NCBI RefSeq assembly: GCF_001306135.1
Contig: NZ_LGKP01000005.1
Coordinates: 1-64,000 of the forward strand
Length of the DNA stretch: 64,000 nucleotides
Direction of reading: 5' to 3'
Source of the DNA: Herpetosiphon geysericola
GTDB taxonomy: Bacteria; Chloroflexota; Chloroflexia; Chloroflexales; Herpetosiphonaceae
Shown here: piece after piece, positions 1 to 64,000 of the stretch
Position numbering within the stretch: position 1 is the stretch's first letter
Layout: the number at the start of each line of letters is the position of its first letter
Program-made: the position numbers and the translations under genes
Notes under the pieces: generated by a model
What the model was told of the DNA's origin: nothing
The model's database searches: none
The model's input: only the letters and a program-made list of their open reading frames with translations

Positions 1-240
1 GTGTACAGGAATGTATGAGAGGCACCGTCGAGACGAGGCGGACAACTGGGGTGCTGTGGAGGCCGTGTGAACGGTAGAGCAGACACCCGCAGAAAGCCAA
101 GCGATCATCGGTTGCCGCGCGTCGGCAGGACGCGGTGTGGCCAGAGGATGGTTGCATGGCAGGCAAGACTGGCATTGATGTGCGCTATGCGAATGAAGAA
201 GTCGTCAGCTATGGGTGATTGGAGCGAGGGCGAACAATTT
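1..240 (+). other. Probable rRNA-operon spacer upstream of 5S
   Basis: No convincing protein is seen here; the short open frames have no ribosome binding site or recognisable product. The stretch ends directly at the 5S rRNA, so the simplest reading is the 23S-5S transcribed spacer. A GC-rich hairpin around 113-147 (stem CGCGTC/GACGCG) could be a processing stem. I looked for the conserved 3' end of 23S rRNA and did not find it, so the 23S gene, if linked, ends before the window. Confidence 0.45.
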
Positions 241-355
241 GGTACGTGTCGAGGTGGTTGTGCCCCACGCTGCTCCATCCCGAACCAGGCCGTGAACGCG
301 ACACACACCGAGGCTACTGCAGCACCCGCTGTGGGAACGTAGGGGGATGCGTACC
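241..355 (+). rRNA. rrf: 5S ribosomal RNA
   Basis: A 115-nt RNA with 5S hallmarks. The first ten bases (GGTACGTGTC) pair with the last ten (GATGCGTACC) to form helix I with covarying wobble positions. The internal CTCCATCCCGAACCAGG segment is the conserved loop B/C region, followed by GTGAACGC. The length is normal for 5S. A strong terminator follows ten bases later. Ends were set from the helix I pairing and could be off by a base or two. Confidence 0.9.
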
Positions 356-364
356 ATTCCAATG

Positions 365-400
365 AACCCGCCACTGAGCAAAAAACTCAGTGGCGGGTTT
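365..400 (+). terminator. Rho-independent terminator after 5S rRNA
   Basis: A perfect 14-bp inverted repeat (365-378 with 386-399, stem AACCCGCCACTGAG) closes a 7-nt A-rich loop and is followed by the T-rich GTTTGTGTTT. It ends the rRNA transcript. The palindrome may also stop the convergent gene ending at 411, although that strand lacks a clear T tract. Confidence 0.85.
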
Positions 401-410
401 GTGTTTAAGC

Positions 411-1013
411 TTAGTTGACAAGGATCAGCATCGAAGCTTGTTGATCAACGACTGTTTGCAGCGCATCACGCACAATTAGCACACAAAACGTTGGTTCCGC
501 TTCTGGAATCGTTAGCGGTTGCAGTTCATGCAGCATTGTAACGCATTCTTGCACTGTCCAATAGCCGATTCGACACACTGTATCAAGCGCCTGCGTAAAT
601 GGCAATTGCACTGAATCGCGCTCAATTCCACGTCCTTCGAGCATAAACATCCACAATTTTTCAAATGCTGGTGAGCAATGTACTGCTAGCCAAGGCTTAC
701 TAGCCCAATAGTGGCGAATAGAAACTCGATTACTATTAGCTGGTGTCGTAATGGAATGACTTTCAGTAAAATTACCAAAAAATTCCATCACAAAATTATC
801 TACTAGGGCTGCTTGTTCGCTAGTTGTCGCGTGCAGTGCTGCTACTCCATCGTGCTCAACCTGCTTGGCAAATCTCGAAATATCCTCAGAAAACTCATTG
901 GGATATTCTAAACACAGCTTTTCAAGCCAATCCATGAACGAATCGAGCTGTTGGAGAATCAACATGCTTAGTGCTTCAGGCGGCGCAACGTCAAAATAAA
1001 CTATAGTACCCAT
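411..1013 (-). CDS. Hypothetical protein, 200 aa
   Basis: I do not recognise a family. It is a soluble, acidic protein with no signal peptide, membrane segment or clear motif. The start is well supported: GAGGAG lies just ahead of the ATG on the minus strand. Its base composition is visibly more AT-rich than its neighbours and its codon choice differs from them, which would fit recent acquisition. It sits alone between the 5S terminator and the divergent riboswitch-controlled transporter at 1305. It is probably a real gene because of the intact frame and ribosome binding site, but no function can be inferred. Confidence 0.6.
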   Translation of the reverse strand: MGTIVYFDVAPPEALSMLILQQLDSFMDWLEKLCLEYPNEFSEDISRFAKQVEHDGVAALHATTSEQAALVDNFVMEFFGNFTESHSITTPANSNRVSIRHYWASKPWLAVHCSPAFEKLWMFMLEGRGIERDSVQLPFTQALDTVCRIGYWTVQECVTMLHELQPLTIPEAEPTFCVLIVRDALQTVVDQQASMLILVN

Positions 1014-1091
1014 TGTTTCTCCTCATAAATCAATCAAACCTTATGGCCGAAGATTGCTAAGCAAAATGCTCAACTAAGATCACAATCCCCC

Positions 1092-1119
1092 TTGACAAAT
1101 GCAAAAGTATTGATACTAT
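1092..1119 (+). promoter_or_regulatory. Sigma-70-type promoter of the riboswitch-TerC transcript
   Basis: A perfect -35 TTGACA at 1092-1097 is followed 16 bases later by TACTAT (1114-1119), a four-of-six match to the -10 box. It lies immediately upstream of the riboswitch aptamer, so the leader RNA would begin at about 1126. Confidence 0.6.
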
Positions 1120-1125
1120 ATATCC

Positions 1126-1240
1126 ATACGTTCCGTTGGGGAGTAGCCACCTGCATCAACAGGGTTTGCAATCGTCAATCCAGAAGCAATTCTCGGTTGC
1201 AAACAATACGCACTGCGTGTTTTGGTCAGACCAACATTGG
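1126..1240 (+). promoter_or_regulatory. yybP-ykoY (Mn2+) riboswitch aptamer
   Basis: The leader has the two conserved parts of the yybP-ykoY class: GTTGGGGAGTAGCC at 1135-1148 and GGTCAGACCAAC at 1224-1235, separated by variable stems. GTTGG pairs with CCAAC to close helix P1. Family knowledge: these aptamers sense Mn2+ and often precede TerC/Alx or MntP-type exporters, which is exactly the gene downstream here. The 3' strand of P1 is shared with the terminator at 1231-1266, so the aptamer and terminator folds exclude one another. Confidence 0.9.
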
Positions 1241-1266
1241 CTTTGATTGCCGTGTTGGTTTTTTTG
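1231..1266 (+). terminator. Riboswitch expression-platform terminator
   Basis: CCAACA at 1231-1236 pairs with TGTTGG at 1253-1258, extended inside by GGC/GCC, and is followed by a run of seven T. Because CCAAC is also the 3' strand of aptamer helix P1, metal binding would hide the terminator arm and let transcription continue: a transcriptional ON switch. The mechanism is inferred from the overlap. Confidence 0.85.
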
Positions 1267-1304
1267 TGTCGACCAACCACGGCCTTGCAGGAGGCAGTGC
1301 AACA

Positions 1305-2267
1305 ATGGATACGATGGTTTGGATGTGGATTGGTTTTAACGTTTTCGTTTTGGCCATGCTGGCTCTCGATTTAGGCGTGTTTCATCGCTCAGCCCATGAG
1401 GTTTCAATCAAAGAAGCGACCTTGTGGAGCGTAGCCTGGATTGGCTTAGCAGCGCTTTTCAACCTCGGGATTTACATCTTTTGGCAGCAGCTCGTTCCTA
1501 CAAGTAGCTATACCAACGGCGAAGCAGCCCTCGCCTTTATGACCGGCTATCTGATTGAAAAATCACTCAGTATCGACAACATTTTTGTGTTTGTGTTGAT
1601 CTTCGGCAGTTTTGCTGTGCCAGCTAAATATCAACATCGCGTGTTGTTCTGGGGGGTGCTTGGGGCCTTGGTTATGCGTGGGGCCATGATTGGCGCTGGC
1701 GCGGCCTTGATTCGTGAATTCCACTGGATTATCTACATTTTCGGCGCGTTTCTGATTGTGACGGGGATCAAGATGGCTTTCCATCAGGAGCAAACCCTTG
1801 ATCCAAAAAACAATATTTTGGTGCGCAGCTTTCGCCGTTTTATGCCAGTAACCGATGAATACCACGAAGATAAATTCTTTGTGCGCAAAGCTGGCGTGTT
1901 GATGGCAACGCCACTGTTCTTGGTGCTGTTGATGATTGAAGCGACCGACTTGATCTTTGCTGTCGATTCGATTCCGGCGATCTTTGCAGTGACCCAAGAG
2001 CCGTTTTTGGTCTATACCGCCAATGTATTTGCGATTTTGGGTTTGCGTTCGCTCTACTTTGTGTTGGCTGGCATGGTGCACAAGTTCCATTATCTCAAGC
2101 TTGGTTTGGCGTTTGTGCTCAGCTTTGTGGGGGTCAAGATGCTCTTGGTCGAAACCGCATTCAAAATTCCTTCGGGAATTGCCTTGGGTGTGGTTGCCAC
2201 GATTATCGTGGTCGCAATTGGCGCTTCGTTGATTCGCGCTAAGCGCTTGGAAGCAGTTAAAAGCTAA
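1305..2267 (+). CDS. TerC/Alx-family membrane transporter (probable Mn2+ efflux)
   Basis: A 320-aa integral membrane protein of the TerC/Alx family with about eight or nine hydrophobic segments. The family's acidic membrane motifs are present: EKSLSIDNIFVF in the first third and EATDLIFAVDSIPAIFAVT in the second half, whose Asp residues are thought to bind metal. An open frame extends up to 1092, but that stretch is the riboswitch leader. The real start is the ATG at 1305, preceded by AGGAGG. Family members studied in E. coli and Bacillus export manganese, and the yybP-ykoY riboswitch upstream supports the same role here. A strong terminator follows at 2281. Substrate specificity is inferred. 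Confidence 0.93.
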   Translation: MDTMVWMWIGFNVFVLAMLALDLGVFHRSAHEVSIKEATLWSVAWIGLAALFNLGIYIFWQQLVPTSSYTNGEAALAFMTGYLIEKSLSIDNIFVFVLIFGSFAVPAKYQHRVLFWGVLGALVMRGAMIGAGAALIREFHWIIYIFGAFLIVTGIKMAFHQEQTLDPKNNILVRSFRRFMPVTDEYHEDKFFVRKAGVLMATPLFLVLLMIEATDLIFAVDSIPAIFAVTQEPFLVYTANVFAILGLRSLYFVLAGMVHKFHYLKLGLAFVLSFVGVKMLLVETAFKIPSGIALGVVATIIVVAIGASLIRAKRLEAVKS

Positions 2268-2280
2268 CCGTTGGTTGAGC

Positions 2281-2315
2281 AAGGCCGTGGGTTTGATCGA
2301 AACCCACGGCCTTTT
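2281..2315. terminator. Bidirectional terminator between convergent genes
   Basis: AAGGCCGTGGGTTT (2281-2294) and its exact complement surround the loop GATCG, followed by TTTTT on the plus strand; the A-rich opposite flank gives some T bases on the minus strand. It lies between the ends of the TerC gene (2267) and the metalloprotease (2320). Confidence 0.9.
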
Positions 2316-2319
2316 TGCG

Positions 2320-4203
2320 TTATTCGGCTAAAGCGTAGACCAAGCCTTGGTTGTAGTAGGTGCGTAAATCGACAGTCAATAAGCCTAATTCTGGGCTAGT
2401 GGCGACGATTGGTACTACGCTCCAGCCAGCGGTTGGGTTGGCTGGGTTGTAAACCAAAACAGTTGGGCCATTGCTGCTAAATGCGCTTGGATCATAGCTC
2501 AATTGCGCGTACAGCGGTGGTTGGTTGCCAGACCAAGCTAATAAACGTTTATCGCGAATCAAATATGGCTGAATCAACATTGGCCATTGTTTGATTGTGT
2601 AATTTTGGAGATTGTTCAGGTTGGTGCATAATGGCGCTGGTTGATAGACGGCTATGGTTGTGCCAGTAATATCATCAGCAACGTGGGTTTGGAGATCAAG
2701 GCCAATTCCGCCATCAGCAATTGGGGCATGAATTTCAGCGGTTGCTGGGCCAAATCCACCTACAATTTGATACCAGGTAGCAATTGGCGTGTTGAAATCG
2801 CTGCTATAGGCATAAATATAGTTGTGATAGCTGGCTAAGCCAGCAATTTCATCAGTTCGTAATTGGAATGTCGTGCCAAAACTGCCAGTGCTGCTAATAT
2901 CGAGGCCTGCAATTGTGCGGCACTTGCCACCAGCAGGGCAAAATGCTAAGTTTACCTTTTTACCATGAACGCCACATTCCTGGCCTTTGACCTCAACGGC
3001 ATTAATTTGCGGCAAGGTGCTGTTGGTATTGAGCATTGGCTTGATTTGTAAATTAGCAACCCAGCGTTGATTCACCAAGTTAAAGTCATTTTTAGCGGCT
3101 AAGATATTTTGGTTTGGGTAGATTGAATAGACTGTTTTATTGTGCCAATCACGAGCCAAAATCAAGCCACGATCTTGGGCCGAGGTATCAATGCCCAACC
3201 AGGCTTCTTGCTTGTTGGCTTGCAGCGTGCCCTGATCAATAATCCGCTGCGGGCTGGCTAAATCGCCTTTGATGCTAAATCCGAGGGCTTGATTATCGTT
3301 GGCTCCATTGTATTCAACGACGCTGCTGCTGCCTTTGGCGCTATTGGGCATGAAATTGACAATTGCCGTGCCTTGGGGCTGCATAATGCTGGGTGTGCTG
3401 CTTGGCACTAAGCCATAGAGCATTTCCACCGTTTTCCAATCATTTAGCCCATACATTAAATCTTGTGGCGTTTGATCGCAATGATAGGCAGTGCGCGAGA
3501 TGCCACGCAAGTTGCTGGCGCTATAGTGATACGACATCAGCGAATTATGGTTTGTCCGATTGCGTGGCATCTCAGCACTAAGGTCGTTACTGGTTGAACT
3601 ACAATAGGTATAATTGGCAGTGTTCAAATCTGGGGCATAGCCATCGTGCAGGCCCAAAATATGGTGGCCAAGCTCATGACTGATTGTTTGGCTACCAGCA
3701 ACATCTGACCAGAGGCCACAACGGGCATTGATGCCGTTCCACAAGCGGCCAAGCATAATTGCGGCGGGCACAAAATGAACCTTGCCTGCTTGGGTGTTGA
3801 TGGTGCGTAGGCTATGTTCAAAGCCGCCCAAAAAAGCCGTTGGCCGATATTCGTTGCTGACCAAAATCCGAATATCAGCATCGTTCCAATGCTCGCCATT
3901 GGTATAGACCGAATAGTGTTCAACCCAAACTTGGCCTTGGGTCGCTTGATACAAGGTTTGGCTGGTTTCTTGCAGCGCGGTTTCGAGCACATCTTGCATG
4001 GCTGTGTAGGTGAGATCTTTACATGTGCTGCCCTCAGTTGGGCGTAAAAGATCTTGTTGACCCGGCTGCCATTCGAGTGAAACAATTAAGTGAATACTTT
4101 CAAAAGGGCTGCTCGCATTCGCAGCATTTGGTTGATTTGGGGTCATCAGCAGGGTCAAACATAAACTACTGATGAGGACTAAGCTAAATTTGCACCAAAA
4201 CAT
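2320..4203 (-). CDS. Secreted zinc metalloprotease-like protein (metzincin motif)
   Basis: A 627-aa exported protein. Residues 1-28 form a signal peptide (short basic start, hydrophobic core, Ala-rich cleavage region). The extended zinc motif HELGHHILGLH at 176-186 supplies three His ligands and the catalytic Glu177, the metzincin pattern HExxHxxGxxH. The roughly 440 residues after it are Ser/Thr/Asn-rich with no family I can name, and may be beta domains for substrate or surface binding. It is a single gene facing TerC across a shared terminator. A secreted protease fits a predatory or scavenging lifestyle, but substrate and true family are unknown. I found no Met-turn with certainty. Confidence 0.8.
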   Translation of the reverse strand: MFWCKFSLVLISSLCLTLLMTPNQPNAANASSPFESIHLIVSLEWQPGQQDLLRPTEGSTCKDLTYTAMQDVLETALQETSQTLYQATQGQVWVEHYSVYTNGEHWNDADIRILVSNEYRPTAFLGGFEHSLRTINTQAGKVHFVPAAIMLGRLWNGINARCGLWSDVAGSQTISHELGHHILGLHDGYAPDLNTANYTYCSSTSNDLSAEMPRNRTNHNSLMSYHYSASNLRGISRTAYHCDQTPQDLMYGLNDWKTVEMLYGLVPSSTPSIMQPQGTAIVNFMPNSAKGSSSVVEYNGANDNQALGFSIKGDLASPQRIIDQGTLQANKQEAWLGIDTSAQDRGLILARDWHNKTVYSIYPNQNILAAKNDFNLVNQRWVANLQIKPMLNTNSTLPQINAVEVKGQECGVHGKKVNLAFCPAGGKCRTIAGLDISSTGSFGTTFQLRTDEIAGLASYHNYIYAYSSDFNTPIATWYQIVGGFGPATAEIHAPIADGGIGLDLQTHVADDITGTTIAVYQPAPLCTNLNNLQNYTIKQWPMLIQPYLIRDKRLLAWSGNQPPLYAQLSYDPSAFSSNGPTVLVYNPANPTAGWSVVPIVATSPELGLLTVDLRTYYNQGLVYALAE

Positions 4204-4300
4204 ACACTCAACTCCTTTATTTAATGCGTGAAAAGAGCGTTACACCTGTTACATAGATAAAGACGGACATGCGGCTAAATTCTTTCTGTAGGAGGTTGCT

Positions 4301-6835
4301 ATGACTGCCCTCGATGCTGAGTTTGCGCATCGCGCACTCTTATTAGTATTTGAACCGTTTGATCCTGAGCTTTGGCCGCTGATTGCTCCATCTGCACCAA
4401 GCGTCGCCCAACTTCAAGCCGCTGGTTGGTTGCAAGCAACCGCCGAAGATTGGCAGATTCCTGCTGAGCGCCGCGAACAACTCTCATCTGAGCCAGCAAC
4501 ATTGCGGGCTGCTTATCAGCAATTAATTGCTGCTGAATTGGCTCATGCTGCCCACAACTCTGCGCTCGCTATCCGTTTGTTTGCTGATCTGCGAACCTTT
4601 GCCGAATTGCTGATTCGCCAAGCGCCGCATGAATTAGCCGATTTGGTCAAGCAAATTCCTACCGATTTAGCGCCAACCAAGGCCGATCACCAGCTGTTGG
4701 AGTATTATCGGGGCCTCGCCGCTGGCCTGCGTGATCAATATGCAGAAGCATGTACGTTGCTGAGCCAATTATTGGCGCAACCAGACCTCGAACCGATGAT
4801 TCGTGGGCGGGCACTGAACTCCGATGCAACTTTTGCGCGGTATAGTGGCAATTATGATCGGGCGTTGGCCAATTATCAGGCTAGTTTTGCGCTTTGGGAA
4901 GCCCAGGCTGATCCGGTGCGCCAAGCCTATGTGCTGCTGAACGAAGGGAGTTTGCGTTACCATTTGCAAGAATATCGGGCTGCTGAGCGCTGCTTAAATA
5001 GCAGTTTAGCGACCTTGCAAGCTCAAAATCTGCTCTATCCTCAAGCGTTGGTCTTGATCAATTTGGGTTTGTTGGCCCGTGATCGTGGCAATTGGGGGCA
5101 ATCGCTGAGCCATTTTGAGCAGGCAGAAGCCATTTTGCAAGCAGAAAATGCCACCGATTTCCTTGGCCGAATTGCCAATAATCTTGGCGAATTAGCTTTG
5201 TTGCAAGGCCACTATGCGGCAGCGCGCCAGCATTTTGAGCAAGCCTTAGCTCAGATGAGCAGCCGCGTCTATCATATCGATGCCTATTTGAATTATGGCT
5301 TAGCGTGGCATGTCGAGGGCATGTTTGAACAGGCAGAAAGCGCCTATCGCCAAGCACTTGATTTGGTTGAAAGCGTTGAGCGCCAAGAAATTGCGGCCTT
5401 GGTCTGGTTTCGCTTAGGCCAAGTTGCAGCAGCGCGCAACGATCAGCATCAAGCTGAGCAACATTATCTGCAAGCGATTGATTTGATTGAGGCGATGCGG
5501 GCGCCCATTTTGGCCGAAAGCCTCCAAATTAGCCTCATGGGGCGTTGGCAACAAGTCTACGAAGGTGCGATTGCGGCCTATCTAGCCCAAGATAAGCTTG
5601 AACAAGCCTTTTTGATGGCCGAAAAAGCACGAGCGCGGGCGCTCAACGATTTGCTTGCCCGCAATGGCCAAACCAATCAAGCATTTGGCACGATTCCCAG
5701 CCTTAGCGATGTGCAACAGGGCTTGGCACAGGGCAGCCTGATGCTCGATTATATGACGCTTGGCGCGGTTGGGCCGGAGGCCAGCCTCTTGGCGGCATTG
5801 CCAGCGACGGCCAAGGCCTTGCGCAGTTTGTTAATTCAACCAGCAGCAACTTGGCTGTTTGCCATTACGACCGAAGATGTTCAAGCCTTCAATTGCCAGC
5901 TTGACCCAAATATTCTCTTGGCAACTTCGCCGTTTCAATGTGATGGGCGACGCTTTTTGCGCCCAGCAATTTTGCAACGCTTGGCTCAACGCTTGTTATT
6001 GCCAGCCCAAGCATTATTGCACCAAGCGCAGCAGGTGCTAGTTGTGCCGCATGGCGCTTTGCATCATGTGCCGTGGCATGCACTTTTGCTGGGCGAGCTT
6101 GAGCTTGATCTACCAACAACCACGATTCCCAGCGCTGCCAGTTATCTCCAATTAAGCCAACGCCAACCAAGCCAAGCGAGCGCGCCATGTGTGGCTTTGA
6201 GCTATGCGGGCGGCGTCGAACCAGCTTTGGTGCATACCTATGCAGAAGCAGCAGCAGCAGTAGCGGCGCTTGGTGGCCAGCATTATCCGCTGCCAGCGCC
6301 AAATATCGATCAGCAGCTTGGAACATATCGCATTGTGCATATTGCCTGTCATGGAGTGTTTGTGCTTGACCAACCGTTAGCTTCTTGGCTACAATTTGGC
6401 CCAAATCAGATAGTTTCGGCCTTGGACATCCTGACCAACTGGCAGCTGGATGCTGATTTGGTGGTGTTGAGTGCTTGTCAAAGTGGCGTAAGCGAAATTG
6501 TGCGTGGCGATGAGCCGTTTGGCTTGGTGCGGGCGTTTTTGGCGGTCGGGGCACGGGCAGTTTTAGTTACGCTCTGGCCAGTTGACGATGTGGCAAGTGC
6601 TGTTTTGATGCAGCTGTTTTATCAGGCCTTGCAAGCGGGATACGAGCCAGCAGAAGCACTTCAGCAGGCGATTCAACAGCTTCGCAGCATGCCCCAAGCA
6701 CAGGTAAGCCTCCCACTTGCGCCAAGCCAGCAGGGAGATTACCCGTTTGCCGATCCTCATTATTGGGCGGGCTATCAGTTGATTGGAGTTGGCAACTCGA
6801 TTTCTAAAGTTAAGCCAGCAACATCAGCTGCTTGA
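4301..6835 (+). CDS. TPR-CHAT caspase-like protease
   Basis: An 844-aa soluble protein. Roughly residues 130-400 are tetratricopeptide-type helical repeats (recurring A-x-x-x-Y-x-x-A-L patterns). The C-terminal 250 residues form a CHAT domain, a caspase-fold peptidase: HIACHG at 680-685 carries the catalytic His and LSACQSG carries Cys726, followed by the characteristic GARAVLVTLWPVDD. Both catalytic residues are intact. The start has AGGAGG directly upstream. It converges on, and overlaps by 61 bp, the anti-sigma-like gene 6775-7473, which is followed by a sigma factor. In type III-E CRISPR systems a TPR-CHAT protease cuts a protein that holds an ECF sigma factor; this trio has the same parts without CRISPR. 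The cleavage target is inference. Confidence 0.9.
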   Translation: MTALDAEFAHRALLLVFEPFDPELWPLIAPSAPSVAQLQAAGWLQATAEDWQIPAERREQLSSEPATLRAAYQQLIAAELAHAAHNSALAIRLFADLRTFAELLIRQAPHELADLVKQIPTDLAPTKADHQLLEYYRGLAAGLRDQYAEACTLLSQLLAQPDLEPMIRGRALNSDATFARYSGNYDRALANYQASFALWEAQADPVRQAYVLLNEGSLRYHLQEYRAAERCLNSSLATLQAQNLLYPQALVLINLGLLARDRGNWGQSLSHFEQAEAILQAENATDFLGRIANNLGELALLQGHYAAARQHFEQALAQMSSRVYHIDAYLNYGLAWHVEGMFEQAESAYRQALDLVESVERQEIAALVWFRLGQVAAARNDQHQAEQHYLQAIDLIEAMRAPILAESLQISLMGRWQQVYEGAIAAYLAQDKLEQAFLMAEKARARALNDLLARNGQTNQAFGTIPSLSDVQQGLAQGSLMLDYMTLGAVGPEASLLAALPATAKALRSLLIQPAATWLFAITTEDVQAFNCQLDPNILLATSPFQCDGRRFLRPAILQRLAQRLLLPAQALLHQAQQVLVVPHGALHHVPWHALLLGELELDLPTTTIPSAASYLQLSQRQPSQASAPCVALSYAGGVEPALVHTYAEAAAAVAALGGQHYPLPAPNIDQQLGTYRIVHIACHGVFVLDQPLASWLQFGPNQIVSALDILTNWQLDADLVVLSACQSGVSEIVRGDEPFGLVRAFLAVGARAVLVTLWPVDDVASAVLMQLFYQALQAGYEPAEALQQAIQQLRSMPQAQVSLPLAPSQQGDYPFADPHYWAGYQLIGVGNSISKVKPATSAA

Positions 6836-7473
6836 ACATCGCTAAAGACTGCTTCGCCCCAAACATCGGTTTCGCTGCTTTGGCGGCCTGAGGCAGCGAT
6901 TAAATGTACGCCAATTTGAGCCAAATCGGGCCATTCGCGGTCGTGGAGTTGCACTTGCACCCGCACGCGGCAAACATTTGCTTCTGCAGGATAAATTGCC
7001 AAATTGATCTCGCGCAATGGCTGAATACTTGGCGTGAAGGTCAATTGCAATGGCTGATTAGTTGCGCCGCGCAAGGCTGGTTGGGCTGGTTGCAACGCTG
7101 CAAAGCCATCGAGCAAGCTTTGATTGAGGCTGATTTGAATGTTTTTGCCTACCAAGGCTAGAGCAGCAGCAACCCGCTCGTACCAACTTGGCGCTTGTTG
7201 CAAAAAGCCTAAATCTGGTGTTGGCACTGGCAAATCATTGTCCACAGCGCTAAACGAGCGATCGAGCGCCGCGAAATATTCTGCGCAACTGACGCATGCA
7301 TCTAAGTGTTGTTGAATGCTGGGTGGTAAGTGTTGTTGGGCGATCTGCTGGTTGCGCTCAGCATAGATGGCCAGTTGATCGCAGCATGTGTCGCATGCAT
7401 GCTGATCAACTGGTGCGACCAGGGTTTGTACCAAATGCTGCATGGCATTCTGGCTCCAGTTTGCTTGATTCAT
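6775..7473 (-). CDS. Zinc-finger anti-sigma-factor-like protein
   Basis: A 232-aa protein encoded 61 bp downstream of the sigma factor gene. Its first 70 residues match the zf-HC2 pattern of ZAS anti-sigma factors: Cys27 and Cys30/31, then His56-x3-Cys60-x2-Cys63. Unlike classical membrane-bound anti-sigmas it has no transmembrane helix. The C-terminal half (about 110-232) looks like one or two beta-sandwich domains, the last resembling carboxypeptidase-regulatory or Cna-B-like folds. Its 3' end overlaps the convergent TPR-CHAT gene. Likely role: binds the neighbouring sigma factor in the cytoplasm and perhaps is cleaved by the CHAT protease. Only the zinc motif and position are direct evidence. 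Confidence 0.7.
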   Translation of the reverse strand: MNQANWSQNAMQHLVQTLVAPVDQHACDTCCDQLAIYAERNQQIAQQHLPPSIQQHLDACVSCAEYFAALDRSFSAVDNDLPVPTPDLGFLQQAPSWYERVAAALALVGKNIQISLNQSLLDGFAALQPAQPALRGATNQPLQLTFTPSIQPLREINLAIYPAEANVCRVRVQVQLHDREWPDLAQIGVHLIAASGRQSSETDVWGEAVFSDVQAADVAGLTLEIELPTPIN

Positions 7474-7534
7474 AGCAATTCCTACTACAACTAATCAGCG
7501 GCTTCAGCATGGAGACGCATGCAAGCGCCGCGAC

Positions 7535-8140
7535 CTATCCTTCTTCGACAAATTCGCGTAAGCGAGCGATTAATGCAGGATCGCGGCGCAAGGCTGCCAA
7601 ATTTTTGGCCCGAGTTACCTGAATGTGCGAGGCTAAAACAGGTTTTTGGGCTAATTCACTTTCGGTTTGCGCCAGCAGATCATCATTTTGCTCGCTGAAA
7701 TAGCGTCCAACCACCACGCGGCGCGAACGGGCGCTGAGCGGCCCGGCATCGATCACTTCAGTTAGGATACCGCGCAGATCATCGAGTTGCAAGGTTTCAA
7801 TTGGGGCTGCCCATGGCCCATGTTCAGCATCAGGCATGCTGGCGCGGCGGCGATGTTCAGGCCGACGTAGTTCGTCAAGCACGGTGCGGCGCACAATTTG
7901 CATACACCATTCGCGGAAGGTGGCTGGATTTTGGCATTGCCCAAGATTGCGATGAATTTTAATCAAGGCTTTTTGGGTGCAATCGGTGGTAATTGCATCA
8001 CCATCTGGGTAGGCATGCAGCATGGCGTAGGCCACACGATAGAGCATATGCCAAAGCGTCGTATATGCCTCGTGTTGAGCGAGCGAATCTTGTTCAAAGC
8101 ACGCCGTATAGAGGGCAGTGCTAGTCATAGTATCGTGCAT
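7535..8140 (-). CDS. ECF-type RNA polymerase sigma factor
   Basis: A 201-aa protein with a region 2-like helical domain (about 25-95, including CTQKALIKIHRNL and FREWCMQIVRRTVLDELRR) and a C-terminal helix-turn-helix region 4 (about 130-195; SELAQKPVLASHIQVTRAKN is the recognition part). The length is typical of ECF sigma factors. AGGAGG sits five bases before the chosen ATG; a second ATG four codons later is too far from it. It precedes the zf-HC2 anti-sigma-like gene on the same strand, so they probably form one transcript. Target promoters are not evident. Confidence 0.85.
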   Translation of the reverse strand: MHDTMTSTALYTACFEQDSLAQHEAYTTLWHMLYRVAYAMLHAYPDGDAITTDCTQKALIKIHRNLGQCQNPATFREWCMQIVRRTVLDELRRPEHRRRASMPDAEHGPWAAPIETLQLDDLRGILTEVIDAGPLSARSRRVVVGRYFSEQNDDLLAQTESELAQKPVLASHIQVTRAKNLAALRRDPALIARLREFVEEG

Positions 8141-8462
8141 CCAATCCTCCTAATAGACCTTGGTTGGGGTTACGAGGGCTGTCTTGCTACGCATCAACCA
8201 TTGGTTACGTTGCGAACCAAGCGTAGCTCACTTTACCAGTGCTCCAATTTCATACCCAATCTCGAACGAGCGACCTAGCCTAAAAGTCCCCATTTTATCC
8301 TAGGCTCTTGATTTATTGCTGAGTTTCAGGCAAATTTAACCCTAAGGGATGAGCTAGTGGTATTAAATATGCTACTTTGGGGGGATATTGGCATCACCCA
8401 TAATTATTATTTGTCTCGCTGATGCCATGCGATCGATAGCCAATCCATTCGGAGGTTCTCAC
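8141..8462. other. Divergent intergenic region, sigma factor / receiver protein
   Basis: A 322-bp gap between divergent genes, with no convincing coding frame. The only structure seen is an interrupted inverted repeat AGCCTA...TAGGCT (8277-8282 with 8301-8306) with inner AAAA/TTTT. The promoters of both neighbours should lie here, but I could not pick a confident -35/-10 pair. Confidence 0.4.
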
Positions 8463-8930
8463 ATGGTAGGTGCTGCTCTTCGGCCAAAACCAACCAGCGT
8501 CGCTGCAACCCAGGCCAAAGTTATGGTGATTGAAGATAACGTTGATAGTATGAATTTGGCCTTGTTGCTGCTGCGCGAGCGGGTTCAAGTGGCCTATTGT
8601 AATGCTCGCGCCTCTGGCGATGCCTTTTTTAATTGGTTGAGTTCGCCCCAAGTTCAACAAAACCCCTCCTTAGGAATGCTCGACCTCATTTTGTTGGATA
8701 TTCGGATCCCGCGAGAGAATGGTTATATGGTGCTGCAAAAGTTACACGTCTTGCCCGATTTCAAGCGCACCAAAATTGTTGCCATGTCGGCCTATAGCAG
8801 CCGCGAAGATGTTGAAAAGATGCGCTTGGCTGGCTTCGATGGGTTTGTGGCGAAACCGGTCTCAGTTAAGACATTTCCCGATTATATTGTGCGGATTTTG
8901 CGCGGTGAAACGATTTGGGATTTATATTAA
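8463..8930 (+). CDS. Stand-alone response-regulator receiver domain
   Basis: A 155-aa CheY-like receiver with no output domain. The conserved acidic pair lies in VIEDN, the phospho-acceptor Asp in LLDIRIP, the switch Ser in AMSAYS (Ser replacing the common Thr) and the Lys in VAKPV. GGAGG ahead of the ATG at 8463 decides the start; an upstream extension to 8388 lacks a binding site. The extra N-terminal 20 residues are probably disordered. No histidine kinase is adjacent, so the partner is unknown. Such single-domain regulators act in phosphorelays or motility control. Confidence 0.88.
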   Translation: MVGAALRPKPTSVAATQAKVMVIEDNVDSMNLALLLLRERVQVAYCNARASGDAFFNWLSSPQVQQNPSLGMLDLILLDIRIPRENGYMVLQKLHVLPDFKRTKIVAMSAYSSREDVEKMRLAGFDGFVAKPVSVKTFPDYIVRILRGETIWDLY

Positions 8931-8987
8931 ACCACTGGCTGATTCCTCACGTAGCATAGCCTGTACGATCTAGTTGGGGAATTGGCG

Positions 8988-10493
8988 ATGGATTATGATC
9001 TGATTGTAATTGGCGCAGGCATTGCAGGCTTGTCTGCTGCCGCCCTCTTAGCCAACGACGGCTACCGCGTGCTCGTGCTTGAGGCGCATATTGAGCCTGG
9101 TGGCTGTGCTTCTTCCTATCAACGCAAACGCCCCAATGGCGATCAATATATTTTTGATGTTGGCGCAACCGTTTTTGCTGGTTTTCGGCTTGGCGGTGCG
9201 CATCATTGGCTTGGCCAAAAATTGGGCTTAAGCTGGCCAATTCAGCCCCTCAACCCAGCTATGGAGGTGTGGTTGCCTGATCTGCGGGTAACGCGTTGGG
9301 GCGATGAGCGCTGGCGGGAAGAGCGCCAGCGGCTTTGCCCAAGCCAAGCATGGGAAGCAGAGCAATTTTGGCGCGAGCAAGAACAGTTGGCCGAGGTCGC
9401 TTGGCGTTTTGCTGGGCGTATGCCGCCAATACCGCCTGAATCGCTGGCAGATTTGGGTCGCTTGGCGAGCACAATTCGGCCTGAAATGCTGCATTTGCTG
9501 CCAGCCCTACCACGCACAGTCAAACACGTCTTAGATCAATATAAGGTTGATGATCGGCGCATGCGCGCCTTTATTGATGGTCAATTATTGATCAGCGCCC
9601 AAAGTACTAATGCAGAATGTGCTTGGCTGTATGGTGCGGTTGCGCTTGATTTGGCCCGAATTGGAACCTACTACGTTGAAGGCGGCGCTTGGAATTTGGC
9701 CAAAACGCTAGAACAAAGCCTGCTCAAGGCTGGCGGCGAAATCCGTTATCGCCAAAAAGTGAGCCAAATTCAGACTGATCGTGGGCAGATTGTGGGCGTG
9801 CAGACGGAGCAAGGCGAGCGTTTGCGCGCGCGCCATGTGATTGCCAATACAACCATGTGGGATCTGGCTGATTTGCTTGATCAAGCACCAAGTTGGCTGC
9901 TGCGTCACAGGATTGAAGCGGTTCCACAAGGCTGGGGGGCTACAACGCTCTATTTGGGCATTGACGAGGCGGCAATTCCCCAGGGCTTGGCCGAGCACCA
10001 CCAAATTATTGCTGATTATGCTCAAGCGCTGGGCGAAGCGAATAGCGTGTTTATTTCGTTACACCCTGCCGCCGATCGTTCGCGGGCGCCGCAGGGTCAA
10101 CGTGCCATGACCGTTTCAACCCATACCAATGTCAGTCGTTGGTGGCATTGGCGTCAAACCGATCCTGCTCGTTATCGGGCTGAAAAAGCGGCCATGGCTG
10201 AGCGCATGTTGGATACAGTTGAACTGGCGCTGCCCACAATTCGCCAGCATCTTCGCTATCAACAAATTGGCACGCCAGTTTCGTTTGCGCGCTATACCCA
10301 ACGCAAGCGGGGCATGGTTGGTGGTTTGCCGCAGTGGCGCTCAATTTCGGGCTTGTTGAGTTTAGGGCCGCAAGCTGCGAAGATTAATGGTTTATGGCTG
10401 GTGGGTGATAGTACATTTCCTGGCCAAAGCACTGCGGCAGTAACCCAAAGTGCGATTCAGGTGTATCAAAAAATTCGCCGTGCTGCTCGTTAA
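8988..10493 (+). CDS. Phytoene desaturase/carotenoid isomerase-type FAD oxidoreductase
   Basis: A 501-aa flavoprotein of the CrtI/CrtISO/CrtD group. The N-terminus has the dinucleotide-binding motif GAGIAGLSAAALL followed by an acidic strand end (VLVLEA) and the carotenoid-desaturase GGCASSY segment. The C-terminus has GDSTFPGQSTAAVTQSA, the FAD-contacting signature of this family. The start is the ATG at 8988 with GGGGA seven bases upstream, rather than the in-frame TTG six bases earlier. Likely substrate is a C40 carotenoid intermediate, consistent with pigmented Chloroflexota, but other polyene or retinoid-type substrates are possible. No other carotenoid gene is adjacent. Confidence 0.85.
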   Translation: MDYDLIVIGAGIAGLSAAALLANDGYRVLVLEAHIEPGGCASSYQRKRPNGDQYIFDVGATVFAGFRLGGAHHWLGQKLGLSWPIQPLNPAMEVWLPDLRVTRWGDERWREERQRLCPSQAWEAEQFWREQEQLAEVAWRFAGRMPPIPPESLADLGRLASTIRPEMLHLLPALPRTVKHVLDQYKVDDRRMRAFIDGQLLISAQSTNAECAWLYGAVALDLARIGTYYVEGGAWNLAKTLEQSLLKAGGEIRYRQKVSQIQTDRGQIVGVQTEQGERLRARHVIANTTMWDLADLLDQAPSWLLRHRIEAVPQGWGATTLYLGIDEAAIPQGLAEHHQIIADYAQALGEANSVFISLHPAADRSRAPQGQRAMTVSTHTNVSRWWHWRQTDPARYRAEKAAMAERMLDTVELALPTIRQHLRYQQIGTPVSFARYTQRKRGMVGGLPQWRSISGLLSLGPQAAKINGLWLVGDSTFPGQSTAAVTQSAIQVYQKIRRAAR

Positions 10494-10744
10494 TCGAAAC
10501 TATGGATTGATGATAATTTTTGATTCTCCTCCCTTCCGTCCCTCCGCTGGAGGGAGACGCAGAGGGTTTTCACCCTGTACCCCCAAATATTTGGGTTGTG
10601 GATTGTTTTTGGGTTTCTATTGGCGCTTTGTGAACTTCGCGATCTTCGCGGTTTCGGTTTTAAACACAGTATGCAGGGCAAATAAACCCTGCATACTTAA
10701 ACCTTAACTCTGAACCCTAGCCCCTGAATCCTGACCCCTGAACC
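10494..10744. repeat. Mosaic intergenic repeat block
   Basis: No gene is seen. The block contains, in order, a two-hairpin element (10527-10600; stem TCCCTCC/GGAGGGA followed by a G/C-run hairpin) that recurs at 17785, 53941 and 55138; an ACTTCGCGATCTTCGCGGTTT segment of the type seen at 23101, 25455 and 54060; and a CCCTGAATCCTGACCCCTGAACCCT track (about 10700-10745) resembling sequences at 25307 and 54105. It separates the carotenoid-type gene from pyrophosphatase. Confidence 0.75.
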
Positions 10745-11296
10745 CTACTCGGGCTTGCGGAAATTGTCGTTGTAGAGTTGAATTGAATCTTGGATGCGTT
10801 GCTTGGCGGCTTCAGCACCTTGCCATTCGCCAACTTCAACAGTTTTGTTTTCTAAGGCTTTGTATGAGGCAAAGAATTGGGTTACTTCTTTGATGAAGTG
10901 TGGCGGCACATCGCCCAAATCTTTGATATTGGCAAAGTAAGGGTCGTTGGCTGGAACGGCAAGAATTTTATCGTCGTTTTCGCCGCCGTCGATCATGCCA
11001 AACACTCCAACTGGGCGTGCTTCGATCAAGCAGCCAGGGAAGGTTGGGAAGTTGATCAGCAAAATCACGTCTAAGGGGTCGCCATCGTCACAATAGGTTT
11101 GAGGAATTAAGCCATAATCGCCTGGATAATAAACTGCTGACGAAAGCACCCGATCAAGCTTGACCAAACCGGTATCTTTATCAATTTCATACTTATTGCG
11201 TGAGCCACGGGGAATTTCAATCACGACGTTAATAATTTCTGGCGCATCATCGCCAAATGGCACATCATGCCAAATATTCACAGGGAAATCCTCCAT
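10745..11296 (-). CDS. ppa: Inorganic pyrophosphatase (family I)
   Basis: A 183-aa soluble enzyme that hydrolyses pyrophosphate to phosphate, pulling biosynthetic reactions forward. Family I landmarks are all present: EIPRGSRNKYE near the start, YPGDYGLIPQT, and the metal-binding signature DGDPLDV with two Asp ligands, then DDKILAVP. The length is normal for bacterial family I. The first ATG at 11296 was preferred to a TTG 24 bases upstream because the family starts close to MEDFPVN; no strong ribosome binding site is seen for either. Single gene, housekeeping. Confidence 0.95.
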   Translation of the reverse strand: MEDFPVNIWHDVPFGDDAPEIINVVIEIPRGSRNKYEIDKDTGLVKLDRVLSSAVYYPGDYGLIPQTYCDDGDPLDVILLINFPTFPGCLIEARPVGVFGMIDGGENDDKILAVPANDPYFANIKDLGDVPPHFIKEVTQFFASYKALENKTVEVGEWQGAEAAKQRIQDSIQLYNDNFRKPE

Positions 11297-11464
11297 ACAT
11301 TGGTTATCAAAACGGCGCAACTATACCACGTTTTAGGCCGCTTGCAATGCATTTGACGCACTGCATTGTAGAGAAATCTGCCACAAGGGGCTATAATTCA
11401 CTACGTTGTGGCTATTAGGATAGCATACAATCACGCAATAGCTTACTAAACATGGAGCAGCCTC

Positions 11465-12892
11465 ATGCGTTTTCCCATTGTAATTCAAGGCGGCATGGGT
11501 GTCGCCGTATCTGATTGGCGGCTGGCCAAGGCCGTTGCAAGCGCAGGTCAACTTGGTGTAGTTTCTGGAACTGGGATCAATGTAGTGCTTGCTCGGCGTT
11601 TGCAAGAGGGCGATCATGATGGAGCGATGCGCCGAGCGCTGGCGCATTTTCCGATTGCTGGCTATGTCGAGCGCATTCTCGAACGCTATTTTATCGAGGG
11701 TGGCAAGCCTGCCGATCAGCCGTATCGGGCTGTGCCAATGTATACCGCCGCGCCATCTGCTGAATGGCAGATTTTGAATGTTGTGGCTTCGTTTGTTGAA
11801 GTGTGGTTGGCCAAGGAAGGTCACGCGGGCGTGGTTGGGATCAACTTGCTGGAAAAAGTGCAAATGCCCAATTTATCGGCCTTGTATGGCGCAATGCTGG
11901 CCAATGTTGATTATGTGCTGATGGGCGCGGGCATTCCGCGCGAAATTCCAGGCGTGCTTGATCAGTTTTCAGTTGGCGAGGCTGCTAGCCTGAATATTTA
12001 CGTTGAGCAAGCTGGGGCAGACGACAAATTAGCCGTGCATTTCGATCCTAAGCAGATTTTTGATAATCCGCCTGCGACGCTCAAGCGCCCAGAATTTTTG
12101 GCAATTATTGCCTCGAATACCTTGGCAATTGCCTTGGCCAAAAAAGCCACGGGCAAGGTCAATGGCTTTATTGTTGAAGGCCCAACCGCTGGGGGCCATA
12201 ATGCGCCGCCACGCGGCCAACCAGTCTTTAATGACCGTGGTGAGCCAGTCTATGGTCAGCGCGATGTGGTCGATTTGGTTAAGTTGCAGGATTTAGGCTT
12301 GCCCTTCTGGATGGCTGGTTCGTATGGCTCGCCTGAGCGCTTGGCTGAAGCGTTGGCTAGTGGCGCGGTTGGGATTCAAGTTGGCACTGCGTTTGCGCTC
12401 TCGAATGATTCAGGCTTTAGCCCGGAAATTCGCCAATCGCTGCTAACTGACATTGCCAACGATAGCCTCACGATCTTTACTGATGCCTTGGCTTCACCAA
12501 CTGGCTTTCCTTTCAAAGTTGCTGAGCTAAATACAACCCTTGCCTTGGAGCCGACCTACAAAGAACGTCCGCGGATCTGCGATTTGGGCTATTTGCGGGT
12601 GGCCTACCCCCGCGAAGATGGCACGATGGGCTTTCGTTGCCCAGCTGAGCCAATCGATCAATATGTCAAAAAAGGCGGCGATATTAACGATACAACTGGG
12701 CGCAAATGTTTGTGCAATGCTTTGTTTGCCAACATTGGTATGCCGCAGCAACGCAAAGAGTATACCGAGCAACCTTTGGTGACGTTGGGTGATGATATTA
12801 AAACGGTCGCCGCTTTGCTCGAAATTCATCCGCAAGGCTTTAGCGCCGCCGATGTGTTGGAATATTTGTTAGCAGCAGTGCCACAACAATAG
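11465..12892 (+). CDS. Nitronate monooxygenase-like FMN enzyme
   Basis: A 475-aa TIM-barrel flavoprotein of the nitronate monooxygenase/2-nitropropane dioxygenase group. It starts with RFPIVIQGGMGVAVSDWRLA, the FMN-binding first strand, and carries the later glycine-rich phosphate-binding parts: VEGPTAGGHNAPPRG and GAVGIQVGTAFALS. It is longer than the roughly 320-aa nitronate monooxygenases, with a Cys-containing C-terminal extension, and so may belong to a subfamily of different substrate range (compare the enoyl reductase-like PfaD/FabK relatives). GGAG lies ahead of the ATG. Divergent from ppa and not obviously in an operon. Confidence 0.8.
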   Translation: MRFPIVIQGGMGVAVSDWRLAKAVASAGQLGVVSGTGINVVLARRLQEGDHDGAMRRALAHFPIAGYVERILERYFIEGGKPADQPYRAVPMYTAAPSAEWQILNVVASFVEVWLAKEGHAGVVGINLLEKVQMPNLSALYGAMLANVDYVLMGAGIPREIPGVLDQFSVGEAASLNIYVEQAGADDKLAVHFDPKQIFDNPPATLKRPEFLAIIASNTLAIALAKKATGKVNGFIVEGPTAGGHNAPPRGQPVFNDRGEPVYGQRDVVDLVKLQDLGLPFWMAGSYGSPERLAEALASGAVGIQVGTAFALSNDSGFSPEIRQSLLTDIANDSLTIFTDALASPTGFPFKVAELNTTLALEPTYKERPRICDLGYLRVAYPREDGTMGFRCPAEPIDQYVKKGGDINDTTGRKCLCNALFANIGMPQQRKEYTEQPLVTLGDDIKTVAALLEIHPQGFSAADVLEYLLAAVPQQ

Positions 12893-12918
12893 CTAAAATT
12901 GGCTGATTTGATCAATGA

Positions 12919-12953
12919 AAAGCAGCAGCAATCATGGACGATTACTGCTGCTT
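12919..12953. terminator. Hairpin between convergent genes
   Basis: AAGCAGCAGCAAT and ATTACTGCTGCTT form a 13-bp stem with one mismatch. It separates the ends of the gene finishing at 12892 and the minus-strand gene finishing at 12959. The T tract is poor on both strands, so the terminator role is likely but not certain. Confidence 0.6.
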
Positions 12954-12958
12954 GATCG

Positions 12959-13189
12959 TTAAGCGGCCAATGTGAGGTCTGCCAAGGTAATGCGCTGAGC
13001 CATAGCTTCTAACACATCAGTCATCAGCTTGTCTGCTTCAATTTGATTGGTTAAGGTAGCAAAGAGTACATAGGCACAGGCACAGACTTGGGTATCTAAC
13101 TCATTCGACAAGTGATCTTGGACGCTAATGCTCATGCTGATGGCATCGATTTTCAAACATAAATCATCAAGTAATTCGTATACATTCAT
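12959..13189 (-). CDS. Small hypothetical protein, 76 aa
   Basis: An acidic, helical, Leu-rich protein without recognisable family. AGGAG seven bases before the ATG supports translation. It is the second gene of a likely two-gene unit with the 91-aa protein at 13217, 27 bp upstream. Both are small and predicted all-helical, so they may be partners, but there is no direct evidence. A Cys-x-Cys pair (CACAY) near the middle is the only notable motif. Confidence 0.6.
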   Translation of the reverse strand: MNVYELLDDLCLKIDAISMSISVQDHLSNELDTQVCACAYVLFATLTNQIEADKLMTDVLEAMAQRITLADLTLAA

Positions 13190-13216
13190 GGGCTACTCCT
13201 TTTTTACTCAATGCGA

Positions 13217-13492
13217 TTAAGCACTATGGGTCAGCACTGGTCTGGCAAGCTTTTGGGTCGCAGCTAAGGCCTGAATCAAGCGTTGGTTGGCGGGAATTTG
13301 TTGGCTGAGGGTTAATTGCATAATCTTGATCAAGGCTTTGGCTTGGCGCACTTGCTCAGCAGAGATCGCATGTTGCGCTTGCAGCATGCCCATAAGCTGT
13401 TCTAATTCGCGAATTGCTGCCGCTAATGAAGCATGGGGATCGATAATTTCAGCCAATAATTGATTGAAGCGTGCTTCTTGCTCTGGAGTCAT
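13217..13492 (-). CDS. Small helical hypothetical protein, 91 aa
   Basis: Rich in Gln, Ala and Leu with heptad-like spacing, so probably a coiled-coil or helical bundle. GGAGG lies just ahead of the ATG on the minus strand. It is first in a pair with the 76-aa gene downstream. No known family is recognised and no signal peptide or membrane helix is present. Confidence 0.6.
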   Translation of the reverse strand: MTPEQEARFNQLLAEIIDPHASLAAAIRELEQLMGMLQAQHAISAEQVRQAKALIKIMQLTLSQQIPANQRLIQALAATQKLARPVLTHSA

Positions 13493-13591
13493 TGCGTTTC
13501 CTCCGCTAAACCATCGAATTCTGTTGCTACTCTATATAGATGCAGAAACAGGCTTTTTTTTGCATGCTGCAATCAATTTCGGCAAAATTGG

Positions 13592-14524
13592 CTAAATTGG
13601 AGATTTTACGAGGTTTGCTAATGCTTCAGGCCAGCTTGGATACTCAAAACAAAACCCATGCTCAAGCAAGCGTTGGGGCATAACATTGCGACTTTTGAGC
13701 ACTAATTCTGCTTCCGTGCGCAACATCCATGCGCCGATTTGCATCAGCGGGCTAGGGATAGACACGCCAAAGCGTATGCCCAAGGCTTGGCGTAAGTGGC
13801 GCATAAACTGCTGATTTGGCAGTGGCTGGGGTGCGCTGAGATTAATCGGCCCTTCTAGCTCTGGTTGTTCGATGAGCCACGCTATGGCATGCACCAGATC
13901 GCGGCTATGAATCCATGCGACATACTGTTGGCCATTGCCGATTGTTCCGCCTAGGCCACAGCGAGCCAAGCGACAAAGCATCTCGAATACTCCGCCACGA
14001 TCATCGCTCATCATCATGCTGGTGCGCAGCATAATTTTGCGAGTCTGCGGAGTTTTGGCGGCAATCGCCTCGTTCTCCCACGCCTTAACGAGATCAACAT
14101 TAAACTGCCAGCGTGCTGAGGCATGCCTTTCATTGCCGCCAATTGTATGCTGCGCTTCAGTTTGTGGCTCGCTGCTATGGGCATAAATGGCTGAACCGCT
14201 CGCTTGTAGCCAGAGCCGAGGTGGCTTTGAAAGTTGCTGGATTGCTTGCCCAAGCAAGCGTGTCGTCTCGATTCGCGAATGCCAAAGCTCACGACGATTG
14301 GCGGCTGTATAGCGGCAATTAACGCTCTTGCCCGTCAGATTAATCAAAACATCGCTAGCTTCCAGTTGCTCAACCCACGGCCCAAGCTGAACTGCGTCCC
14401 AACTAATTGTTGCCAGCTTGCTTGTTGAACGCCCCATAATCTGAATGCTATGGCCTTGATTGCGCCAATAGCTGGTTAATAAACGCCCGATCTGGCCGCT
14501 GCCGCCAACAATTACAATCCGCAT
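13592..14524 (-). CDS. TIGR01777-type NAD(P)-dependent epimerase/SDR protein
   Basis: A 310-aa extended short-chain dehydrogenase (YfcH/SDR39U1 type). The N-terminus MRIVIVGGSGQIGR is the nucleotide-binding Rossmann motif, followed by DVLINLTGKSV and the catalytic-region SGSAIYAHS typical of this family; the C-terminal domain (DUF1731-like) ends the protein. A longer open frame reaches 14680, but it overlaps the regulator upstream; the ATG at 14524 with GAGG nine bases upstream places the Rossmann motif at residue 1. It lies 74 bp downstream of the tandem-MerR gene, so they may be co-transcribed. The physiological substrate of the family is not known. Confidence 0.87.
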   Translation of the reverse strand: MRIVIVGGSGQIGRLLTSYWRNQGHSIQIMGRSTSKLATISWDAVQLGPWVEQLEASDVLINLTGKSVNCRYTAANRRELWHSRIETTRLLGQAIQQLSKPPRLWLQASGSAIYAHSSEPQTEAQHTIGGNERHASARWQFNVDLVKAWENEAIAAKTPQTRKIMLRTSMMMSDDRGGVFEMLCRLARCGLGGTIGNGQQYVAWIHSRDLVHAIAWLIEQPELEGPINLSAPQPLPNQQFMRHLRQALGIRFGVSIPSPLMQIGAWMLRTEAELVLKSRNVMPQRLLEHGFCFEYPSWPEALANLVKSPI

Positions 14525-14598
14525 TGTCAATACCTCGCAAGGCTTACTCAATAATGAAACATTTGTGCTATATTCAGCCTGATAATGGGAAGGAATAA

Positions 14599-15330
14599 CT
14601 AAATAATTGGTAGTGGCGCTAGTGGAAGGTACGTCTTGATATAGCTCACTAGGCTGGTGTTTGCTTGCAAACAGTGCCAACTTTGCTGGGCCAAGGCTGC
14701 GCGGCGCTGTTCGATGGCTGCAACTGCGCGTTGTGGTTGTTGCTGGTCAAGGGTTGCTAAGGTGGTGCGAATCGAGTCAAAATCAGCGTTTGCTTGACGT
14801 AATAACGCAATAATGCGTAAACGGCGCAACTGACGCTCATCATAATAGCGATAGTTGTTGGATTGCTGGCGAATTGGCTGCAAGAGGCCTTGTTGCTCCC
14901 AAAAACGGATGGCCGAAACTGGCACGCCAACCGCTTTAGCAGCCTCGCCAACCAAAAGCTGTTGCTGCTGGCGCTGGCTTGGCGGCAACTGGTCGGCTAC
15001 CGCTTTGAGCAAGCTTAAAGTCTGATCAAGTTGCTGGCGAATTGTATCGAGCTTGGCATGATGTTGATTGATTAGATTAAAGGCTGTTTGATGGTCAGCT
15101 TGGTGGAGTGCCGCCATAATATTTTGGGCAGCGCGCCAGCCATAGCCATTGATCATAGATTGCGCAGTGTTAAGGGCATCGATATGTTGCTGCGTATAGC
15201 GGCGATAGCCATTTGGGCCACGCTCGACAGCTGGTAAAAAACCTTCAGCTTCATAATTGCGCACTTGCTGAACACTGATATTAATGGTTCTGGCCAAATC
15301 AACGGTGCGAAAATAGCGTTCAACATTCAT
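14599..15330 (-). CDS. Regulator with two MerR-type DNA-binding domains
   Basis: A 243-aa protein. Residues about 6-75 are a MerR helix-turn-helix with wing (YFRTVDLARTINISVQQVRNY, then GPNGYRRYTQQHI). A second, separate MerR domain occupies about 125-195 (VGEAAKAVGVPVSAIRFWEQ, then NNYRYYDERQLRRLRII). Standard MerR proteins have one such domain and dimerise, so this looks like a covalent pseudo-dimer. There are few Cys residues, so metal sensing is unlikely; the ligand is unknown. It is divergent from the UvrA-like ABC gene at 15520 and upstream of the epimerase, which makes both candidate targets. Confidence 0.85.
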   Translation of the reverse strand: MNVERYFRTVDLARTINISVQQVRNYEAEGFLPAVERGPNGYRRYTQQHIDALNTAQSMINGYGWRAAQNIMAALHQADHQTAFNLINQHHAKLDTIRQQLDQTLSLLKAVADQLPPSQRQQQQLLVGEAAKAVGVPVSAIRFWEQQGLLQPIRQQSNNYRYYDERQLRRLRIIALLRQANADFDSIRTTLATLDQQQPQRAVAAIEQRRAALAQQSWHCLQANTSLVSYIKTYLPLAPLPII

Positions 15331-15519
15331 GTTAAACCTTTATATAGCACTTGAGACTTTAATGAGAGATTTGAGCGTGGAAAGTGCCCAAAGAAGCCTA
15401 AAACTCACGAGACTTGCATCTATGTTCTAGAATAACTCTAGATCGTTTGGATAGCAAGTTGATTGCTGCTAACGATTCACATAGCGGCCAGAGATTTGTA
15501 GTTATCAAGGAGTCTGATG
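15331..15519. promoter_or_regulatory. Shared divergent promoter region, MerR-type regulator / UvrA-like
   Basis: This 189-bp gap must hold the promoters of both divergent genes. It contains a directly repeated TCTAGA (around TTCTAGAATAACTCTAGAT, about 15424-15443) which is also palindromic and could be an operator. I could not place a convincing 19-bp-spaced MerR promoter. The AAGGAG at 15507 is the ribosome binding site of the UvrA-like gene. Confidence 0.4.
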
Positions 15520-17754
15520 ATGCAGGATCGAGCGTTTATTGAGGTGTATGGAGCACGCGAAAACAACCTCAAAAATATTTCCTTGAATATTCCTAAACAG
15601 CGGGTGACAGTATTTACCGGAGTCTCTGGTTCGGGGAAGTCGTCGTTGGTGTTTGATACGATTGCCGCCGAGGCCCAACGCCAACTGAATGAAACCTTTA
15701 CCTTTTTTGTGCAGGGCTTTTTGCCGCATTACGGCCAGCCCGATGTTGAACGAATCGAACATCTCAACTCGCCAATTATTATCGACCAAAAGCGGGTAGG
15801 CGGCGGTTCGCGCTCAACAGTTGGCACTTACACCGATATTGCGGTGCTGTTGCGTTTGCTCTTCTCGCGGGTTGGCAAGCCGTATGTTGGGCCTGGCTAT
15901 GCCTTTTCGTTCAACACGCCCCAAGGCATGTGCCCAGAATGCGAGGGCATTGGCAAGACAGTGCAGCTTGATATGGATAAATTGCTCGACCGCAGCAAAT
16001 CGCTGAATGAGGGCGCAATTCTGCATCCAGAGTTCAAGGTTGGCAAGATGATGTGGAAGATGTATCCGCTTTCCGGCTTGTTTGATAATGATAAACCAAT
16101 TCGCGATTATAGCGAACAAGAGTTGCAAGCCTTTTTGTATGGCGCTGATGTTAAGGTTTCTTGGGGTGAATTTAGCTCAAAATACGAAGGCCTGATCGAA
16201 CGCTTTGATCGGATGTATGTTAAAAAAGATGCTGCCGCGATGTCTGATCGCAACCGAGCAATCTTTGAGCAATTCACAACCTCGCAAACCTGCCCGCTGT
16301 GCCATGGCCAGCGTTTGACCCAAGCTGCGCTGAATTGTCGGATTGCTGGGCGCAATATTGCCGAACTTTCCGATTTAGAGGCCAGCGATTTGATGAGTTT
16401 CTTGGCCGATTTTACTGATCCGATTGGTGATCGAGTAGCGGCAAAGCTCTTGGAGCGTATTCAGCAGTTGGTTGATATTGGCTTGGGTTATTTGAGTTTG
16501 AGCCGTGAAACCGCCACGCTTTCTGGTGGCGAATCGCAGCGGGTCAAGATGATTCGCCATCTTGGCAATAGCTTGACTGAAATGCTCTACATTCTCGACG
16601 AGCCAAGCGTGGGCTTGCATGCGCGCGATGTGGCGCGGCTCAATCGGTTGTTGCAACAACTGCGCGATAAAGGCAATACCGTGCTGGTTGTCGAGCATGA
16701 TCCCGATGTGATTGCGATTGCCGACCATATTGTTGATATTGGGCCACGGGCGGGTGTGCATGGCGGCGAAGTCGTGTTTGAAGGCAGTTTTGCTGATCTC
16801 AAGCGTTCGAACACTTTGACTGGTAGCTATTTGCAACAGGATGTGCCAACCAAACAGCATTCGCGCACGCCAACTGGCTATTTGCCAATTGTGAATGCTA
16901 ATTTACATAACCTAAGAAATGTCAATGTTAATATTCCAACTGGTGTGTTGACGGTTGTGACGGGCGTGGCTGGTTCTGGCAAAAGCACCTTAATTAACGA
17001 GGTCTTTTTGAGCCAACATCCGAATGCGATTGTGATCGATCAATCCAAGGTTACTGCTAATAGCCGTTCTGCTCCAGCGACCTACACTGGCATTATGGAC
17101 GATATTCGTCAGACTTTTGCTAAAGCCAATGGCGTGAGCGCCTCGTTATTCAGTTTCAACTCAACTGGCAGCTGCGATAATTGTAATGGCTTGGGTTTGG
17201 TGTATACCGATTTGGCCTTTATGGAAGGCATTTCGTCGACCTGCGAAATTTGCGAAGGCAAGCGTTTCAAAGCAGAAGTGCTCGACTATCAATTGCGGGG
17301 CAAATCGATCAGCGATGTGCTGGATATGACCGCCGAGGAAGCACTTGATTTCTTCAATGAAAAGAAAATCAAGCCAGTGATCCAAGCCATGAACGATGTT
17401 GGTTTGAGCTATTTGAAGCTTGGCCAACCGCTCAGCACAATCTCTGGTGGCGAAGGCCAGCGGCTTAAATTGGCAACCGAATTGCATAAAAAGGGCAGCG
17501 TCTATGTGATGGATGAGCCAACGACCGGCTTGCATCGCTCGGATATTGGCCTGCTGATGCGGATTATCGATAGCTTAGTTGATGCCAAGAATACGGTGAT
17601 TTTGATCGAACATCACTTGGATATTATTCGCCAAGCTGATTGGATTATCGATATTGGGCCTGATGGCGGCAGTGCTGGGGGCGAAATTATTTTTGAGGGT
17701 CCACCGTTGGCCTTGAAAGATTGCGCTCGCAGCATCACCGCCCAGTTTATCTAA
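15520..17754 (+). CDS. Short UvrA-like ABC ATPase (UvrA2/drug-resistance type)
   Basis: A 744-aa protein with two ABC ATPase modules: Walker A GVSGSGKSS near residue 35 and GVAGSGKST in the second half, each with its signature (LSGGESQRVKM and ISGGEGQRLKL) and Walker B/DEP segments. Zinc-finger Cys pairs of UvrA are present (CPECEG, CPLCHG; CDNCNG, CEICEG). Canonical UvrA is about 940 aa; this one lacks much of the UvrB-interacting and insertion regions, as in UvrA2/DrrC-like proteins linked to tolerance of DNA-binding drugs. The second of two adjacent ATGs (15520) is better spaced from AAGGAG. A divergent tandem-MerR gene suggests ligand-induced expression. Role in drug tolerance is inferred. 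Confidence 0.88.
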   Translation: MQDRAFIEVYGARENNLKNISLNIPKQRVTVFTGVSGSGKSSLVFDTIAAEAQRQLNETFTFFVQGFLPHYGQPDVERIEHLNSPIIIDQKRVGGGSRSTVGTYTDIAVLLRLLFSRVGKPYVGPGYAFSFNTPQGMCPECEGIGKTVQLDMDKLLDRSKSLNEGAILHPEFKVGKMMWKMYPLSGLFDNDKPIRDYSEQELQAFLYGADVKVSWGEFSSKYEGLIERFDRMYVKKDAAAMSDRNRAIFEQFTTSQTCPLCHGQRLTQAALNCRIAGRNIAELSDLEASDLMSFLADFTDPIGDRVAAKLLERIQQLVDIGLGYLSLSRETATLSGGESQRVKMIRHLGNSLTEMLYILDEPSVGLHARDVARLNRLLQQLRDKGNTVLVVEHDPDVIAIADHIVDIGPRAGVHGGEVVFEGSFADLKRSNTLTGSYLQQDVPTKQHSRTPTGYLPIVNANLHNLRNVNVNIPTGVLTVVTGVAGSGKSTLINEVFLSQHPNAIVIDQSKVTANSRSAPATYTGIMDDIRQTFAKANGVSASLFSFNSTGSCDNCNGLGLVYTDLAFMEGISSTCEICEGKRFKAEVLDYQLRGKSISDVLDMTAEEALDFFNEKKIKPVIQAMNDVGLSYLKLGQPLSTISGGEGQRLKLATELHKKGSVYVMDEPTTGLHRSDIGLLMRIIDSLVDAKNTVILIEHHLDIIRQADWIIDIGPDGGSAGGEIIFEGPPLALKDCARSITAQFI

Positions 17755-17784
17755 TTGGATTGAGTTGGATGCCAATCAAGCGAA

Positions 17785-17842
17785 TAGTAGGGTCGCAGGG
17801 GCTGAAAACCCCTGCGTTTCCCGCCTTGAGGAGGGACAGATC
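17785..17842 (-). repeat. Two-hairpin dispersed repeat, inverted copy
   Basis: GCAGGGG-CTGAAAA-CCCCTGC forms one hairpin and CCGCCTTGAGGAGGG forms a weaker second. Read on the minus strand it has the same order as the copies at 10527, 53941 and 55138. It lies between the convergent ends of the UvrA-like gene and kdpC and could also serve as a terminator. Confidence 0.7.
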
Positions 17843-17890
17843 TATTCGATCTACCACGATAGTAAACCACATATCCAAAACGAAGCGGCG

Positions 17891-18472
17891 TTAATTAAGC
17901 GGCTTAAGTTGATCCAGCGCCATGTTCAAGTGCAACACATTGACCCTTGGCTCGCCCAAAATTCCAAGTGTTGGTTGGCTGGTGTGCTGCACCACCAATT
18001 GTTGCACTTGGCTGAGCGTTAGGCCTCGTGCCGTAGCGACCCGTTGCACTTGATAGAGCGCCGCAGCAGGCGAGATTTCAGGGTCTAGCCCGCTGGCCGA
18101 GGCCGTAACCAAATCGACCGGAATTGGCAATTGGTTGCTGGGATCGGCGGCCTTGAGTGCATCGATGCGGGCTTGAACCGCTTCAGCTAAGCTTGGATTG
18201 AGCGGGCCGTAGTTCGAGCCGCTGGAAGCAGCTGCGTTGTAGGGCACTGGGCCAGTTGCTGAAAGGCGGCCCCAAAAATAACCAGCTTGGTCAAATTGTT
18301 GGCCGATTAAGGCTGAGCCACGTTGGACGCCTGCTTGCTCAATCAGGCTGCCATTGGCTTGGCTCGGAAACGCCACTTGGGCAATTACTGTCACCAACGC
18401 TGGATAGATAATTCCGGTCAAAACACTAAAGATGATGATTGCGGCCAAAGCTGGCCGAAGAAACGTGCGCAT
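17891..18472 (-). CDS. kdpC: K+-transporting ATPase subunit C
   Basis: A 193-aa protein with one N-terminal transmembrane helix (about residues 8-30) and a periplasmic-type soluble domain. KdpC hallmarks include [16 protein letters not shown], the [10 protein letters not shown] segment and [19 protein letters not shown]. It stabilises the Kdp complex and helps ATP binding by KdpB. Its ATG overlaps the stop of the small ORF upstream (TAATG), pointing to coupled translation. Last gene of the kdp operon; a hairpin repeat follows at 17785. Confidence 0.95.
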
Positions 18473-18735
18473 TATTGGTCTTCCTCGTCGCTAATCCAAC
18501 GATAATTAATTGCTTGCTGATCGCGTCGAACATATTGCAAATGGCCGTGGGCTGGCGTGGCCGAATGTCGCCACGCCCAGCTGCTGATTGCTGCATAACC
18601 CACGATCAAGACAACGATTGATAATGTGATGGTTAGAATTTCGCTCAATGCTTGGATTTGAATTTCGCCAATGCTCAAAATGATGCCAGCACAAATCACA
18701 TCAAGCCAAATGTGTGATGGTCGATGGCGTTGCAT
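18472..18735 (-). CDS. Small membrane protein inserted between kdpB and kdpC
   Basis: An 87-aa protein, not part of the standard kdpFABC set. It has two hydrophobic segments (around residues 8-25 and 30-52), then a charged tail. AGGAG lies four bases ahead of the ATG; a TTG 18 bases upstream is unlikely because the binding site would be inside the gene. Its stop overlaps the kdpC start by one base and its start lies 10 bp after kdpB, so it is embedded in the operon. I recognise no family. It might be an accessory subunit or regulator of the pump. Confidence 0.7.
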
Positions 18736-18745
18736 ACATTCGCTC

Positions 18746-20839
18746 CTAGACAAGGCCCAAGCCCACTAACAACAGATCGATCAGTTTGATTCCGATGAAG
18801 GGCACAATCAAGCCGCCAAGCCCATAGATCAGCAAGTTGCTGCGTAAGGCTTGAGCTGCGGCGACCGCCCGATAGCGTACCCCGCGCAAGGCCAGCGGAA
18901 TCAGAAACACAATAATCAAGGCATTGAAAATCACCGCCGAGATAATGGCACTTTCTGGCGAAGCCAAGCCCATAATGTTGAGTTTGTTCAACACTGGGTA
19001 GGTGCTAGCAAACGCCGCCGGAATAATCGCAAAATATTTGGCAATATCATTGGCAATCGAAAAGGTGGTCAATGCGCCACGAGTCATCAACAATTGCTTG
19101 CCAATCTCAACAACTTCGATCAATTTGGTCGGGTTGGAATCGAGATCGACCATATTGCCAGCTTCTTTGGCGGCGTTGGTGCCAGTATTCATGGCCATGG
19201 CCACATCTGCTTGCGCCAAGGCTGGCGCGTCGTTGGTTCCATCGCCAGTCATAGCCACCAAGCGCCCGCCAGCTTGATATTCGCGAATCAGGCTCAGTTT
19301 GGCTTCTGGTGTGGCCTCGGCCAAAAAGTCGTCAACCCCTGCTTCGGCGGCGATTGCGGCGGCAGTCAAAGGATTATCGCCAGTGATCATGACGGTTTTG
19401 ATGCCCATGCGGCGCAGTTCGCCGAAGCGTTCTTTCATGCCACCTTTAACAATATCTTTGAGCTGGATAACGCCCAAGGCTCGTTTGCCATCGGCAACGA
19501 CCAACGGCGTACCACCAGCACGAGCAATTGTCTCAACATTGGCGCGCACATCGCTTGGCAAAACCGATTGTTGTTCGCGCAAATAACGCTCGATGGCATC
19601 GACCGCGCCTTTGCGAATCTGGCGGCCTCCGATGTTGATGCCGCTCATACGGGTTTGGGCAGTGAAGGCCACAAATTCAGCATCTAGCCCAGCGGCTTGG
19701 CGCTCGCCAATCTGGTAGTGCTCGTTGGCAAGCAGCACAATCGAACGGCCTTCAGGCGTTTCGTCGGCTAGCGAAGCAAGTTGAGCTGCATCGGCCAACT
19801 CGCGAATATCCACGCCTGCTGCTGGCAAAAAGTTGGTAGCTTGGCGATTGCCCAAGGTAATCGTGCCAGTTTTATCCAACAGCAAGACATCAACATCGCC
19901 CGCTGCTTCGACTGCCCGCCCAGACATGGCGATGACATTGGCTTGAATCATGCGATCCATGCCTGCGATGCCAATCGCTGAGAGCAAACCGCCAATCGTG
20001 GTCGGAATCAAACAGACCAACAAGGCGACCAAGGCCGTGACCGTAATTGGTAAGGCTTGGCTGCTTGGATCAAGCGCCTTTACCGCTGAGACGCTATAGA
20101 TCGAGAAGGGCAACAGGGTTGCGGTTGCCATCAAAAAGATGATGGTCAATGCAGTCAGCAAAATGTTGAGCGCAATTTCGTTAGGCGTTTTTTGGCGTTT
20201 TGCACCTTCTACCATGGCAATCATGCGGTCGAGAAAGGTTTCGCCTGGATTAGCGCTAATTTGTACAACTAGCCAATCGGAGAGCACCCGCGTACCGCCG
20301 GTTACTGCTGAGCGATCGCCGCCACTTTCGCGAATCACCGGAGCGCTTTCGCCAGTGATTGCGCTTTCGTCGACCGCCGCCACACCTTCGATCACATCGC
20401 CATCGCCTGCAATTGTTTCGCCAGCGCTAACCAAAATGTAATCGCCTTTGCGCAAGGCGCTCGCAGCGACAGTTGTTTGCTTGCTGGTACGTTGCGCAGA
20501 ACTTAATTTAACTGCTTGCACATCGCGGCGGGATTGACGTAATGTATCTGCTTGGGCTTTGCCGCGACCTTCGGCCATGGCCTCGGCAAAATTGGCAAAC
20601 AGCAAGGTCAACCAGAGCCAGCCAGCAATCGCCAAGCTAAAATTAGGCGAAGTTTCGCCGCCAGCAATTAATGCGTGCAGCCATAAACCAGTCGTGAAAA
20701 TCGCCCCAACAAAGACCACAAACATCACTGGATTGCGCACTTGCAAGCGCGGATCGAATTTGAGCACTGCTGCTTTGAGCGCTGGCCCAACAATCGCGCG
20801 ATCAAACAACGAGCGGTTTTTAGGAAGTGTATGATTCAT
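18746..20839 (-). CDS. kdpB: K+-transporting ATPase subunit B (P-type ATPase)
   Basis: A 697-aa catalytic subunit of the high-affinity K+ pump. The phosphorylation motif DKTGT is intact with Asp322; the actuator-domain TGES is seen in ITGESAPV, and the hinge motif [11 protein letters not shown] near the C-terminal third. The membrane segments match KdpB, whose length in E. coli is 682. It couples ATP hydrolysis to K+ movement through KdpA. Start lies 10 bp after the kdpA stop. It is followed at 10 bp by the extra small ORF and then kdpC. Confidence 0.97.
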
Positions 20840-20849
20840 CGTTCTTGCC

Positions 20850-22589
20850 TTATAAACTCATCAATAAATGTTCAACGATCGGGCCAAGCGCTAGGGCGGG
20901 AATAAAAGTCAGCGCCCCAACAATCAACACCACCCCAATCAACAAGCCAACAAACAAGGGCGTGTGGGTTGGCAAGGTGCCAGCGCTTTGCGGAATCAGC
21001 TTTTTATTGGCCAACCCACCTGCAATCGCCAAGGTTGGAATAATCAGCCAGAAGCGTGAGACCAGCATGGCGATGCCAAGCCAAGTGTTGTAGAACGGCG
21101 TGTTGGCTCCAAGGCCTGCGAAGGCGCTGCCATTGTTGTTGGCGGCAGAAGTTGCTGCATACAGCACTTCGCTAAATCCATGGGCGCCGCTATTGAACAC
21201 CGTGGCTTTGCCAGCATCGCTGCTCACAGCAATCGCGGTGATCAACAAGGTCGTGACACACGGAATTAAGATAATCAGCGCAGCCATTTTCATCTCAAAG
21301 GCTTCGATTTTCTTGCCCAAATATTCAGGTGTGCGGCCAACCATCAAACCAGCCACAAACACCGTGATAATTGCAAAAATCAGCATGCCATATAAGCCAG
21401 AACCAACCCCGCCAAAAATCACCTCGCCAAGCTGCATCAAAACCATTGGGGCTAAACCACCAAGTGGCGTGTACGAATCGTGCATCGAATTGACCGAGCC
21501 ATTGGAGGCGGCGGTGGTGACGGTTGCCCACAAGGCCGAATTGACGATCCCAAAGCGGGTTTCTTTCCCTTCCATATTGCCGCCCGCTTGGAGTGTCGAA
21601 GCTTGGTCGTCAACACCGAGCTTTTGATAGAGCGGATTGCCAGCTTGTTCTGCGCCGACAGCTAGTGCCGTAAACCCAAGCAAAATGATTGTCATCGTGG
21701 CAAGAATTGCCCAACCTTGGCGTTTATCACCAACCATAATGCCGAAGGTGTAACAGAGTGCCGCCGGAATCACGACAATGCTTAATAGTTCGAACAAGTT
21801 GCTAAGTGGCGTGGGATTCTCCAAGGGATGCGCCGAATTAACATTGAAAAAGCCGCCGCCATTGGTTCCCAATTGTTTGATCGCTATTTGCGAAGCAGCT
21901 GGGCCAAGCGCAATTGTTTGTTGGCTGATTGTTTGGCCATCGGCATTGACGATTGGCTGAAGCAATTCGACCGTTTGCGAAGGATTGAAGCTTTGCACCA
22001 CACCCTGCGACACCAAAACCAGCGAGAGCACCAGCGCTAATGGCAATAAAATATAGAGCGTTGAACGAGTCAAATCGACCCAGAAATTGCCAATCGTGCT
22101 GCTCGAACGGCGGGTAATTCCGCGAATCAGGCCAATCAACACGGCCATGCCCGTGGCAGCTGAAACAAAATTCTGCACCGTCAAGCCAAGCATCTGGGTC
22201 AAATAACTCATTGTCGTTTCGCCAGCATAGCCCTGCCAGTTGGTATTGCTCACAAAACTGGCAGCAGTATTGAAGGCCGAATCGGCGCTAATTGCTGGCA
22301 GTTGTTGCGGATTGAGCGGCAGCCAAGCCTGTATGCGTTGCAAGCCATAGAGCAGTAACAATCCCAAGCCATTGAATCCGAGCAAGGCTACTGCATAGTG
22401 TTTCCAGTTCATTTCGGTTTTTGCGTCGATGCCCAAGAGCCGATAGATCAAGCGCTCGATTGGGCCAAAAACCCGTTGCATGGGCGGCGTTTCGCCGTAG
22501 ACTTTGGCCATATAGCGGCCTAGTGGGATGACACAGGCCAGAAGTACCAGCAAAAAGCTGCCAATTTGAATGATGATGTTGCTGATCAT
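20850..22589 (-). CDS. kdpA: K+-transporting ATPase subunit A (K+ channel subunit)
   Basis: A 579-aa membrane protein with ten or so helices and four selectivity-filter-like repeats, including TNGGGFFN, the segment in which KdpA Gly residues line the filter. It binds K+ and passes it to KdpB. A longer open frame upstream reaches 22712, but it runs through kdpF; the ATG at 22589 has GAGG upstream and overlaps the kdpF stop (TAATG). The E. coli protein is 557 aa, so the length is normal. Confidence 0.97.
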
Positions 22590-22678
22590 TAAAACACCTC
22601 GGGCTGCATCAACGCCCAAAAGAGATAGATTACTAAGCCAAGCGTCACGAGGGCGGCAATTAAATACAAAGTGCTCAT
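22589..22678 (-). CDS. kdpF: K+-transporting ATPase subunit F
   Basis: A 29-residue hydrophobic peptide, one transmembrane helix, ending in WALMQPEVF like known KdpF proteins, which stabilise KdpFABC in the membrane. GGGGAGC precedes the ATG. Its start overlaps the stop of the small ORF upstream (ATGA) and its stop overlaps the kdpA start (TAATG), so the three are translated as a coupled set. Confidence 0.93.
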   Translation of the reverse strand: MSTLYLIAALVTLGLVIYLFWALMQPEVF

Positions 22679-22767
22679 TGCTTGCTCCCCAAGGCGGCAC
22701 ACAGCCGCACAATTGCCCATGTCAAGAGCACGAATATGCCAATTAATCCCAAAAACCAAACATCCAT
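22675..22767 (-). CDS. 30-aa membrane peptide leading the kdp operon
   Basis: Translates as a short peptide beginning MDVWFLGLIGIFVLL and ending GSKQ, with one hydrophobic helix (about residues 4-25) and a basic, Cys-containing end. GAGG lies seven bases before the ATG. The stop overlaps the kdpF start in ATGA, so translation of kdpF should depend on it. It is not a standard named Kdp subunit; it may be a fifth small subunit or a leader peptide. It is too short for routine gene calling. Confidence 0.7.
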   Translation of the reverse strand: MDVWFLGLIGIFVLLTWAIVRLCAALGSKQ

Positions 22768-22820
22768 GGTTGAACCTCAATCAAACGTACTTAACCTAGA
22801 ACTATTCAACCAGAAAAGAC

Positions 22821-22869
22821 CTCAAGCAGGCATCAAGATTGATCAACACCAGATCAAGAAAGTATCAAG
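22821..22869 (-). promoter_or_regulatory. Phased direct repeats, candidate KdpE operator
   Basis: On the plus strand five hexamers occur at 22821 (CTCAAG), 22832 (ATCAAG), 22842 (ATCAAC), 22853 (ATCAAG) and 22864 (ATCAAG), i.e. spaced 11, 10, 11 and 11 bp; on the coding strand this reads CTTGAT repeated once per helix turn. OmpR/PhoB-family regulators bind such tandem half-sites. It lies 50-100 bp upstream of the first kdp-operon ORF, and KdpE (35952-36647) is of that family. Binding is inferred. Confidence 0.6.
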
Positions 22870-23240
22870 ATAGAAGGATGAGGGATGAAGGATGAAGGAT
22901 GAAAGCAAAAGGCAGAAGTCAGAAGGAACATAGAACAAAGAGCATAGAACATAACCAAATTATGAAGGATGAATGGCAAAAGTCAGAAGGCAAAAAGAAC
23001 AAAGAGCATAGAACATAGAGCATAAAGTCTGACGATAGGCTTTGGGCTATCGGAACATGCTTCGTGGAATTCGTGGCCAAAAAACTTTAGCTGCGCCAAT
23101 CGGTGGCTAAAAATCTTCGTGCCCTTTGCGGTTCCCATCCTTCGTGTCTCTTCGTGCTCTTCGTGGATCACCATTCGGCTTGCTGTTTTCAGCACTGAGA
23201 TTTTCGGGTATCATGGCAGCAGTTGAACCAACGAGGTATC
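22870..23240. repeat. Mosaic intergenic repeat block
   Basis: No gene is supported. It holds GGATGAAGGATGAAGGATGAA (22874-22903 region), several copies of AAAGAGCATAGAACATA (22930-23025), and a run of CTTCGTG/CTTCGCG type units (about 23065-23172). A short minus-strand frame reading HEEHEETRR is a by-product of these units. The same units occur at 25307-25645 and 53883-54203. Confidence 0.75.
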
Positions 23241-23243
23241 CTC

Positions 23244-24320
23244 ATGGCTGTTGTCAGCGTCAATGTACAATCCAAAACCCAACGCAAATGGCTTCTGTTT
23301 TTCGCACCGTTAATTGGCATTCTTGGGCTGTGGCTAGCCAGCGGTTGGCTTGTGCCCAGCAATTTAGCCCCATTAACCAATAAACTGCAAGGCTTGGTTA
23401 CGACCTTCCAAGGGATTTTTATCGAAGCCTTGCCCTTTTTAAGTGCAGGCGTAATTGTCTCGGTTTTAATTGGCGAGTTTGTGAAGCCCCAGCATTTGGC
23501 CAGTTTTGTGCCCCAAAATGCCTTTGGTGCTTCAATGTTTGGCTCGCTCTTAGGTTTGTTGTTTCCGGTCTGTGAGTGTGGCGCGATTCCCACCAGTCGG
23601 CGCTTGTTGCGCAAAGGCGCACCTGCGCCAATGGGGATTGCCTTTGCCTTGGCTGCTCCGGTTGTCAATCCTATTGTGTTAATCTCAACCTCAATTGCTT
23701 TTGGCGATGTACGCTGGGCCTTGGCGCGGGTTGGTTTTACGATCGTGATTGCTTTGACGATTGGCTTGATTATTGGCGCAGGAATTAAGCGCGAGGCCAT
23801 TTTGACCCCGCTTTCGCTGACTGCCGACGATGATCACGACCACAGCCATTGCGACCACGATCATGGCGCGTGCGACCACACCCACGACCAACCAAAAGGC
23901 CGTTTGGCGGGCTTAATTGCCCATGGCAGCACTGAGTTTTTCGAGATGGCGCAATATTTGGTGATTGGCTCGTTGCTGGCGGCCACGATGCAAACCTTCA
24001 TCCCCCAATCAGCATTATTAACCTTGAACGATAGTAGCATCGGCTTTTTTGCACCCTTGGTCGGGATTGTCGTGCTGATGTTGGTAGCAGTGCTGCTTTC
24101 AGTTTGTTCAACTGTCGATGCTTTCTTGGCCCTTTCGTTCCTTGGCTTGTTCCATCCTGGCGCAGTTATGGCCTTCTTGGTCTTCGGCCCGATGATCGAT
24201 ATTAAAAGCACGTTGATGCTGACCTCAACCTTCCGGCGCTCAGCGGTGGTGGCGATGGTCGTGCTGGCAGCGTTATTCGCAATTATCGCTGGCTTGATCA
24301 GCTATGTTGTTTTGGTGTGA
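23244..24320 (+). CDS. DUF318 (YcgR/YraQ-like) permease with His-rich loop
   Basis: A 358-aa integral membrane protein of the DUF318 predicted-permease family, about eight helices. Family motifs are seen: FPVCECGAIPTSRRLLRKGAP and APVVNPIVL in the first half and SVCSTVDAFLALSF in the second. Between the halves lies a strongly His/Asp/Cys-rich cytosolic loop (HDHSHCDHDH and HTHDQ), a probable metal-binding site suggesting zinc or another divalent ion. GAGG precedes the ATG at 23244. It overlaps almost end to start with the TIGR03943 gene; in Bacillus the equivalent pair is YcgR-YcgQ. The transported substrate is not established. Confidence 0.87.
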   Translation: MAVVSVNVQSKTQRKWLLFFAPLIGILGLWLASGWLVPSNLAPLTNKLQGLVTTFQGIFIEALPFLSAGVIVSVLIGEFVKPQHLASFVPQNAFGASMFGSLLGLLFPVCECGAIPTSRRLLRKGAPAPMGIAFALAAPVVNPIVLISTSIAFGDVRWALARVGFTIVIALTIGLIIGAGIKREAILTPLSLTADDDHDHSHCDHDHGACDHTHDQPKGRLAGLIAHGSTEFFEMAQYLVIGSLLAATMQTFIPQSALLTLNDSSIGFFAPLVGIVVLMLVAVLLSVCSTVDAFLALSFLGLFHPGAVMAFLVFGPMIDIKSTLMLTSTFRRSAVVAMVVLAALFAIIAGLISYVVLV

Positions 24321-24328
24321 GGTGCAGA

Positions 24329-25024
24329 ATGCAACGTCAAGTGCTTGAGCGTTGGCTCTCGATTGCAGTAATGTTTGGCTTGGGAGCCATGATTATTTTC
24401 AAATGGCAAACCAACCGCTTGAATTTATATATTCATCCGCGCTATACTAGCTTGTTGGTAGCGACGGCAATTGTCTTGCTACTGGCAGCACTGGGCATGG
24501 CACTGACCAAGGCCCCAGCAATTCCCAAACGGATGTTGGCCTTGTTGACGATTCCGGTAGCGTTTGCCTTATTAGTTCCTGCCCGTCCGCTGGGCGCAAA
24601 TTTGGTCTCTGGCAAGGCCTTAAATGCCAATTCGAGCGATAATTTGCTTGCCCGCTGGAAAACCAATTTATCTGATGATAGCAAAAGCTGGACGTTGCTT
24701 GAATGGACGACCGCTGTGCGCCAGAGCGATCTTGCGGTGTTGCGCGATAAGCAAGCAGCCTTCGAGGGCTTTGTTTATCGCACACCCGATTTGCCCGCCG
24801 ATGAAGTGTTAGTTGGGCGCTATGTTGTCACCTGCTGCACCGCTGATGGTACCGCTTTATCGTTGCGGGTGAAGGCCAGCAACGGCGCAGATTTTGCCAA
24901 CGATCAATGGGTGCGGGTTGAAGGAACATTCGTGCCAGCTGAAATTAATGGCTCGATCGTGCCCCAAATTGCTGGAACCTTAGTATCAATTGAGATGCCA
25001 AGTTCACCCTATTTGTATCCATAA
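24329..25024 (+). CDS. TIGR03943/DUF1980 permease-partner protein (YcgQ-like)
   Basis: A 231-aa protein with two N-terminal transmembrane helices (about 10-28 and 34-60), a third near 70-85, and a soluble domain containing the family motif YVVTCCTADGTALS with paired Cys. It belongs to the DUF1980 family, nearly always encoded beside a DUF318 permease, as here eight bases after it. The ATG at 24329 with GAGG upstream is preferred to a GTG at 24317. It probably forms a complex with the permease, and the CC motif may bind metal. Confidence 0.87.
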   Translation: MQRQVLERWLSIAVMFGLGAMIIFKWQTNRLNLYIHPRYTSLLVATAIVLLLAALGMALTKAPAIPKRMLALLTIPVAFALLVPARPLGANLVSGKALNANSSDNLLARWKTNLSDDSKSWTLLEWTTAVRQSDLAVLRDKQAAFEGFVYRTPDLPADEVLVGRYVVTCCTADGTALSLRVKASNGADFANDQWVRVEGTFVPAEINGSIVPQIAGTLVSIEMPSSPYLYP

Positions 25025-25042
25025 ATTGCTGAGGAGTTTACG

Positions 25043-25306
25043 ATGAAACCATGGCTTCGCCGAACGATCATCTTTTCAGGGATTAGCCTGTTGTTGGGCG
25101 CAATTTTCAAGGAATTTTCGCAACCACGCGGTTTGCGGGTTGGCGAAGGCAAAGTGTTGGGCGTTCCCTACAGCCTGCGCCTGCCAAATGGCAGCGATTT
25201 GCGCCAACGCTATTGGAATGCAGACGGCAGCCCAGTTGCTCCACCATTGCTTGGGGTTGGGTTTTACCCTAATATCCCAGCCTTGTTGCGCAAACTGCAA
25301 AAGTAG
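25043..25306 (+). CDS. Small DUF5808-like protein, 87 aa
   Basis: Has one N-terminal hydrophobic helix (about 8-22) and then a short soluble domain with VLGVPYSLRLP, RQRYWNADG and LGVGFYPN, resembling DUF5808-type small proteins that match a VPYDFRPP...RxWNPDD pattern. GAGG precedes the ATG. It follows the permease pair by 18 bp and may share its transcript. Function unknown. Confidence 0.6.
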   Translation: MKPWLRRTIIFSGISLLLGAIFKEFSQPRGLRVGEGKVLGVPYSLRLPNGSDLRQRYWNADGSPVAPPLLGVGFYPNIPALLRKLQK

Positions 25307-25645
25307 GGTTCGGGGATCGGTTGTTGGGGGTCGGGGAGCAGAACATAGAGTATAGAACATAGAGCATAGGAACAGGGGATTGGCCATCAGGATTGGTTGT
25401 TTAACGCAGAGCACAGAGAATGGCTATAGGCTTTGGGCTATGGCCTAGCGGAAGATTTTTTTTCGTGCAATTCGTGGAATTCGTGGCGAAAAATGAAACC
25501 TTCGCGTTCTTCGCGGTTGCGGCTCCTTGTGGAGTGAGTTTAACGCAGAGGCGCAGAGGATGTGAGGCTATTGGCTCTGGGCTAGCGGAAGATTTTTCGT
25601 GAAATTCGCGGTTTCGGCCCTTCGTGCCCTTCGTGGATCAATTTT
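25307..25645. repeat. Mosaic intergenic repeat block
   Basis: No gene is seen. A GGGTTCGGGGATCGGTTGTTG segment (reverse of the CCCTGAACCCT-like track) is followed by AACATAGAGTATAGAACATAG, an AACGCAGAGCACAGAG unit repeated as AACGCAGAGGCGCAGAGG, and TTCGTGGAATTCGTGG / TTCGCGTTCTTCGCGG units, the last ending just before the gene at 25661. It shares these units with 10494-10744, 22870-23240 and 53883-54203. Confidence 0.75.
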
Positions 25646-25660
25646 TGGAGATCGGTAGTT

Positions 25661-26608
25661 ATGACCAGTGTTGCGATTATTGCCAATCCAGCCTCAAGTA
25701 AAGACATTCGACGAGTGGTCAGCCATGCGTCGAGCGTCTCGAACAACGAAAAAACCAGCATTGTGCGGCGGGTGCTTCAAGGCTTGGCGGCTACGCCAGT
25801 TGCTGAAGTCTGGTATTTGCCCGACCATGCTGGGATTGTGCGCAACGCTGCTGAACGCCAACAATTGCCATTTGGCTTGCTGCCGTTCGAGGGCCAATGG
25901 TATGATCACGCCGATGATACAACCTTGGCCGCGCGCTTAGCCGAACAGCAAGGCATTGATTGTTTGATCACGCTTGGTGGCGATGGCACAGCTCGAGCTG
26001 CGATCAAAGGTGCGCGTTCGATGCCGATTTTGGCGCTTTCGACCGGAACCAACAATGCCTTTCCGCAAACAATCGAGCCAACTTTGGCTGGCTTGGCTGC
26101 TGGCAGCGTGGCATGTTTTGCGCCTGAGGCAATCAATCGCCATGCCTTGCTTGAAATTTATCGCAACCACGAATTGCTTGATATCGCCTTAGTTGATGTG
26201 GCCAGCGTTGCCGATAGCCTTGGCGGGCGGGCGGTGTGGGAAATTAGCAAAGTACAGCAATTAATTACCACGCGATTAACCCCAGGCACGGTTGGGCTTT
26301 CGGCGATTGGCGGCCATGCTGGCATTGCACCTGCTGAAGCGCAAGCGGTGCATGTGCTGCTTGGTAGTGGGCGCAGCATCAACGTACCAATTGCGCCAGG
26401 GATGATTACGCCAGTGCCGATCGCTGAGCACAGCTATTTGCATGCTGAGCAACGGATTGAGTTGCGCAGTGGTGCGATTGCGCTTGATGGCGAGCGCGAA
26501 TGGATGGCGCGGGCTGGCGAAGACTGGCAGGTTAATGTCATTGCCGAAGGCGTGATAACCGTTGATCTTGCTGCGGCCTTGACTGCATTTGCTCAGCAAG
26601 CGAGGTGA
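25661..26608 (+). CDS. NAD-kinase-like (AcoX-type) protein
   Basis: A 315-aa protein of the ATP-NAD kinase superfamily. The nucleotide-binding signature GGDGTAR lies near residue 107 and is followed by LSTGTNNAFP, the second conserved NAD-kinase-fold motif. It is closest in layout to the AcoX-like proteins found near acetoin catabolism genes, although none are nearby. Reaction unknown; it may phosphorylate a dinucleotide or another small molecule. A DUF951 gene begins five bases after its stop and looks co-translated. Confidence 0.78.
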   Translation: MTSVAIIANPASSKDIRRVVSHASSVSNNEKTSIVRRVLQGLAATPVAEVWYLPDHAGIVRNAAERQQLPFGLLPFEGQWYDHADDTTLAARLAEQQGIDCLITLGGDGTARAAIKGARSMPILALSTGTNNAFPQTIEPTLAGLAAGSVACFAPEAINRHALLEIYRNHELLDIALVDVASVADSLGGRAVWEISKVQQLITTRLTPGTVGLSAIGGHAGIAPAEAQAVHVLLGSGRSINVPIAPGMITPVPIAEHSYLHAEQRIELRSGAIALDGEREWMARAGEDWQVNVIAEGVITVDLAAALTAFAQQAR

Positions 26609-26612
26609 GTTT

Positions 26613-26843
26613 GTGGCCCGTTTAGATTTAGTGCTTGACGACATTGTGCAACTGCGCAAGCCCCATCCATGTGGCGGGTATCGCTGGCGGGTCACGCGCT
26701 TGGGAGCCGATATTGGCTTGCGCTGCATGACTTGCGAGCATAAAGTAATGCTGCCGCGTGCCACCGTCGAGCAACGTACCAAAGCCCATTTTGATCCTGA
26801 AGGCCAACCCAAGCCTAGTCCAAACAGCGAAAATGCCTCATAA
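26613..26843 (+). CDS. DUF951 (YyzM-like) zinc-binding protein
   Basis: A 76-aa protein. The core VRLDLVLDDI...KPHPCGG...RCMTCEHKVMLPR is the DUF951 domain, with three Cys (and a His) as likely metal ligands. The GTG at 26613 sits behind GAGGTGA, which is also the stop region of the previous gene. DUF951 proteins are short, widespread and uncharacterised. Its stop codon lies within the terminator hairpin. Confidence 0.82.
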   Translation: MARLDLVLDDIVQLRKPHPCGGYRWRVTRLGADIGLRCMTCEHKVMLPRATVEQRTKAHFDPEGQPKPSPNSENAS

Positions 26844-26861
26844 ATTTATGGGGCGTTTATT
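26835..26861 (+). terminator. Terminator overlapping the DUF951 stop codon
   Basis: GCCTCATA and TATGGGGC pair around the loop AATT (one G-T pair), followed by GTTTATTTAT. The TAA stop is inside the stem. The plus-strand operon 25661-26843 ends here. Confidence 0.75.
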
Positions 26862-27162
26862 TATGTGCGATGCTATTTGCGTGGATTCCACTCAAAAAGT
26901 GTTGGTGCATCGATAGCTTGTCATTGATCCAGTTATTAATCAACAAGGCGAGGACAAACCAGCCGCTACTTTGGTGTTTATAGCTATTGATTGTCTGAAT
27001 CAGTGCGATTAGTGCAGCTTGATTGATATGGCTAGCTTGACGAAGTTCATGCCACGTTTCTAGGCTTGTAAGCGCTGCATTCCAGCGCAAGTCTTGAGGA
27101 TCAATTGCCTACATCGATTGAAAATAGGTGCGTAAACCTGCATATGAGTCGAGATCAAGCAT
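26857..27162 (-). pseudogene. Small gene broken by an in-frame TAG
   Basis: From the ATG at 27162 (with AGGAG five bases upstream) the frame reads 17 codons, meets TAG at 27109-27111, then continues open for 84 codons (AIDPQDLRWNAAL...) to 26857. The strong binding site belongs to the upstream part and the downstream part has none of its own. The simplest explanation is a single-base change, for instance CAG to TAG. No family is recognised. A sequencing error or a real restart at a later codon are alternatives. Confidence 0.55.
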
Positions 27163-27297
27163 CGCGCTCCTATCTTTAAATCAGCTTATTCCTATGCCAA
27201 ATCGTAGTATTTTCTGCCTCTTTAAATACTCATCCAGCCCCAACATTGGATTGCCAGATTTCTAGTACAATAGTACCACCTGTGAAGGAGGTGGCGT

Positions 27298-27690
27298 ATG
27301 CTTGAACGACCTTGTTGGCAGTGCCAAACTGGCAATAACCTCGATCAAACTCATTGCGTTGGGTGTGGGGCCGATTTGACGCAACCAACCGCAACAACCA
27401 GCCTTGCAACTAAGGCTCCAACCAGCTTAACCTCGCGCCTGCGGCAATCGCCAATTTTGCGCAGCCCAGTGGCGAAGTCGGTGGCGCTTGGTTTAGCAGC
27501 CTTAGCGGTCGATCTTGGCTCGAATTTGTTGAGCAAGCGTCAAAAGCCTGACGTACAAACCACGGCCTTGGCAACTCGGCCTGCTGCTGCGCAGCGGGTG
27601 TTTTTGCGCCAGCGCGAGTGGCAAGAGTTTGATGAGCAGGGAACCTTGCGTCGCCATGTTGTGGAGCGTCTGATCATTCGCGATGAATAA
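27298..27690 (+). CDS. Zinc-ribbon protein, 130 aa
   Basis: The N-terminus carries two Cys pairs, CWQC and CVGC, forming a zinc ribbon, then a Thr/Ser-rich linker, a hydrophobic Ala/Leu segment around residues 60-80 that may be membrane-associated, and a basic tail. AAGGAGGTGG directly precedes the ATG. It overlaps the isopentenyl phosphate kinase gene by eight bases, so the two are co-translated; whether it has anything to do with isoprenoid synthesis is unknown. Confidence 0.75.
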   Translation: MLERPCWQCQTGNNLDQTHCVGCGADLTQPTATTSLATKAPTSLTSRLRQSPILRSPVAKSVALGLAALAVDLGSNLLSKRQKPDVQTTALATRPAAAQRVFLRQREWQEFDEQGTLRRHVVERLIIRDE

Positions 27691-28486
27691 GCCAATCTTT
27701 ATCAAACTTGGCGGCTCGATGTTGACCGATAAAACCAGCGCCGAGCGCTTGGTCGACCAAACGCTCAAGCAGGTTGTGACTGATCTAGCAACTTGGCGCC
27801 AGGCCCATCCTACCCAGCCGATTTTGCTTGGCCATGGTGGTGGCTCGTTTGGCCATTATTGGGCTGAACGCTATCACACGGCGCAAGGCATTATCGACGA
27901 CCAAAGCTGGTGGGGCGTGGCCCGGGTGGCCGATGCGATGGCGCGGCTCAATCGCGCGGTAGTCGGTGCATGTCTCGATGCTGAATTGCCGGCGATTGGC
28001 ATCCAGCCAATGGCCTCGGGCCTTGCTAAGGCTGGCGAAATTCAAGCGCTTGGTACGCAGCAGATCGCCAGCTTGCTGGCTGCGGGAACGATTCCAGTGG
28101 TCTATGGTGATGTTTTGCTCGATAGTGTTCAAGGCTGCACGATTGCGTCAACCGAACGGATTTTTAGTGCCTTGGTGGGCACGCTCCAACCAAGCCGAAT
28201 CATTTTACTTGGCGAACAGGCCGTCTACGATGCCGACCCCCGCCAAAACGCCGCTGCTCGACCGATTGCTTTGATTAATCGGACAAACTACGCTAGCATT
28301 ATTGCTCTGCTCGGTGGCTCGCATGGCGTTGATGTCACCGGAGGCATGCGCAATAAAGTTGAAGCAATGTGGCAATTAGTCCAACATGCACCACAGCTCG
28401 AAATTTGGATTTGTGGTCCTCAACAGTTGCACGCTGCGTTATCAGGACAATTAAACGGCCCTGGCACAATCATCAAGCTCGATTAA
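27683..28486 (+). CDS. Isopentenyl phosphate kinase
   Basis: A 267-aa amino-acid-kinase-fold enzyme that phosphorylates isopentenyl phosphate to isopentenyl diphosphate, the last step of the alternative mevalonate route known from archaea and some Chloroflexota. Motifs: KLGGS for ATP, GHGGGSFGH containing the catalytic-region His that distinguishes isopentenyl phosphate kinase from other members of the fold, the YGDVLLD segment, and DVTGGMRNKVE near the end. Starts inside the last codons of the zinc-ribbon gene. No mevalonate genes lie nearby in this window. Specificity from the His motif is strong but unproven. Confidence 0.9.
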   Translation: MNKPIFIKLGGSMLTDKTSAERLVDQTLKQVVTDLATWRQAHPTQPILLGHGGGSFGHYWAERYHTAQGIIDDQSWWGVARVADAMARLNRAVVGACLDAELPAIGIQPMASGLAKAGEIQALGTQQIASLLAAGTIPVVYGDVLLDSVQGCTIASTERIFSALVGTLQPSRIILLGEQAVYDADPRQNAAARPIALINRTNYASIIALLGGSHGVDVTGGMRNKVEAMWQLVQHAPQLEIWICGPQQLHAALSGQLNGPGTIIKLD

Positions 28487-28534
28487 TGCCCTGTGTGCTG
28501 ATCGCTATGATTTGCTATGCCCTTGGAGGTTTTT

Positions 28535-28999
28535 ATGCAACGGCTTAAATTATTCACATGGTGTCTGTTTTTATTGGTTGGCTGTGGCCAAATCGCGGTC
28601 GAACCCAAGCCAGCTCCACCAGAATCGATCACCAGTGATGATTATGATGTTGCGGTGGTAAGCGTCGATTTCGACCCTGCCTTGCAAGGTTCGCGCTTGC
28701 CAATTAGCGATAAATACGCGGTTTTGGTCGCTTTGGAAAATCGTGGCCTGCTAACCGCCTATAATGTTAAAGTTAATGCGCGGTTGCGCCGCACGAGTGA
28801 TGATATACTTATGCTAAGTGGTAGTAGAAGCGTCAATGAGTTGGCGCCTGGCCAAATTATCGTCGTGCGGATCGAGCCTGAGGGAGCGATACCAGCCAAT
28901 GCCGATGTGTATAGCCTAATTGTGCGCGCTGAACCACTTAGCCAAGAAACCCTTACCAGCAATAACACGCGCGAATTTACCATCCGCGTTGAGCCATAG
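28535..28999 (+). CDS. Lipoprotein with CARDB-like beta domain
   Basis: A 154-aa protein with a signal peptide ending in the lipobox LLVGC, so Cys is lipidated and the protein sits outside the membrane. The remainder resembles a CARDB/Ig-like fold (AVLVALENRG...TAYNVKVNARL). GGAGG precedes the ATG at 28535; an earlier in-frame ATG is poorly placed. It begins a cluster with two DUF881 proteins, likely co-transcribed and possibly in one envelope complex. Confidence 0.8.
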   Translation: MQRLKLFTWCLFLLVGCGQIAVEPKPAPPESITSDDYDVAVVSVDFDPALQGSRLPISDKYAVLVALENRGLLTAYNVKVNARLRRTSDDILMLSGSRSVNELAPGQIIVVRIEPEGAIPANADVYSLIVRAEPLSQETLTSNNTREFTIRVEP

Positions 29000-29015
29000 C
29001 CCTGCGGGAGCACCT

Positions 29016-29765
29016 ATGCGTCAACTATTACCCCAAAACCGTGCCATTTTGTCGCTGTTCGCTTTGCTTTTCGGCGGGTTGTTTGTCGGCATGCTCATGT
29101 CGGTCAAGCCCCAAGTGGCACTCTCAAGTAGTAGTAGTTCGCGCAATAGCTCAGCCAGCCTCAGCGTCGATCGCATCAGCACGCTGCGCGAGCATCAGCA
29201 AGAATTAAATGCTGAGCTTAGCCGCTTACGCGATGAACAAGCAGATTTGCAAAAGCAGTCGACCTCTAGCCAAAGTAACTTCGAGGAAATTCGCACCCAA
29301 ATCGATCAGCAACAACAACTAGCGGCCCTAGTTGCCATGCGCGGGCCTGGGGTTGTCGTCACGCTCAACGATAGTAACGCCAACTCGTTGCCCGATGAGG
29401 TTGCTGACGTGAATCGCTATATCATTCATCAGCAACAGCTCGTCACCTTGGTTGGCGTGCTCTGGAGCAATGGCGCAGAAGCAATTGCAATCAACGATCA
29501 ACGGATCACTGATCAAACTTCAATTTACTGTGTTGGCTCAACAATTCTGATCAATCAAGAGTTGATGGCTCCGCCATTTACGATTCGGGCCATTGGCGAC
29601 CCCACCAGCTTGGCCAATGCAGCCAGCAATTCTTCATTGCTCACCGATTTGTGGAGCCGCCAGCGCGAATATGGGATTGGGGTGGATGTTAAACAAAAAG
29701 CCCAAGTCCAAGTGCCTGCCTACACTGGCCCCTTGGCCAACCGCCATATGGAGGTTGCGCCATGA
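29016..29765 (+). CDS. DUF881-family envelope protein (first of pair)
   Basis: A 249-aa protein: one N-terminal transmembrane helix (about 14-32), a Gln/Glu-rich coiled coil, then the DUF881 domain (RGPGVVVTLND, VDVNRYIIH-like, GAEAIAIND, APPFTIRAIGDP). Members often sit near cell-division genes in other bacteria and are thought to act at the envelope, but no enzyme activity is known. GGGAG sits five bases before the ATG. A longer open frame upstream overlaps the lipoprotein gene and is not used. Its stop overlaps the second DUF881 gene by four bases. Confidence 0.85.
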   Translation: MRQLLPQNRAILSLFALLFGGLFVGMLMSVKPQVALSSSSSSRNSSASLSVDRISTLREHQQELNAELSRLRDEQADLQKQSTSSQSNFEEIRTQIDQQQQLAALVAMRGPGVVVTLNDSNANSLPDEVADVNRYIIHQQQLVTLVGVLWSNGAEAIAINDQRITDQTSIYCVGSTILINQELMAPPFTIRAIGDPTSLANAASNSSLLTDLWSRQREYGIGVDVKQKAQVQVPAYTGPLANRHMEVAP

Positions 29766-30469
29766 AGTCGTTGCGAATTCGGCGCGGCATCTTGCGCCAA
29801 AGCCTGCTGACCTTGATGTGTATGTTGATTGGTTTTGCCGTTGTAACCCAACTCCGTACCTATGAAAATATTGCCAACGATGTGGTGAAGCTTTCGCCTG
29901 AGCAACGCGCCGAATTGATGATTAGCCTGATCGACCGCAATGCAGCGACCGAGCGCGAAATCAATGGCTTGCGCCAACAAAACGACGAGTATCGCCGCAC
30001 TCAATCGAATGGCACAAGCACGCTCGATCAATTGGCTGGCGATTTAAATCGCTATAAATTGCATACTGGCGCGGTGCAAGTCCAAGGCGCTGGGGTCACG
30101 ATTACAATTAATTATCCCTTGCGCGCTGCCGATGTGATTGCCTTGACCAACGAAGTGCGCAATGCAAGCGCTGAAGCAATTGCCATCAACGGACGGCGAA
30201 TTATTGCCCGCACTCGGATCGAAGAAGATGATAACGCCGAATTGTATATTGATGGCGAAATTCAGCACGCACCCTACACGATTCAAGCGATTGGCGATAA
30301 AGAAACCTTGATGGGCGCATTAAATCGGGTTGGTGGCCTGATTCGGATTTGGAATGAGATCGACGGCGTTGATATTATGATCGAGCAAACCAACGTGATT
30401 ACGATGCCGCGCGTCAGTAACCTGCCTGAATTTCGCTATGCCCAACCAGCACCCAAAGACGGTCAATAG
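29762..30469 (+). CDS. DUF881-family envelope protein (second of pair)
   Basis: A 235-aa relative of the preceding protein: transmembrane helix about 12-30, coiled coil 45-85, DUF881 domain (VQGAGVTITINYP, AEAIAINGRRI, APYTIQAIGDKE). The ATGA overlap with the first gene means coupled translation, and the pair could form a heteromer through the coiled coils. Confidence 0.85.
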   Translation: MKSLRIRRGILRQSLLTLMCMLIGFAVVTQLRTYENIANDVVKLSPEQRAELMISLIDRNAATEREINGLRQQNDEYRRTQSNGTSTLDQLAGDLNRYKLHTGAVQVQGAGVTITINYPLRAADVIALTNEVRNASAEAIAINGRRIIARTRIEEDDNAELYIDGEIQHAPYTIQAIGDKETLMGALNRVGGLIRIWNEIDGVDIMIEQTNVITMPRVSNLPEFRYAQPAPKDGQ

Positions 30470-30563
30470 TTGGGCCATTTTGGGCCAAAATAGGCTGCCA
30501 TAGCCGCACATCCTTTGGTACAATAGTGCAAACATCATTGCACATCAAAGGAGATCGTTCGGA

Positions 30564-31721
30564 ATGGTTCACCAAGCACAGGTCGTCATTATTGGGGCAG
30601 GCATCATTGGGGCTTCCGTTGCCTACCATCTTGCTGCGCGGGGCTGTACCGAGGTAGTGGTGTTAGAAAAAGAGGCGGTTGAGGTTACTGGCTCAACTGC
30701 TCGTTCTGCGGCTGGGGTTCGCCATCAGTTCTCATCACGCACCAATATCTTACTTTCCCAATATAGTATCGAACGCTACAAACATTTTACCGAAGAAATT
30801 GGCGGCCATGCCGAATTGCATCAACATGGCTATCTCTTTTTGTTTAATGATCAGGCAGCATGGCAAGCCTATCAAGCAGTGATCGAGTTGCAACTCAGCC
30901 TCAATGTGCCCGTCGAGGTGCTTACACCAGAACAGGCGGCTGGCTACATTCCCGAATTAAACATTAGCGATCTTGTTGGCGCAACCTATTGCGCTGAAGA
31001 TGGCTTTGTCGATCCGCATGGAATTGCCATGGGCTACTTGAACAAGGCCCGCGCCTTGGGCGTGAAGGTGCTTCGCGACGCACCAGCGCTTGGCTTTGAA
31101 TTTGCCGATGATCAGGTCGTGGCGGTGCAAACTCCGCAAGGCACCATTCGCTGCAACTATGTGGTCAATGCTGCTGGCCCGTATGCTGGCGAAGTTGGCA
31201 AAACCGCTGGCTTTGAGATTCCAATCAAGCCCTATCGCCGCTGTATCTACGTTTCCGATCCATTTCCTGCCTTGCCCAAAGATATTCCTTTGACGATTGA
31301 TGTTGGCACAGGTGCCTACATTCGCAAAGAGCAAGATACGGTTTTGATGGGGTTGAGCAATCATAACGAGCCATCATCGCACGATACCACCGTCGATTGG
31401 GATTGGCTGGATACGGTCTTGGAAGCAATGCTCAATCGCTTTCCAATTTTGGAGCGCGCTGGCCTCTCTGAGCGTCAATCGTGGGCTGGCTCGTATGAAA
31501 TTACGCCCGACCACCTGCCAATTCTTGGGCGCATGCCCAATTGCCCCAACTGGCTGAATGCCGCCGGATTTAGCGGCCATGGCGTGATGCATGCGCCTGC
31601 AACGGGCTTGCTGATTGCCGAAGAAATTCTTGATGGCCGCGCTCACTCAATTGCAATTGACGAGCTGCGGATCGAACGCTTTGCTGCTGGCGAATTGCAC
31701 GCCGAACGCAATGTGATCTAG
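30564..31721 (+). CDS. FAD-dependent amine/amino-acid oxidoreductase (DAO family)
   Basis: A 385-aa protein of the DadA/SoxB-like group. N-terminal GAGIIGASVAYHLAARG binds FAD; GSTARSAAGVRHQF is the covalent-or-tight flavin region of sarcosine oxidase-like enzymes; GFSGHGVMHAPATG at the end is the C-terminal FAD motif. The substrate is probably a secondary amine or amino acid. AAAGGAG precedes the ATG, and GGTACAATAG at 30518-30527 is a likely -10 region. Followed by a hairpin at 31731. Confidence 0.85.
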   Translation: MVHQAQVVIIGAGIIGASVAYHLAARGCTEVVVLEKEAVEVTGSTARSAAGVRHQFSSRTNILLSQYSIERYKHFTEEIGGHAELHQHGYLFLFNDQAAWQAYQAVIELQLSLNVPVEVLTPEQAAGYIPELNISDLVGATYCAEDGFVDPHGIAMGYLNKARALGVKVLRDAPALGFEFADDQVVAVQTPQGTIRCNYVVNAAGPYAGEVGKTAGFEIPIKPYRRCIYVSDPFPALPKDIPLTIDVGTGAYIRKEQDTVLMGLSNHNEPSSHDTTVDWDWLDTVLEAMLNRFPILERAGLSERQSWAGSYEITPDHLPILGRMPNCPNWLNAAGFSGHGVMHAPATGLLIAEEILDGRAHSIAIDELRIERFAAGELHAERNVI

Positions 31722-31730
31722 GGCTGTTTT

Positions 31731-31767
31731 CAAGCCTGCGTCGTGCGTAGCAAGCGGCGCAGGCTTG
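31731..31767 (+). terminator. Hairpin after FAD oxidoreductase
   Basis: CAAGCCTGCG and CGCAGGCTTG form a perfect 10-bp stem with a 17-nt loop, downstream of the gene ending at 31721. No T tract follows, so it could be a terminator of the intrinsic-poor type or a regulatory hairpin in front of the ATPase gene at 31789. Confidence 0.55.
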
Positions 31768-31788
31768 CTGGAGTGGTGAGCAACGCCT

Positions 31789-32685
31789 ATGCAGAGCATC
31801 GACAAACTTTTTGTAAACCGCGAAAAACAAACTGCTGGCTTTATTAAAATGCTCCAAGGCCAAACTCCTAAACGAATTATGCTGATCGAGGCCAGCGGGG
31901 GCTTGGGCAAATCGTGGACTGTCGAATTTATGCGGGTTGAATGCCAACGGCGGGGCATTCCGAATACTGAAATTGATTTTGCCGATAGTATCGTCTTTGA
32001 TTTTTTGGCCCTGTTGCGGCGGGCGCGCGATGGCTTCGGGATTGCAGCCTTCAATCTGTTTACCCAAGCAATTAACGAGGTAACCCAGCCAACCGTGCGG
32101 ATTGAAACTGGAGCTGCTAATACCAATGCAATTAATAATTTGCTTGGCCAAAGTAACACTTTCTCCGGCTCGAATGTCAATGTTGGCGAAGTTATTGCTG
32201 GCAATGTGATCAAAGATAATTCGTTTGTGATTAATGCAGATAATGCTGTGGTGCGCCAAGCCTTGCAAGATCGTTTGAGCGGGGCTTTTTTTGCATGTTT
32301 GGCAAGCTTGACCAGCCAAGGCCCACTCTGTTTTTTCTTCGATACCTACGATAAAGTCACTGTTGAAGCGGAAGCGTGGCTGATGGGCCATTTGCTGCCG
32401 CAAATTCGCGATGGCTTGATTACCAATGTGGTTGTGGTGATCGCTGGCCGCTCAGTGCCTAAACTCGATAATCAATGGGATCATTTGATTGCCCGAACTG
32501 GCTTAGATTTATTATCCGAGCCGCATGTGAAGGAATATTTGGTGCAGCGCCGTGGCCTCAATGATGATCCGAATGTGATCAAAGCTTTGTTTCAAGGCAG
32601 CACTGGCCAACCTCAATTGCTCGCGATGTTGGCCGATAACATTCTGCGATCGCAAGCGAGCGGAGGCGATGATGACTGGCTCTGA
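31789..32685 (+). CDS. P-loop (STAND-like) ATPase, first gene of a two-gene system
   Basis: A 298-aa NTPase. Walker A is GGLGKS at 37-42 and Walker B is LCFFFDTYD (about 183-191). Between them lies an Asn/Val/Gly-rich insert with SGSNVNVG and GNVIKDNSF (about 105-150), of the kind found as beta-strand repeats in effector-associated NTPases. The ATPase stops where a STAND protein would usually continue into a winged helix; that part is found instead at the start of the next gene, which overlaps by 17 bp. So the two genes together look like one split signal-transduction ATPase. Function not known; the domain type suggests stress or phage sensing. Confidence 0.7.
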   Translation: MQSIDKLFVNREKQTAGFIKMLQGQTPKRIMLIEASGGLGKSWTVEFMRVECQRRGIPNTEIDFADSIVFDFLALLRRARDGFGIAAFNLFTQAINEVTQPTVRIETGAANTNAINNLLGQSNTFSGSNVNVGEVIAGNVIKDNSFVINADNAVVRQALQDRLSGAFFACLASLTSQGPLCFFFDTYDKVTVEAEAWLMGHLLPQIRDGLITNVVVVIAGRSVPKLDNQWDHLIARTGLDLLSEPHVKEYLVQRRGLNDDPNVIKALFQGSTGQPQLLAMLADNILRSQASGGDDDWL

Positions 32686-35600
32686 ACCCCATCAATGCCC
32701 CAGTTGCGAACAGCTTTTGCGGCCAACCAGCCTGTTTTGTCCGCGCTGTGGCACGCCGATTATGCCGACGGTCAGCAATGCGCTGCAACTCTCGATCACC
32801 CAAATTCTGGCCAGTATGAAGCCCGGACAAGCAGAAGTGATGCGCCGCTGTGCGATTCCACGCTGGTTTGATGCAGAAATTTTGGCGGTGTTGCGTGAAC
32901 GCGATGATGGCAATAATGCCAATATTTTGCAACAAGTAGCTGAATATAGTTTTGTGCGCCAAATTGGCGAGGGCCGCTATGCCTTTATCGACGATGTGCG
33001 CAACTATTTGCTTGGCGATTGGCGCTTGCGTCCCGATGAATTGCGCCGCATCCATGAGCGTTTGTATACCTATTTCGAGCGGCGTATGGGTTCGACGATG
33101 GTTGAAAATCGGGCGACATGGCTGCGCGAAATTGTATCCTATGATTTGCTGCTGGCCTCGACCAGCAGTGTGAGCCAAGCAAAACTTGCTGATGAGCTAA
33201 CCCAACCAGCCAGCACTGATCCCGATGTGCTGACCCAAGCAATGACCAAGGTTGAACGTGCACTCTTGCGCTTTCGCAATTTGTTCGATGCGGCCTTTAA
33301 TGCCCATCGTATGGCCGAAGCTGAGGCTATTTTGCTGGCTGCCGAGGAGCAAAGCAATATTCTCGTGCCCTTGGTGCGCGATTGGCTGCTCTATTATCGT
33401 GGCAAGATGAATTTTGCCATGGTGCGGCTCGACGAGGCGATTGAATGTTTTGAAATTTTGTTAAAGCGCGATGATCTTGACCCTGAGTTGTATGTGTTGC
33501 TGGCTAATAGCTTGGGCGATGTGCAGGTTGAGGCTGGGCAGTGGTCGGCCTCGATTTTATCGTATCAAAAGGCCTTGGCAACGCCAAAAATTGAGCTAGC
33601 CCAGCAGGCTGAGGCCCACCTTGGGATTGCTGATGCCTACAATGAAATTGCGGTCAGCGCTGGTGGTTGGCATCAACCGCAGATTCAGAAATATCCGATT
33701 GCGCGCGCTTTTGCCAAGGTTTTTCAATCGATTGCAATTATTCCGATGTTTCTTTTGGTCAGCATTTTGCGCCGTTTGGGGGCAGCAGTGCCCAAACCGT
33801 TGATTTTGCTACGCTACCAAAATTGGCTGCTGGCGCGGATTTTTCGGGCCTCGCGCGAACAAACCATGGCCGCCTATCGAATCTTTCGCCAACAAAACGA
33901 TCAAATGAATCTGATTCGCTGCGAGATGCGCTTAATCGATATTGATGTGCTGTTTGGTAGCGTCGATGAGGCCATTGAATTGGCCAAGCAGAGCCTCGAA
34001 CGGCCTGGTTGCGAAGAGCCATATCGCAAAGCGCGAGTGCAAGTGACGTTGGCACGGGCATTAATCGCCAAACGCGATTTTGCTCAGGCAATCGATATGC
34101 TCAATCAGGCCTTGACCGTGTTTCGGGCGGTTGATGATGGGCGTTGGGAAGCTCGGGTGCTGACGACGCTTGGCCGCGCCTTGCAGGAATCTGGCCAAAC
34201 TGAAGCTGCCCTCAAAACCTATCAGGCAGGGCTAGTGCGGGCGCGGGGTATTGGCTCGGTGCTAAGTCGCGAACGTATTTTATACGAGCTACGTACTTGG
34301 CGTCGCTCGGAATTAACCTACCCCACCGAAATTAGCACAATCTTGCGCGATGAGCCAACCCAACGCTTTGTGGCGCGCTTTCCACGCTTTCTGCTGCCCT
34401 ATTTGCAAGTTGGTCAAACTTTGCTGATTCCCTTGATTTTGGTTTTTGCGGCGATTGTTGCGCCGACGGTTGGCAATCAAACGATTGTCCAAGCAAGCAA
34501 TAATTTGGTCTTGCCTGCTGCTGATGTGTATATTTTTCCTTGGTATCGGCTGATTATCTCGCCGTTGATTATGCTGGTGGCGACGGGCGTTGGCTATAGC
34601 GTGTTGGGCTTGATTGTGCTCTGGTATATGCCAATGACTCAGTTGCGCAATAATCAGCCAACCGTGCACACCCTCACGCCCGATGAGTTGATTCATTACG
34701 ATTCGTCTGGTCATGAATCGCATCGGATTAAGTGGGCTGACGTGACCGAAATTATTACCGCTGATCGGCGGGTTTGGAAACGCCCGTTGATGGTGTTTTC
34801 GCGAAGTTTTGTGCGCTCGACCATGCAGCCGTTGCTGCGGGTTGATGGCATTACGGGCTGGTACAACAGCGTTATCTATTTGATTGAGAAACGTGCGCGG
34901 GAAGCTGGGGCGCAAATGAGCTATCTAAGCGCCAATATTAGCTTGTTGCGTAGCGCTTGGGGCGGGGTGATTGGGCTTGGCACGCTGTTGTTGAGCCTGA
35001 TCATTGCCAGCGTTAATGGCTGGATTCCGAATCTGGCAGAATTTTTGCCAGCAACCTTCTATGCAATTCTTCAATTGGTTGGCTTTAGCGGGATTTTGCT
35101 GATTGGCCCAACCATCTTCTGGACGGTAATTCGCCCTTTACGCCTAGATAATGAATTTGCCTTGGATGAGCGTTTGCCAAGTTTGGCAGCGATGATTGGC
35201 TTTATCGTGATGGTGCTATTTATCATCACCGATGGCGCGATTGTGCGGGTGCCAATTTTCAGCGTTTCGTTGTTTATCGCTGGAGTTTATGTCTTTAGCG
35301 AGGGCATTTATCAGCTTGGGGTGCGGCGCGGCAAGGATCGGCGCTGGCGCACAGGGGTAACGATTGTTGGTTTTGGTTTGTTGCTTGGGGCAATGCTGAT
35401 TGTGCGCGAAACGGTGTGGCGCGAGTTTTATCATGCTCGTTCGTATGCCTATGCCATTCAGGGCAATGGTGCGGCTGCGGCTGATGATCGCTTGCGCGAA
35501 GTGGCGCAAACATCATTGCTGTTTGAGCGGCCTATGGTTATAGAAGAAGCAGTGCTGGCTAGCCAAAACAGCGATTGGGAGCAAGCAGACCAGCAATATA

Positions 35601-35950
35601 CGGCGATTGTTAATAACCGCGGATACGATGCGCGAACGCAGGCCTTGGCCTACCACAACTGGGCCTTAACCGAGCTTGCGCGCTGTAAAAAAAATAGCTG
35701 TAGCGAAGCAGAATTGGCGCGGATTGCCCAGTTTGAGGCCACAGCGATTGAATTAATTGATCAAGCGATCACCCAGCACAATGCCAATCCCGAAGAGCGG
35801 GCGGTATTGCTTGAGGCCCAAGGCACGGCTTATATCGAGGTTGGCCAAATTCCGGCAGCGATTCAGAAATTAACCGAAGCCTTGGCCAGCACCAGCGAAC
35901 CCCAAGCCCAACAACGCATTCGCGAGCTGTTGAATTCGCTGCAACGCTAA
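32669..35950 (+). CDS. Zinc-ribbon, winged-helix, TPR and membrane sensor protein
   Basis: A 1093-aa protein. Zinc ribbon: C10, C13, C24, C27. Then a helical region resembling a winged-helix domain that follows STAND ATPases (AEVMRRCAIPRWF onward), TPR-like repeats (about 210-550), six or more transmembrane helices (about 570-930) with a pleckstrin-like middle stretch (HTLTPDELIHYD...), and C-terminal TPRs (about 960-1090). GGAGG lies just upstream; the second of two adjacent ATGs (32672) is better spaced. It overlaps the ATPase gene, so they are coupled. I recognise no published family with this architecture. Confidence 0.75.
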   Translation: MMTGSEPHQCPSCEQLLRPTSLFCPRCGTPIMPTVSNALQLSITQILASMKPGQAEVMRRCAIPRWFDAEILAVLRERDDGNNANILQQVAEYSFVRQIGEGRYAFIDDVRNYLLGDWRLRPDELRRIHERLYTYFERRMGSTMVENRATWLREIVSYDLLLASTSSVSQAKLADELTQPASTDPDVLTQAMTKVERALLRFRNLFDAAFNAHRMAEAEAILLAAEEQSNILVPLVRDWLLYYRGKMNFAMVRLDEAIECFEILLKRDDLDPELYVLLANSLGDVQVEAGQWSASILSYQKALATPKIELAQQAEAHLGIADAYNEIAVSAGGWHQPQIQKYPIARAFAKVFQSIAIIPMFLLVSILRRLGAAVPKPLILLRYQNWLLARIFRASREQTMAAYRIFRQQNDQMNLIRCEMRLIDIDVLFGSVDEAIELAKQSLERPGCEEPYRKARVQVTLARALIAKRDFAQAIDMLNQALTVFRAVDDGRWEARVLTTLGRALQESGQTEAALKTYQAGLVRARGIGSVLSRERILYELRTWRRSELTYPTEISTILRDEPTQRFVARFPRFLLPYLQVGQTLLIPLILVFAAIVAPTVGNQTIVQASNNLVLPAADVYIFPWYRLIISPLIMLVATGVGYSVLGLIVLWYMPMTQLRNNQPTVHTLTPDELIHYDSSGHESHRIKWADVTEIITADRRVWKRPLMVFSRSFVRSTMQPLLRVDGITGWYNSVIYLIEKRAREAGAQMSYLSANISLLRSAWGGVIGLGTLLLSLIIASVNGWIPNLAEFLPATFYAILQLVGFSGILLIGPTIFWTVIRPLRLDNEFALDERLPSLAAMIGFIVMVLFIITDGAIVRVPIFSVSLFIAGVYVFSEGIYQLGVRRGKDRRWRTGVTIVGFGLLLGAMLIVRETVWREFYHARSYAYAIQGNGAAAADDRLREVAQTSLLFERPMVIEEAVLASQNSDWEQADQQYTAIVNNRGYDARTQALAYHNWALTELARCKKNSCSEAELARIAQFEATAIELIDQAITQHNANPEERAVLLEAQGTAYIEVGQIPAAIQKLTEALASTSEPQAQQRIRELLNSLQR

Positions 35951-35951
35951 A

Positions 35952-36647
35952 TTACTCAATTGCCAAGCGATAGCCAACCCCAGGCTCGGTTAATAGATAG
36001 CGTGGGCGAGCAGCATCAGCTTCAAGTTTATGCCGCAATTGGCCCATATACACCCGTAAATAGTGGTTTTCTTCGGTGTAGGCTGGCCCCCAAACCTCGC
36101 GCAAAAGCTGGCGATGGGTCAGCACTTTGCCTGCATGTTGCACCAACGTGGTTAATAATTTATATTCGTTGGGCGTGAGATGCACTTCTTCTTCAGCCAC
36201 AAACACTTGGCGCCGCACCAAATCGACGCGCAAGCTACCAACCTGAAAGCTTGGATCGCTTTTTTCGCCAGTTTGGTGGTGCAGATGACGCAAGGCAACC
36301 CGCAAGCGTGCCAGCAATTCGCCCATGCCAAAGGGCTTGGTCAGGTAATCGTCGGCTCCTGCATCGAGGGCGGCAATTTTATCGTCCTCGCGCCCGCGCG
36401 CTGAGAGCACAATAATCGGCGTATTCGTCCATTCGCGCAAGCGCTTGGTCACCTGTAAGCCATCCATGTCGGGCAGGCCCAAATCTAAAATGATGATTGC
36501 TGGGCGTTGCATGGCCGCCTGTAATAAGCCATCCTCGCCATTTTCAGCCTCGATCAGCGCATAGCCATGGCTTGGCAGCGAGGCCCGCAGAAAACGCCGA
36601 ATTGGCGCTTCATCTTCAATTACTAAAACACTGATGGCATTTGACAT
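35952..36647 (-). CDS. kdpE: OmpR/KdpE-type response regulator
   Basis: A 231-aa two-domain regulator: receiver with acceptor Asp55 (LDLGLPDMDG), Thr/Ser switch and Lys in DYLTKPFG, then an OmpR-type winged helix (LTPNEYKLLTTLVQHAGKVL, HRQLLREVWG, and MGQLRHKLEADAARPRYL). It sits five bases downstream of the KdpD-like kinase. The receiver plus partner argue for KdpE, which drives kdpFABC when K+ is low; the kdp operon lies 13 kb upstream in this window. It binds direct repeats, and a candidate site is at 22821-22869. Confidence 0.88.
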   Translation of the reverse strand: MSNAISVLVIEDEAPIRRFLRASLPSHGYALIEAENGEDGLLQAAMQRPAIIILDLGLPDMDGLQVTKRLREWTNTPIIVLSARGREDDKIAALDAGADDYLTKPFGMGELLARLRVALRHLHHQTGEKSDPSFQVGSLRVDLVRRQVFVAEEEVHLTPNEYKLLTTLVQHAGKVLTHRQLLREVWGPAYTEENHYLRVYMGQLRHKLEADAARPRYLLTEPGVGYRLAIE

Positions 36648-36652
36648 ATAGC

Positions 36653-39340
36653 TTATTCCTCGTGGATTTGCGGCGGTTGGCCGTCGATTGGCAGGGTAAA
36701 GGCGAAGATTGTGCCGCCTGTTGGGCGATTTTCAGCCCAAATTGTACCACCATGGGCTTCGATAATGCCGCGACAAATCGTTAGGCCCAGCCCAACCCCG
36801 CTACTGGCTGAACGATTGGTTTGCAAGCGGAAAAACTTTTCGAAGATTGTTTCCAGCGCACTTGCTGGAATCCCCGGCCCATGGTCGGCAATCTGAACCT
36901 CGATCATCGCCACTTGTTGGATGGCGCGAATTTCGATTGGGCTACTGCTCGGCGTATATTTGAGGCTATTTTCGAGCAGATTGACCAGCACTTGCTCGAT
37001 TAAAACACTATCGAACGCCACAAAGGCTTGTTTTGGTACGTCGATACTTATTGGGCGTTGGTCGATCTGCGGGCTTAGGCGAGCGAGAGCGGTGCCGATC
37101 ACTTCTTCGAGCGCTTGCCATTCTTTATGCACCTGCACCGCGCCTGCTTCTAAACGGGTCATATCGAGCAAATTGCTTAATAAACGATTGAGCCGTTCGC
37201 CCTCGTCAGCAATCATCTGAATCAATTCGTGCTGTACTTGCTGATCAAACTGATTATTCTGATCCAGCAAGGTGCTAGCTGCGCCGCTAATTGCTGCCAA
37301 CGGCGTGCGCAGATCGTGGGAAACTGAGCTAAGCAGCGAGTTGCGCATGCGCTCGGTTTCAATTTGCACGCTGGCAGCTTGGGCTTCCTCGGCAAGGTGA
37401 GCGCGTTCGATTGCGACGGTGGTTTGGTTAGCAAAGGTTTCGAGCAAATGGCCATGGCTTGGGTCGAGCAAACGGCGGGGTTGTTCTGGTTGCAAGGCTA
37501 ATACACCGACAATCCCACGTGTGGCAACCAAGGGCAGATACATGGCTTGAGCGCTGGGCAAGGTATCGCTGTGCATGCCAGCTTTTTGCTGATGATCATA
37601 GACCCATTGAGCGGTAATTAATTCGCGTTGATCGTTGATGAACGCTGCTTGGTGGCCGACAACTGCGCGGACTTGGCCCTTGGCATTGGGTAGCAAAATG
37701 GCTGCTTGACCTTCAAAGACGCTGCTAATATGCTGCACGGCGGTTTGGAGCAAATTATCCAAGCCGCGAATACTGGCAAATTCACGGGTCATGGCATACA
37801 GCGCGGCGGTACGGCGCTCGCGTTGGCGGGCAGTTTCGGCCTGCGCCTGAATCTGCACCGTCAGCGTGCTGATGGTTAAGGCGACGACCAACATCACCAG
37901 AAAGGTCAAAAGATATTGCACATCGGAGACGGCAAAGGTCAGATAGGGTTGAACGAAGAAAAAATCAAACGCTGCTACGCTCAAAAGCGAGGCGCAGATC
38001 GCTGGCCCGCGTCCGTAGCGCGCCGCCACCCACGTCACGCCCAGCAAATAGAGCATGATCAAATTTGATAGTTCGAGATGTGGAAAAATAGCTTGGGCCA
38101 CGATCGTACACAGGCCAATAATGCCGATTGATTTGACATAATTTATGGTTGCTGGTTTTGGTTGCTGGCTTGGCTTGGTTTGGGTGTTATGAGTGTCGTC
38201 GTGTTCGCCGCTAATCACATAGACATCAATTTCGCCACTTTGACGAATCAATTGATCGACGATTGAGCCAAACAGCAATTCGCGCCAACGCGGCTTAGCT
38301 GGCTTGCCAACGACAATTTTTGAAACATTGCGTTGACGGGCATAGCGCACTATTTCATCGCCCGGGTTGATGCCGCCAAGGGTCACGATTTGGGCGCCCA
38401 AACTTTCGGCCAAGCGCAAGGTTGCGGTTACGCGGTCACGATCGGCTTCGCTGAGCCGCAGCTGTTTGGGCGTTTCAACATAGGCCACAATCCACTCGGC
38501 GCGTAGATCGGTGGCCATGCGGCGAGTTGCGCGCACCAAGCGCTCGGAAAGCGGACTTGGCCCAACCCCAACCAGCAAGCGTTCACGGGTTGGCCACGTG
38601 GTAGGAATCGCGTGATCTGAGCGATAGCGCTGCATTTGAGCATCAACCCGATCAGCTGTACGCCGCAGTGCCAGTTCGCGCAGCGCGATCAAATTACCTT
38701 TGCGAAAAAAATTACGCGCCGCTTGGGCTGCTTGGCTGGCGATGTAAATCTTGCCTTCATTCAAGCGCCCAAGCAATTCATCAGGCGGCAGATCGATTAA
38801 CTCCACTTCATCGGCGGATTCAAGCACCGCATCGGGTACCGTTTCGCGCACAATCACGCCAGTAACTTGGGCCACCAGATCGTTGAGGCTGGCCAGATGC
38901 TGCACATTGACCGTGGTATAGACATCGATGCCCGCATGCAACAGCTCGTCAATATCCTGCCAGCGTTTGGCATGGCGCGAATTGGGCGGGTTGCTATGAG
39001 CCAATTCATCGACCAGAATTAAGCTTGGTTTGCGCTCCAAGGCCGCATCAAGATCAAACTCGCGCAGGGTTGTGCCGCGATATTCAACTTGTAAGGCTGG
39101 TAGTTGGGGCAAGCCAACCAAGAGCGCATCGGTTTCGGCGCGGCCATGGGTTTCGATATAGCCAACCAGCACTTCAACCCCTTCAGCGTGGCGTTGTTGG
39201 GCAGCTTGGAGCATGGCGTAGGTTTTGCCAACCCCAGCTGCCGCCCCAAAAAAGACCTTTAATCGCCCACGTTGCGCTTGTTGGCTCGTATGTTGAATTC
39301 GTTCAAGCAGATGATCAGGGTTTGGGCGTTGATGTTCCAT
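36653..39340 (-). CDS. kdpD: KdpD-type sensor histidine kinase
   Basis: An 895-aa sensor of K+ limitation and osmotic state. In order: KdpD N-terminal domain with Walker A GAAAGVGKT (about 35-43), a universal-stress-protein-like domain, four membrane helices (DUF4118 region, about 400-490), a GAF domain, HisKA with His675 in SHDLRTPLAA, and a HATPase (GLGLTICRGIIEAHGG). A KdpD core kinase should phosphorylate KdpE next to it. A TTG 36 bases upstream could start a longer form, but the ATG at 39340 fits KdpD homologues. Divergent from the Tat protein at 39451. Confidence 0.9.
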   Translation of the reverse strand: MEHQRPNPDHLLERIQHTSQQAQRGRLKVFFGAAAGVGKTYAMLQAAQQRHAEGVEVLVGYIETHGRAETDALLVGLPQLPALQVEYRGTTLREFDLDAALERKPSLILVDELAHSNPPNSRHAKRWQDIDELLHAGIDVYTTVNVQHLASLNDLVAQVTGVIVRETVPDAVLESADEVELIDLPPDELLGRLNEGKIYIASQAAQAARNFFRKGNLIALRELALRRTADRVDAQMQRYRSDHAIPTTWPTRERLLVGVGPSPLSERLVRATRRMATDLRAEWIVAYVETPKQLRLSEADRDRVTATLRLAESLGAQIVTLGGINPGDEIVRYARQRNVSKIVVGKPAKPRWRELLFGSIVDQLIRQSGEIDVYVISGEHDDTHNTQTKPSQQPKPATINYVKSIGIIGLCTIVAQAIFPHLELSNLIMLYLLGVTWVAARYGRGPAICASLLSVAAFDFFFVQPYLTFAVSDVQYLLTFLVMLVVALTISTLTVQIQAQAETARQRERRTAALYAMTREFASIRGLDNLLQTAVQHISSVFEGQAAILLPNAKGQVRAVVGHQAAFINDQRELITAQWVYDHQQKAGMHSDTLPSAQAMYLPLVATRGIVGVLALQPEQPRRLLDPSHGHLLETFANQTTVAIERAHLAEEAQAASVQIETERMRNSLLSSVSHDLRTPLAAISGAASTLLDQNNQFDQQVQHELIQMIADEGERLNRLLSNLLDMTRLEAGAVQVHKEWQALEEVIGTALARLSPQIDQRPISIDVPKQAFVAFDSVLIEQVLVNLLENSLKYTPSSSPIEIRAIQQVAMIEVQIADHGPGIPASALETIFEKFFRLQTNRSASSGVGLGLTICRGIIEAHGGTIWAENRPTGGTIFAFTLPIDGQPPQIHEE

Positions 39341-39450
39341 CCGAAAAAAGCCTTCTTTGTTGGTAGAAAATGTCAAGTTTTAAGCGTTGGTTTGAGCTAA
39401 GCTGCATCCATCAAACGCTCGATCACCGAGCAAACCAAAGGAGTTCTGTG

Positions 39451-40566
39451 ATGGATGGACTAAATAAACCACATTCACGCCGCAGGTTTCTCGCTAGCAG
39501 TGGCTTGGCAGCAGTCGCCGCAAGTAGCCTGTTGGGCAATCAAAACCACGCAGCGGCGGCCTCAAGTGCTAGCCCAACCATGCTTGAGCAAATGGCGCTG
39601 CCACCAAGTGCCAAAATCAGCATTCGTTGTCTGCGTGCACTCACCTTGCTCACGATGAGCGCCAAGCTGGCAGATCAGGCATTTAGCACCGAAGTCTATG
39701 CCGTTGGCCTCAAAGATTTTACAACCAATCTGCAAGCTTTGGTTGGTCGGGGTACAAGTGACCTTGTGAGCTATCGACCAAATCCTGACGAGAGCCTGCC
39801 TGCGCGGCCATGGTGGTGGCCCAAGCGGCGTTTTCGGCTCTATGCTGGGCAAATTCCAAGCCATGAGCCAATTCCTGAGGCTGGCGGATTGATCTTGGAT
39901 CTGCTGCGCAGCCTCGATGGCTATACGCTGGCATTCTATGCTGATCAGCTTGAATTTGCCGAACTAAGCCAACAGTTGGCCTTGGCTGAATTGCAAAGCC
40001 AAACTCAACGCTTAATTGATGCCCAAAGCATGGCTGGATTATACCCAGGCGATGATATTTGCCCGTGGTGGTGGCCGATTCCCCGCCCAAATTGGTGGGT
40101 TGATTTGGTTGAGAATGGCTTGGCCGTACCGCCGATTCCTATTCCACCATGCGATGTACGCGAGCTTGCAATGAATTTGCAACGCAGCTTGCTGCAAATG
40201 GCGGTTGCCGAGCGCTATAGCGCTAGCGAGCGCGGAGTTTATCGGCTTGATACCTTGCGCCCATTCATTCACGATCAAGCCAACCAGCTTGCTGCCTATG
40301 CTGGCACGCTGACTGGCTGGCTGGCTGAAGATATGCTTGATCGCCCGCCACCGTTGCCTTATTTTGAAACCGATAATTTGCTCGACGAGCTTGATGGCTT
40401 AGTTGATCGCCCGCCACCACAGCCCTATCGCTTGCAACTTGCCGACCAAATTATGCAAGCCATGCATATCGTTGGCATGGCTTGTCATATTCGCAATAAG
40501 CAGCTGGCTGGGCGCTTGCAAACTGCCGCACTCAATCAGATCAAAGATCTAACCTATCAGATCTAA
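39451..40566 (+). CDS. Tat-exported protein of unknown function
   Basis: A 371-aa protein. The N-terminus has a twin-arginine signal, SRRRFLASSGLAAVAA, so it is folded before export. The rest is alpha-helical and Leu/Gln/Ala-rich with two distinctive Trp-rich spots (PWWWPKRRF and CPWWWPIPRPNWW) and Pro-rich turns (DRPPPLPY repeated as DRPPPQPY). GGAG precedes the ATG at 39451; a longer frame to 39370 lacks a binding site. I recognise no family; it may bind a hydrophobic or polymeric ligand. Confidence 0.65.
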   Translation: MDGLNKPHSRRRFLASSGLAAVAASSLLGNQNHAAAASSASPTMLEQMALPPSAKISIRCLRALTLLTMSAKLADQAFSTEVYAVGLKDFTTNLQALVGRGTSDLVSYRPNPDESLPARPWWWPKRRFRLYAGQIPSHEPIPEAGGLILDLLRSLDGYTLAFYADQLEFAELSQQLALAELQSQTQRLIDAQSMAGLYPGDDICPWWWPIPRPNWWVDLVENGLAVPPIPIPPCDVRELAMNLQRSLLQMAVAERYSASERGVYRLDTLRPFIHDQANQLAAYAGTLTGWLAEDMLDRPPPLPYFETDNLLDELDGLVDRPPPQPYRLQLADQIMQAMHIVGMACHIRNKQLAGRLQTAALNQIKDLTYQI

Positions 40567-40585
40567 ATTGTTGTTCCCTCACCTC

Positions 40586-41965
40586 CTACGTTGCTTTGGC
40601 CCAAGCATGGCAGGTTGCGACAAAGCGTTGCGCCATGCTTGGGTTGGCCAGCCAATGCAGATGAATATAACTTGCCAGCAAATTGCCTGCCTGATAGCCC
40701 TCGTGGTGCTGAGTTGTGCCATTAGGCGCAATCACGCGATAAGCAGCCTTGCTTGGATCGGGATTTTCCCAGCGCGAATAATGAAATTCGTGGCCGCGCA
40801 CGTGGCTATTTGCGCTGAATAAAAGGTTATCGTGGCAGGTATGAACCGTGCGATAGCCCAAACTAACTCGTTGTTGCATAGTGCTTGCGCCGGGCAAGAG
40901 GCCAACCATCGGCCAAGCAGCGCCTGCGTGGTCAACAATCGCTTCGGTCAAATACATTAACCCACCACACTCTGCATAGATTGGAATGTTGCTTGCATGA
41001 GCTTGACGTAATGCATTAAGCATCGTCTGATTTACGCTCAACTCGGCAGCATACAGCTCAGGATACCCGCCGCTCAAAATGATCCCTGCACAGCCAGCAG
41101 GCAGCTGCTGATCGGTAATCGGGCTAAACAACGCCACTTCAGCGCCTGCTGCCTGCAAACATTCGTGCATCTCAGGGTAGATAAAGCTAAACGCCGGATC
41201 ATACGCCACCGCAATCACTGGCCGCTGTGGATATTCGATCGTAGTGCGTTCTAATGGCTCAAGGTCGATTGCTGGCGCAGTTTGCGCCAATGCAAGCAAG
41301 CGATCAAGCTGGCAGGTGCTGTTTAATGTTGTCGCCACCGATTCAAGCGTTGCCAAAATAGTCTGCTTAGCAGAATCAGCAGTGACAAGGCCAAGATGGC
41401 GTTCAGGCAGTTTGAATTGGGCTTGGCGCGGCAAATAGCCCAAGCATGGAATCCCAGTGTGTTGCTCAATCGCGCTGGCGCATAAATCGGCGTGGCGCGC
41501 GCTGCCAACTTTGTTCAACAACACCGCGCCGATCTGCACCTGAGGATCAAAATGCTGAAAGCCAGCGACTAAGGCCGCTGCACTGCGCGCCATGCCACCA
41601 GCATCAACCACTAAAACCACAGGTGCTTGCAATAACCGCGCAATGTGGGCGGTGCTGCCTGTATCATCCAACGCGCCATAGCCGTCGAACAGGCCCATCA
41701 CGCCTTCGATAACTGCGAGATCGGCGTTGGCTGCGATCTGGCAAAAGTGGCGTTGTAATTGCTCAGCGCTAAATAGCCACGCATCTAAATTGCGGCATTG
41801 GCGTTGAGCAACAAGGCTATGATGGCCTGGATCAATATAATCGGGGCCGCATTTGAAGGGCTCAATGCTTAAGCCACGCTGGCGCAGCGCCCCAATCAAG
41901 CCAGCAGTTAACAAGGTTTTGCCGCTGCCACTATGGGCGGCAGCAATAATCACACGCGCAGTCAC
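40586..41965 (-). CDS. cobB: Cobyrinate a,c-diamide synthase
   Basis: A 459-aa glutamine-dependent enzyme that amidates the a and c side chains of cobyrinic acid in cobalamin synthesis (CbiA/CobB family). Walker A-type AHSGSGKT lies at the start, CGPDYIDPGHH follows, and the C-terminal class I-like glutaminase has YAECGGLMYL with the catalytic Cys and LSGGYPELYA. The start is GTG with GGAG upstream. No other cobalamin gene is adjacent, so the pathway is presumably scattered. The T-tail hairpin at 41987 lies just upstream. Confidence 0.9.
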   Translation of the reverse strand: MTARVIIAAAHSGSGKTLLTAGLIGALRQRGLSIEPFKCGPDYIDPGHHSLVAQRQCRNLDAWLFSAEQLQRHFCQIAANADLAVIEGVMGLFDGYGALDDTGSTAHIARLLQAPVVLVVDAGGMARSAAALVAGFQHFDPQVQIGAVLLNKVGSARHADLCASAIEQHTGIPCLGYLPRQAQFKLPERHLGLVTADSAKQTILATLESVATTLNSTCQLDRLLALAQTAPAIDLEPLERTTIEYPQRPVIAVAYDPAFSFIYPEMHECLQAAGAEVALFSPITDQQLPAGCAGIILSGGYPELYAAELSVNQTMLNALRQAHASNIPIYAECGGLMYLTEAIVDHAGAAWPMVGLLPGASTMQQRVSLGYRTVHTCHDNLLFSANSHVRGHEFHYSRWENPDPSKAAYRVIAPNGTTQHHEGYQAGNLLASYIHLHWLANPSMAQRFVATCHAWAKAT

Positions 41966-41986
41966 ACGCTGCTCCTATCCACAAAA

Positions 41987-42014
41987 AACCAAGCATCAAC
42001 GTTGATGCTTGGTT
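41987..42014 (-). terminator. Rho-independent terminator of the MFS gene
   Basis: A perfect 13-bp palindrome (AACCAAGCATCAA, loop CG, then its complement). On the minus strand it is followed by TTTTTTG, so it ends the MFS gene finishing at 42036. Confidence 0.85.
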
Positions 42015-42035
42015 GAACCAATCAATCGAATGGGT

Positions 42036-43433
42036 TTAGCTATGAGTTGCTGCTGCTTCCTCAGGCAATTGGTTGCCAGCATCGTGAATCGCTTTGGTGG
42101 TGTTGGTCAAAAGGAGAATCACAATCCCACCAACAAATAAGACAATTAACGAGAGAATTGCTTGGCGATAGGAGCCGGTTTCAGCTACCACCCGCGCAAA
42201 AATAAACGGCCCAATCCACGAAGTGCCCCGCTCGGAGATTTCGTAAATGCCATAGAAGCCAGCCTCGCGACCATGCGGAATCATGCGCGAGAACAAAGCG
42301 CGCGAGAGTGATTGCGAGCCACCAAGCACCAAGGCGATGGCTGCACCCATAAACCAAGCTTGCAGCACACTATCAAGCAAGGCATATGCATACACAATCA
42401 CGCCTGTCCAAATAAACAGCGAGATGAGAATTGCCTTTTTGGTGCCAACTTTGCGCGAAATCCGTTCAAAGCCCAACGCACCGCCAAAAGCTACAAACTG
42501 AATCATCAGCACCAAGCCAAGCAAGAACGATTGCGAATCATCCTCGGGTAGGCCTTTGGCGAGGAAGAGTTCGTTGGACAGAAACACCGCTGACATACCG
42601 ATGACCGTTTGAATGCCATCGTTGTAGAGCAAATAGGCGATTAAGAAGCGCAAGGTTTGGGGCAAGCGCTTAAGTTCGCGAAAGGTCGTCCAGAGTTCGC
42701 GCATACTGACGGTCAGATAATGCTGGCCTGCTGGAACTTTGCGGCTGGCAGCGCGATTTTTGAGCCGCTTGATGCCAAAGTAGCCAAAAATACCCCACCA
42801 CAAACCAGCAGACGCTAAGGATATGCGCACCGCCATAGCGGTTGTCAGGCCAATTTTCTCAGCAAATGTTACCAACGCAAGGTTGATGGCCAACAGCACC
42901 CCGCCGCCAATATAGCCAAAGGCAAAGCCTTGGCTCGAAACCTTATCGCGCATGTCCTCGGTGGTAATTTCGTTAAGAAAGGCATTGTAGAAGACGATTG
43001 AAGCCCCAAAACTGAGGTTGGCAACCACAAACGCTAGTGCTGCGAAAAGATAGGTTGCGGGCGTCGCAATAAACAAGATCGTTGTGGCCGCAGCGCCCAA
43101 CAAACAAAAGAACATCAATAATTGTTTTTTGATATTGGTGTAGTCGGCCAATGCGCCGAGCAATGGCAAAAAGAGAAATTGGAGCAACACCGATAACGAA
43201 ACTGCATCGGGGTAGAGCGATTCGGCGGTAACGGTATAGATGCCCAAATTGAGCACTGTGCCATTATCACCAACTGCTTCTTTGGCCAAGGCCCCTAAAA
43301 ATGGCCCAAAAAGGGCAGCAATCACTGTTGTGGTGAAACCTGAGTTTGCCCAGTCGTAAAGCCGCCAACCTGCGATCTCCCGTCGATCATTAACTGGATG
43401 GGCTGAAGCTGTGCTAGGAACTAAATCGGCCAC
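42036..43433 (-). CDS. MFS transporter, UMF1 (Atg22-like) family
   Basis: A 465-aa membrane protein with about twelve helices. The N-terminal REIAGWRLYDWANSGFTTT carries the YDWANS signature of the UMF1 family, whose members include transporters thought to export amino acids. The GTG at 43433 with AAGGAG seven bases upstream is chosen; an open frame runs 144 bases farther but looks like leader sequence. Substrate unknown. A strong terminator follows the gene. Confidence 0.85.
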   Translation of the reverse strand: MADLVPSTASAHPVNDRREIAGWRLYDWANSGFTTTVIAALFGPFLGALAKEAVGDNGTVLNLGIYTVTAESLYPDAVSLSVLLQFLFLPLLGALADYTNIKKQLLMFFCLLGAAATTILFIATPATYLFAALAFVVANLSFGASIVFYNAFLNEITTEDMRDKVSSQGFAFGYIGGGVLLAINLALVTFAEKIGLTTAMAVRISLASAGLWWGIFGYFGIKRLKNRAASRKVPAGQHYLTVSMRELWTTFRELKRLPQTLRFLIAYLLYNDGIQTVIGMSAVFLSNELFLAKGLPEDDSQSFLLGLVLMIQFVAFGGALGFERISRKVGTKKAILISLFIWTGVIVYAYALLDSVLQAWFMGAAIALVLGGSQSLSRALFSRMIPHGREAGFYGIYEISERGTSWIGPFIFARVVAETGSYRQAILSLIVLFVGGIVILLLTNTTKAIHDAGNQLPEEAAATHS

Positions 43434-43910
43434 TGGTGGTCTCCTTGTGCCATGCAAGAGGAATGAATTGGTGTCCGTGGGTGTGGGCCTAAGTATAGCC
43501 GATTGTGGCATTTTTCGGATACATCGAAGGGTACAGCCCGAGGATGATGCTTTGCTAAAGCGCTGGTTAAGCTTCAATCAATCCATCCTCACTATTCCAG
43601 CGGTTCGTTTGTGCACATTTGATATTGAATTCAATGCAGTTTGATCGTAAAACCCCTAGCAACTGTCAACTGTTGCGCTCGACACACAAGCAACATGACT
43701 GGAACGCTACCTGCTTAGATTAATGGAAACGCTACCGACATTTAACCTCGCTCGTTTTGGGCCTCAATTGCATTGTATACTAGCGAGCGATAGGCAACGA
43801 TACCAATTAAAACCAGCATTATTGATCGACGATGAAGCTAAATTAATCGTATTGATGAGCTTGGATTATTCACACATCATCAGCGTTGCTGTTTGATTGT
43901 GGTTTGAGCA
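43434..43910. other. Intergenic region upstream of GAF kinase
   Basis: A 477-bp gap with no supported gene. Two near-identical copies of GGAACGCTACC / GGAAACGCTACC (43700-43735) are the clearest signal and may be operator half-sites. A TATACT at 43776-43781 resembles a -10 box, with a weak TTTTGG-type -35. The function of these is untested. Confidence 0.4.
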
Positions 43911-45191
43911 ATGGTGCTAGAAAGTGAGTTCGCTATGAATCAGCATGATCCTGATCGCGCTGCTGAACAGGAGGTATTAGAGCGTTTAGCAATGCTGAGT
44001 ACAATGCAATTTGATGATGTTGATCGGGCAATCCAGACCTATCTGGCAGTTGCATGTGAGGTCGCTGGCACCAAAACCGCGCTAATCGGCGACCTAAATC
44101 GAACCCATCAATATATTCGGGCAATTTACCCAGCCTCGACGGGCAATTTGGCAGCTGGCAGCATTTTGGCGCGTGAAGATACCTTTTGTCAGTATATTGA
44201 TGTGACGGCTCAGCCGCTGGTTGTCGGCGATGCAGCAAGTGATCAGCGGGTACAACCATTGCTTTCGCGGCTTGAAACCCCAATTCGGGCCTATTTGGGG
44301 GTGCCGATTCCAGCCTCGACCGCAGCCCTGACCCCAACGTTGTGTACCTTTGATCCGCAGGCCCATCGCTTTACGCCAGTTCATGTGGCAGCGCTCAAAT
44401 TATTGGCCCACCAAATTGCACGCTGGATGCCTGAGTTGCGTGCTCCAGCCACCGATGAACCGCCGATTGCATTGGCGAATATGAGCGTGGCTGAATTGAA
44501 TCAGATTGTGGCTCATGATATTCGTAATCCGCTGCATTTTTTGCAAGGCACGCTGGAATTATTACAAAGCGAGCCTTCACTCATTCCTGATCCCACATTG
44601 GGCAGTTTGTTGCCCCAAGCGTATGGCTCGGTGTTGCACATTCAGCGGCTGGTACGCGATTTGGTTGATGCAACAACGTTAATGACCGGATCGCTCTCAT
44701 TTGTGCGCCATACCATTGAGCTTGGCTCATTAATTGAAGAGATTGCTGCGGTTGCCAAAAGTACACTCAGCCCACGCTGCTCCTTGATAATTGAAATTGA
44801 GCCAGATTTGCCCACCCTGATTAGCGATCGCGATCGGGTTTGGCAGGTATTGCACAATTTGATCAGCAATGCTGTGCGCTACACCGAAACTGGCACAATT
44901 ACGGTTCGGGCGCGAGCCATCAATCAGCAAACCCTGCGGATTGAAATTGAGGATACTGGGCCGGGCATTGATCCAATTGATATTGAGCGAATTTGGGAGC
45001 GTCATGCGCGAGCGAGCAGCGTTGCCCATGGTTGGGGCTTGGGCTTGGCGATTGTGCGTTCGTTGGTGGTGGCCTTGGGTGGTCAAGTTGGGGTGGAAAG
45101 TACAGTTGGCGAGGGCAGTTGCTTTTGGGTGGTGTTGCCAGTGGTTCGCTCTGAGCCTGCCTTGGTCGATTATCAGCCGTGGCGTGCGTAA
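43911..45191 (+). CDS. GAF-domain sensor histidine kinase
   Basis: A 426-aa cytosolic kinase: GAF domain about 30-180, HisKA with AHDIRNPLHFL (His acceptor), and a HATPase with LISNAVRYTETG, DTGPGIDP and GWGLGLAIV. There is no membrane segment, so it senses an internal signal. The first ATG at 43911 is used, but one at 43935 is also possible; neither has a strong binding site. No response regulator is adjacent. Confidence 0.83.
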   Translation: MVLESEFAMNQHDPDRAAEQEVLERLAMLSTMQFDDVDRAIQTYLAVACEVAGTKTALIGDLNRTHQYIRAIYPASTGNLAAGSILAREDTFCQYIDVTAQPLVVGDAASDQRVQPLLSRLETPIRAYLGVPIPASTAALTPTLCTFDPQAHRFTPVHVAALKLLAHQIARWMPELRAPATDEPPIALANMSVAELNQIVAHDIRNPLHFLQGTLELLQSEPSLIPDPTLGSLLPQAYGSVLHIQRLVRDLVDATTLMTGSLSFVRHTIELGSLIEEIAAVAKSTLSPRCSLIIEIEPDLPTLISDRDRVWQVLHNLISNAVRYTETGTITVRARAINQQTLRIEIEDTGPGIDPIDIERIWERHARASSVAHGWGLGLAIVRSLVVALGGQVGVESTVGEGSCFWVVLPVVRSEPALVDYQPWRA

Positions 45192-45222
45192 GATTTAACT
45201 GTTATCGTAATTATGTACTTGC

Positions 45223-45260
45223 CACGCATCCCTTACTCCAAATCAAGTAAGGGATGCGTG
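45223..45260. terminator. Terminator between convergent genes
   Basis: CACGCATCCCTTACT and AGTAAGGGATGCGTG form a perfect 15-bp stem with an 8-nt loop, between the kinase stop (45191) and the MFS stop (45272). There is no clear T tract, but the symmetric placement suits a bidirectional terminator. Confidence 0.75.
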
Positions 45261-45271
45261 ACAAGCATAGA

Positions 45272-46726
45272 TTAGTGAATAAAGCTTGTTTCACCAGTTG
45301 TTTCGCCAGTGCGGCGCAGAAACAGCGCCAAGAGCAAGCCAACTACGGCCAAGCCTGCCGCGACCGCAAAGGCCTGCTGGATGCCCGTGTTCAACGCTGC
45401 CAAAGGATCAGGCGAGATCGTTTGTAAATGGCGGGCCTGACCTGCACTCATAATGGTGATCAATAAGGCTGTGCCAATCGCGCCTGCAACTTGTTGAAGC
45501 GTGTTGGAGATGGCGGTGCCATGCGAGTGCAAGGCTTGGGGCAATTGATTAAGCCCCGTCGTGAGCACTGGGGTGAATAAGCAGGCAAGCCCCAAGCTGA
45601 AGATAACATGCAAACTCAAGAGCCAAATGACCGATGTGTTTGGATTGAGCGATGTCCATTGCCAAAGCGCAAGCACGACTAGCAGCATGCCGCCAATAAC
45701 CAGCACACGCGGCCCAGAGCGATCGAAAATCCGCCCGACGAATAGCCCGCTAAAGCCCATCAAGGCGCCGCCAGGCAGCAAAAATAGCCCAGTTTGCAAG
45801 GTATTGAAATGGCGAATTTCTTGGAAATAGAAAGGCAACAAAATCGCCGAGGCAAAGAGCGTGACCATCACAACCATCATCATCACGACGCTCAAGGTAA
45901 ACATTGGAAAACGAAAGACCCGCAGATCAAGCAATGGGCTAGCCAAGCGGGTTTGGCGCCAAGCAAAAAGCGCGATGCCAAGCACGCCTATTCCAATCAA
46001 GCTCAACACCAGCGGATCGCTGAGGCTGCTGCCTGGCTCGCCTGCGCGGCTAAACCCATAAACCAGCCCGCCAAAACCGATAGCGGCAATCACGATTGAC
46101 GGAATATCAAGACTGGCTGGCTGAAGCTTGCCAACATTCACCAAACGCAGATAGCCATAGATCAACACTCCAAGCGCAATCGGAACAACGAAAATAAACA
46201 TAAAGCGCCAGGACAGGGCTTGCATAATCAGGCCCGAGATAGCTGGGCCGATTGCTGGCGCGACCGAAATCACCATGCTGGCGGTGCTCATCATCGCTCC
46301 CCGCCGTTCCATCGGCACAAGTACCAAAATCACCGTCATCAGCAAGGGCAACATAAGCGCTGTGCCCGATGCCTGAAAAATTCGCCCAACTAAGAGTACT
46401 TCAAAGCCTTGGGCTGAGGCGGCGGTTATAGTCCCAAAGCTAAATAAACCCATCGCCGTCAGAAAGAGCGTTCTGGTGCTAAAGCGCTGAATCAAAAAGC
46501 CCGTGGTTGGAATCAACACCGCCATAACCAAAAGATAGGCTGTGGTCAGCCATTGCACGGTACTGGCCTCAACTTGGAATTCGGCTTGTAAGCGTGGTAG
46601 GGCCACACCCATAATGGTTTCATTGAGAATCACCACAAAAGTAGCGATTAACAAGGTTAAAATAATGCCTTTCTCGCTGGTAGCGTTGGTCGAGGCATGT
46701 GAGTTCGGGGTAGTCTCTACGCGCAT
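45272..46726 (-). CDS. MFS drug efflux transporter, DHA2 (EmrB/QacA) family
   Basis: A 484-aa protein with about 14 helices. Family motifs: VILNETIMGVALPRLQAEF in the first helix (DHA2 motif D1), then TTAYLLVMAVLIPTTGFL and the RRGAMM/GR-type loop-2/3 motif. Likely pumps drugs or metabolites out using the proton gradient. It has no TetR-like neighbour. Confidence 0.85.
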   Translation of the reverse strand: MRVETTPNSHASTNATSEKGIILTLLIATFVVILNETIMGVALPRLQAEFQVEASTVQWLTTAYLLVMAVLIPTTGFLIQRFSTRTLFLTAMGLFSFGTITAASAQGFEVLLVGRIFQASGTALMLPLLMTVILVLVPMERRGAMMSTASMVISVAPAIGPAISGLIMQALSWRFMFIFVVPIALGVLIYGYLRLVNVGKLQPASLDIPSIVIAAIGFGGLVYGFSRAGEPGSSLSDPLVLSLIGIGVLGIALFAWRQTRLASPLLDLRVFRFPMFTLSVVMMMVVMVTLFASAILLPFYFQEIRHFNTLQTGLFLLPGGALMGFSGLFVGRIFDRSGPRVLVIGGMLLVVLALWQWTSLNPNTSVIWLLSLHVIFSLGLACLFTPVLTTGLNQLPQALHSHGTAISNTLQQVAGAIGTALLITIMSAGQARHLQTISPDPLAALNTGIQQAFAVAAGLAVVGLLLALFLRRTGETTGETSFIH

Positions 46727-46858
46727 AACATTCCTTTAACTATTCCAAACCAACCCATGAGCGGCTGGTTACAATTGGGGTTTATCCAGCGCAACGATTC
46801 GCGCTTCAGTTGACATGCTTGCTACAATCAGCCTGATCGGCGTAACAGGAGCGATAGC

Positions 46859-47245
46859 ATGAATGATCAACTAGAACAAAACAAACATAATGTTCAAGCA
46901 TTTTATGATTTAATGTTTAACCAGTGTCAGCCAGCAGCAGCGATTGAACGCTACGTTGGTGAGCAGTATATTCAACATAATCCAGCAGTCGCCGATGGCA
47001 AAGCGGCGTTCATTGCCTATTTTGAGCGCATGGCAGCAGAGTATCCTGGCAAACACGTGAGCTTCAAACGGGTAATTGCCGAAGGATCGTATGTGGTGTT
47101 GCATTGCTACCAAACATGGCCCGGCGATCGCGATTGGGCCGGAATCGATATTTTTCGCCTTGATGAAGCTGGCAAGATTGTTGAACATTGGGATGTGCTG
47201 CAACCGATTCCTGCTGATTCGGCCAACGATAATACAATGTTCTAG
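46859..47245 (+). CDS. SnoaL/NTF2-like protein
   Basis: A 128-aa alpha+beta barrel protein of the SnoaL-like/nuclear transport factor 2 superfamily: [28 protein letters not shown] opens the fold and [11 protein letters not shown] ends it. Such proteins bind small ligands or isomerise polyketide rings; here function is unknown. Its 3' end lies 68 bp before the convergent acetyltransferase. Confidence 0.8.
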
Positions 47246-47313
47246 CTTTAGCGCCAGCGTTGCAGTGCGCCATGAAAATAGTGCTGCATGGTTAACTCCT
47301 GTTATAGAGAAGC

Positions 47314-47796
47314 TTACAAGGCTTGAAAGTAGCGGGCAACTGGCATGAGTTGAAAGCCTTGTTTGGCGTAGGTTTGGCGCGCAGGCTCATGGCCAGGGTC
47401 GCCCCCAGTTTCAACCATTGCCACCCGCATGCCAGCATTGCGAAACTGCTCAAGCGCAAACTTGGTTAGCGCCGCACCAACTCCTCGTTGCTGATAACTT
47501 GGGTCAACTGCGAGCATCACAATTTCGCCCATGCTGGTTGCTTGATGCAGGGTTGTGGCTACAAAGCCAGCAAGCTGCTGATCAAGCAACGCAACCCAAA
47601 CCTGATTACTTTCAGCGCCACACACAGCAGCAACCGCCTTGCGTTGGTCGTTTGGCCAGTCGGGATAAAAATGGCCGAATACCGCCGCATCCATTGCTGC
47701 TGCCAGCGAAGCAAACACTGGTGCCCAAGCCCGAATCGAAAGCTCGCCTACCGCTGTGCGATCCGCAGCGGTATAGCGCCGAATCGTGACCTCCAT
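47314..47796 (-). CDS. GNAT-family acetyltransferase
   Basis: A 160-aa acyltransferase. The acetyl-CoA loop is seen in VDPSYQQRGVGAALTKFAL, after a beta strand IVMLAVD. The opening TIRRYTAADRTAV is typical of GNAT proteins. Substrate unknown. GGAGG lies just upstream, and a hairpin sits before it at 47811. Confidence 0.88.
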   Translation of the reverse strand: MEVTIRRYTAADRTAVGELSIRAWAPVFASLAAAMDAAVFGHFYPDWPNDQRKAVAAVCGAESNQVWVALLDQQLAGFVATTLHQATSMGEIVMLAVDPSYQQRGVGAALTKFALEQFRNAGMRVAMVETGGDPGHEPARQTYAKQGFQLMPVARYFQAL

Positions 47797-47810
47797 AGAA
47801 CCTCCATAAA

Positions 47811-47838
47811 GAGAGCCGTAGAATGTGGTCTACGGCTC
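47811..47838. terminator. Hairpin upstream of the acetyltransferase
   Basis: AGAGCCGTAGA and TCTACGGCTCT pair perfectly around a 6-nt loop, in the 5' untranslated region of the gene starting at 47796. It may end readthrough or act as an attenuator; the T tract is weak. Confidence 0.5.
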
Positions 47839-47971
47839 TGTTGATCATACCATGGCTGGGCGCTTCAACCCTCCATCGCGAGACCGAACATTGCGAACAA
47901 ATGAGTTGTAAAATTGACATTATAATCTGCGAAACAAACAAAGATTCTATTGCTTAAAACAACAATTAAAT

Positions 47972-48005
47972 GCTGCGCATGCTTGGTTATAAAAGCATGC
48001 GCAGC
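47972..48005 (-). terminator. Terminator of the rifampicin phosphotransferase gene
   Basis: GCTGCGCATGCTT and AAAGCATGCGCAGC form a near-perfect stem with a short AT-rich loop, just downstream (minus strand) of the stop at 48021, and on that strand are followed by a T-rich stretch. Confidence 0.8.
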
Positions 48006-48020
48006 CTAATTGACATTCAG

Positions 48021-50639
48021 CTAGAGCATTTCGATCGTGCCTGTGTTGCCATTGAGCCGAATTCGTTGGCCATCGCGGATGCGCTTGGTTGCGTCAGCAA
48101 CGCCAACTACTGCTGGCAAGCCATATTCGCGGGCAATCACCGCGCCATGGGTCATCAGCCCGCCAACCTCGGTTACCAGGCCTTGAATTGCCACAAACAA
48201 TGGCGTCCAGCTTGGGTCGGTAAAGCGGGTGACCAAAATATCGCCTGCTTCAAGGGTTGCTGTTTCCATCTGCAACATCACGCGTGCTCGACCTTCAACC
48301 ACGCCCGCCGAAACAGCCAAACCCATCAGCGCTCCAGCTGGTACGTCGCTGCGTTGATAGCTGCCATTCAGCAACTCGCCATCAGAGGTCAGCACGCGCG
48401 GCGGGGTGAGTTTTTGAAACTGGGCATGCTCAGCTTTTCGCTGCTCAATCAGCTGATCAGCAAGCTGCTGGGTACGCAAAACTTCGTGCAATTCAGCAAA
48501 GGTGAGATAGGCTATATCGGTTTTATCGCGCAGCACCTTGGCTTGCACCAACACTTCGGCGGCCTGCAATAAGGCCTGTTTATAAACAAAATAACGGCTC
48601 ACAATGTGATATTTGGGATACTCGCGATAGCCAATAAAACTGCGAATGAGATCAATCACGCGTTTGGTGGTGGCGGCTTTGGCTGCACCATCAGGCAATT
48701 GCTGCAAACGCTCCAACAGTTCTTGCTCTTTGTTGAAGGCTACTTGGCGGCCATGGGCGAATTTTTGGTGGCTGGCTCCAGGGGCAAAGCTTTTAATATT
48801 ATGCACAATTAATGGCAGCAAGGTTGCTGGATTTTCGCTCCAACGGGTGCGCGTAATGTCAATCTCGCCAGCACAGCGCATGCCATACTTAGCCAGATAG
48901 GCCTCGATTGCTTGGCGCGCTAGGCTGCCACCCTCAAATTGCTCCAACTGATCCAAAAAATTCGGCTCGTTGGTTTGAGCTAAATAATCGCAGACTGCTG
49001 GATACCGGCGAATTACATCGGCCACGTCTAACAGTTCTAAGCCCATTGTCGAGGTGATATTGTGATCAACCGCTTGCGAAATGCTATCGGCAGCGTTCTT
49101 TTCGCCCAACCACTCGTCCATGCGTTCGTTGAGCCAATTCGATCCATTGATCGCGCTCATAATCACGCCAAAGCTTTGTGGATTGGCAAGACTTTGCTTG
49201 AGTTGCTGAATGTCGTGCAGAATGTAATCGCAGAGTTCAGCGCCAGATTTTGTAACAATCGTGTGTTTTAAATTGGCCAGGTCATGCTCGCTTTGGGCGA
49301 TTAATGCTGTGACCAGCGCAGGATCATGCTCAATCATTGGCTGAAATTCGAGCGAATCAGCACTTGTAGGCTTGAATTTATCGAGGGTTGAGGCTGCTGG
49401 CTGCGCGGGAGCTACTGGAATAATATCGCCGCGCTCGATCAAGGTGGTCAATGCGGAGCGAATCAACGGATCGGATTTACCCAAAACATCGAGCATAATT
49501 GCGCGGCGGGCTGGCACAGCCAGATCGTCAATTATATCGACAAATAAGCGTCCGCCAGCATGCACCATTGGGCGGCCAGCAGTTAATTGCCAAATCGCCA
49601 AACCCAATGGTTTCATTGCATCGGTCATCATTTGTTGATGGCCAACCGAAATATAGATGTGATTTTTGGCATCATTGGCTGCGGGAATTGGGTAAAACGT
49701 GGTGATTGGGCGGCTCTGAACAATATAAAACTGCTCATCGACCAAGCACCATTCAATATCTTGAGGCTGACCAAAATGCTGCTCGATGGTTCTGCCGATG
49801 GCTTCAAGCTGCAATAATTGGGGCTGGCTGAGGGCTGGTTGCTGCTGTTGTGCGGGCATAATTGGCTGTTCTTCAGTGCCGCCAGCTTTGGTTGGATAAA
49901 TGGCATGTTGTTTAGTGGCGATAGTTGCGCTCACGACCTCGCCATTGCGCAGTTGATAGCTATCTGGATTGACCCGACCAGCAACCAAGGCCTCGCCCAA
50001 ACCAAAACTGGCTTCAATTGCCAACAGCTTGCGATTGGCAGTGATCGGATCGGCGGTAAACATAATGCCTGAAACACTGGCAAAAACCATGGCCTGCACA
50101 ATCACTGCCAAGCTAACGCTACGCTGCTCAAAGCCCTGTTGCAGTCGATAGATCATAGCCCGTTCGCTGAACAGCGAGGCCCAGCATGCCTTAATTTGTT
50201 GAATAATTGCTGCTTCGCCAACGATATTCAAATAGCTATCGTGCTGGCCTGCAAACGAGGCGCTTGGCGAATCCTCGGCGGTTGCACTTGAGCGAATCGC
50301 ATAGGCTTTGGTTGGCCCAAACTGCGCCAGCAGCTGGCTGATTGCTGCATGAATCTCAGCGGGCAGCGGGCTTGATTGAATTGTATGCCGAAGGGCTGCA
50401 CTTAATTCGGCAATTGCTGTTCGATCAACAACACTCAACAGGGCTGCTTGATCAAGCAATTCGCTGATTGTTGGAGTTAGTTCGAGCATGCGCTGAAAAG
50501 CGGCGGTCGAAAGACAAAAGCCAGTTGGCACATGGATTGTTGGAATCTTGGCAAGCTTAGCCAAATTAGCGGCTTTGCCACCAACCAGCGGGCTATTGGT
50601 TGAGTTAATTTGAGTAAATTCGAACACATACGCATTCAT
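48021..50639 (-). CDS. rph: Rifampicin phosphotransferase
   Basis: An 872-aa dikinase-like enzyme that inactivates rifamycin antibiotics by phosphorylation using ATP with a swivelling His domain. The parts are present in order: ATP-grasp domain (LVGGKAANLAKL, AYAIRSSATAEDSPSASFAGQ, FTADPITANRK), a central rifampicin-binding region (VGHQQMMTDAMKPLGLAIWQ; GRPMVHAGGRLFVDI), and the C-terminal His domain with catalytic His831 in GGLMTHGAVIAREYG. This layout and length match Rph of Listeria rather than PEP synthase (about 790 aa). The ATG at 50639 follows GGGAG; a TTG is adjacent. No rifampicin-associated promoter element was found. Resistance is expected but untested. Confidence 0.9.
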   Translation of the reverse strand: MNAYVFEFTQINSTNSPLVGGKAANLAKLAKIPTIHVPTGFCLSTAAFQRMLELTPTISELLDQAALLSVVDRTAIAELSAALRHTIQSSPLPAEIHAAISQLLAQFGPTKAYAIRSSATAEDSPSASFAGQHDSYLNIVGEAAIIQQIKACWASLFSERAMIYRLQQGFEQRSVSLAVIVQAMVFASVSGIMFTADPITANRKLLAIEASFGLGEALVAGRVNPDSYQLRNGEVVSATIATKQHAIYPTKAGGTEEQPIMPAQQQQPALSQPQLLQLEAIGRTIEQHFGQPQDIEWCLVDEQFYIVQSRPITTFYPIPAANDAKNHIYISVGHQQMMTDAMKPLGLAIWQLTAGRPMVHAGGRLFVDIIDDLAVPARRAIMLDVLGKSDPLIRSALTTLIERGDIIPVAPAQPAASTLDKFKPTSADSLEFQPMIEHDPALVTALIAQSEHDLANLKHTIVTKSGAELCDYILHDIQQLKQSLANPQSFGVIMSAINGSNWLNERMDEWLGEKNAADSISQAVDHNITSTMGLELLDVADVIRRYPAVCDYLAQTNEPNFLDQLEQFEGGSLARQAIEAYLAKYGMRCAGEIDITRTRWSENPATLLPLIVHNIKSFAPGASHQKFAHGRQVAFNKEQELLERLQQLPDGAAKAATTKRVIDLIRSFIGYREYPKYHIVSRYFVYKQALLQAAEVLVQAKVLRDKTDIAYLTFAELHEVLRTQQLADQLIEQRKAEHAQFQKLTPPRVLTSDGELLNGSYQRSDVPAGALMGLAVSAGVVEGRARVMLQMETATLEAGDILVTRFTDPSWTPLFVAIQGLVTEVGGLMTHGAVIAREYGLPAVVGVADATKRIRDGQRIRLNGNTGTIEML

Positions 50640-50784
50640 CAATTGCTCCCTTTGTGTTGGATCGCGCTTGGTTAGCCGAATGCTGAGGATTGTAGCTGAG
50701 TGGCGAGCGAAAAAGAATCGGCGCTGGGCCGTTTTGTGGTCTAGACAGCCATGCTATACTCAAGCTGAGCAAAGCATTAAAACC

Positions 50785-50815
50785 AAGCGACCAAAATGGT
50801 CGCTTCTTTGTTTAA
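50785..50815 (+). terminator. Hairpin in the divergent rph / glycosylase region
   Basis: AAGCGACCA and TGGTCGCTT form a perfect 9-bp stem with a 3-nt loop, followed by CTTTGTTTAATTT. As the flanking genes diverge, it would lie in the 5' leader of the DNA glycosylase at 50870 and could act as an attenuator. Confidence 0.65.
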
Positions 50816-50869
50816 TTTCGAGCACAAGGCTTATTTTTTATTGACATCATTGTTTTGGAGAGCTTGACG

Positions 50870-51379
50870 ATGACAAAGTATGCGCTTCCAGCGATTGTGC
50901 ACCCAACCAGCCAGCGCTTGATTCTTGGTACGCTGCCTGGCGACCGATCATTGGCCGCTCAGTTCTACTATATGCATCCACGCAATCAATTTTGGCGGAT
51001 TATGCAGGCATTATTTGCGGCTGAGCCTGGTGCAACCAGCACAGAACGAATTGACTTTTTAGCGTGTCATGGGATTGCGCTTTGGGATGTATTGCATGCT
51101 GCTGAGCGTGATGGCAGCCTTGATACGGCAATTACTCAGCCGATCGCCAATGATTTTGCAACATTGTTAAGCAGCTATCCAACGATTCACACAATTGGCT
51201 TAAATGGGATTAAAGCCCAGCAATTGTTTGAGCGGCTGGTGTGGCCGACGCTGAGTACTGGCTTGCAATCGCGATTAACAGTGCATGCGCTGCCATCGAC
51301 TAGCCCTGCTAACACCCAAGCCTTTAGTGCGAAAGTCCAAGCATGGGCCGTGATTGTGCAGGATAAGCAGCAAGGTTAG
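50870..51379 (+). CDS. Hypoxanthine/uracil DNA glycosylase (UDG family 6-like)
   Basis: A 169-aa base-excision enzyme resembling the TIGR04274 hypoxanthine-DNA glycosylase group. Motif A is LILGTLPGDRSL, then FYYMHPRNQFWRIM with the Asn that contacts base, and the loop ALPSTSPANT near the C-terminus. It should remove deaminated bases (hypoxanthine, uracil) from DNA. GGAG precedes the ATG at 50870; a TTG five codons upstream is a weaker start. Confidence 0.82.
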   Translation: MTKYALPAIVHPTSQRLILGTLPGDRSLAAQFYYMHPRNQFWRIMQALFAAEPGATSTERIDFLACHGIALWDVLHAAERDGSLDTAITQPIANDFATLLSSYPTIHTIGLNGIKAQQLFERLVWPTLSTGLQSRLTVHALPSTSPANTQAFSAKVQAWAVIVQDKQQG

Positions 51380-51415
51380 AAGTTGGCAAGATCCCGATTT
51401 CCAAATAGGACCGAA

Positions 51416-51437
51416 GCACGCTGAAATTCCAGCGTGC
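51416..51437. terminator. Terminator between convergent genes
   Basis: GCACGCTG and CAGCGTGC form a perfect 8-bp stem with a 6-nt loop between the glycosylase stop (51379) and the surface-protein stop (51481). Confidence 0.65.
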
Positions 51438-51480
51438 CTCAATGCTATCTGAATCCTAATTGTGGATTTGCGGTCGCGGT

Positions 51481-52596
51481 TTACTTTTCGCGCACCACCA
51501 ATGGTAGCCATAGCTTGAATTGGGGAGTCGGTAGTGTTGCACTTGCGGCCACGGTTGCTGTTTGGCTTGGTGTGAGCGTAACAGTTGCGGTGCTGGTCGC
51601 CGTTGCGGTTGCTGTTTGGCTTGGTGTGAGCGTAACAGTTGGCGTATTGGTCGCCGTTGCGGCCACGGTTGCTGTTTGGCTTGGTGTGAGCGTAACAGTT
51701 GGCGTATTGGTCGCCGTTGCGGTTGCTGTTTGGCTTGGTGTGAGCGTAACAGTTGCGGTGCTGGTCGCCGTTGGGGTCAGGGTCGGTGTGATGGTTGGGA
51801 TTGCGGTCAGCGTTGGCGTGCTAGTCGTGGTCGCAGTCAACGTTGGGATTACAGTCACGGTCGCAGTCGCAGTCAGCGTTGGCGTCAGCGTAGCGGTTGG
51901 GGTAACGGTTGCCGTTGCAGTCACGATTGGCGTGCTAGTGGGTGTGCTGAAAACAGTACAAGCAGCATTCGTATTTTGGGGATTGCTGCCTGTTGCATAG
52001 CTAAAATCAGCCTGATTGTTATCAGTATCAATCCCATTGCCAGCGCTGCCACCTGGCTTGCGTTCGTAGCTCTGATTGAGATTATTTGTGGTTGGGGCGA
52101 GGGGCGTGCCCTCTTTGTAGGCTGAGCCAGTGCTCATTCCTACCATATCGATGAGAACGTTATTTGGGTCGAGCAGGGCAACTCCGCCATCATCAGCAAC
52201 GCCGGTTGTATAGCTAAGGTTGCCGCTAGTAGACCCGCTATAGCCCGATGAATTGACCACAAGGTAGCGACAGCCAGCAAGCAGCACCGTATTGGCGGGA
52301 ATTGTCGCCCTGGTTGACACTGTGCCACTGCTACTAGAACCATTGAGTTTCCAGCCGCCAATGCTGACTGGCTCAGAAGAAAGATTATACAGTTCAACAA
52401 ACTCATCGGCGGCCCCATTTAAGCCACGGGTGCGAAATTCGCTAATGACCAAGCTTGTACTCAGCCTTGGCTGATTAGCTAAGGTAGGCTGATTGCTTGT
52501 AGCGCGGGCAGTTGTGCGCTGAATCAGCATGGCTCCAAGCATAATGGTGCTAATTGCGCCGAGCAGGATCAATCGATAGAACGTCGGTTTGCGCAT
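51481..52596 (-). CDS. Secreted lamin-tail-domain surface protein
   Basis: A 371-aa exported protein. After a signal peptide or anchor at residues 1-30 (MRKPTFYRLILLGAISTIM), a lamin-tail domain (LTD, about 50-185) shows SLVISEFRTRG and DEFVELYNLS. The second half is a Thr/Pro/Ala linker with the repeat LTPSQTATATAT, then a short tail ending KLWLPLVVREK. Thr/Pro linkers and a short Pro-Leu tail are common in secreted Chloroflexota proteins. The DNA repeat at 51553-51774 encodes the linker. AAGGAAGGA precedes the ATG. Confidence 0.83.
   Translation of the reverse strand: MRKPTFYRLILLGAISTIMLGAMLIQRTTARATSNQPTLANQPRLSTSLVISEFRTRGLNGAADEFVELYNLSSEPVSIGGWKLNGSSSSGTVSTRATIPANTVLLAGCRYLVVNSSGYSGSTSGNLSYTTGVADDGGVALLDPNNVLIDMVGMSTGSAYKEGTPLAPTTNNLNQSYERKPGGSAGNGIDTDNNQADFSYATGSNPQNTNAACTVFSTPTSTPIVTATATVTPTATLTPTLTATATVTVIPTLTATTTSTPTLTAIPTITPTLTPTATSTATVTLTPSQTATATATNTPTVTLTPSQTATVAATATNTPTVTLTPSQTATATATSTATVTLTPSQTATVAASATLPTPQFKLWLPLVVREK
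51553..51774. repeat. Coding tandem repeat inside the LTD protein gene
   Basis: Four near-identical units begin at 51553, 51607, 51667 and 51721, giving periods of 54, 60 and 54 bp. They encode Thr/Pro/Ser linker repeats of 18-20 residues. The high identity at DNA level suggests recent expansion and likely length variation between strains. Confidence 0.85.
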
Positions 52597-52702
52597 AGAA
52601 TCCTTCCTTATCGCGGCTAATGCTCCTCGCTGGCTGCATCCCGCGTTCTGAAAAGCAGGTTGCATACCATCCTGCGCGCGCACAATTGGGCTAGTAGGCG
52701 CA

Positions 52703-53410
52703 TTATTCCTCGATTGCTCCGCCGATTTGGCGCAAATGCTGGCGAAAGTTTAGGTTTGGATCAAGCGCCCGTTGCGCCATATAGGCCTGAAACTGAACTT
52801 GTTCGCGTAATGATTGGCCTGCTTGGATGACGTTTGCTTGTTGGCGTTCACGCTCTGCGATCTGTTGGGCGGTTGCCAAAACCTCAGCGGCATGGGTCGC
52901 AGCAACAAACAACACGCCATCTGCATCAGCAAACACATAATCATCCTTGGTTATGGTGCACGTGCCAATCTGCGCGTTGCTGAGCGCTGCTGATTGCCAT
53001 GGGTCAAGCCGCTGTGGCCCAGCAGCGCAACGCCCAGCGCTAAAAACTGGCAAGCCAATGCGCATTAGATCCTTGGTATCGCGATGCAAGCCCCAAACAA
53101 CAATCGCTGCTACGCCAGCTGCTTGCGCTTCAAGCACAATTAGATCACCAATACAGGCCTCATCAGTTCGGCCTGCATTATCAATGACCAAAATATCGCC
53201 AGCTTGGGCGGTTTCAAGCACAGCGAGGAAAATATCAACACTGCCATAATGCCGAACAGGCAGCGCTCGCCCAACACAATGGCTATTTGGCAGCAAGGCT
53301 TGGATTTGTGTTGGCGCCGCGCGCAGCGGTAGGTTGAGGCGTAGACAGGCATCGGCAATGAGCGGGGTCGAAAGTGCTGCGAATTGGTTGGGATAAGCAA
53401 TCTGATCCAT
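52703..53410 (-). CDS. RraA-like family protein
   Basis: A 235-aa protein of the RraA/HMG-aldolase fold. Characteristic segments: AGDILVIDNAGRTDEACIGD, the loop VVWGLHRDTKDL and the later DYVFADADGVLFV. Members act as oxaloacetate decarboxylases or 4-hydroxy-4-methyl-2-oxoglutarate aldolases, or as RNase E regulators, but the activity here is unknown. In the motif GAxxRD the Arg-Asp pair is retained in LHRDTKD, so an aldolase or decarboxylase role is possible. Confidence 0.85.
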   Translation of the reverse strand: MDQIAYPNQFAALSTPLIADACLRLNLPLRAAPTQIQALLPNSHCVGRALPVRHYGSVDIFLAVLETAQAGDILVIDNAGRTDEACIGDLIVLEAQAAGVAAIVVWGLHRDTKDLMRIGLPVFSAGRCAAGPQRLDPWQSAALSNAQIGTCTITKDDYVFADADGVLFVAATHAAEVLATAQQIAERERQQANVIQAGQSLREQVQFQAYMAQRALDPNLNFRQHLRQIGGAIEE

Positions 53411-53542
53411 TGCATCCTCCTGGATCGAGGTCTAATCAACATTGATGCTTGTATGATACAAGCGGCGACAAGTGACATTATGGGCCTACCAGAAGGACAA
53501 TCCTGCTTATACTTGGGAATTTATGGTGGAGTTACTTGGGGC

Positions 53543-53569
53543 AGGCGCGATGATCGACGCATCGCGCCT
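53543..53569. repeat. 10-bp stem palindrome
   Basis: AGGCGCGATG and CATCGCGCCT surround the loop ATCGACG. It has no T tract. It lies downstream of the small membrane-protein gene at 53604 and may be a REP-like element. Confidence 0.6.
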
Positions 53570-53603
53570 ACGAGAAGAAGCGCTGTTAATGCTGCTTGGG
53601 CAA

Positions 53604-53882
53604 TTAGTTCATTACGATCATTGCGACAAAGGCCAGATAGGTGATGCCTGCCAAGGCTCCTAGCAGGTTGGCAATGGTCGAGGCGCCAACGCTGCGCAAA
53701 AGAATAAAGCCTGCAATTAACACCCAAACAAGGGTATGACCCCAGCGCAAAATCAAATAGCGAATGCTAGTGGTATCGCCTGGCACTTTATCGCTTGGCC
53801 AAACATACACGAAGATTGCTGCAATAATCAGTGCCAACATCGACCAAACTATTGCTGGAATACCTAAAAAACGTGTACTCAT
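53604..53882 (-). CDS. Small three-helix membrane protein
   Basis: A 92-aa protein with three hydrophobic segments (about 8-26, 45-62, 68-88). GAAGGAGT lies just before the ATG. No family is recognised. It sits alone between the RraA-like gene and a repeat block. Confidence 0.7.
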   Translation of the reverse strand: MSTRFLGIPAIVWSMLALIIAAIFVYVWPSDKVPGDTTSIRYLILRWGHTLVWVLIAGFILLRSVGASTIANLLGALAGITYLAFVAMIVMN

Positions 53883-54203
53883 TTGTACTCCTTCACACTA
53901 CGAGTTAATTGATCGCGCGTTTTTAATCGCGCATAGTTGTTTCTCCTCCCTTCCGTCCCTCCGCTGGAGGGAGACGCAGGGGGTTTTCATCCCCCTGCAC
54001 CCCCTAATATGTATGTTGTGGATTGTTGCTGTTGCTGCTATTTCCCCATTCTTCTCCCTTTGCGCTCTTCGCGTTCTTCGCGCGCTTCACGGTTTCTCAA
54101 GCCTAATCCCTGTTCCCTAACCCCCGATCCCCAACCTTCATTGTTGGGTTTCTAAATCTCAGCCTTCGTGATCTTCGCGCGCTTCGCGGTTAGATTTCAT
54201 CCT
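53883..54203. repeat. Mosaic intergenic repeat block
   Basis: No gene is seen. It begins with a two-hairpin element (53941-54022, nearly identical to 10527-10600, including the trailing TTGTGGATTGTT), then CTCTTCGCGTTCTTCGCG units, a CCCTAACCCCCGATCCCC track and a final CTTCGTGATCTTCGCG unit with TTCATCCTTCATCC. Each has a relative in the other repeat blocks of this window. Confidence 0.75.
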
Positions 54204-55043
54204 TCATCCTTGGCCCTTTTGCCAAAAGACCGAATCTTCGTCAATGGGCTGCATGGTGACGGTTTCGCCAATTGATTCGAGATAATCATGGACAGCGTTG
54301 TAGCACTCTTCGAAGGTCGCATAATCATCAACAATCACATAGCCACCTTGGGAAACTTTGGGGTACAAGGCCTCTAAAGCATCGTAGGTTGAATCGTATA
54401 AATCGCCGTCTAAGCGTAAAAGGGCCAAATTATCGATTGGCGCTTGATGCAGGGTATGGCAAAACCAACCCTTGAGAAACTTAACTTGATCATCAAGCAA
54501 GCCATATTGCTCGAAATGTTTGCGCACGTCGTCGTAGGATGTGCCCTTCCACAGTAAGTCGAGAATATCTTGGATGGGCTTGGGCGGCGGGCCATGTTGC
54601 TCTTGAGGCAAGCCAGGCGATTCGGTTTCGCCAAGCAGCCCTTCAGCTTCGTTTTTGGGAAAGCCTTGGAATGAATCGGCAACCCAAACTGTGCGATCGC
54701 TACAATTGTAGGCTTTGAGAATGCCGCGCATAAAGATCGTAGCTCCGCCGCGCCATACGCCAGTTTCAATCAAATCGCCAGGAATTTGCTTTTCGAGAAT
54801 GTCGGTAACTACAGTTTGAATATTATTCAGCCGATGCATGCTGAGCATCGTATGGGCTTGGCTCGGCCATTCGTGACCATTCAACCGTTTCTCGCGATCA
54901 AAGGTGCTGTAGGGGCCGGTGTAGGGTGCGGCCATGCTAAATGGCTCATACACAATATTGCGTAACGGCTGATCTTCATAGACCAAGCCCATAATACAGC
55001 GCTTCAGTAGATCAAGATAAAGCTGGGCTGTTTCGTTCGCCAT
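54204..55043 (-). CDS. TylF/MycF-family O-methyltransferase
   Basis: A 279-aa SAM-dependent methyltransferase. The SAM site is seen in LIETGVWRGGATIF and the acidic strand VWVADSF, and the metal/catalytic region in LRLDGDLYDSTYDAL and GGYVIVDDY, as in macrocin O-methyltransferase TylF. Family members methylate deoxysugar hydroxyls on macrolides. Here it is the last gene before the repeat block and is separated from the glycosyltransferase by 226 bp containing another repeat, so co-expression is likely but not certain. GGGAG precedes the ATG. Confidence 0.85.
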   Translation of the reverse strand: MANETAQLYLDLLKRCIMGLVYEDQPLRNIVYEPFSMAAPYTGPYSTFDREKRLNGHEWPSQAHTMLSMHRLNNIQTVVTDILEKQIPGDLIETGVWRGGATIFMRGILKAYNCSDRTVWVADSFQGFPKNEAEGLLGETESPGLPQEQHGPPPKPIQDILDLLWKGTSYDDVRKHFEQYGLLDDQVKFLKGWFCHTLHQAPIDNLALLRLDGDLYDSTYDALEALYPKVSQGGYVIVDDYATFEECYNAVHDYLESIGETVTMQPIDEDSVFWQKGQG

Positions 55044-55137
55044 TGGTTGATAATCTCCCTTGCAAAAAATTCTTGATTGGATTCGTGATGATTAATACCC
55101 CTTATCCTTCGTTTCTTCCCTATACTTAACAATCATT

Positions 55138-55208
55138 TCACCACCCTTCCGTCCCGCCTCAAGGCGGGAGACACAGGGGGCTTTAATCCCCCTGTACCCC
55201 CTCAAGGG
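55138..55208 (+). repeat. Two-hairpin dispersed repeat copy
   Basis: TCCCGCCTCAAGGCGGGA forms hairpin 1 and CAGGGGGCTTTAATCCCCCTG hairpin 2. Compared with 10527 and 53941 (CCTCC-GCT-GGAGG), hairpin 1 has compensatory changes that keep pairing. It lies between the methyltransferase and glycosyltransferase genes. Confidence 0.75.
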
Positions 55209-55269
55209 CATGGAGTGGTGAACAGGCATCCACCGATGAACCAGCGTTGCCGTGGTTCGCAGCAAAAAC

Positions 55270-56463
55270 TTACGCTTTTAATTGCGCCAAATTGGTTAAT
55301 AGCTCAATTACCCGCTCTGGGCCTGGTAGCTCGCGAATTTCTGCTTGAAAGCGTTGGGCGTTGTTGCGATAGCGGGGACTTTGCAATAGCTCGCGGACGC
55401 TGGCCCGAATCGATTCAACCGAAAACTCAGCAACCCATTGGTCGAAAAATTCTTTGGGTTGGTTGGGCAGGCGCAAGACCTTGCCTAAACCAAGCTCTGC
55501 CGCTCGCATTGCGCCTGCTGGCTCTTCGCCCGCCACCGGAATCATCAACAACGGCATGCCATGGCTCAGTGCTGACATAATCGTGGCAAATGGGCAGTGG
55601 GTGATGAACAGATCGCAATGCGGGAAGAGCAAGGCTTGAGGAATGTATTGCTCAATATACACATTATCGGGCTGCGGCCCAAAGTGGGCTGGATCTTGTT
55701 TGGTGCCAACCGTCAAAATCAAATTAATTGGCTCGTCGCGCAACGCCTCAAGAATCATTGGAAAGATCGTTGGCGTATCAAAGACTGAACTCATTGAGGC
55801 ATAGACGGTTGGCCGATCGGGCAATTGCGCGACCCAGGCTGGCAATTCGCCATCGCTAAACCGCGTAAAACGCAATGGCCGCAACGATTCCATAGTCGGA
55901 ATTTCCTTGGGCTGAAACGAGGGTGGCGCGAAGGCTAGATATAAGCTTGGATAGAGCATATCCATGGTTGGGTAGGGTGCTAGGCCATAGGTGCTGCGCA
56001 AATAGGCTAATTCCTCGCCAATTAACGACTCGAGCGCATTCGCCGAGAGAAAATAGCTAATGCTGATCGTCGCTTGGGGAATGTCCAGAATTTCGGCGGC
56101 AATACAACTGCCAAACTCAAAATCGTTGCGCACAATCAGATCTGGTTGCCACGTTTTACAGAGGTTAAGCAGATCCGCAACCATCGCATGCGCGGCAGCA
56201 TCGGCGAAAATACTGCCCAAAATTGCCTGCCCTTGCTCGGCAAACGGCAGTTCGAAAATCTCGGGAAAGGTTTGGGCCATTTCTGAGGAAAGCCACGCTA
56301 AGCCAGCAGGAAAACCATTAAACCCCTTGGCAACGATGCTTGGCAGCATTTTTGCCGATACTGCAAAGGCCACATCATGCCCAGCTTCTTGCAACACTTG
56401 GGCAACTGGCAACATGGGATTCAAGTGGCCAATGCCAGGATTCAGGACAAATAAGGCACGCAT
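55270..56463 (-). CDS. MGT-like glycosyltransferase (GT1)
   Basis: A 397-aa GT-B protein of the macrolide/UGT type. The N-terminal MRALFVLNPGIGHLNPM is the acceptor-side strand and the C-terminal donor-binding segment is HCDLFITHCPFATIMSALSHGMPLL then PVAGEEPAGAMRA. In most family members this region reads HGG and DQ; here HGG is HCP and DQ is EE, so the sugar donor or reactivity may differ. It probably glycosylates the peptide-polyketide product of the upstream PKS. Confidence 0.83.
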   Translation of the reverse strand: MRALFVLNPGIGHLNPMLPVAQVLQEAGHDVAFAVSAKMLPSIVAKGFNGFPAGLAWLSSEMAQTFPEIFELPFAEQGQAILGSIFADAAAHAMVADLLNLCKTWQPDLIVRNDFEFGSCIAAEILDIPQATISISYFLSANALESLIGEELAYLRSTYGLAPYPTMDMLYPSLYLAFAPPSFQPKEIPTMESLRPLRFTRFSDGELPAWVAQLPDRPTVYASMSSVFDTPTIFPMILEALRDEPINLILTVGTKQDPAHFGPQPDNVYIEQYIPQALLFPHCDLFITHCPFATIMSALSHGMPLLMIPVAGEEPAGAMRAAELGLGKVLRLPNQPKEFFDQWVAEFSVESIRASVRELLQSPRYRNNAQRFQAEIRELPGPERVIELLTNLAQLKA

Positions 56464-56531
56464 TGAACAATCTAATCCTTTCGGGCTGTGAGGCGGACTA
56501 GCCGCTGTGAACAGTGTTCTTGGCTAACCTG

Positions 56532-57302
56532 CTAGGCTAGCGATGTGACCGACCTGACCAATGCTTGGATGTGTTGGTTGACATGCTTGGTTAGCTCGTG
56601 TTGCGATGGGTTGTGCAGATAGAAATGATCGCCAGGCATAAGCTTAATCTCGCATGCATTGCTGGTATGGCTGCGCCACAATTCAAGCTCAGCAGCGGCA
56701 ACACTTGGGTCGTCGAGGCCACCATAGACCACCATTGGGCAATCTAGCACAATCGCATTGCTGTAGCCGAAGGTTTCGCAGACCGCAAAATCGGCGCGCA
56801 AAATCGGTGTTAGTAATTCGACTAACTCTGGATGCTGCAAAATATCTTTGGGCGTGCCATTGAGTTGCAGCAGCCGATCCCAAAATTGCTGGTGTGGCAA
56901 CTGGTGAATTACGCTTTGGCGCGGGATATGTGGCGCTGTATGGCCCGAAACGAACAGCATTTGGGGCCGCAGTTGATGCTCATGGTGCAAGCGCCGACTG
57001 AGTTCATAGCTGACCAACGCGCCCATGCTATGGCCAAAAAACACGAACGGCTTTTCCTCAAGCAAGGGTTTAATCACCGGAATTAAATCGTTAAGCAATT
57101 GCTCCAAATTGGTATAAGCAGGCTCCATGAAGCGTTTGCCTCGGCCTGGTAACTCAATTGCACATAGCTCGACAGCTTGGTCTAGCTGTTTGGCCCATTG
57201 ATGAGCGCGTTGCGCTGTGCCCCCTGCGTAGTGAAAGCAAAAGAGCCGCAGCGCAGCGTTTGGTTGCTTACGCAACCATTCAATCCATAAGTGTGATTTC
57301 AT
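56532..57302 (-). CDS. Type II thioesterase (GrsT-like)
   Basis: A 256-aa alpha/beta hydrolase that clears misprimed carrier proteins in NRPS/PKS lines. FCFHYAGGTAQ, GHSMGALVSYEL with Ser92 as nucleophile, and the later GDHFYLH His show the catalytic triad. The ATG at 57302 behind AAGGA is preferred over a start 27 bases upstream. It overlaps the PKS gene by 23 bp, supporting coupled expression. Confidence 0.88.
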   Translation of the reverse strand: MKSHLWIEWLRKQPNAALRLFCFHYAGGTAQRAHQWAKQLDQAVELCAIELPGRGKRFMEPAYTNLEQLLNDLIPVIKPLLEEKPFVFFGHSMGALVSYELSRRLHHEHQLRPQMLFVSGHTAPHIPRQSVIHQLPHQQFWDRLLQLNGTPKDILQHPELVELLTPILRADFAVCETFGYSNAIVLDCPMVVYGGLDDPSVAAAELELWRSHTSNACEIKLMPGDHFYLHNPSQHELTKHVNQHIQALVRSVTSLA

Positions 57303-60300
57303 GCGATCCTTCATGGTGTGATGATGCAAGTTTCAAGGATGAATCAGCAGCGACGTTCTTCAAGGCGGCTGCCAAGTGGCGTGCCAAGATTGGCAGGGCT
57401 GGCTCGCTCAGCAAGGTGTTGTGCGTGCCTGGGATGGTCTGGATGTGAATCTCACCACTCACAAACTTCCCCCAACCCAAATCGGCCATGTGATAGGCGG
57501 CTTGGAGTTGATCGTCGTGTTGGCCAGCCAAATCGGCAGCCCGTAAAATCAATACCTCATTAGGATAGGTCGCTGGTTGATAATTCCAGACTGCTTGCGA
57601 ATGGGTGCGAAAGGTTGCTACAAGGTGGCGCAAGCGCACCAGTGTGTAACTCTCGGGCAAGCCAAGATGCTGCTTGATAATCTCCAAAATCTGATTCCAC
57701 ATGGCCGTATCTGGCTCGGCCTTGGGATCGGCAATGCCCAAAATGCTGGCATCGACGCCAAGCATCGCAATCAACAACTCCAGATCGGTCAGTTGTTCAG
57801 GCGATGTGCCAGTCAAGGTGGCGGGAGTGTCGATTAATGCCAACAAGCCAACAGTTTCGCCTTGGGCCACCAAGTAGCTCGCCATTTCAAAAGCAATCGA
57901 GCCACCCATCGACCAGCCGCCAAGCAGATATGGCCCTTGCGGCTGAACCTGGCGGATATCGCTAAGATAGCGTTGCGCCATCACTTTGACATCGTTCAGT
58001 GGCGTTTCTGGGTGCTCCAAGCCAAAGGCTTGAATGCCATAAAATGGGCGTTGGGTGCCAAGTAATTGGGCCAAGCCTGCATAGACGTTGGCCATGCCGC
58101 TCATTGGGTGAATGCAGAAGAACGGGGCTGCTTGGCCTTGCGACTGCAAACGCACCAATGATGATTGCTGCTTGGCGTGCGGCGCAGTTTGGGCTTCGAT
58201 CAATTGGGCCAATTCGGCAATGGTTGGCGCTTCAAATAAGCTGCGTACCCCTAGATTGGTCTGGACTTTTTCTGTTAGGTGGGTGGCGATTTGCAAAGCC
58301 AACAGTGAATCGCCGCCTAACTCAAAGAAATTATCGTGGATTCCAATCATTGGCACACCCAAAACTGCGCCCCACAATGCGCAAATGGTCTGTTCGAGGC
58401 TGCTGTTTGGGGCAACATATTCGCTTGTAAGCTGAGGCCGTTCGTAGCTATTGGCTGGATCGCTTTGCTCTGCCAGCTCTTGGTTGTTGGCTGCTTGGGC
58501 AGTTTCAGGCCCATTCGCGGCTTCAGCGGTGTTGATAAATTGCTCAACCCAATAGCGTTTGCGTTCAAATGGATAGGTTGGCAGGGCGATGCGGCGCGGT
58601 TTACCCACAACCCGTTGCTGCCAATCGATCGCAACGCCAGCGATCCACAAACGGCCCAGCGCATTCAACAAACATTGGCTATCAGTTTGCTGATCTTGCG
58701 GGTGGCGCATCGATTGCACCACAACCCGCTCGGCACTAAAGCTGGCTTGGGCACGGGTTAAGGTCGTTAAGGTTTGGCCTGGCCCAACTTCGAGAAACAC
58801 GTGAGCAGGGTTTTGCAAAAGCAGGCTCATTCCAGCGCTAAATCGGACGGTTGAGCGTAAATGCTCAACCCAATAGCTTGGATTCGACCATTGTTCTTCG
58901 GTCATCCAATCGCCTGTTACATTCGAAATATAGGGAATTGTGGCAGGTTGCATGCTGATCGTTTGGGCAAAGGCGGCAAATTCTGCCTCGATTGGCTTGA
59001 GCATGCTCGAATGGGCCGCTACGCGAATTGGCACGCGACGATATTTGATCTCGCTGGTTGCTAGCTGCTGCTCAAGTGCCTCAATCGCGGCAATTGGCCC
59101 GGCGACAACCGAATGCTCAGGGCTATTGAGCGCAGCCAGCGAACATTGGTCGCCAAGCAACGGCAGGACCTCAGCTTCTGACAAGCTAAGATTAATCATC
59201 GCCCCGTCTTCAAGCCGATCCATTAATCGGCCACGCAACTCGACCAAACTGAGCGCTGCTTCCAGCGAGATTGAGCCAGCCACATGGGCTGCCGTGTATT
59301 CGCCCAAACTATGGCCGATTAAGGCGACTGGTTGAATGCCCCATGCCAGCCACAATTGGGCTAAGGCATATTCGGTGATGAAAATTGCCAACAAGCTGGA
59401 GTGCATGCTGGCAAGGTGTTCTTCATCGATGTTGGAGTTCGGCAGATACACGAATTGACGCAGATTTGCACTGGTTGTGGGGTTGAGCAGGCTTAAACAG
59501 CGCTCAACTGCTTGGCGAAAGATTGGCTGGGTTTGATAGAGTTCTTGGCCCATGCTTGGGTATTGCACGCCACCACCAGGGAACATAAACACGACTGCTG
59601 GGGTTGTGGCGCTAACTTGGCCGCTGACCATGCGTTTATCGCGCTGGCGCAAAATTTGGCTGGCCTCGGCAATCGATTGACAAACCACAACCCGTCGATG
59701 ATTGAAGGCTTGGCGACCTACCTGCAACGTATAGGCAACATCGGCCAAGTTGAGCTGTGGATTGGCTTCAAGGTGCTGGGCTAGATTTTTGGTCGCCGCG
59801 TTGAGGGTCGCACGATTGCGCCCAGAAATCACAAGCATTTGCAAAGCATCGGTTTGTGCGCTTGGTTCAAGCGTTGGTGCTTGCTCCAGCACCACGTGCG
59901 CGTTTGTGCCGCCAATCCCAAATGAACTCACGCCCGCGCGGCGCACTGGCTGATCTGCTGGCCAATCGCTGAGTTTTGTATTGACATAAAATGGCGAGGT
60001 TTCAAGCGCAAGTTGAGGATTTGGGGTTTGATAATGCAGGCTCGCAGGAATTTTATTATGGTGGAGCGCCAGCACGGTTTTGATCAGGCCAGTAACACCT
60101 GCTGCTGTATCGAGATGGCCGTAATTCGATTTAACCGAGCCAAGCATACAGAACTGAGTTTTTTCAGTTTGCTGGCGAAAGGCCTTGGTGAGCGATGCAA
60201 CTTCAATCGGGTCGCCAAGGGCGGTGGCAGTGCCATGGGCTTCGATATAGGAAATTGTGGCTGGATCGACATCGGCAACTTGTTGGGCGGCGCGAATGAC

Positions 60301-61197
60301 CGCTGCTTGACCGTCGATGCTAGGCGCGGTGTAGCCGATTTTCATTGCTCCATCGTTGTTGACCGCTGAGCCTTTGATCAAGGCATAAATCGTGTCACCA
60401 TCGGCGAGGGCATCGTCAAGTCGTTTGAGCACAACAACGCCTGCTCCATTGGCATTGAGTGTGCCTTGGGCTTGGGCATCGAAGGGCCGACAGTGACCAT
60501 CAGGCGAGAGAATGCCGCCTTCTTGGGATTGATAACCTTGCTGTTGCGGCACGCTAATCGAAACCCCGCCCGCAAGCGCCATATCGCATTGGTAGCTCAA
60601 AAGGCTTTGGCAAGCCAAATGGGTTGCAACCAATGAGGTTGAACATGCACTTTGGACGCTAAAGCTGGGCCCGCGCAAATTAAGCTTATAACTGACTCTG
60701 GTGGGCAAAAAGTCTTTATCATTGCCCATAATTAATTGAGCCAGATCGGGAATTGTGCCCCGCCCTTGTTGGCTAACGAGGTTGCGCAGCAAGTAGGTAT
60801 TTAAGCTTGAGCCAGCAAACACACCGATCAAGCCTGGGTAGGTGGAGGCGTTGTAGCCAGCATGCTCGACTGCTTGCCACGCACATTCCAGGAAAATCCG
60901 TTGCTGTGGATCGAGCAATTCTGCATCGCGTGGCGAATAGCCGAAAAAGCTCGCATCGAAAAGCTCAATGCCTTCGAGCACCGAACCAGCTTTCACATAC
61001 CGGGGATGGGCCAATTGCTCAGGCGTTACGCCTGCGGCCAGCAATTCAGTAGCAGCAAAAAACGTAATGCCTTCGGCGCCAGCACAAAGCTGTTGCCAAA
61101 AACTATCAACATCGGGCGCTTTGGCCCAGCGCCCAGCTAAGCCCACCACGGCAATATCAAGGCTGCCATCGTTGGCAAAGGTTTCATCATGACTCAT
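57280..61197 (-). CDS. Type I PKS module, KS-AT-ACP-TE
   Basis: A 1305-aa enzyme. Ketosynthase: Cys185 in VQSACSTSL, His in EAHGTATALGDP and in KSNYGHLDTAAG. Acyltransferase: Ser630 in GHSLGEYTAA, with an AAHSSML specificity stretch that suggests malonyl-CoA. Carrier: Ser964 in ELGGDSLLAL. Thioesterase: Ser1096 in GGWSMGGS and His1259 in GTHNTLL. There is no ketoreductase, dehydratase or enoylreductase, so one unreduced C2 unit is added to the NRPS product before release. The start is 19 bp after the NRPS stop. The open frame to 61284 has no better start. This is a terminal module of a hybrid line. Confidence 0.93.
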   Translation of the reverse strand: MSHDETFANDGSLDIAVVGLAGRWAKAPDVDSFWQQLCAGAEGITFFAATELLAAGVTPEQLAHPRYVKAGSVLEGIELFDASFFGYSPRDAELLDPQQRIFLECAWQAVEHAGYNASTYPGLIGVFAGSSLNTYLLRNLVSQQGRGTIPDLAQLIMGNDKDFLPTRVSYKLNLRGPSFSVQSACSTSLVATHLACQSLLSYQCDMALAGGVSISVPQQQGYQSQEGGILSPDGHCRPFDAQAQGTLNANGAGVVVLKRLDDALADGDTIYALIKGSAVNNDGAMKIGYTAPSIDGQAAVIRAAQQVADVDPATISYIEAHGTATALGDPIEVASLTKAFRQQTEKTQFCMLGSVKSNYGHLDTAAGVTGLIKTVLALHHNKIPASLHYQTPNPQLALETSPFYVNTKLSDWPADQPVRRAGVSSFGIGGTNAHVVLEQAPTLEPSAQTDALQMLVISGRNRATLNAATKNLAQHLEANPQLNLADVAYTLQVGRQAFNHRRVVVCQSIAEASQILRQRDKRMVSGQVSATTPAVVFMFPGGGVQYPSMGQELYQTQPIFRQAVERCLSLLNPTTSANLRQFVYLPNSNIDEEHLASMHSSLLAIFITEYALAQLWLAWGIQPVALIGHSLGEYTAAHVAGSISLEAALSLVELRGRLMDRLEDGAMINLSLSEAEVLPLLGDQCSLAALNSPEHSVVAGPIAAIEALEQQLATSEIKYRRVPIRVAAHSSMLKPIEAEFAAFAQTISMQPATIPYISNVTGDWMTEEQWSNPSYWVEHLRSTVRFSAGMSLLLQNPAHVFLEVGPGQTLTTLTRAQASFSAERVVVQSMRHPQDQQTDSQCLLNALGRLWIAGVAIDWQQRVVGKPRRIALPTYPFERKRYWVEQFINTAEAANGPETAQAANNQELAEQSDPANSYERPQLTSEYVAPNSSLEQTICALWGAVLGVPMIGIHDNFFELGGDSLLALQIATHLTEKVQTNLGVRSLFEAPTIAELAQLIEAQTAPHAKQQSSLVRLQSQGQAAPFFCIHPMSGMANVYAGLAQLLGTQRPFYGIQAFGLEHPETPLNDVKVMAQRYLSDIRQVQPQGPYLLGGWSMGGSIAFEMASYLVAQGETVGLLALIDTPATLTGTSPEQLTDLELLIAMLGVDASILGIADPKAEPDTAMWNQILEIIKQHLGLPESYTLVRLRHLVATFRTHSQAVWNYQPATYPNEVLILRAADLAGQHDDQLQAAYHMADLGWGKFVSGEIHIQTIPGTHNTLLSEPALPILARHLAAALKNVAADSSLKLASSHHEGSHEITLMD

Positions 61198-61216
61198 CGT
61201 CGTTATCCTATCTTTG

Positions 61217-64000
61217 TTAACGGCGGCGACGTTGGCGTTGCAACGCTTGGCGCTGTTGTTGGGCACGATTAGCGTGATCAACAAAGGTTGAGGCTTGGGT
61301 CGATTGCTCGCTGCTCAGGTAGGCGGCGAGGGTCTGAATCGTTGGGTACTTGAATAAATCCAACAGCACAAGTTCGCGGCCCAAAAGCTCTTGTAGCCGA
61401 CTATGCACTTGCACCATTGCCAGCGAGTTCCCACCAAGATCGAAGAAATTGGCTTGGGTGCTGATTGGCGCTTGTTGCAAAATCTCTTGCCAAAGGCTGG
61501 TGATGGTTTGTTCAAGGTTATTTTGTGGCTCAAGCGTTTGGCCGCTGGCTTGATTGTGGCTTGGCGCTTGTTGGGCAAGGCTGCGATAATCGATCTTGCC
61601 GTTGGGGGTAAGCGGCATGGCTTCAACCACAACGAAGGCTGCTGGCACGGCAAAGGCTGGTAATTGTTGTTTGGCATAGGCCTGTAAATCGGCAGCGAGA
61701 TCGTATGGCGCTGGAGGCTGGTTGGTTCCGACTGCATGTTGCAGTTCGTTGGTTGAATCGGCGGCAGTCGCATTAGCCACAACATAGGCAATTAGCCGCG
61801 CCGTACTGCTTGCTTGATCGTGAAGCAGCACCACGCTTTGCTCAACTGCTGGATGGGCATTCACAATACTGCTAATTTCGCCAAGCTCAATGCGATGGCC
61901 GCGTAATTTAATCTGCTGATCGATCCGGCCAATAAATTCAATTTGGCCATCAGTTCGATAGCGCCCAAGATCGCCAGTCCGATACAAACGCTGGCCTGGG
62001 ATTGAACTAAATTGGTCGGGCACAAAGCGCTCAGCAGTCAGCTCAGGGCGGTTGCGATAGCCACGGGCTACGCCAACCCCGCCAATATAGATTTCGCCAA
62101 TCACCCCAACAGGCACAATATTCTGGTGCTGATCGAGCAAATAGATTTGGAGATTGGCCAGTGGGCGACCAATGGGCGGCGTGGTTGTGAGGCTTGGCTC
62201 AAGTTGAGTCAAACTGGCACAAACGGTGGTTTCGGTTGGTCCATAGGCATTGATCAGGCGGCGATCAACTGCCCAGCGTTGGACAAGCTCGTTGCTTGAA
62301 GCCTCGCCAGCAGTAATCAGCGTAGTTAAGCTTGGCGTTTGATCTGCTGGCAACACCGTTAATAATGATGGTGGCAAGGTTGCAACGCTCACGTTGTGCT
62401 GGCGAATAAAGCCGAGGACGTCGGTGCCTGCGGCCAAACCGCCTGCTGGCATCAGCACCAAACTTGCGCCAGCTAACAAGGCCATACCAATTTCCGAAAT
62501 TGCTGCATCGAAACTCAATGAGGCAAATTGCAGCACCCTGCTTTGCGCAGTTACCCCAAAGCCAGCAATCTGAGCTGTTACAAGGTTACTTAGGCCCTGA
62601 TGGTTGACCATGACCGCTTTGGGCTTGCCAGTCGAACCTGAGGTGTAGATCAGATAGGCCAAATTGGATGGCTGAACCATGCTTGAGCAATTATCCGTTG
62701 GCTCGCTGCCATCACATATCGTAGCAAGGTCGAGGATGGTCAACTCATTGTGTTTGAGCGCTTGCACTTTTTCGAGCAAATGGCGTTGGCTCAAAACCAG
62801 TTCTAGCTTGGAATCGTTGAGCATCCATTCTAAGCGCTCGCTTGGGTAGGCCGGATCAAGCGGCAGATAGGCTGCGCCTGCTTTGAGGATTGCCAACAAG
62901 GCTATAACCATCGCAAGCGAGCGATCGCAATAGATGCCAACTAAACTCTCTGGGCCAATGCCTTGGGCTTGCAAGCGATAGGCCAATTGATTGGCTCGTT
63001 GATTGAGTTCCTGATAGCTGAGCGCTTGATCCTCGCCAATCAGGGCGATTGCGGTTGGCGTTTTGGCGACTTGGGCTTCAAAAAGTTGCGGGAACAGCTG
63101 CTGATTGGGATAGGCTTGGCTGCTGGTATTCCAATCCTTGATGATCTGGGTTTGCTCGGCGGGCGTGAGCATTGCCAATTGCGAGAGCTTGGCTTGGGGT
63201 TGCTGCGTGATGCTGCTCAGCAAAGTGACATAATGCTGGCCCATGCGCTCAATCGTGCTGGCATCAAACAGGTCAACATTATATTCAATCGTGGCGCGCA
63301 GGCCATTATCAAATTCCACCAGCGACAGCGTGAGGTCGAATTTTGAAGGACTCGCTACATCTTCCAAAATATCTAAGCCTGAATGACTGCCACCGATGGC
63401 AACATTTTGCAGCACAAACAACACTTGGAACAACGCCGAACGACTGAGATCGCGGCTTGGTTGCAAGGCATCGACCAACATTTCAAACGGCAAATCTTGA
63501 TGCGCATAGGCTCCAAGCGCCACTTCGCGTACCTGTGCCAGCAATTCGAGGAAACTTGGGTCATTAGTAGTTTTGACGCGCATAACCAAGGTATTGACGA
63601 AGAAACCGATCAGATCTTCAAGTTCGCGGCGATTGCGATTGGCAATTGGCGAACCAACGATAATATCATTTTGGCCGCTGTAGCGCTGCAACAAACAAAC
63701 CCAAGCGCTGAGCAGTAGCATAAATAAGGTTGCTTGCTGCTGCTGACTGAGTTGATTGAGTTGATTAGTCAGCTCGCCGCTGATCCAAAAGGTGTGCCGC
63801 CCACCTTTGAAGGTTTGGATTGCAGGCCGTGGCCGATCGGTTGGCAAGGCAAGCACCGGCAATTCGCCAGCAAGCTGGGTTTTCCAATAGCTAAGTTGCT
63901 GGTCGAGCGTCGCGCCTTGTAGCCATTCTCGTTGCCACGCGGCAAAATCTGCATACTGCAAGGCCAATGGCGCGAGCTGTGGCAGCGGCTGCTGGTTTTC
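61217..64000 (-). CDS. NRPS, partial: C (3' part)-A-PCP
   Basis: The frame is open to the right edge, so the N-terminus is missing; 927 residues are seen. The condensation domain tail (YADFAAWQREW, VGSPIANRN, LPFEMLVDALQP) is followed by an adenylation domain (YTSGSTGKPKAV, AYGPTETT, GKIDYRSL) and a carrier (FFDLGGNSLAMV). The eight pocket positions read from alignment to GrsA are D235, A236, S239, T278, I299, A301, A322, V330, C331 with K517, i.e. close to known Tyr/Phe codes. No epimerase domain is seen. The C-terminus is strongly basic (QRQALQRQRRRR), a likely docking tail to the acidic N-terminus of the PKS. Confidence 0.92.
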   Translation of the reverse strand, partial: ENQQPLPQLAPLALQYADFAAWQREWLQGATLDQQLSYWKTQLAGELPVLALPTDRPRPAIQTFKGGRHTFWISGELTNQLNQLSQQQQATLFMLLLSAWVCLLQRYSGQNDIIVGSPIANRNRRELEDLIGFFVNTLVMRVKTTNDPSFLELLAQVREVALGAYAHQDLPFEMLVDALQPSRDLSRSALFQVLFVLQNVAIGGSHSGLDILEDVASPSKFDLTLSLVEFDNGLRATIEYNVDLFDASTIERMGQHYVTLLSSITQQPQAKLSQLAMLTPAEQTQIIKDWNTSSQAYPNQQLFPQLFEAQVAKTPTAIALIGEDQALSYQELNQRANQLAYRLQAQGIGPESLVGIYCDRSLAMVIALLAILKAGAAYLPLDPAYPSERLEWMLNDSKLELVLSQRHLLEKVQALKHNELTILDLATICDGSEPTDNCSSMVQPSNLAYLIYTSGSTGKPKAVMVNHQGLSNLVTAQIAGFGVTAQSRVLQFASLSFDAAISEIGMALLAGASLVLMPAGGLAAGTDVLGFIRQHNVSVATLPPSLLTVLPADQTPSLTTLITAGEASSNELVQRWAVDRRLINAYGPTETTVCASLTQLEPSLTTTPPIGRPLANLQIYLLDQHQNIVPVGVIGEIYIGGVGVARGYRNRPELTAERFVPDQFSSIPGQRLYRTGDLGRYRTDGQIEFIGRIDQQIKLRGHRIELGEISSIVNAHPAVEQSVVLLHDQASSTARLIAYVVANATAADSTNELQHAVGTNQPPAPYDLAADLQAYAKQQLPAFAVPAAFVVVEAMPLTPNGKIDYRSLAQQAPSHNQASGQTLEPQNNLEQTITSLWQEILQQAPISTQANFFDLGGNSLAMVQVHSRLQELLGRELVLLDLFKYPTIQTLAAYLSSEQSTQASTFVDHANRAQQQRQALQRQRRRR

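Follow-up and report, generated by a model that had tools for sequence, protein, structure and literature searches.

A conserved cassette of a TPR-CHAT protease, an anti-sigma-like protein and an ECF sigma factor in Herpetosiphon geysericola and other Chloroflexota: a candidate CRISPR-free sigma switch

Locus organization

The members of the genus Herpetosiphon are filamentous predatory bacteria. The window analysed here is a stretch of 64,000 nt from Herpetosiphon geysericola (GCF_001306135.1, contig NZ_LGKP01000005.1, positions 1 to 64,000, forward strand). The genes for a TPR-CHAT protease, an anti-sigma-like protein and an ECF sigma factor are each intact and, as described in the first-pass annotation, the anti-sigma-like gene lies immediately downstream of the sigma gene and converges with the CHAT gene, the tail-to-tail overlap being 61 bp. 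A metzincin-like gene divergent from the CHAT gene is the fourth conserved member of the cassette; this gene and the two ECF-type promoters were absent from that annotation. The features are as follows.

2320..4203, minus strand: metzincin-like metallopeptidase (HELGHHILGLHDGY ... SLMSYHY), predicted target gene; homologues beside CHAT, weak Reprolysin_5 match
4262..4286, minus strand: ECF-type promoter GAAAGAATTTAGCCGCATGTCCGTC, reading towards the metzincin-like gene and 58 nt ahead of the start of that gene
4301..6835, plus strand: TPR-CHAT protease, 844 aa, proposed input protease; Pfam matches, 18-sequence family alignment
6350..6352, plus strand: codon of catalytic His684; IACHG motif, invariant column
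6476..6478, plus strand: codon of catalytic Cys726; LSAC motif, invariant column
6775..7473, minus strand: cytosolic zinc-type anti-sigma-like protein, 232 aa; conserved ligands, structure model, no transmembrane helix
7201..7224, minus strand: linker motif PTPDLGFL of the anti-sigma-like protein, residues 84-91; F90 and L91 in 23/23 non-redundant members
7285..7308, minus strand: zinc-ligand motif H56-x3-C60-x2-C63 of the anti-sigma-like protein; in 22/23 non-redundant members
7514..7539, minus strand: ECF-type promoter GATAGGT-N15-CGTC before the anti-sigma gene; same place in 6/6 Herpetosiphon genomes
7535..8140, minus strand: ECF sigma factor, 201 aa; Sigma70_r2, homologues over the NCBIfam ECF cut-off, fold of a relative

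Protein features

The CHAT protein matches PF12770 (E 3e-49) and TPR_12 (E 5e-19) in Pfam. His680 and His684 had both been considered as the catalytic histidine; the two are invariant, but only His684 lies in the ACHG motif. Cys726 was correctly placed, and the His/Cys pair of a CHAT protease is present and invariant in all 18 rows of the family alignment. The sigma protein matches Sigma70_r2 (Pfam, E 6.5e-7) and its homologues score over the NCBIfam ECF cut-off (TIGR02937); regions 2 and 4 are present and region 3 is absent, as in ECF sigma factors. The fused model of a relative, in which sigma and anti-sigma were modelled as a single chain without an inter-domain error estimate, matches SigW, E. 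coli sigma-E and SigK, many of the matches being ECF sigma factors solved with their anti-sigma factors. The fold match of the relative spans both sigma-E domains, with a different domain arrangement. The sigma/anti-sigma assignment is well supported.

The anti-sigma-like protein had been described as a zf-HC2 protein. The zinc ligand pattern bears this out, but the curated Pfam zf-HC2 model does not match, nor does any other Pfam model, even at E<=1. The zinc anti-sigma pattern C/H27...H56-x3-C60-x2-C63 is retained in nearly all relatives and, as in zinc anti-sigma domains, combines H-x3-C-x2-C with a C/H ligand further upstream, within a helical bundle; only one member, from L095, has lost the H-x3-C-x2-C motif. 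A profile search against PDB sequences gave a single, weak match, the anti-sigma factor RsiW (E 0.19). The structure model (pLDDT 81) consists of a helical zinc domain, a flexible linker and a C-terminal beta sandwich that is MATH/TRAF-like at Z 7.5, possibly just a common arrangement; Foldseek gave no significant match for the model (best E 3e-3). As had been noted, the protein lacks a membrane helix (Kyte-Doolittle maximum over 19-mers, 0.93), so the membrane type of anti-sigma proteolysis does not apply, and we infer that the CHAT protein is the dedicated cytosolic protease on offer for it. The linker motif PTPDLGFL is a candidate sigma-contact or CHAT recognition segment, judged by its conservation. 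Its PDLxFL core was rejected as a certain cleavage site, being partly ordered in the fused sigma/anti-sigma model: the block mean pLDDT falls from 91 (residues 331-340) to 55 (residues 341-350), and the order in the first part of the motif would fit a contact with sigma just as well.

Conservation of the cassette

Since a degenerate scan based on the mixed anti-sigma alignment brought out no conserved stretch, the locus search was made with the sigma factor; a profile search of the whole phylum with the anti-sigma alignment was drowned in generic zinc-finger matches. In a collection of 84,980 species, 18 sigma loci were found, all in Chloroflexota. The anti-sigma gene lies beside the sigma gene in 17/18 loci and the CHAT gene is on the same locus in 15/18, the sigma and anti-sigma-like genes again converging with the CHAT gene across the phylum. 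Conservation of the trio in other Chloroflexota had been named beforehand as a test on which the first-pass proposal could fail; the trio proved to be strongly conserved, and the proposal did not fail on this point. The remaining three genomes encode the same CHAT family elsewhere (545-1058 bits, versus <=236 for other CHAT proteins); there the CHAT gene stays with the metzincin gene, and the sigma-type site is exact in two and a variant in the third. So far the anti-sigma-like protein always occurs in genomes with this CHAT family. Almost every cassette locus of sufficient length has a metzincin homologue next to the CHAT gene. Paralogous trios that are very divergent, with their genes ordered differently, occur as well. 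The H. geysericola genome itself holds a second, very divergent quartet in the order CHAT-sigma-anti-sigma, with a sigma factor about 21% and a CHAT protein 27% identical to those of the first, and an order-level relative (L255) encodes an ECF sigma factor, a protein with a weak zf-HC2 match, a TPR-CHAT protein and a subtilase.

Promoters and predicted targets

The metzincin-like protein shows a weak match to Reprolysin_5 (E 0.037) and a hydrophobic N-terminus, probably a signal peptide. The promoter pattern GGAAAGGT-N15-CGTC points at the metzincin gene in 16 loci, versus 0.3 expected from background, counted as matches in a fixed stretch before that gene, with a motif that was found by eye on the same loci; the anti-sigma and Tat-protein sites are therefore the more independent support. 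The anti-sigma gene is preceded by a consensus promoter in 12/15 other loci, and a site at the same place occurs in all six Herpetosiphon genomes, the Herpetosiphon sites deviating from the consensus. A third predicted target is a Tat-exported Trp/Pro-rich protein with the site in front in 6/6 Herpetosiphon species, while its paralogue has no site. Conservation extends beyond the search pattern, to a G before GAAAG (22/28) and a T after CGTC (20/27). The exact pattern is absent before the anti-sigma gene in L038, L039 and L041 and before the metzincin gene in group-2 loci, where another specificity would be needed; a shared group-2 promoter was sought and none was recognised. Most other promoter-like matches in Herpetosiphon genomes lie inside ORFs or have no gene close downstream, and were taken to be chance matches. 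A sigma gene has been reported beside a phytoene dehydrogenase gene (PMC6210107); control of carotenoids by the sigma factor was set aside, since no sigma site lies before the CrtD-like gene two genes away. Sigma-type sites directed towards the CHAT gene were found in none of the loci scanned, so that the CHAT protein is probably the input of the switch and not its output. The apparent output of the switch is the production of a secreted protease and further exported proteins; the anti-sigma promoter is predicted to provide negative feedback.

Comparison with type III-E Craspase

In type III-E systems, Csx29 cuts Csx30 and thereby relieves CASP-sigma; the cut falls in a C-terminal loop and needs no particular residue (PMC10028731), so here the cut need not fall in the conserved linker motif. 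As in Craspase (PMC10028731, PMC9729208), the genes for a TPR-CHAT protein, an ECF sigma factor and a soluble presumed sigma inhibitor occur together. In contrast to Csx30, the inhibitor here is a small zinc-type anti-sigma protein, and exported proteins are predicted as targets, along with the anti-sigma protein itself. The proposal of a Craspase-like circuit without CRISPR is supported in so far as the sigma-linked CHAT proteins are mostly the nearest to Csx29 within the compared genomes (two of eight CHAT matches in H. geysericola resemble Csx29, both sigma-linked), while the comparisons below speak against membership of the Csx29 or Csx30 families. The CHAT protein scores 42.2 bits against the Csx29 model NF041237 (cut-off 300), which had no match over the cut-off in five genomes. 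In the suggested comparison with Csx30, no Csx30 chain appeared among PDB sequences at E<=1 in the profile search or in the fold-match lists for the anti-sigma-like model, although a resemblance at the level of fold may exist. CRISPR-like direct repeats are absent from positions 1-16000 of the window, and the only ORFs of Cas7-11 size between 1 and 14000 are the CHAT and metzincin-like genes. The cassette is distinct from Craspase but may operate in a similar way, and the analogy is plausible.

Proposed mechanism and alternatives

With moderate confidence, the cassette is interpreted as a sigma switch that works in the cytosol, is gated by a protease and does without CRISPR. In the resting state, the ECF sigma factor would be kept bound by the zinc anti-sigma-like protein. 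A signal reaching the TPR part of the CHAT protein would lead the His684/Cys726 protease to cut the anti-sigma-like protein and so free the sigma factor; the simplest place for the cut would be the flexible linker (residues 77-95), close to the FL that is invariant in PDLxFL. The freed sigma factor would then read the GGAAAGGT-N15-CGTC promoters of the metzincin-like gene, the gene of the Herpetosiphon Tat-exported protein and the anti-sigma gene, the last of which would reset the switch. From the genes, their conservation and the promoter-like sites with the genes behind them we infer the binding of sigma and anti-sigma, the reading of the promoters by sigma, the CHAT protein as activating protease, its signal and the cut site.

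Among the other explanations, the one that survives best, unlikely as it is, holds that the anti-sigma-like protein is itself the sensor (of zinc or redox state, or of a beta-sandwich ligand), the CHAT protein acting on something else in the pathway, e.g. shutting off or processing another protein. Zinc anti-sigma domains such as RsrA and ChrR often sense oxidants, and the accessory domain of ChrR is a cupin. The conserved zinc ligands and the confident beta sandwich suit a sensor, but the CHAT protein is retained in 18/18 genomes with the sigma factor, and in L095 the system persists although the zinc ligands have been lost. The protein shares with RsrA, ChrR and RsiW the zinc ligand pattern and an architecture in which an accessory domain follows a helical N-terminal one; it differs in being soluble, in its possibly MATH/TRAF-like sandwich and in occurring, so far always, in genomes with one CHAT family.

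Degradation of the sigma factor by the CHAT protein, which would make the protease an off-switch, is improbable. Such a model was proposed for ECF54, whose contexts hold CHAT, subtilase and carboxypeptidase neighbours and which is described as having no anti-sigma factor (PMC8999054, section 11 for the contexts). By genomic context, ECF54 is similar in the linkage of an ECF sigma factor, a CHAT protein and a protease, as is the set of L255; here, however, an anti-sigma-like gene stands in 17/18 sigma loci with the same type of promoter as the targets, and the protease is metzincin-like.

Ranking next, and likewise improbable, is a CHAT protein that acts as a defence or cell-death effector and is merely controlled by the sigma pair. 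CHAT domains are known from defence proteins, and the PADLOC profile of BovA is matched at E 1e-10, whereas the sigma and anti-sigma-like proteins have no match to a defence family among the PADLOC profiles, and the sigma-type sites lead to the metzincin, anti-sigma and exported protein genes instead of the CHAT gene. Metacaspase operons with sigma-70 genes are known from Myxococcus xanthus and others (PMC3501461). There, too, a multicellular predator has a caspase-clan protease encoded beside a sigma factor; these proteases are metacaspases and not TPR-CHAT proteins, and CHAT is absent from that report. Genes arranged tail to tail may stay paired among related genomes, but that the genes are neighbours by inheritance alone, with no shared pathway, is very improbable given a quartet shared by two groups that are very divergent and differ in gene order, separable halves that keep the sigma-type site, and the similar set with other partners in L255.

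Biological implications

In the cited literature, the RNA-guided Craspase is the sole demonstrated circuit of a CHAT protease and a sigma factor. Tentatively, modules of TPR-CHAT protease, anti-sigma and ECF sigma factor might form a general CRISPR-independent signalling class gating secreted hydrolases, from which the Csx29-sigma arm of type III-E systems would be derived. If the protease-gated switch is true, a chromosomal four-gene version would hint at where the Craspase arm could originate, and bacterial caspase-like proteases would serve in signalling besides cell death. It would also become possible to test how secreted enzymes are controlled in a genus of predators, with promoters, targets and catalytic residues named, together with a candidate segment for the cut.

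Organization and conservation of the cassette

The three open reading frames of the cassette are uninterrupted and arranged as the first-pass annotation described, and a fourth gene extends this trio to a quartet (listed here together with its neighbours beside sigma):

2320-4203, minus strand: metzincin-like gene, divergent from the CHAT gene; product hydrophobic at its N-terminus and carrying HELGHHILGLHDGY and SLMSYHY
4301-6835, plus strand: TPR-CHAT protein, 844 aa
6775-7473, minus strand: anti-sigma-like protein, 232 aa
7535-8140, minus strand: ECF-type sigma factor, 201 aa
8463-10493, plus strand: stand-alone response-regulator receiver protein, then a CrtD-like carotenoid desaturase, beside the sigma gene

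The organism is a Herpetosiphon, with the nearest named loci in H. giganteus and H. llansteffanensis, and the layout was found again in five congeners. Conservation of the trio in other Chloroflexota, a check proposed in the first-pass annotation, was borne out. Scanning one genome each for 84,980 species with the sigma alignment returned 18 loci, in Chloroflexota only; the scan relies on short conserved peptides, so that distant relatives escape it. The anti-sigma gene adjoins sigma in 17 of the 18 loci and a CHAT gene lies on the locus in 15, including L088, where it is on the opposite side of sigma, and L101, where it follows after an inserted gene. The remaining three genomes carry the same CHAT family elsewhere as full or split copies (545 to 1058 bits in whole-genome searches, versus at most 236 bits for other CHAT proteins).

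Metzincin homologues adjoin CHAT in nearly all loci of sufficient length. In HELGHHILGLHDGY and SLMSYHY the HExxH motif and the Met-turn typical of metzincin metallopeptidases can be recognised, with weak backing from Pfam (Reprolysin_5, E 0.037; CLCA in a relative, E 0.05). The genome to which the window belongs holds a second quartet:

G000:C45:198000-211000 (L035): CHAT, sigma and anti-sigma genes in this order, with a divergent metzincin-like gene

Its sigma factor is about 21% and its CHAT protein 27% identical to those of the window, and its metzincin-like protein carries HEWMHYAIGLRDQY and lacks an obvious signal peptide. Quartets of this type also occur in all four congeners examined. 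Still more divergent sigma-anti-sigma-CHAT operons are present in other Herpetosiphonaceae; those at L248, L249, L258 and L259 have no recognised metzincin.

Properties of the encoded proteins

The plus-strand protein contains TPRs and a CHAT domain (Pfam), confirming the described TPR-CHAT architecture, and His684 and Cys726 are both invariant in an alignment of 18 relatives. As previously annotated, the 201-aa product belongs to the ECF-type sigma factors: Pfam recognises region 2, relatives exceed the NCBIfam ECF cut-off, and the structure model of one relative resembles solved ECF sigma factors. The 232-aa protein had been described as a zf-HC2 protein without a membrane helix; it is indeed soluble and free of such a helix, and its alignment shows a zinc anti-sigma ligand pattern (C/H27, H56, C60, C63), but a Pfam search gave no match. 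With its profile, RsiW was the sole PDB match, a weak one (E 0.19). The homologue at L095:2667-3401 has lost the zinc ligands (WLDQDPGL), with the rest of its cassette intact. In the predicted fold, a flexible linker connects a helical bundle to a C-terminal beta sandwich that appears MATH/TRAF-like (Z 7.5; at this level the similarity may amount to a common arrangement only).

The linker (residues 77-95), partly of low confidence in the model, joins the zinc domain and the sandwich and contains the motif PDLxFL; its residues F90 and L91 do not vary among the 23 non-redundant members. Sigma and anti-sigma were modelled as one chain by reading L092 through its stop codon; this model comes without an estimate of inter-domain error and does not prove that the two bind. 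Because the first part of the motif (residues 335-340) lies there inside a well-ordered block, PDLxFL may be a contact to sigma rather than a cut site. A cut in it would part the two halves whether or not it contacts sigma.

Promoter sites

GGAAAGGT-N15-CGTC or a near variant precedes the metzincin gene in the same direction. The fixed pattern GAAAG[AG][AT]-N13..17-CGTC, with the rest of the same loci as background, matched exactly once within the fixed stretch tested upstream of metzincin in 16 loci (six of them Herpetosiphon) against 0.3 expected; towards CHAT there was no match in the same count. Because the site was first noticed by eye, there is some circularity in this count, and the Herpetosiphon loci cannot be taken as independent cases. 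At L093 the site lies beyond the fixed stretch because the CHAT reading frame is over-long, and L100 has none before metzincin. All four loci of the second, very divergent group (group 2) lack the pattern there, so their sigma factor, if it acts in the same mode, recognises a different sequence.

Sites at the anti-sigma and Tat-protein genes are a better test. Of the 15 loci outside Herpetosiphon, 12 have the same site between the sigma and anti-sigma genes, facing anti-sigma; all six Herpetosiphon genomes have it there with a single mismatch (GATAGGT). A third predicted target came from a genome search with the site. The gene encodes a 385-aa protein that is Tat-exported and contains Trp/Pro-rich repeats:

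G000:C19:55513-56667 (L154/L196): site-bearing copy
39370-40566 of the window, plus strand: paralogue without a sigma site

The paralogue, too, is Tat-exported and has such repeats; neither copy has a Pfam match. All six Herpetosiphon species keep the site core before the gene of the site-bearing copy, and homologues in two other Herpetosiphonaceae are likewise preceded by the pattern. The repeats (e.g. WEPGDDLCPPWWPFPWPP) resemble Trp/Pro-rich peptides and may undergo processing once exported. Conservation extends beyond the searched positions (G before GAAAG, 22/28; T after CGTC, 20/27), and site length is 26 in 25 of 27. Since the displaced CHAT-metzincin pairs retain the site (exact in two of the three genomes, GAAAGGC variant in the third), the sequences argue for a functional tie to sigma in trans. 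No site was found before the receiver and CrtD-like genes. L038 has two near-identical sites 127 bp apart (11814 and 11941) downstream of metzincin, with no clear gene behind them. At L097 a site at 9515 precedes a gene (9611-10354) with an apparent P-loop (GVTGIGKTSLL), beside a metzincin-like gene.

Comparison with known systems

The Craspase of type III-E CRISPR systems has Csx29 as the protease that cleaves Csx30, the inhibitor of CASP-sigma (PMC10028731); an RpoE-Csx30 complex was also reported in PMC9729208. The window locus, annotated earlier as a Craspase-like circuit, is not a Craspase, since its CHAT protein falls under the curated Csx29 cut-off, CRISPR-like direct repeats were not found near the cassette and the proposed comparison of the anti-sigma protein with Csx30 detected no similarity; by analogy, the circuit may still operate in the same way. 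In this genome the Csx29 model matched exactly two CHAT proteins, both sigma-linked; the other six CHAT matches lie outside that model's matches and have no sigma or anti-sigma match nearby. Of the 18 Csx29-model matches in five genomes, about 14 adjoin sigma and/or anti-sigma genes. A common origin with Craspase is hinted at by this selection of sigma-linked CHAT proteins. ECF54 sigma factors have no anti-sigma factor; CHAT, subtilase and carboxypeptidase occur in their context, and proteolytic control was proposed (review, PMC8999054, section 11). One locus resembles this case but has an anti-sigma-like gene:

G046:C8:276000-285500 (L255): ECF sigma, zf-HC2-like (weak match), TPR-CHAT and subtilase genes in a row

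It would follow the same logic as the window cassette with a different secreted protease, the subtilase. Metacaspase operons containing sigma-70 genes are known from Myxococcus (PMC3501461).

Proposed regulatory circuit

Membrane-type proteolysis is inapplicable because the anti-sigma protein lacks a membrane helix. CHAT is the only protease that is both inherited with the sigma/anti-sigma pair and outside the pair's promoter control. In the simplest reading, the TPR part of CHAT would perceive a signal and CHAT, once signalled, would cleave the anti-sigma protein. The promoter pattern says that metzincin, the exported protein and anti-sigma would be outputs and CHAT would not; anti-sigma as an output would provide ordinary negative feedback. 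The earlier interpretation is partly supported, with the trio widened to a quartet with its promoters.
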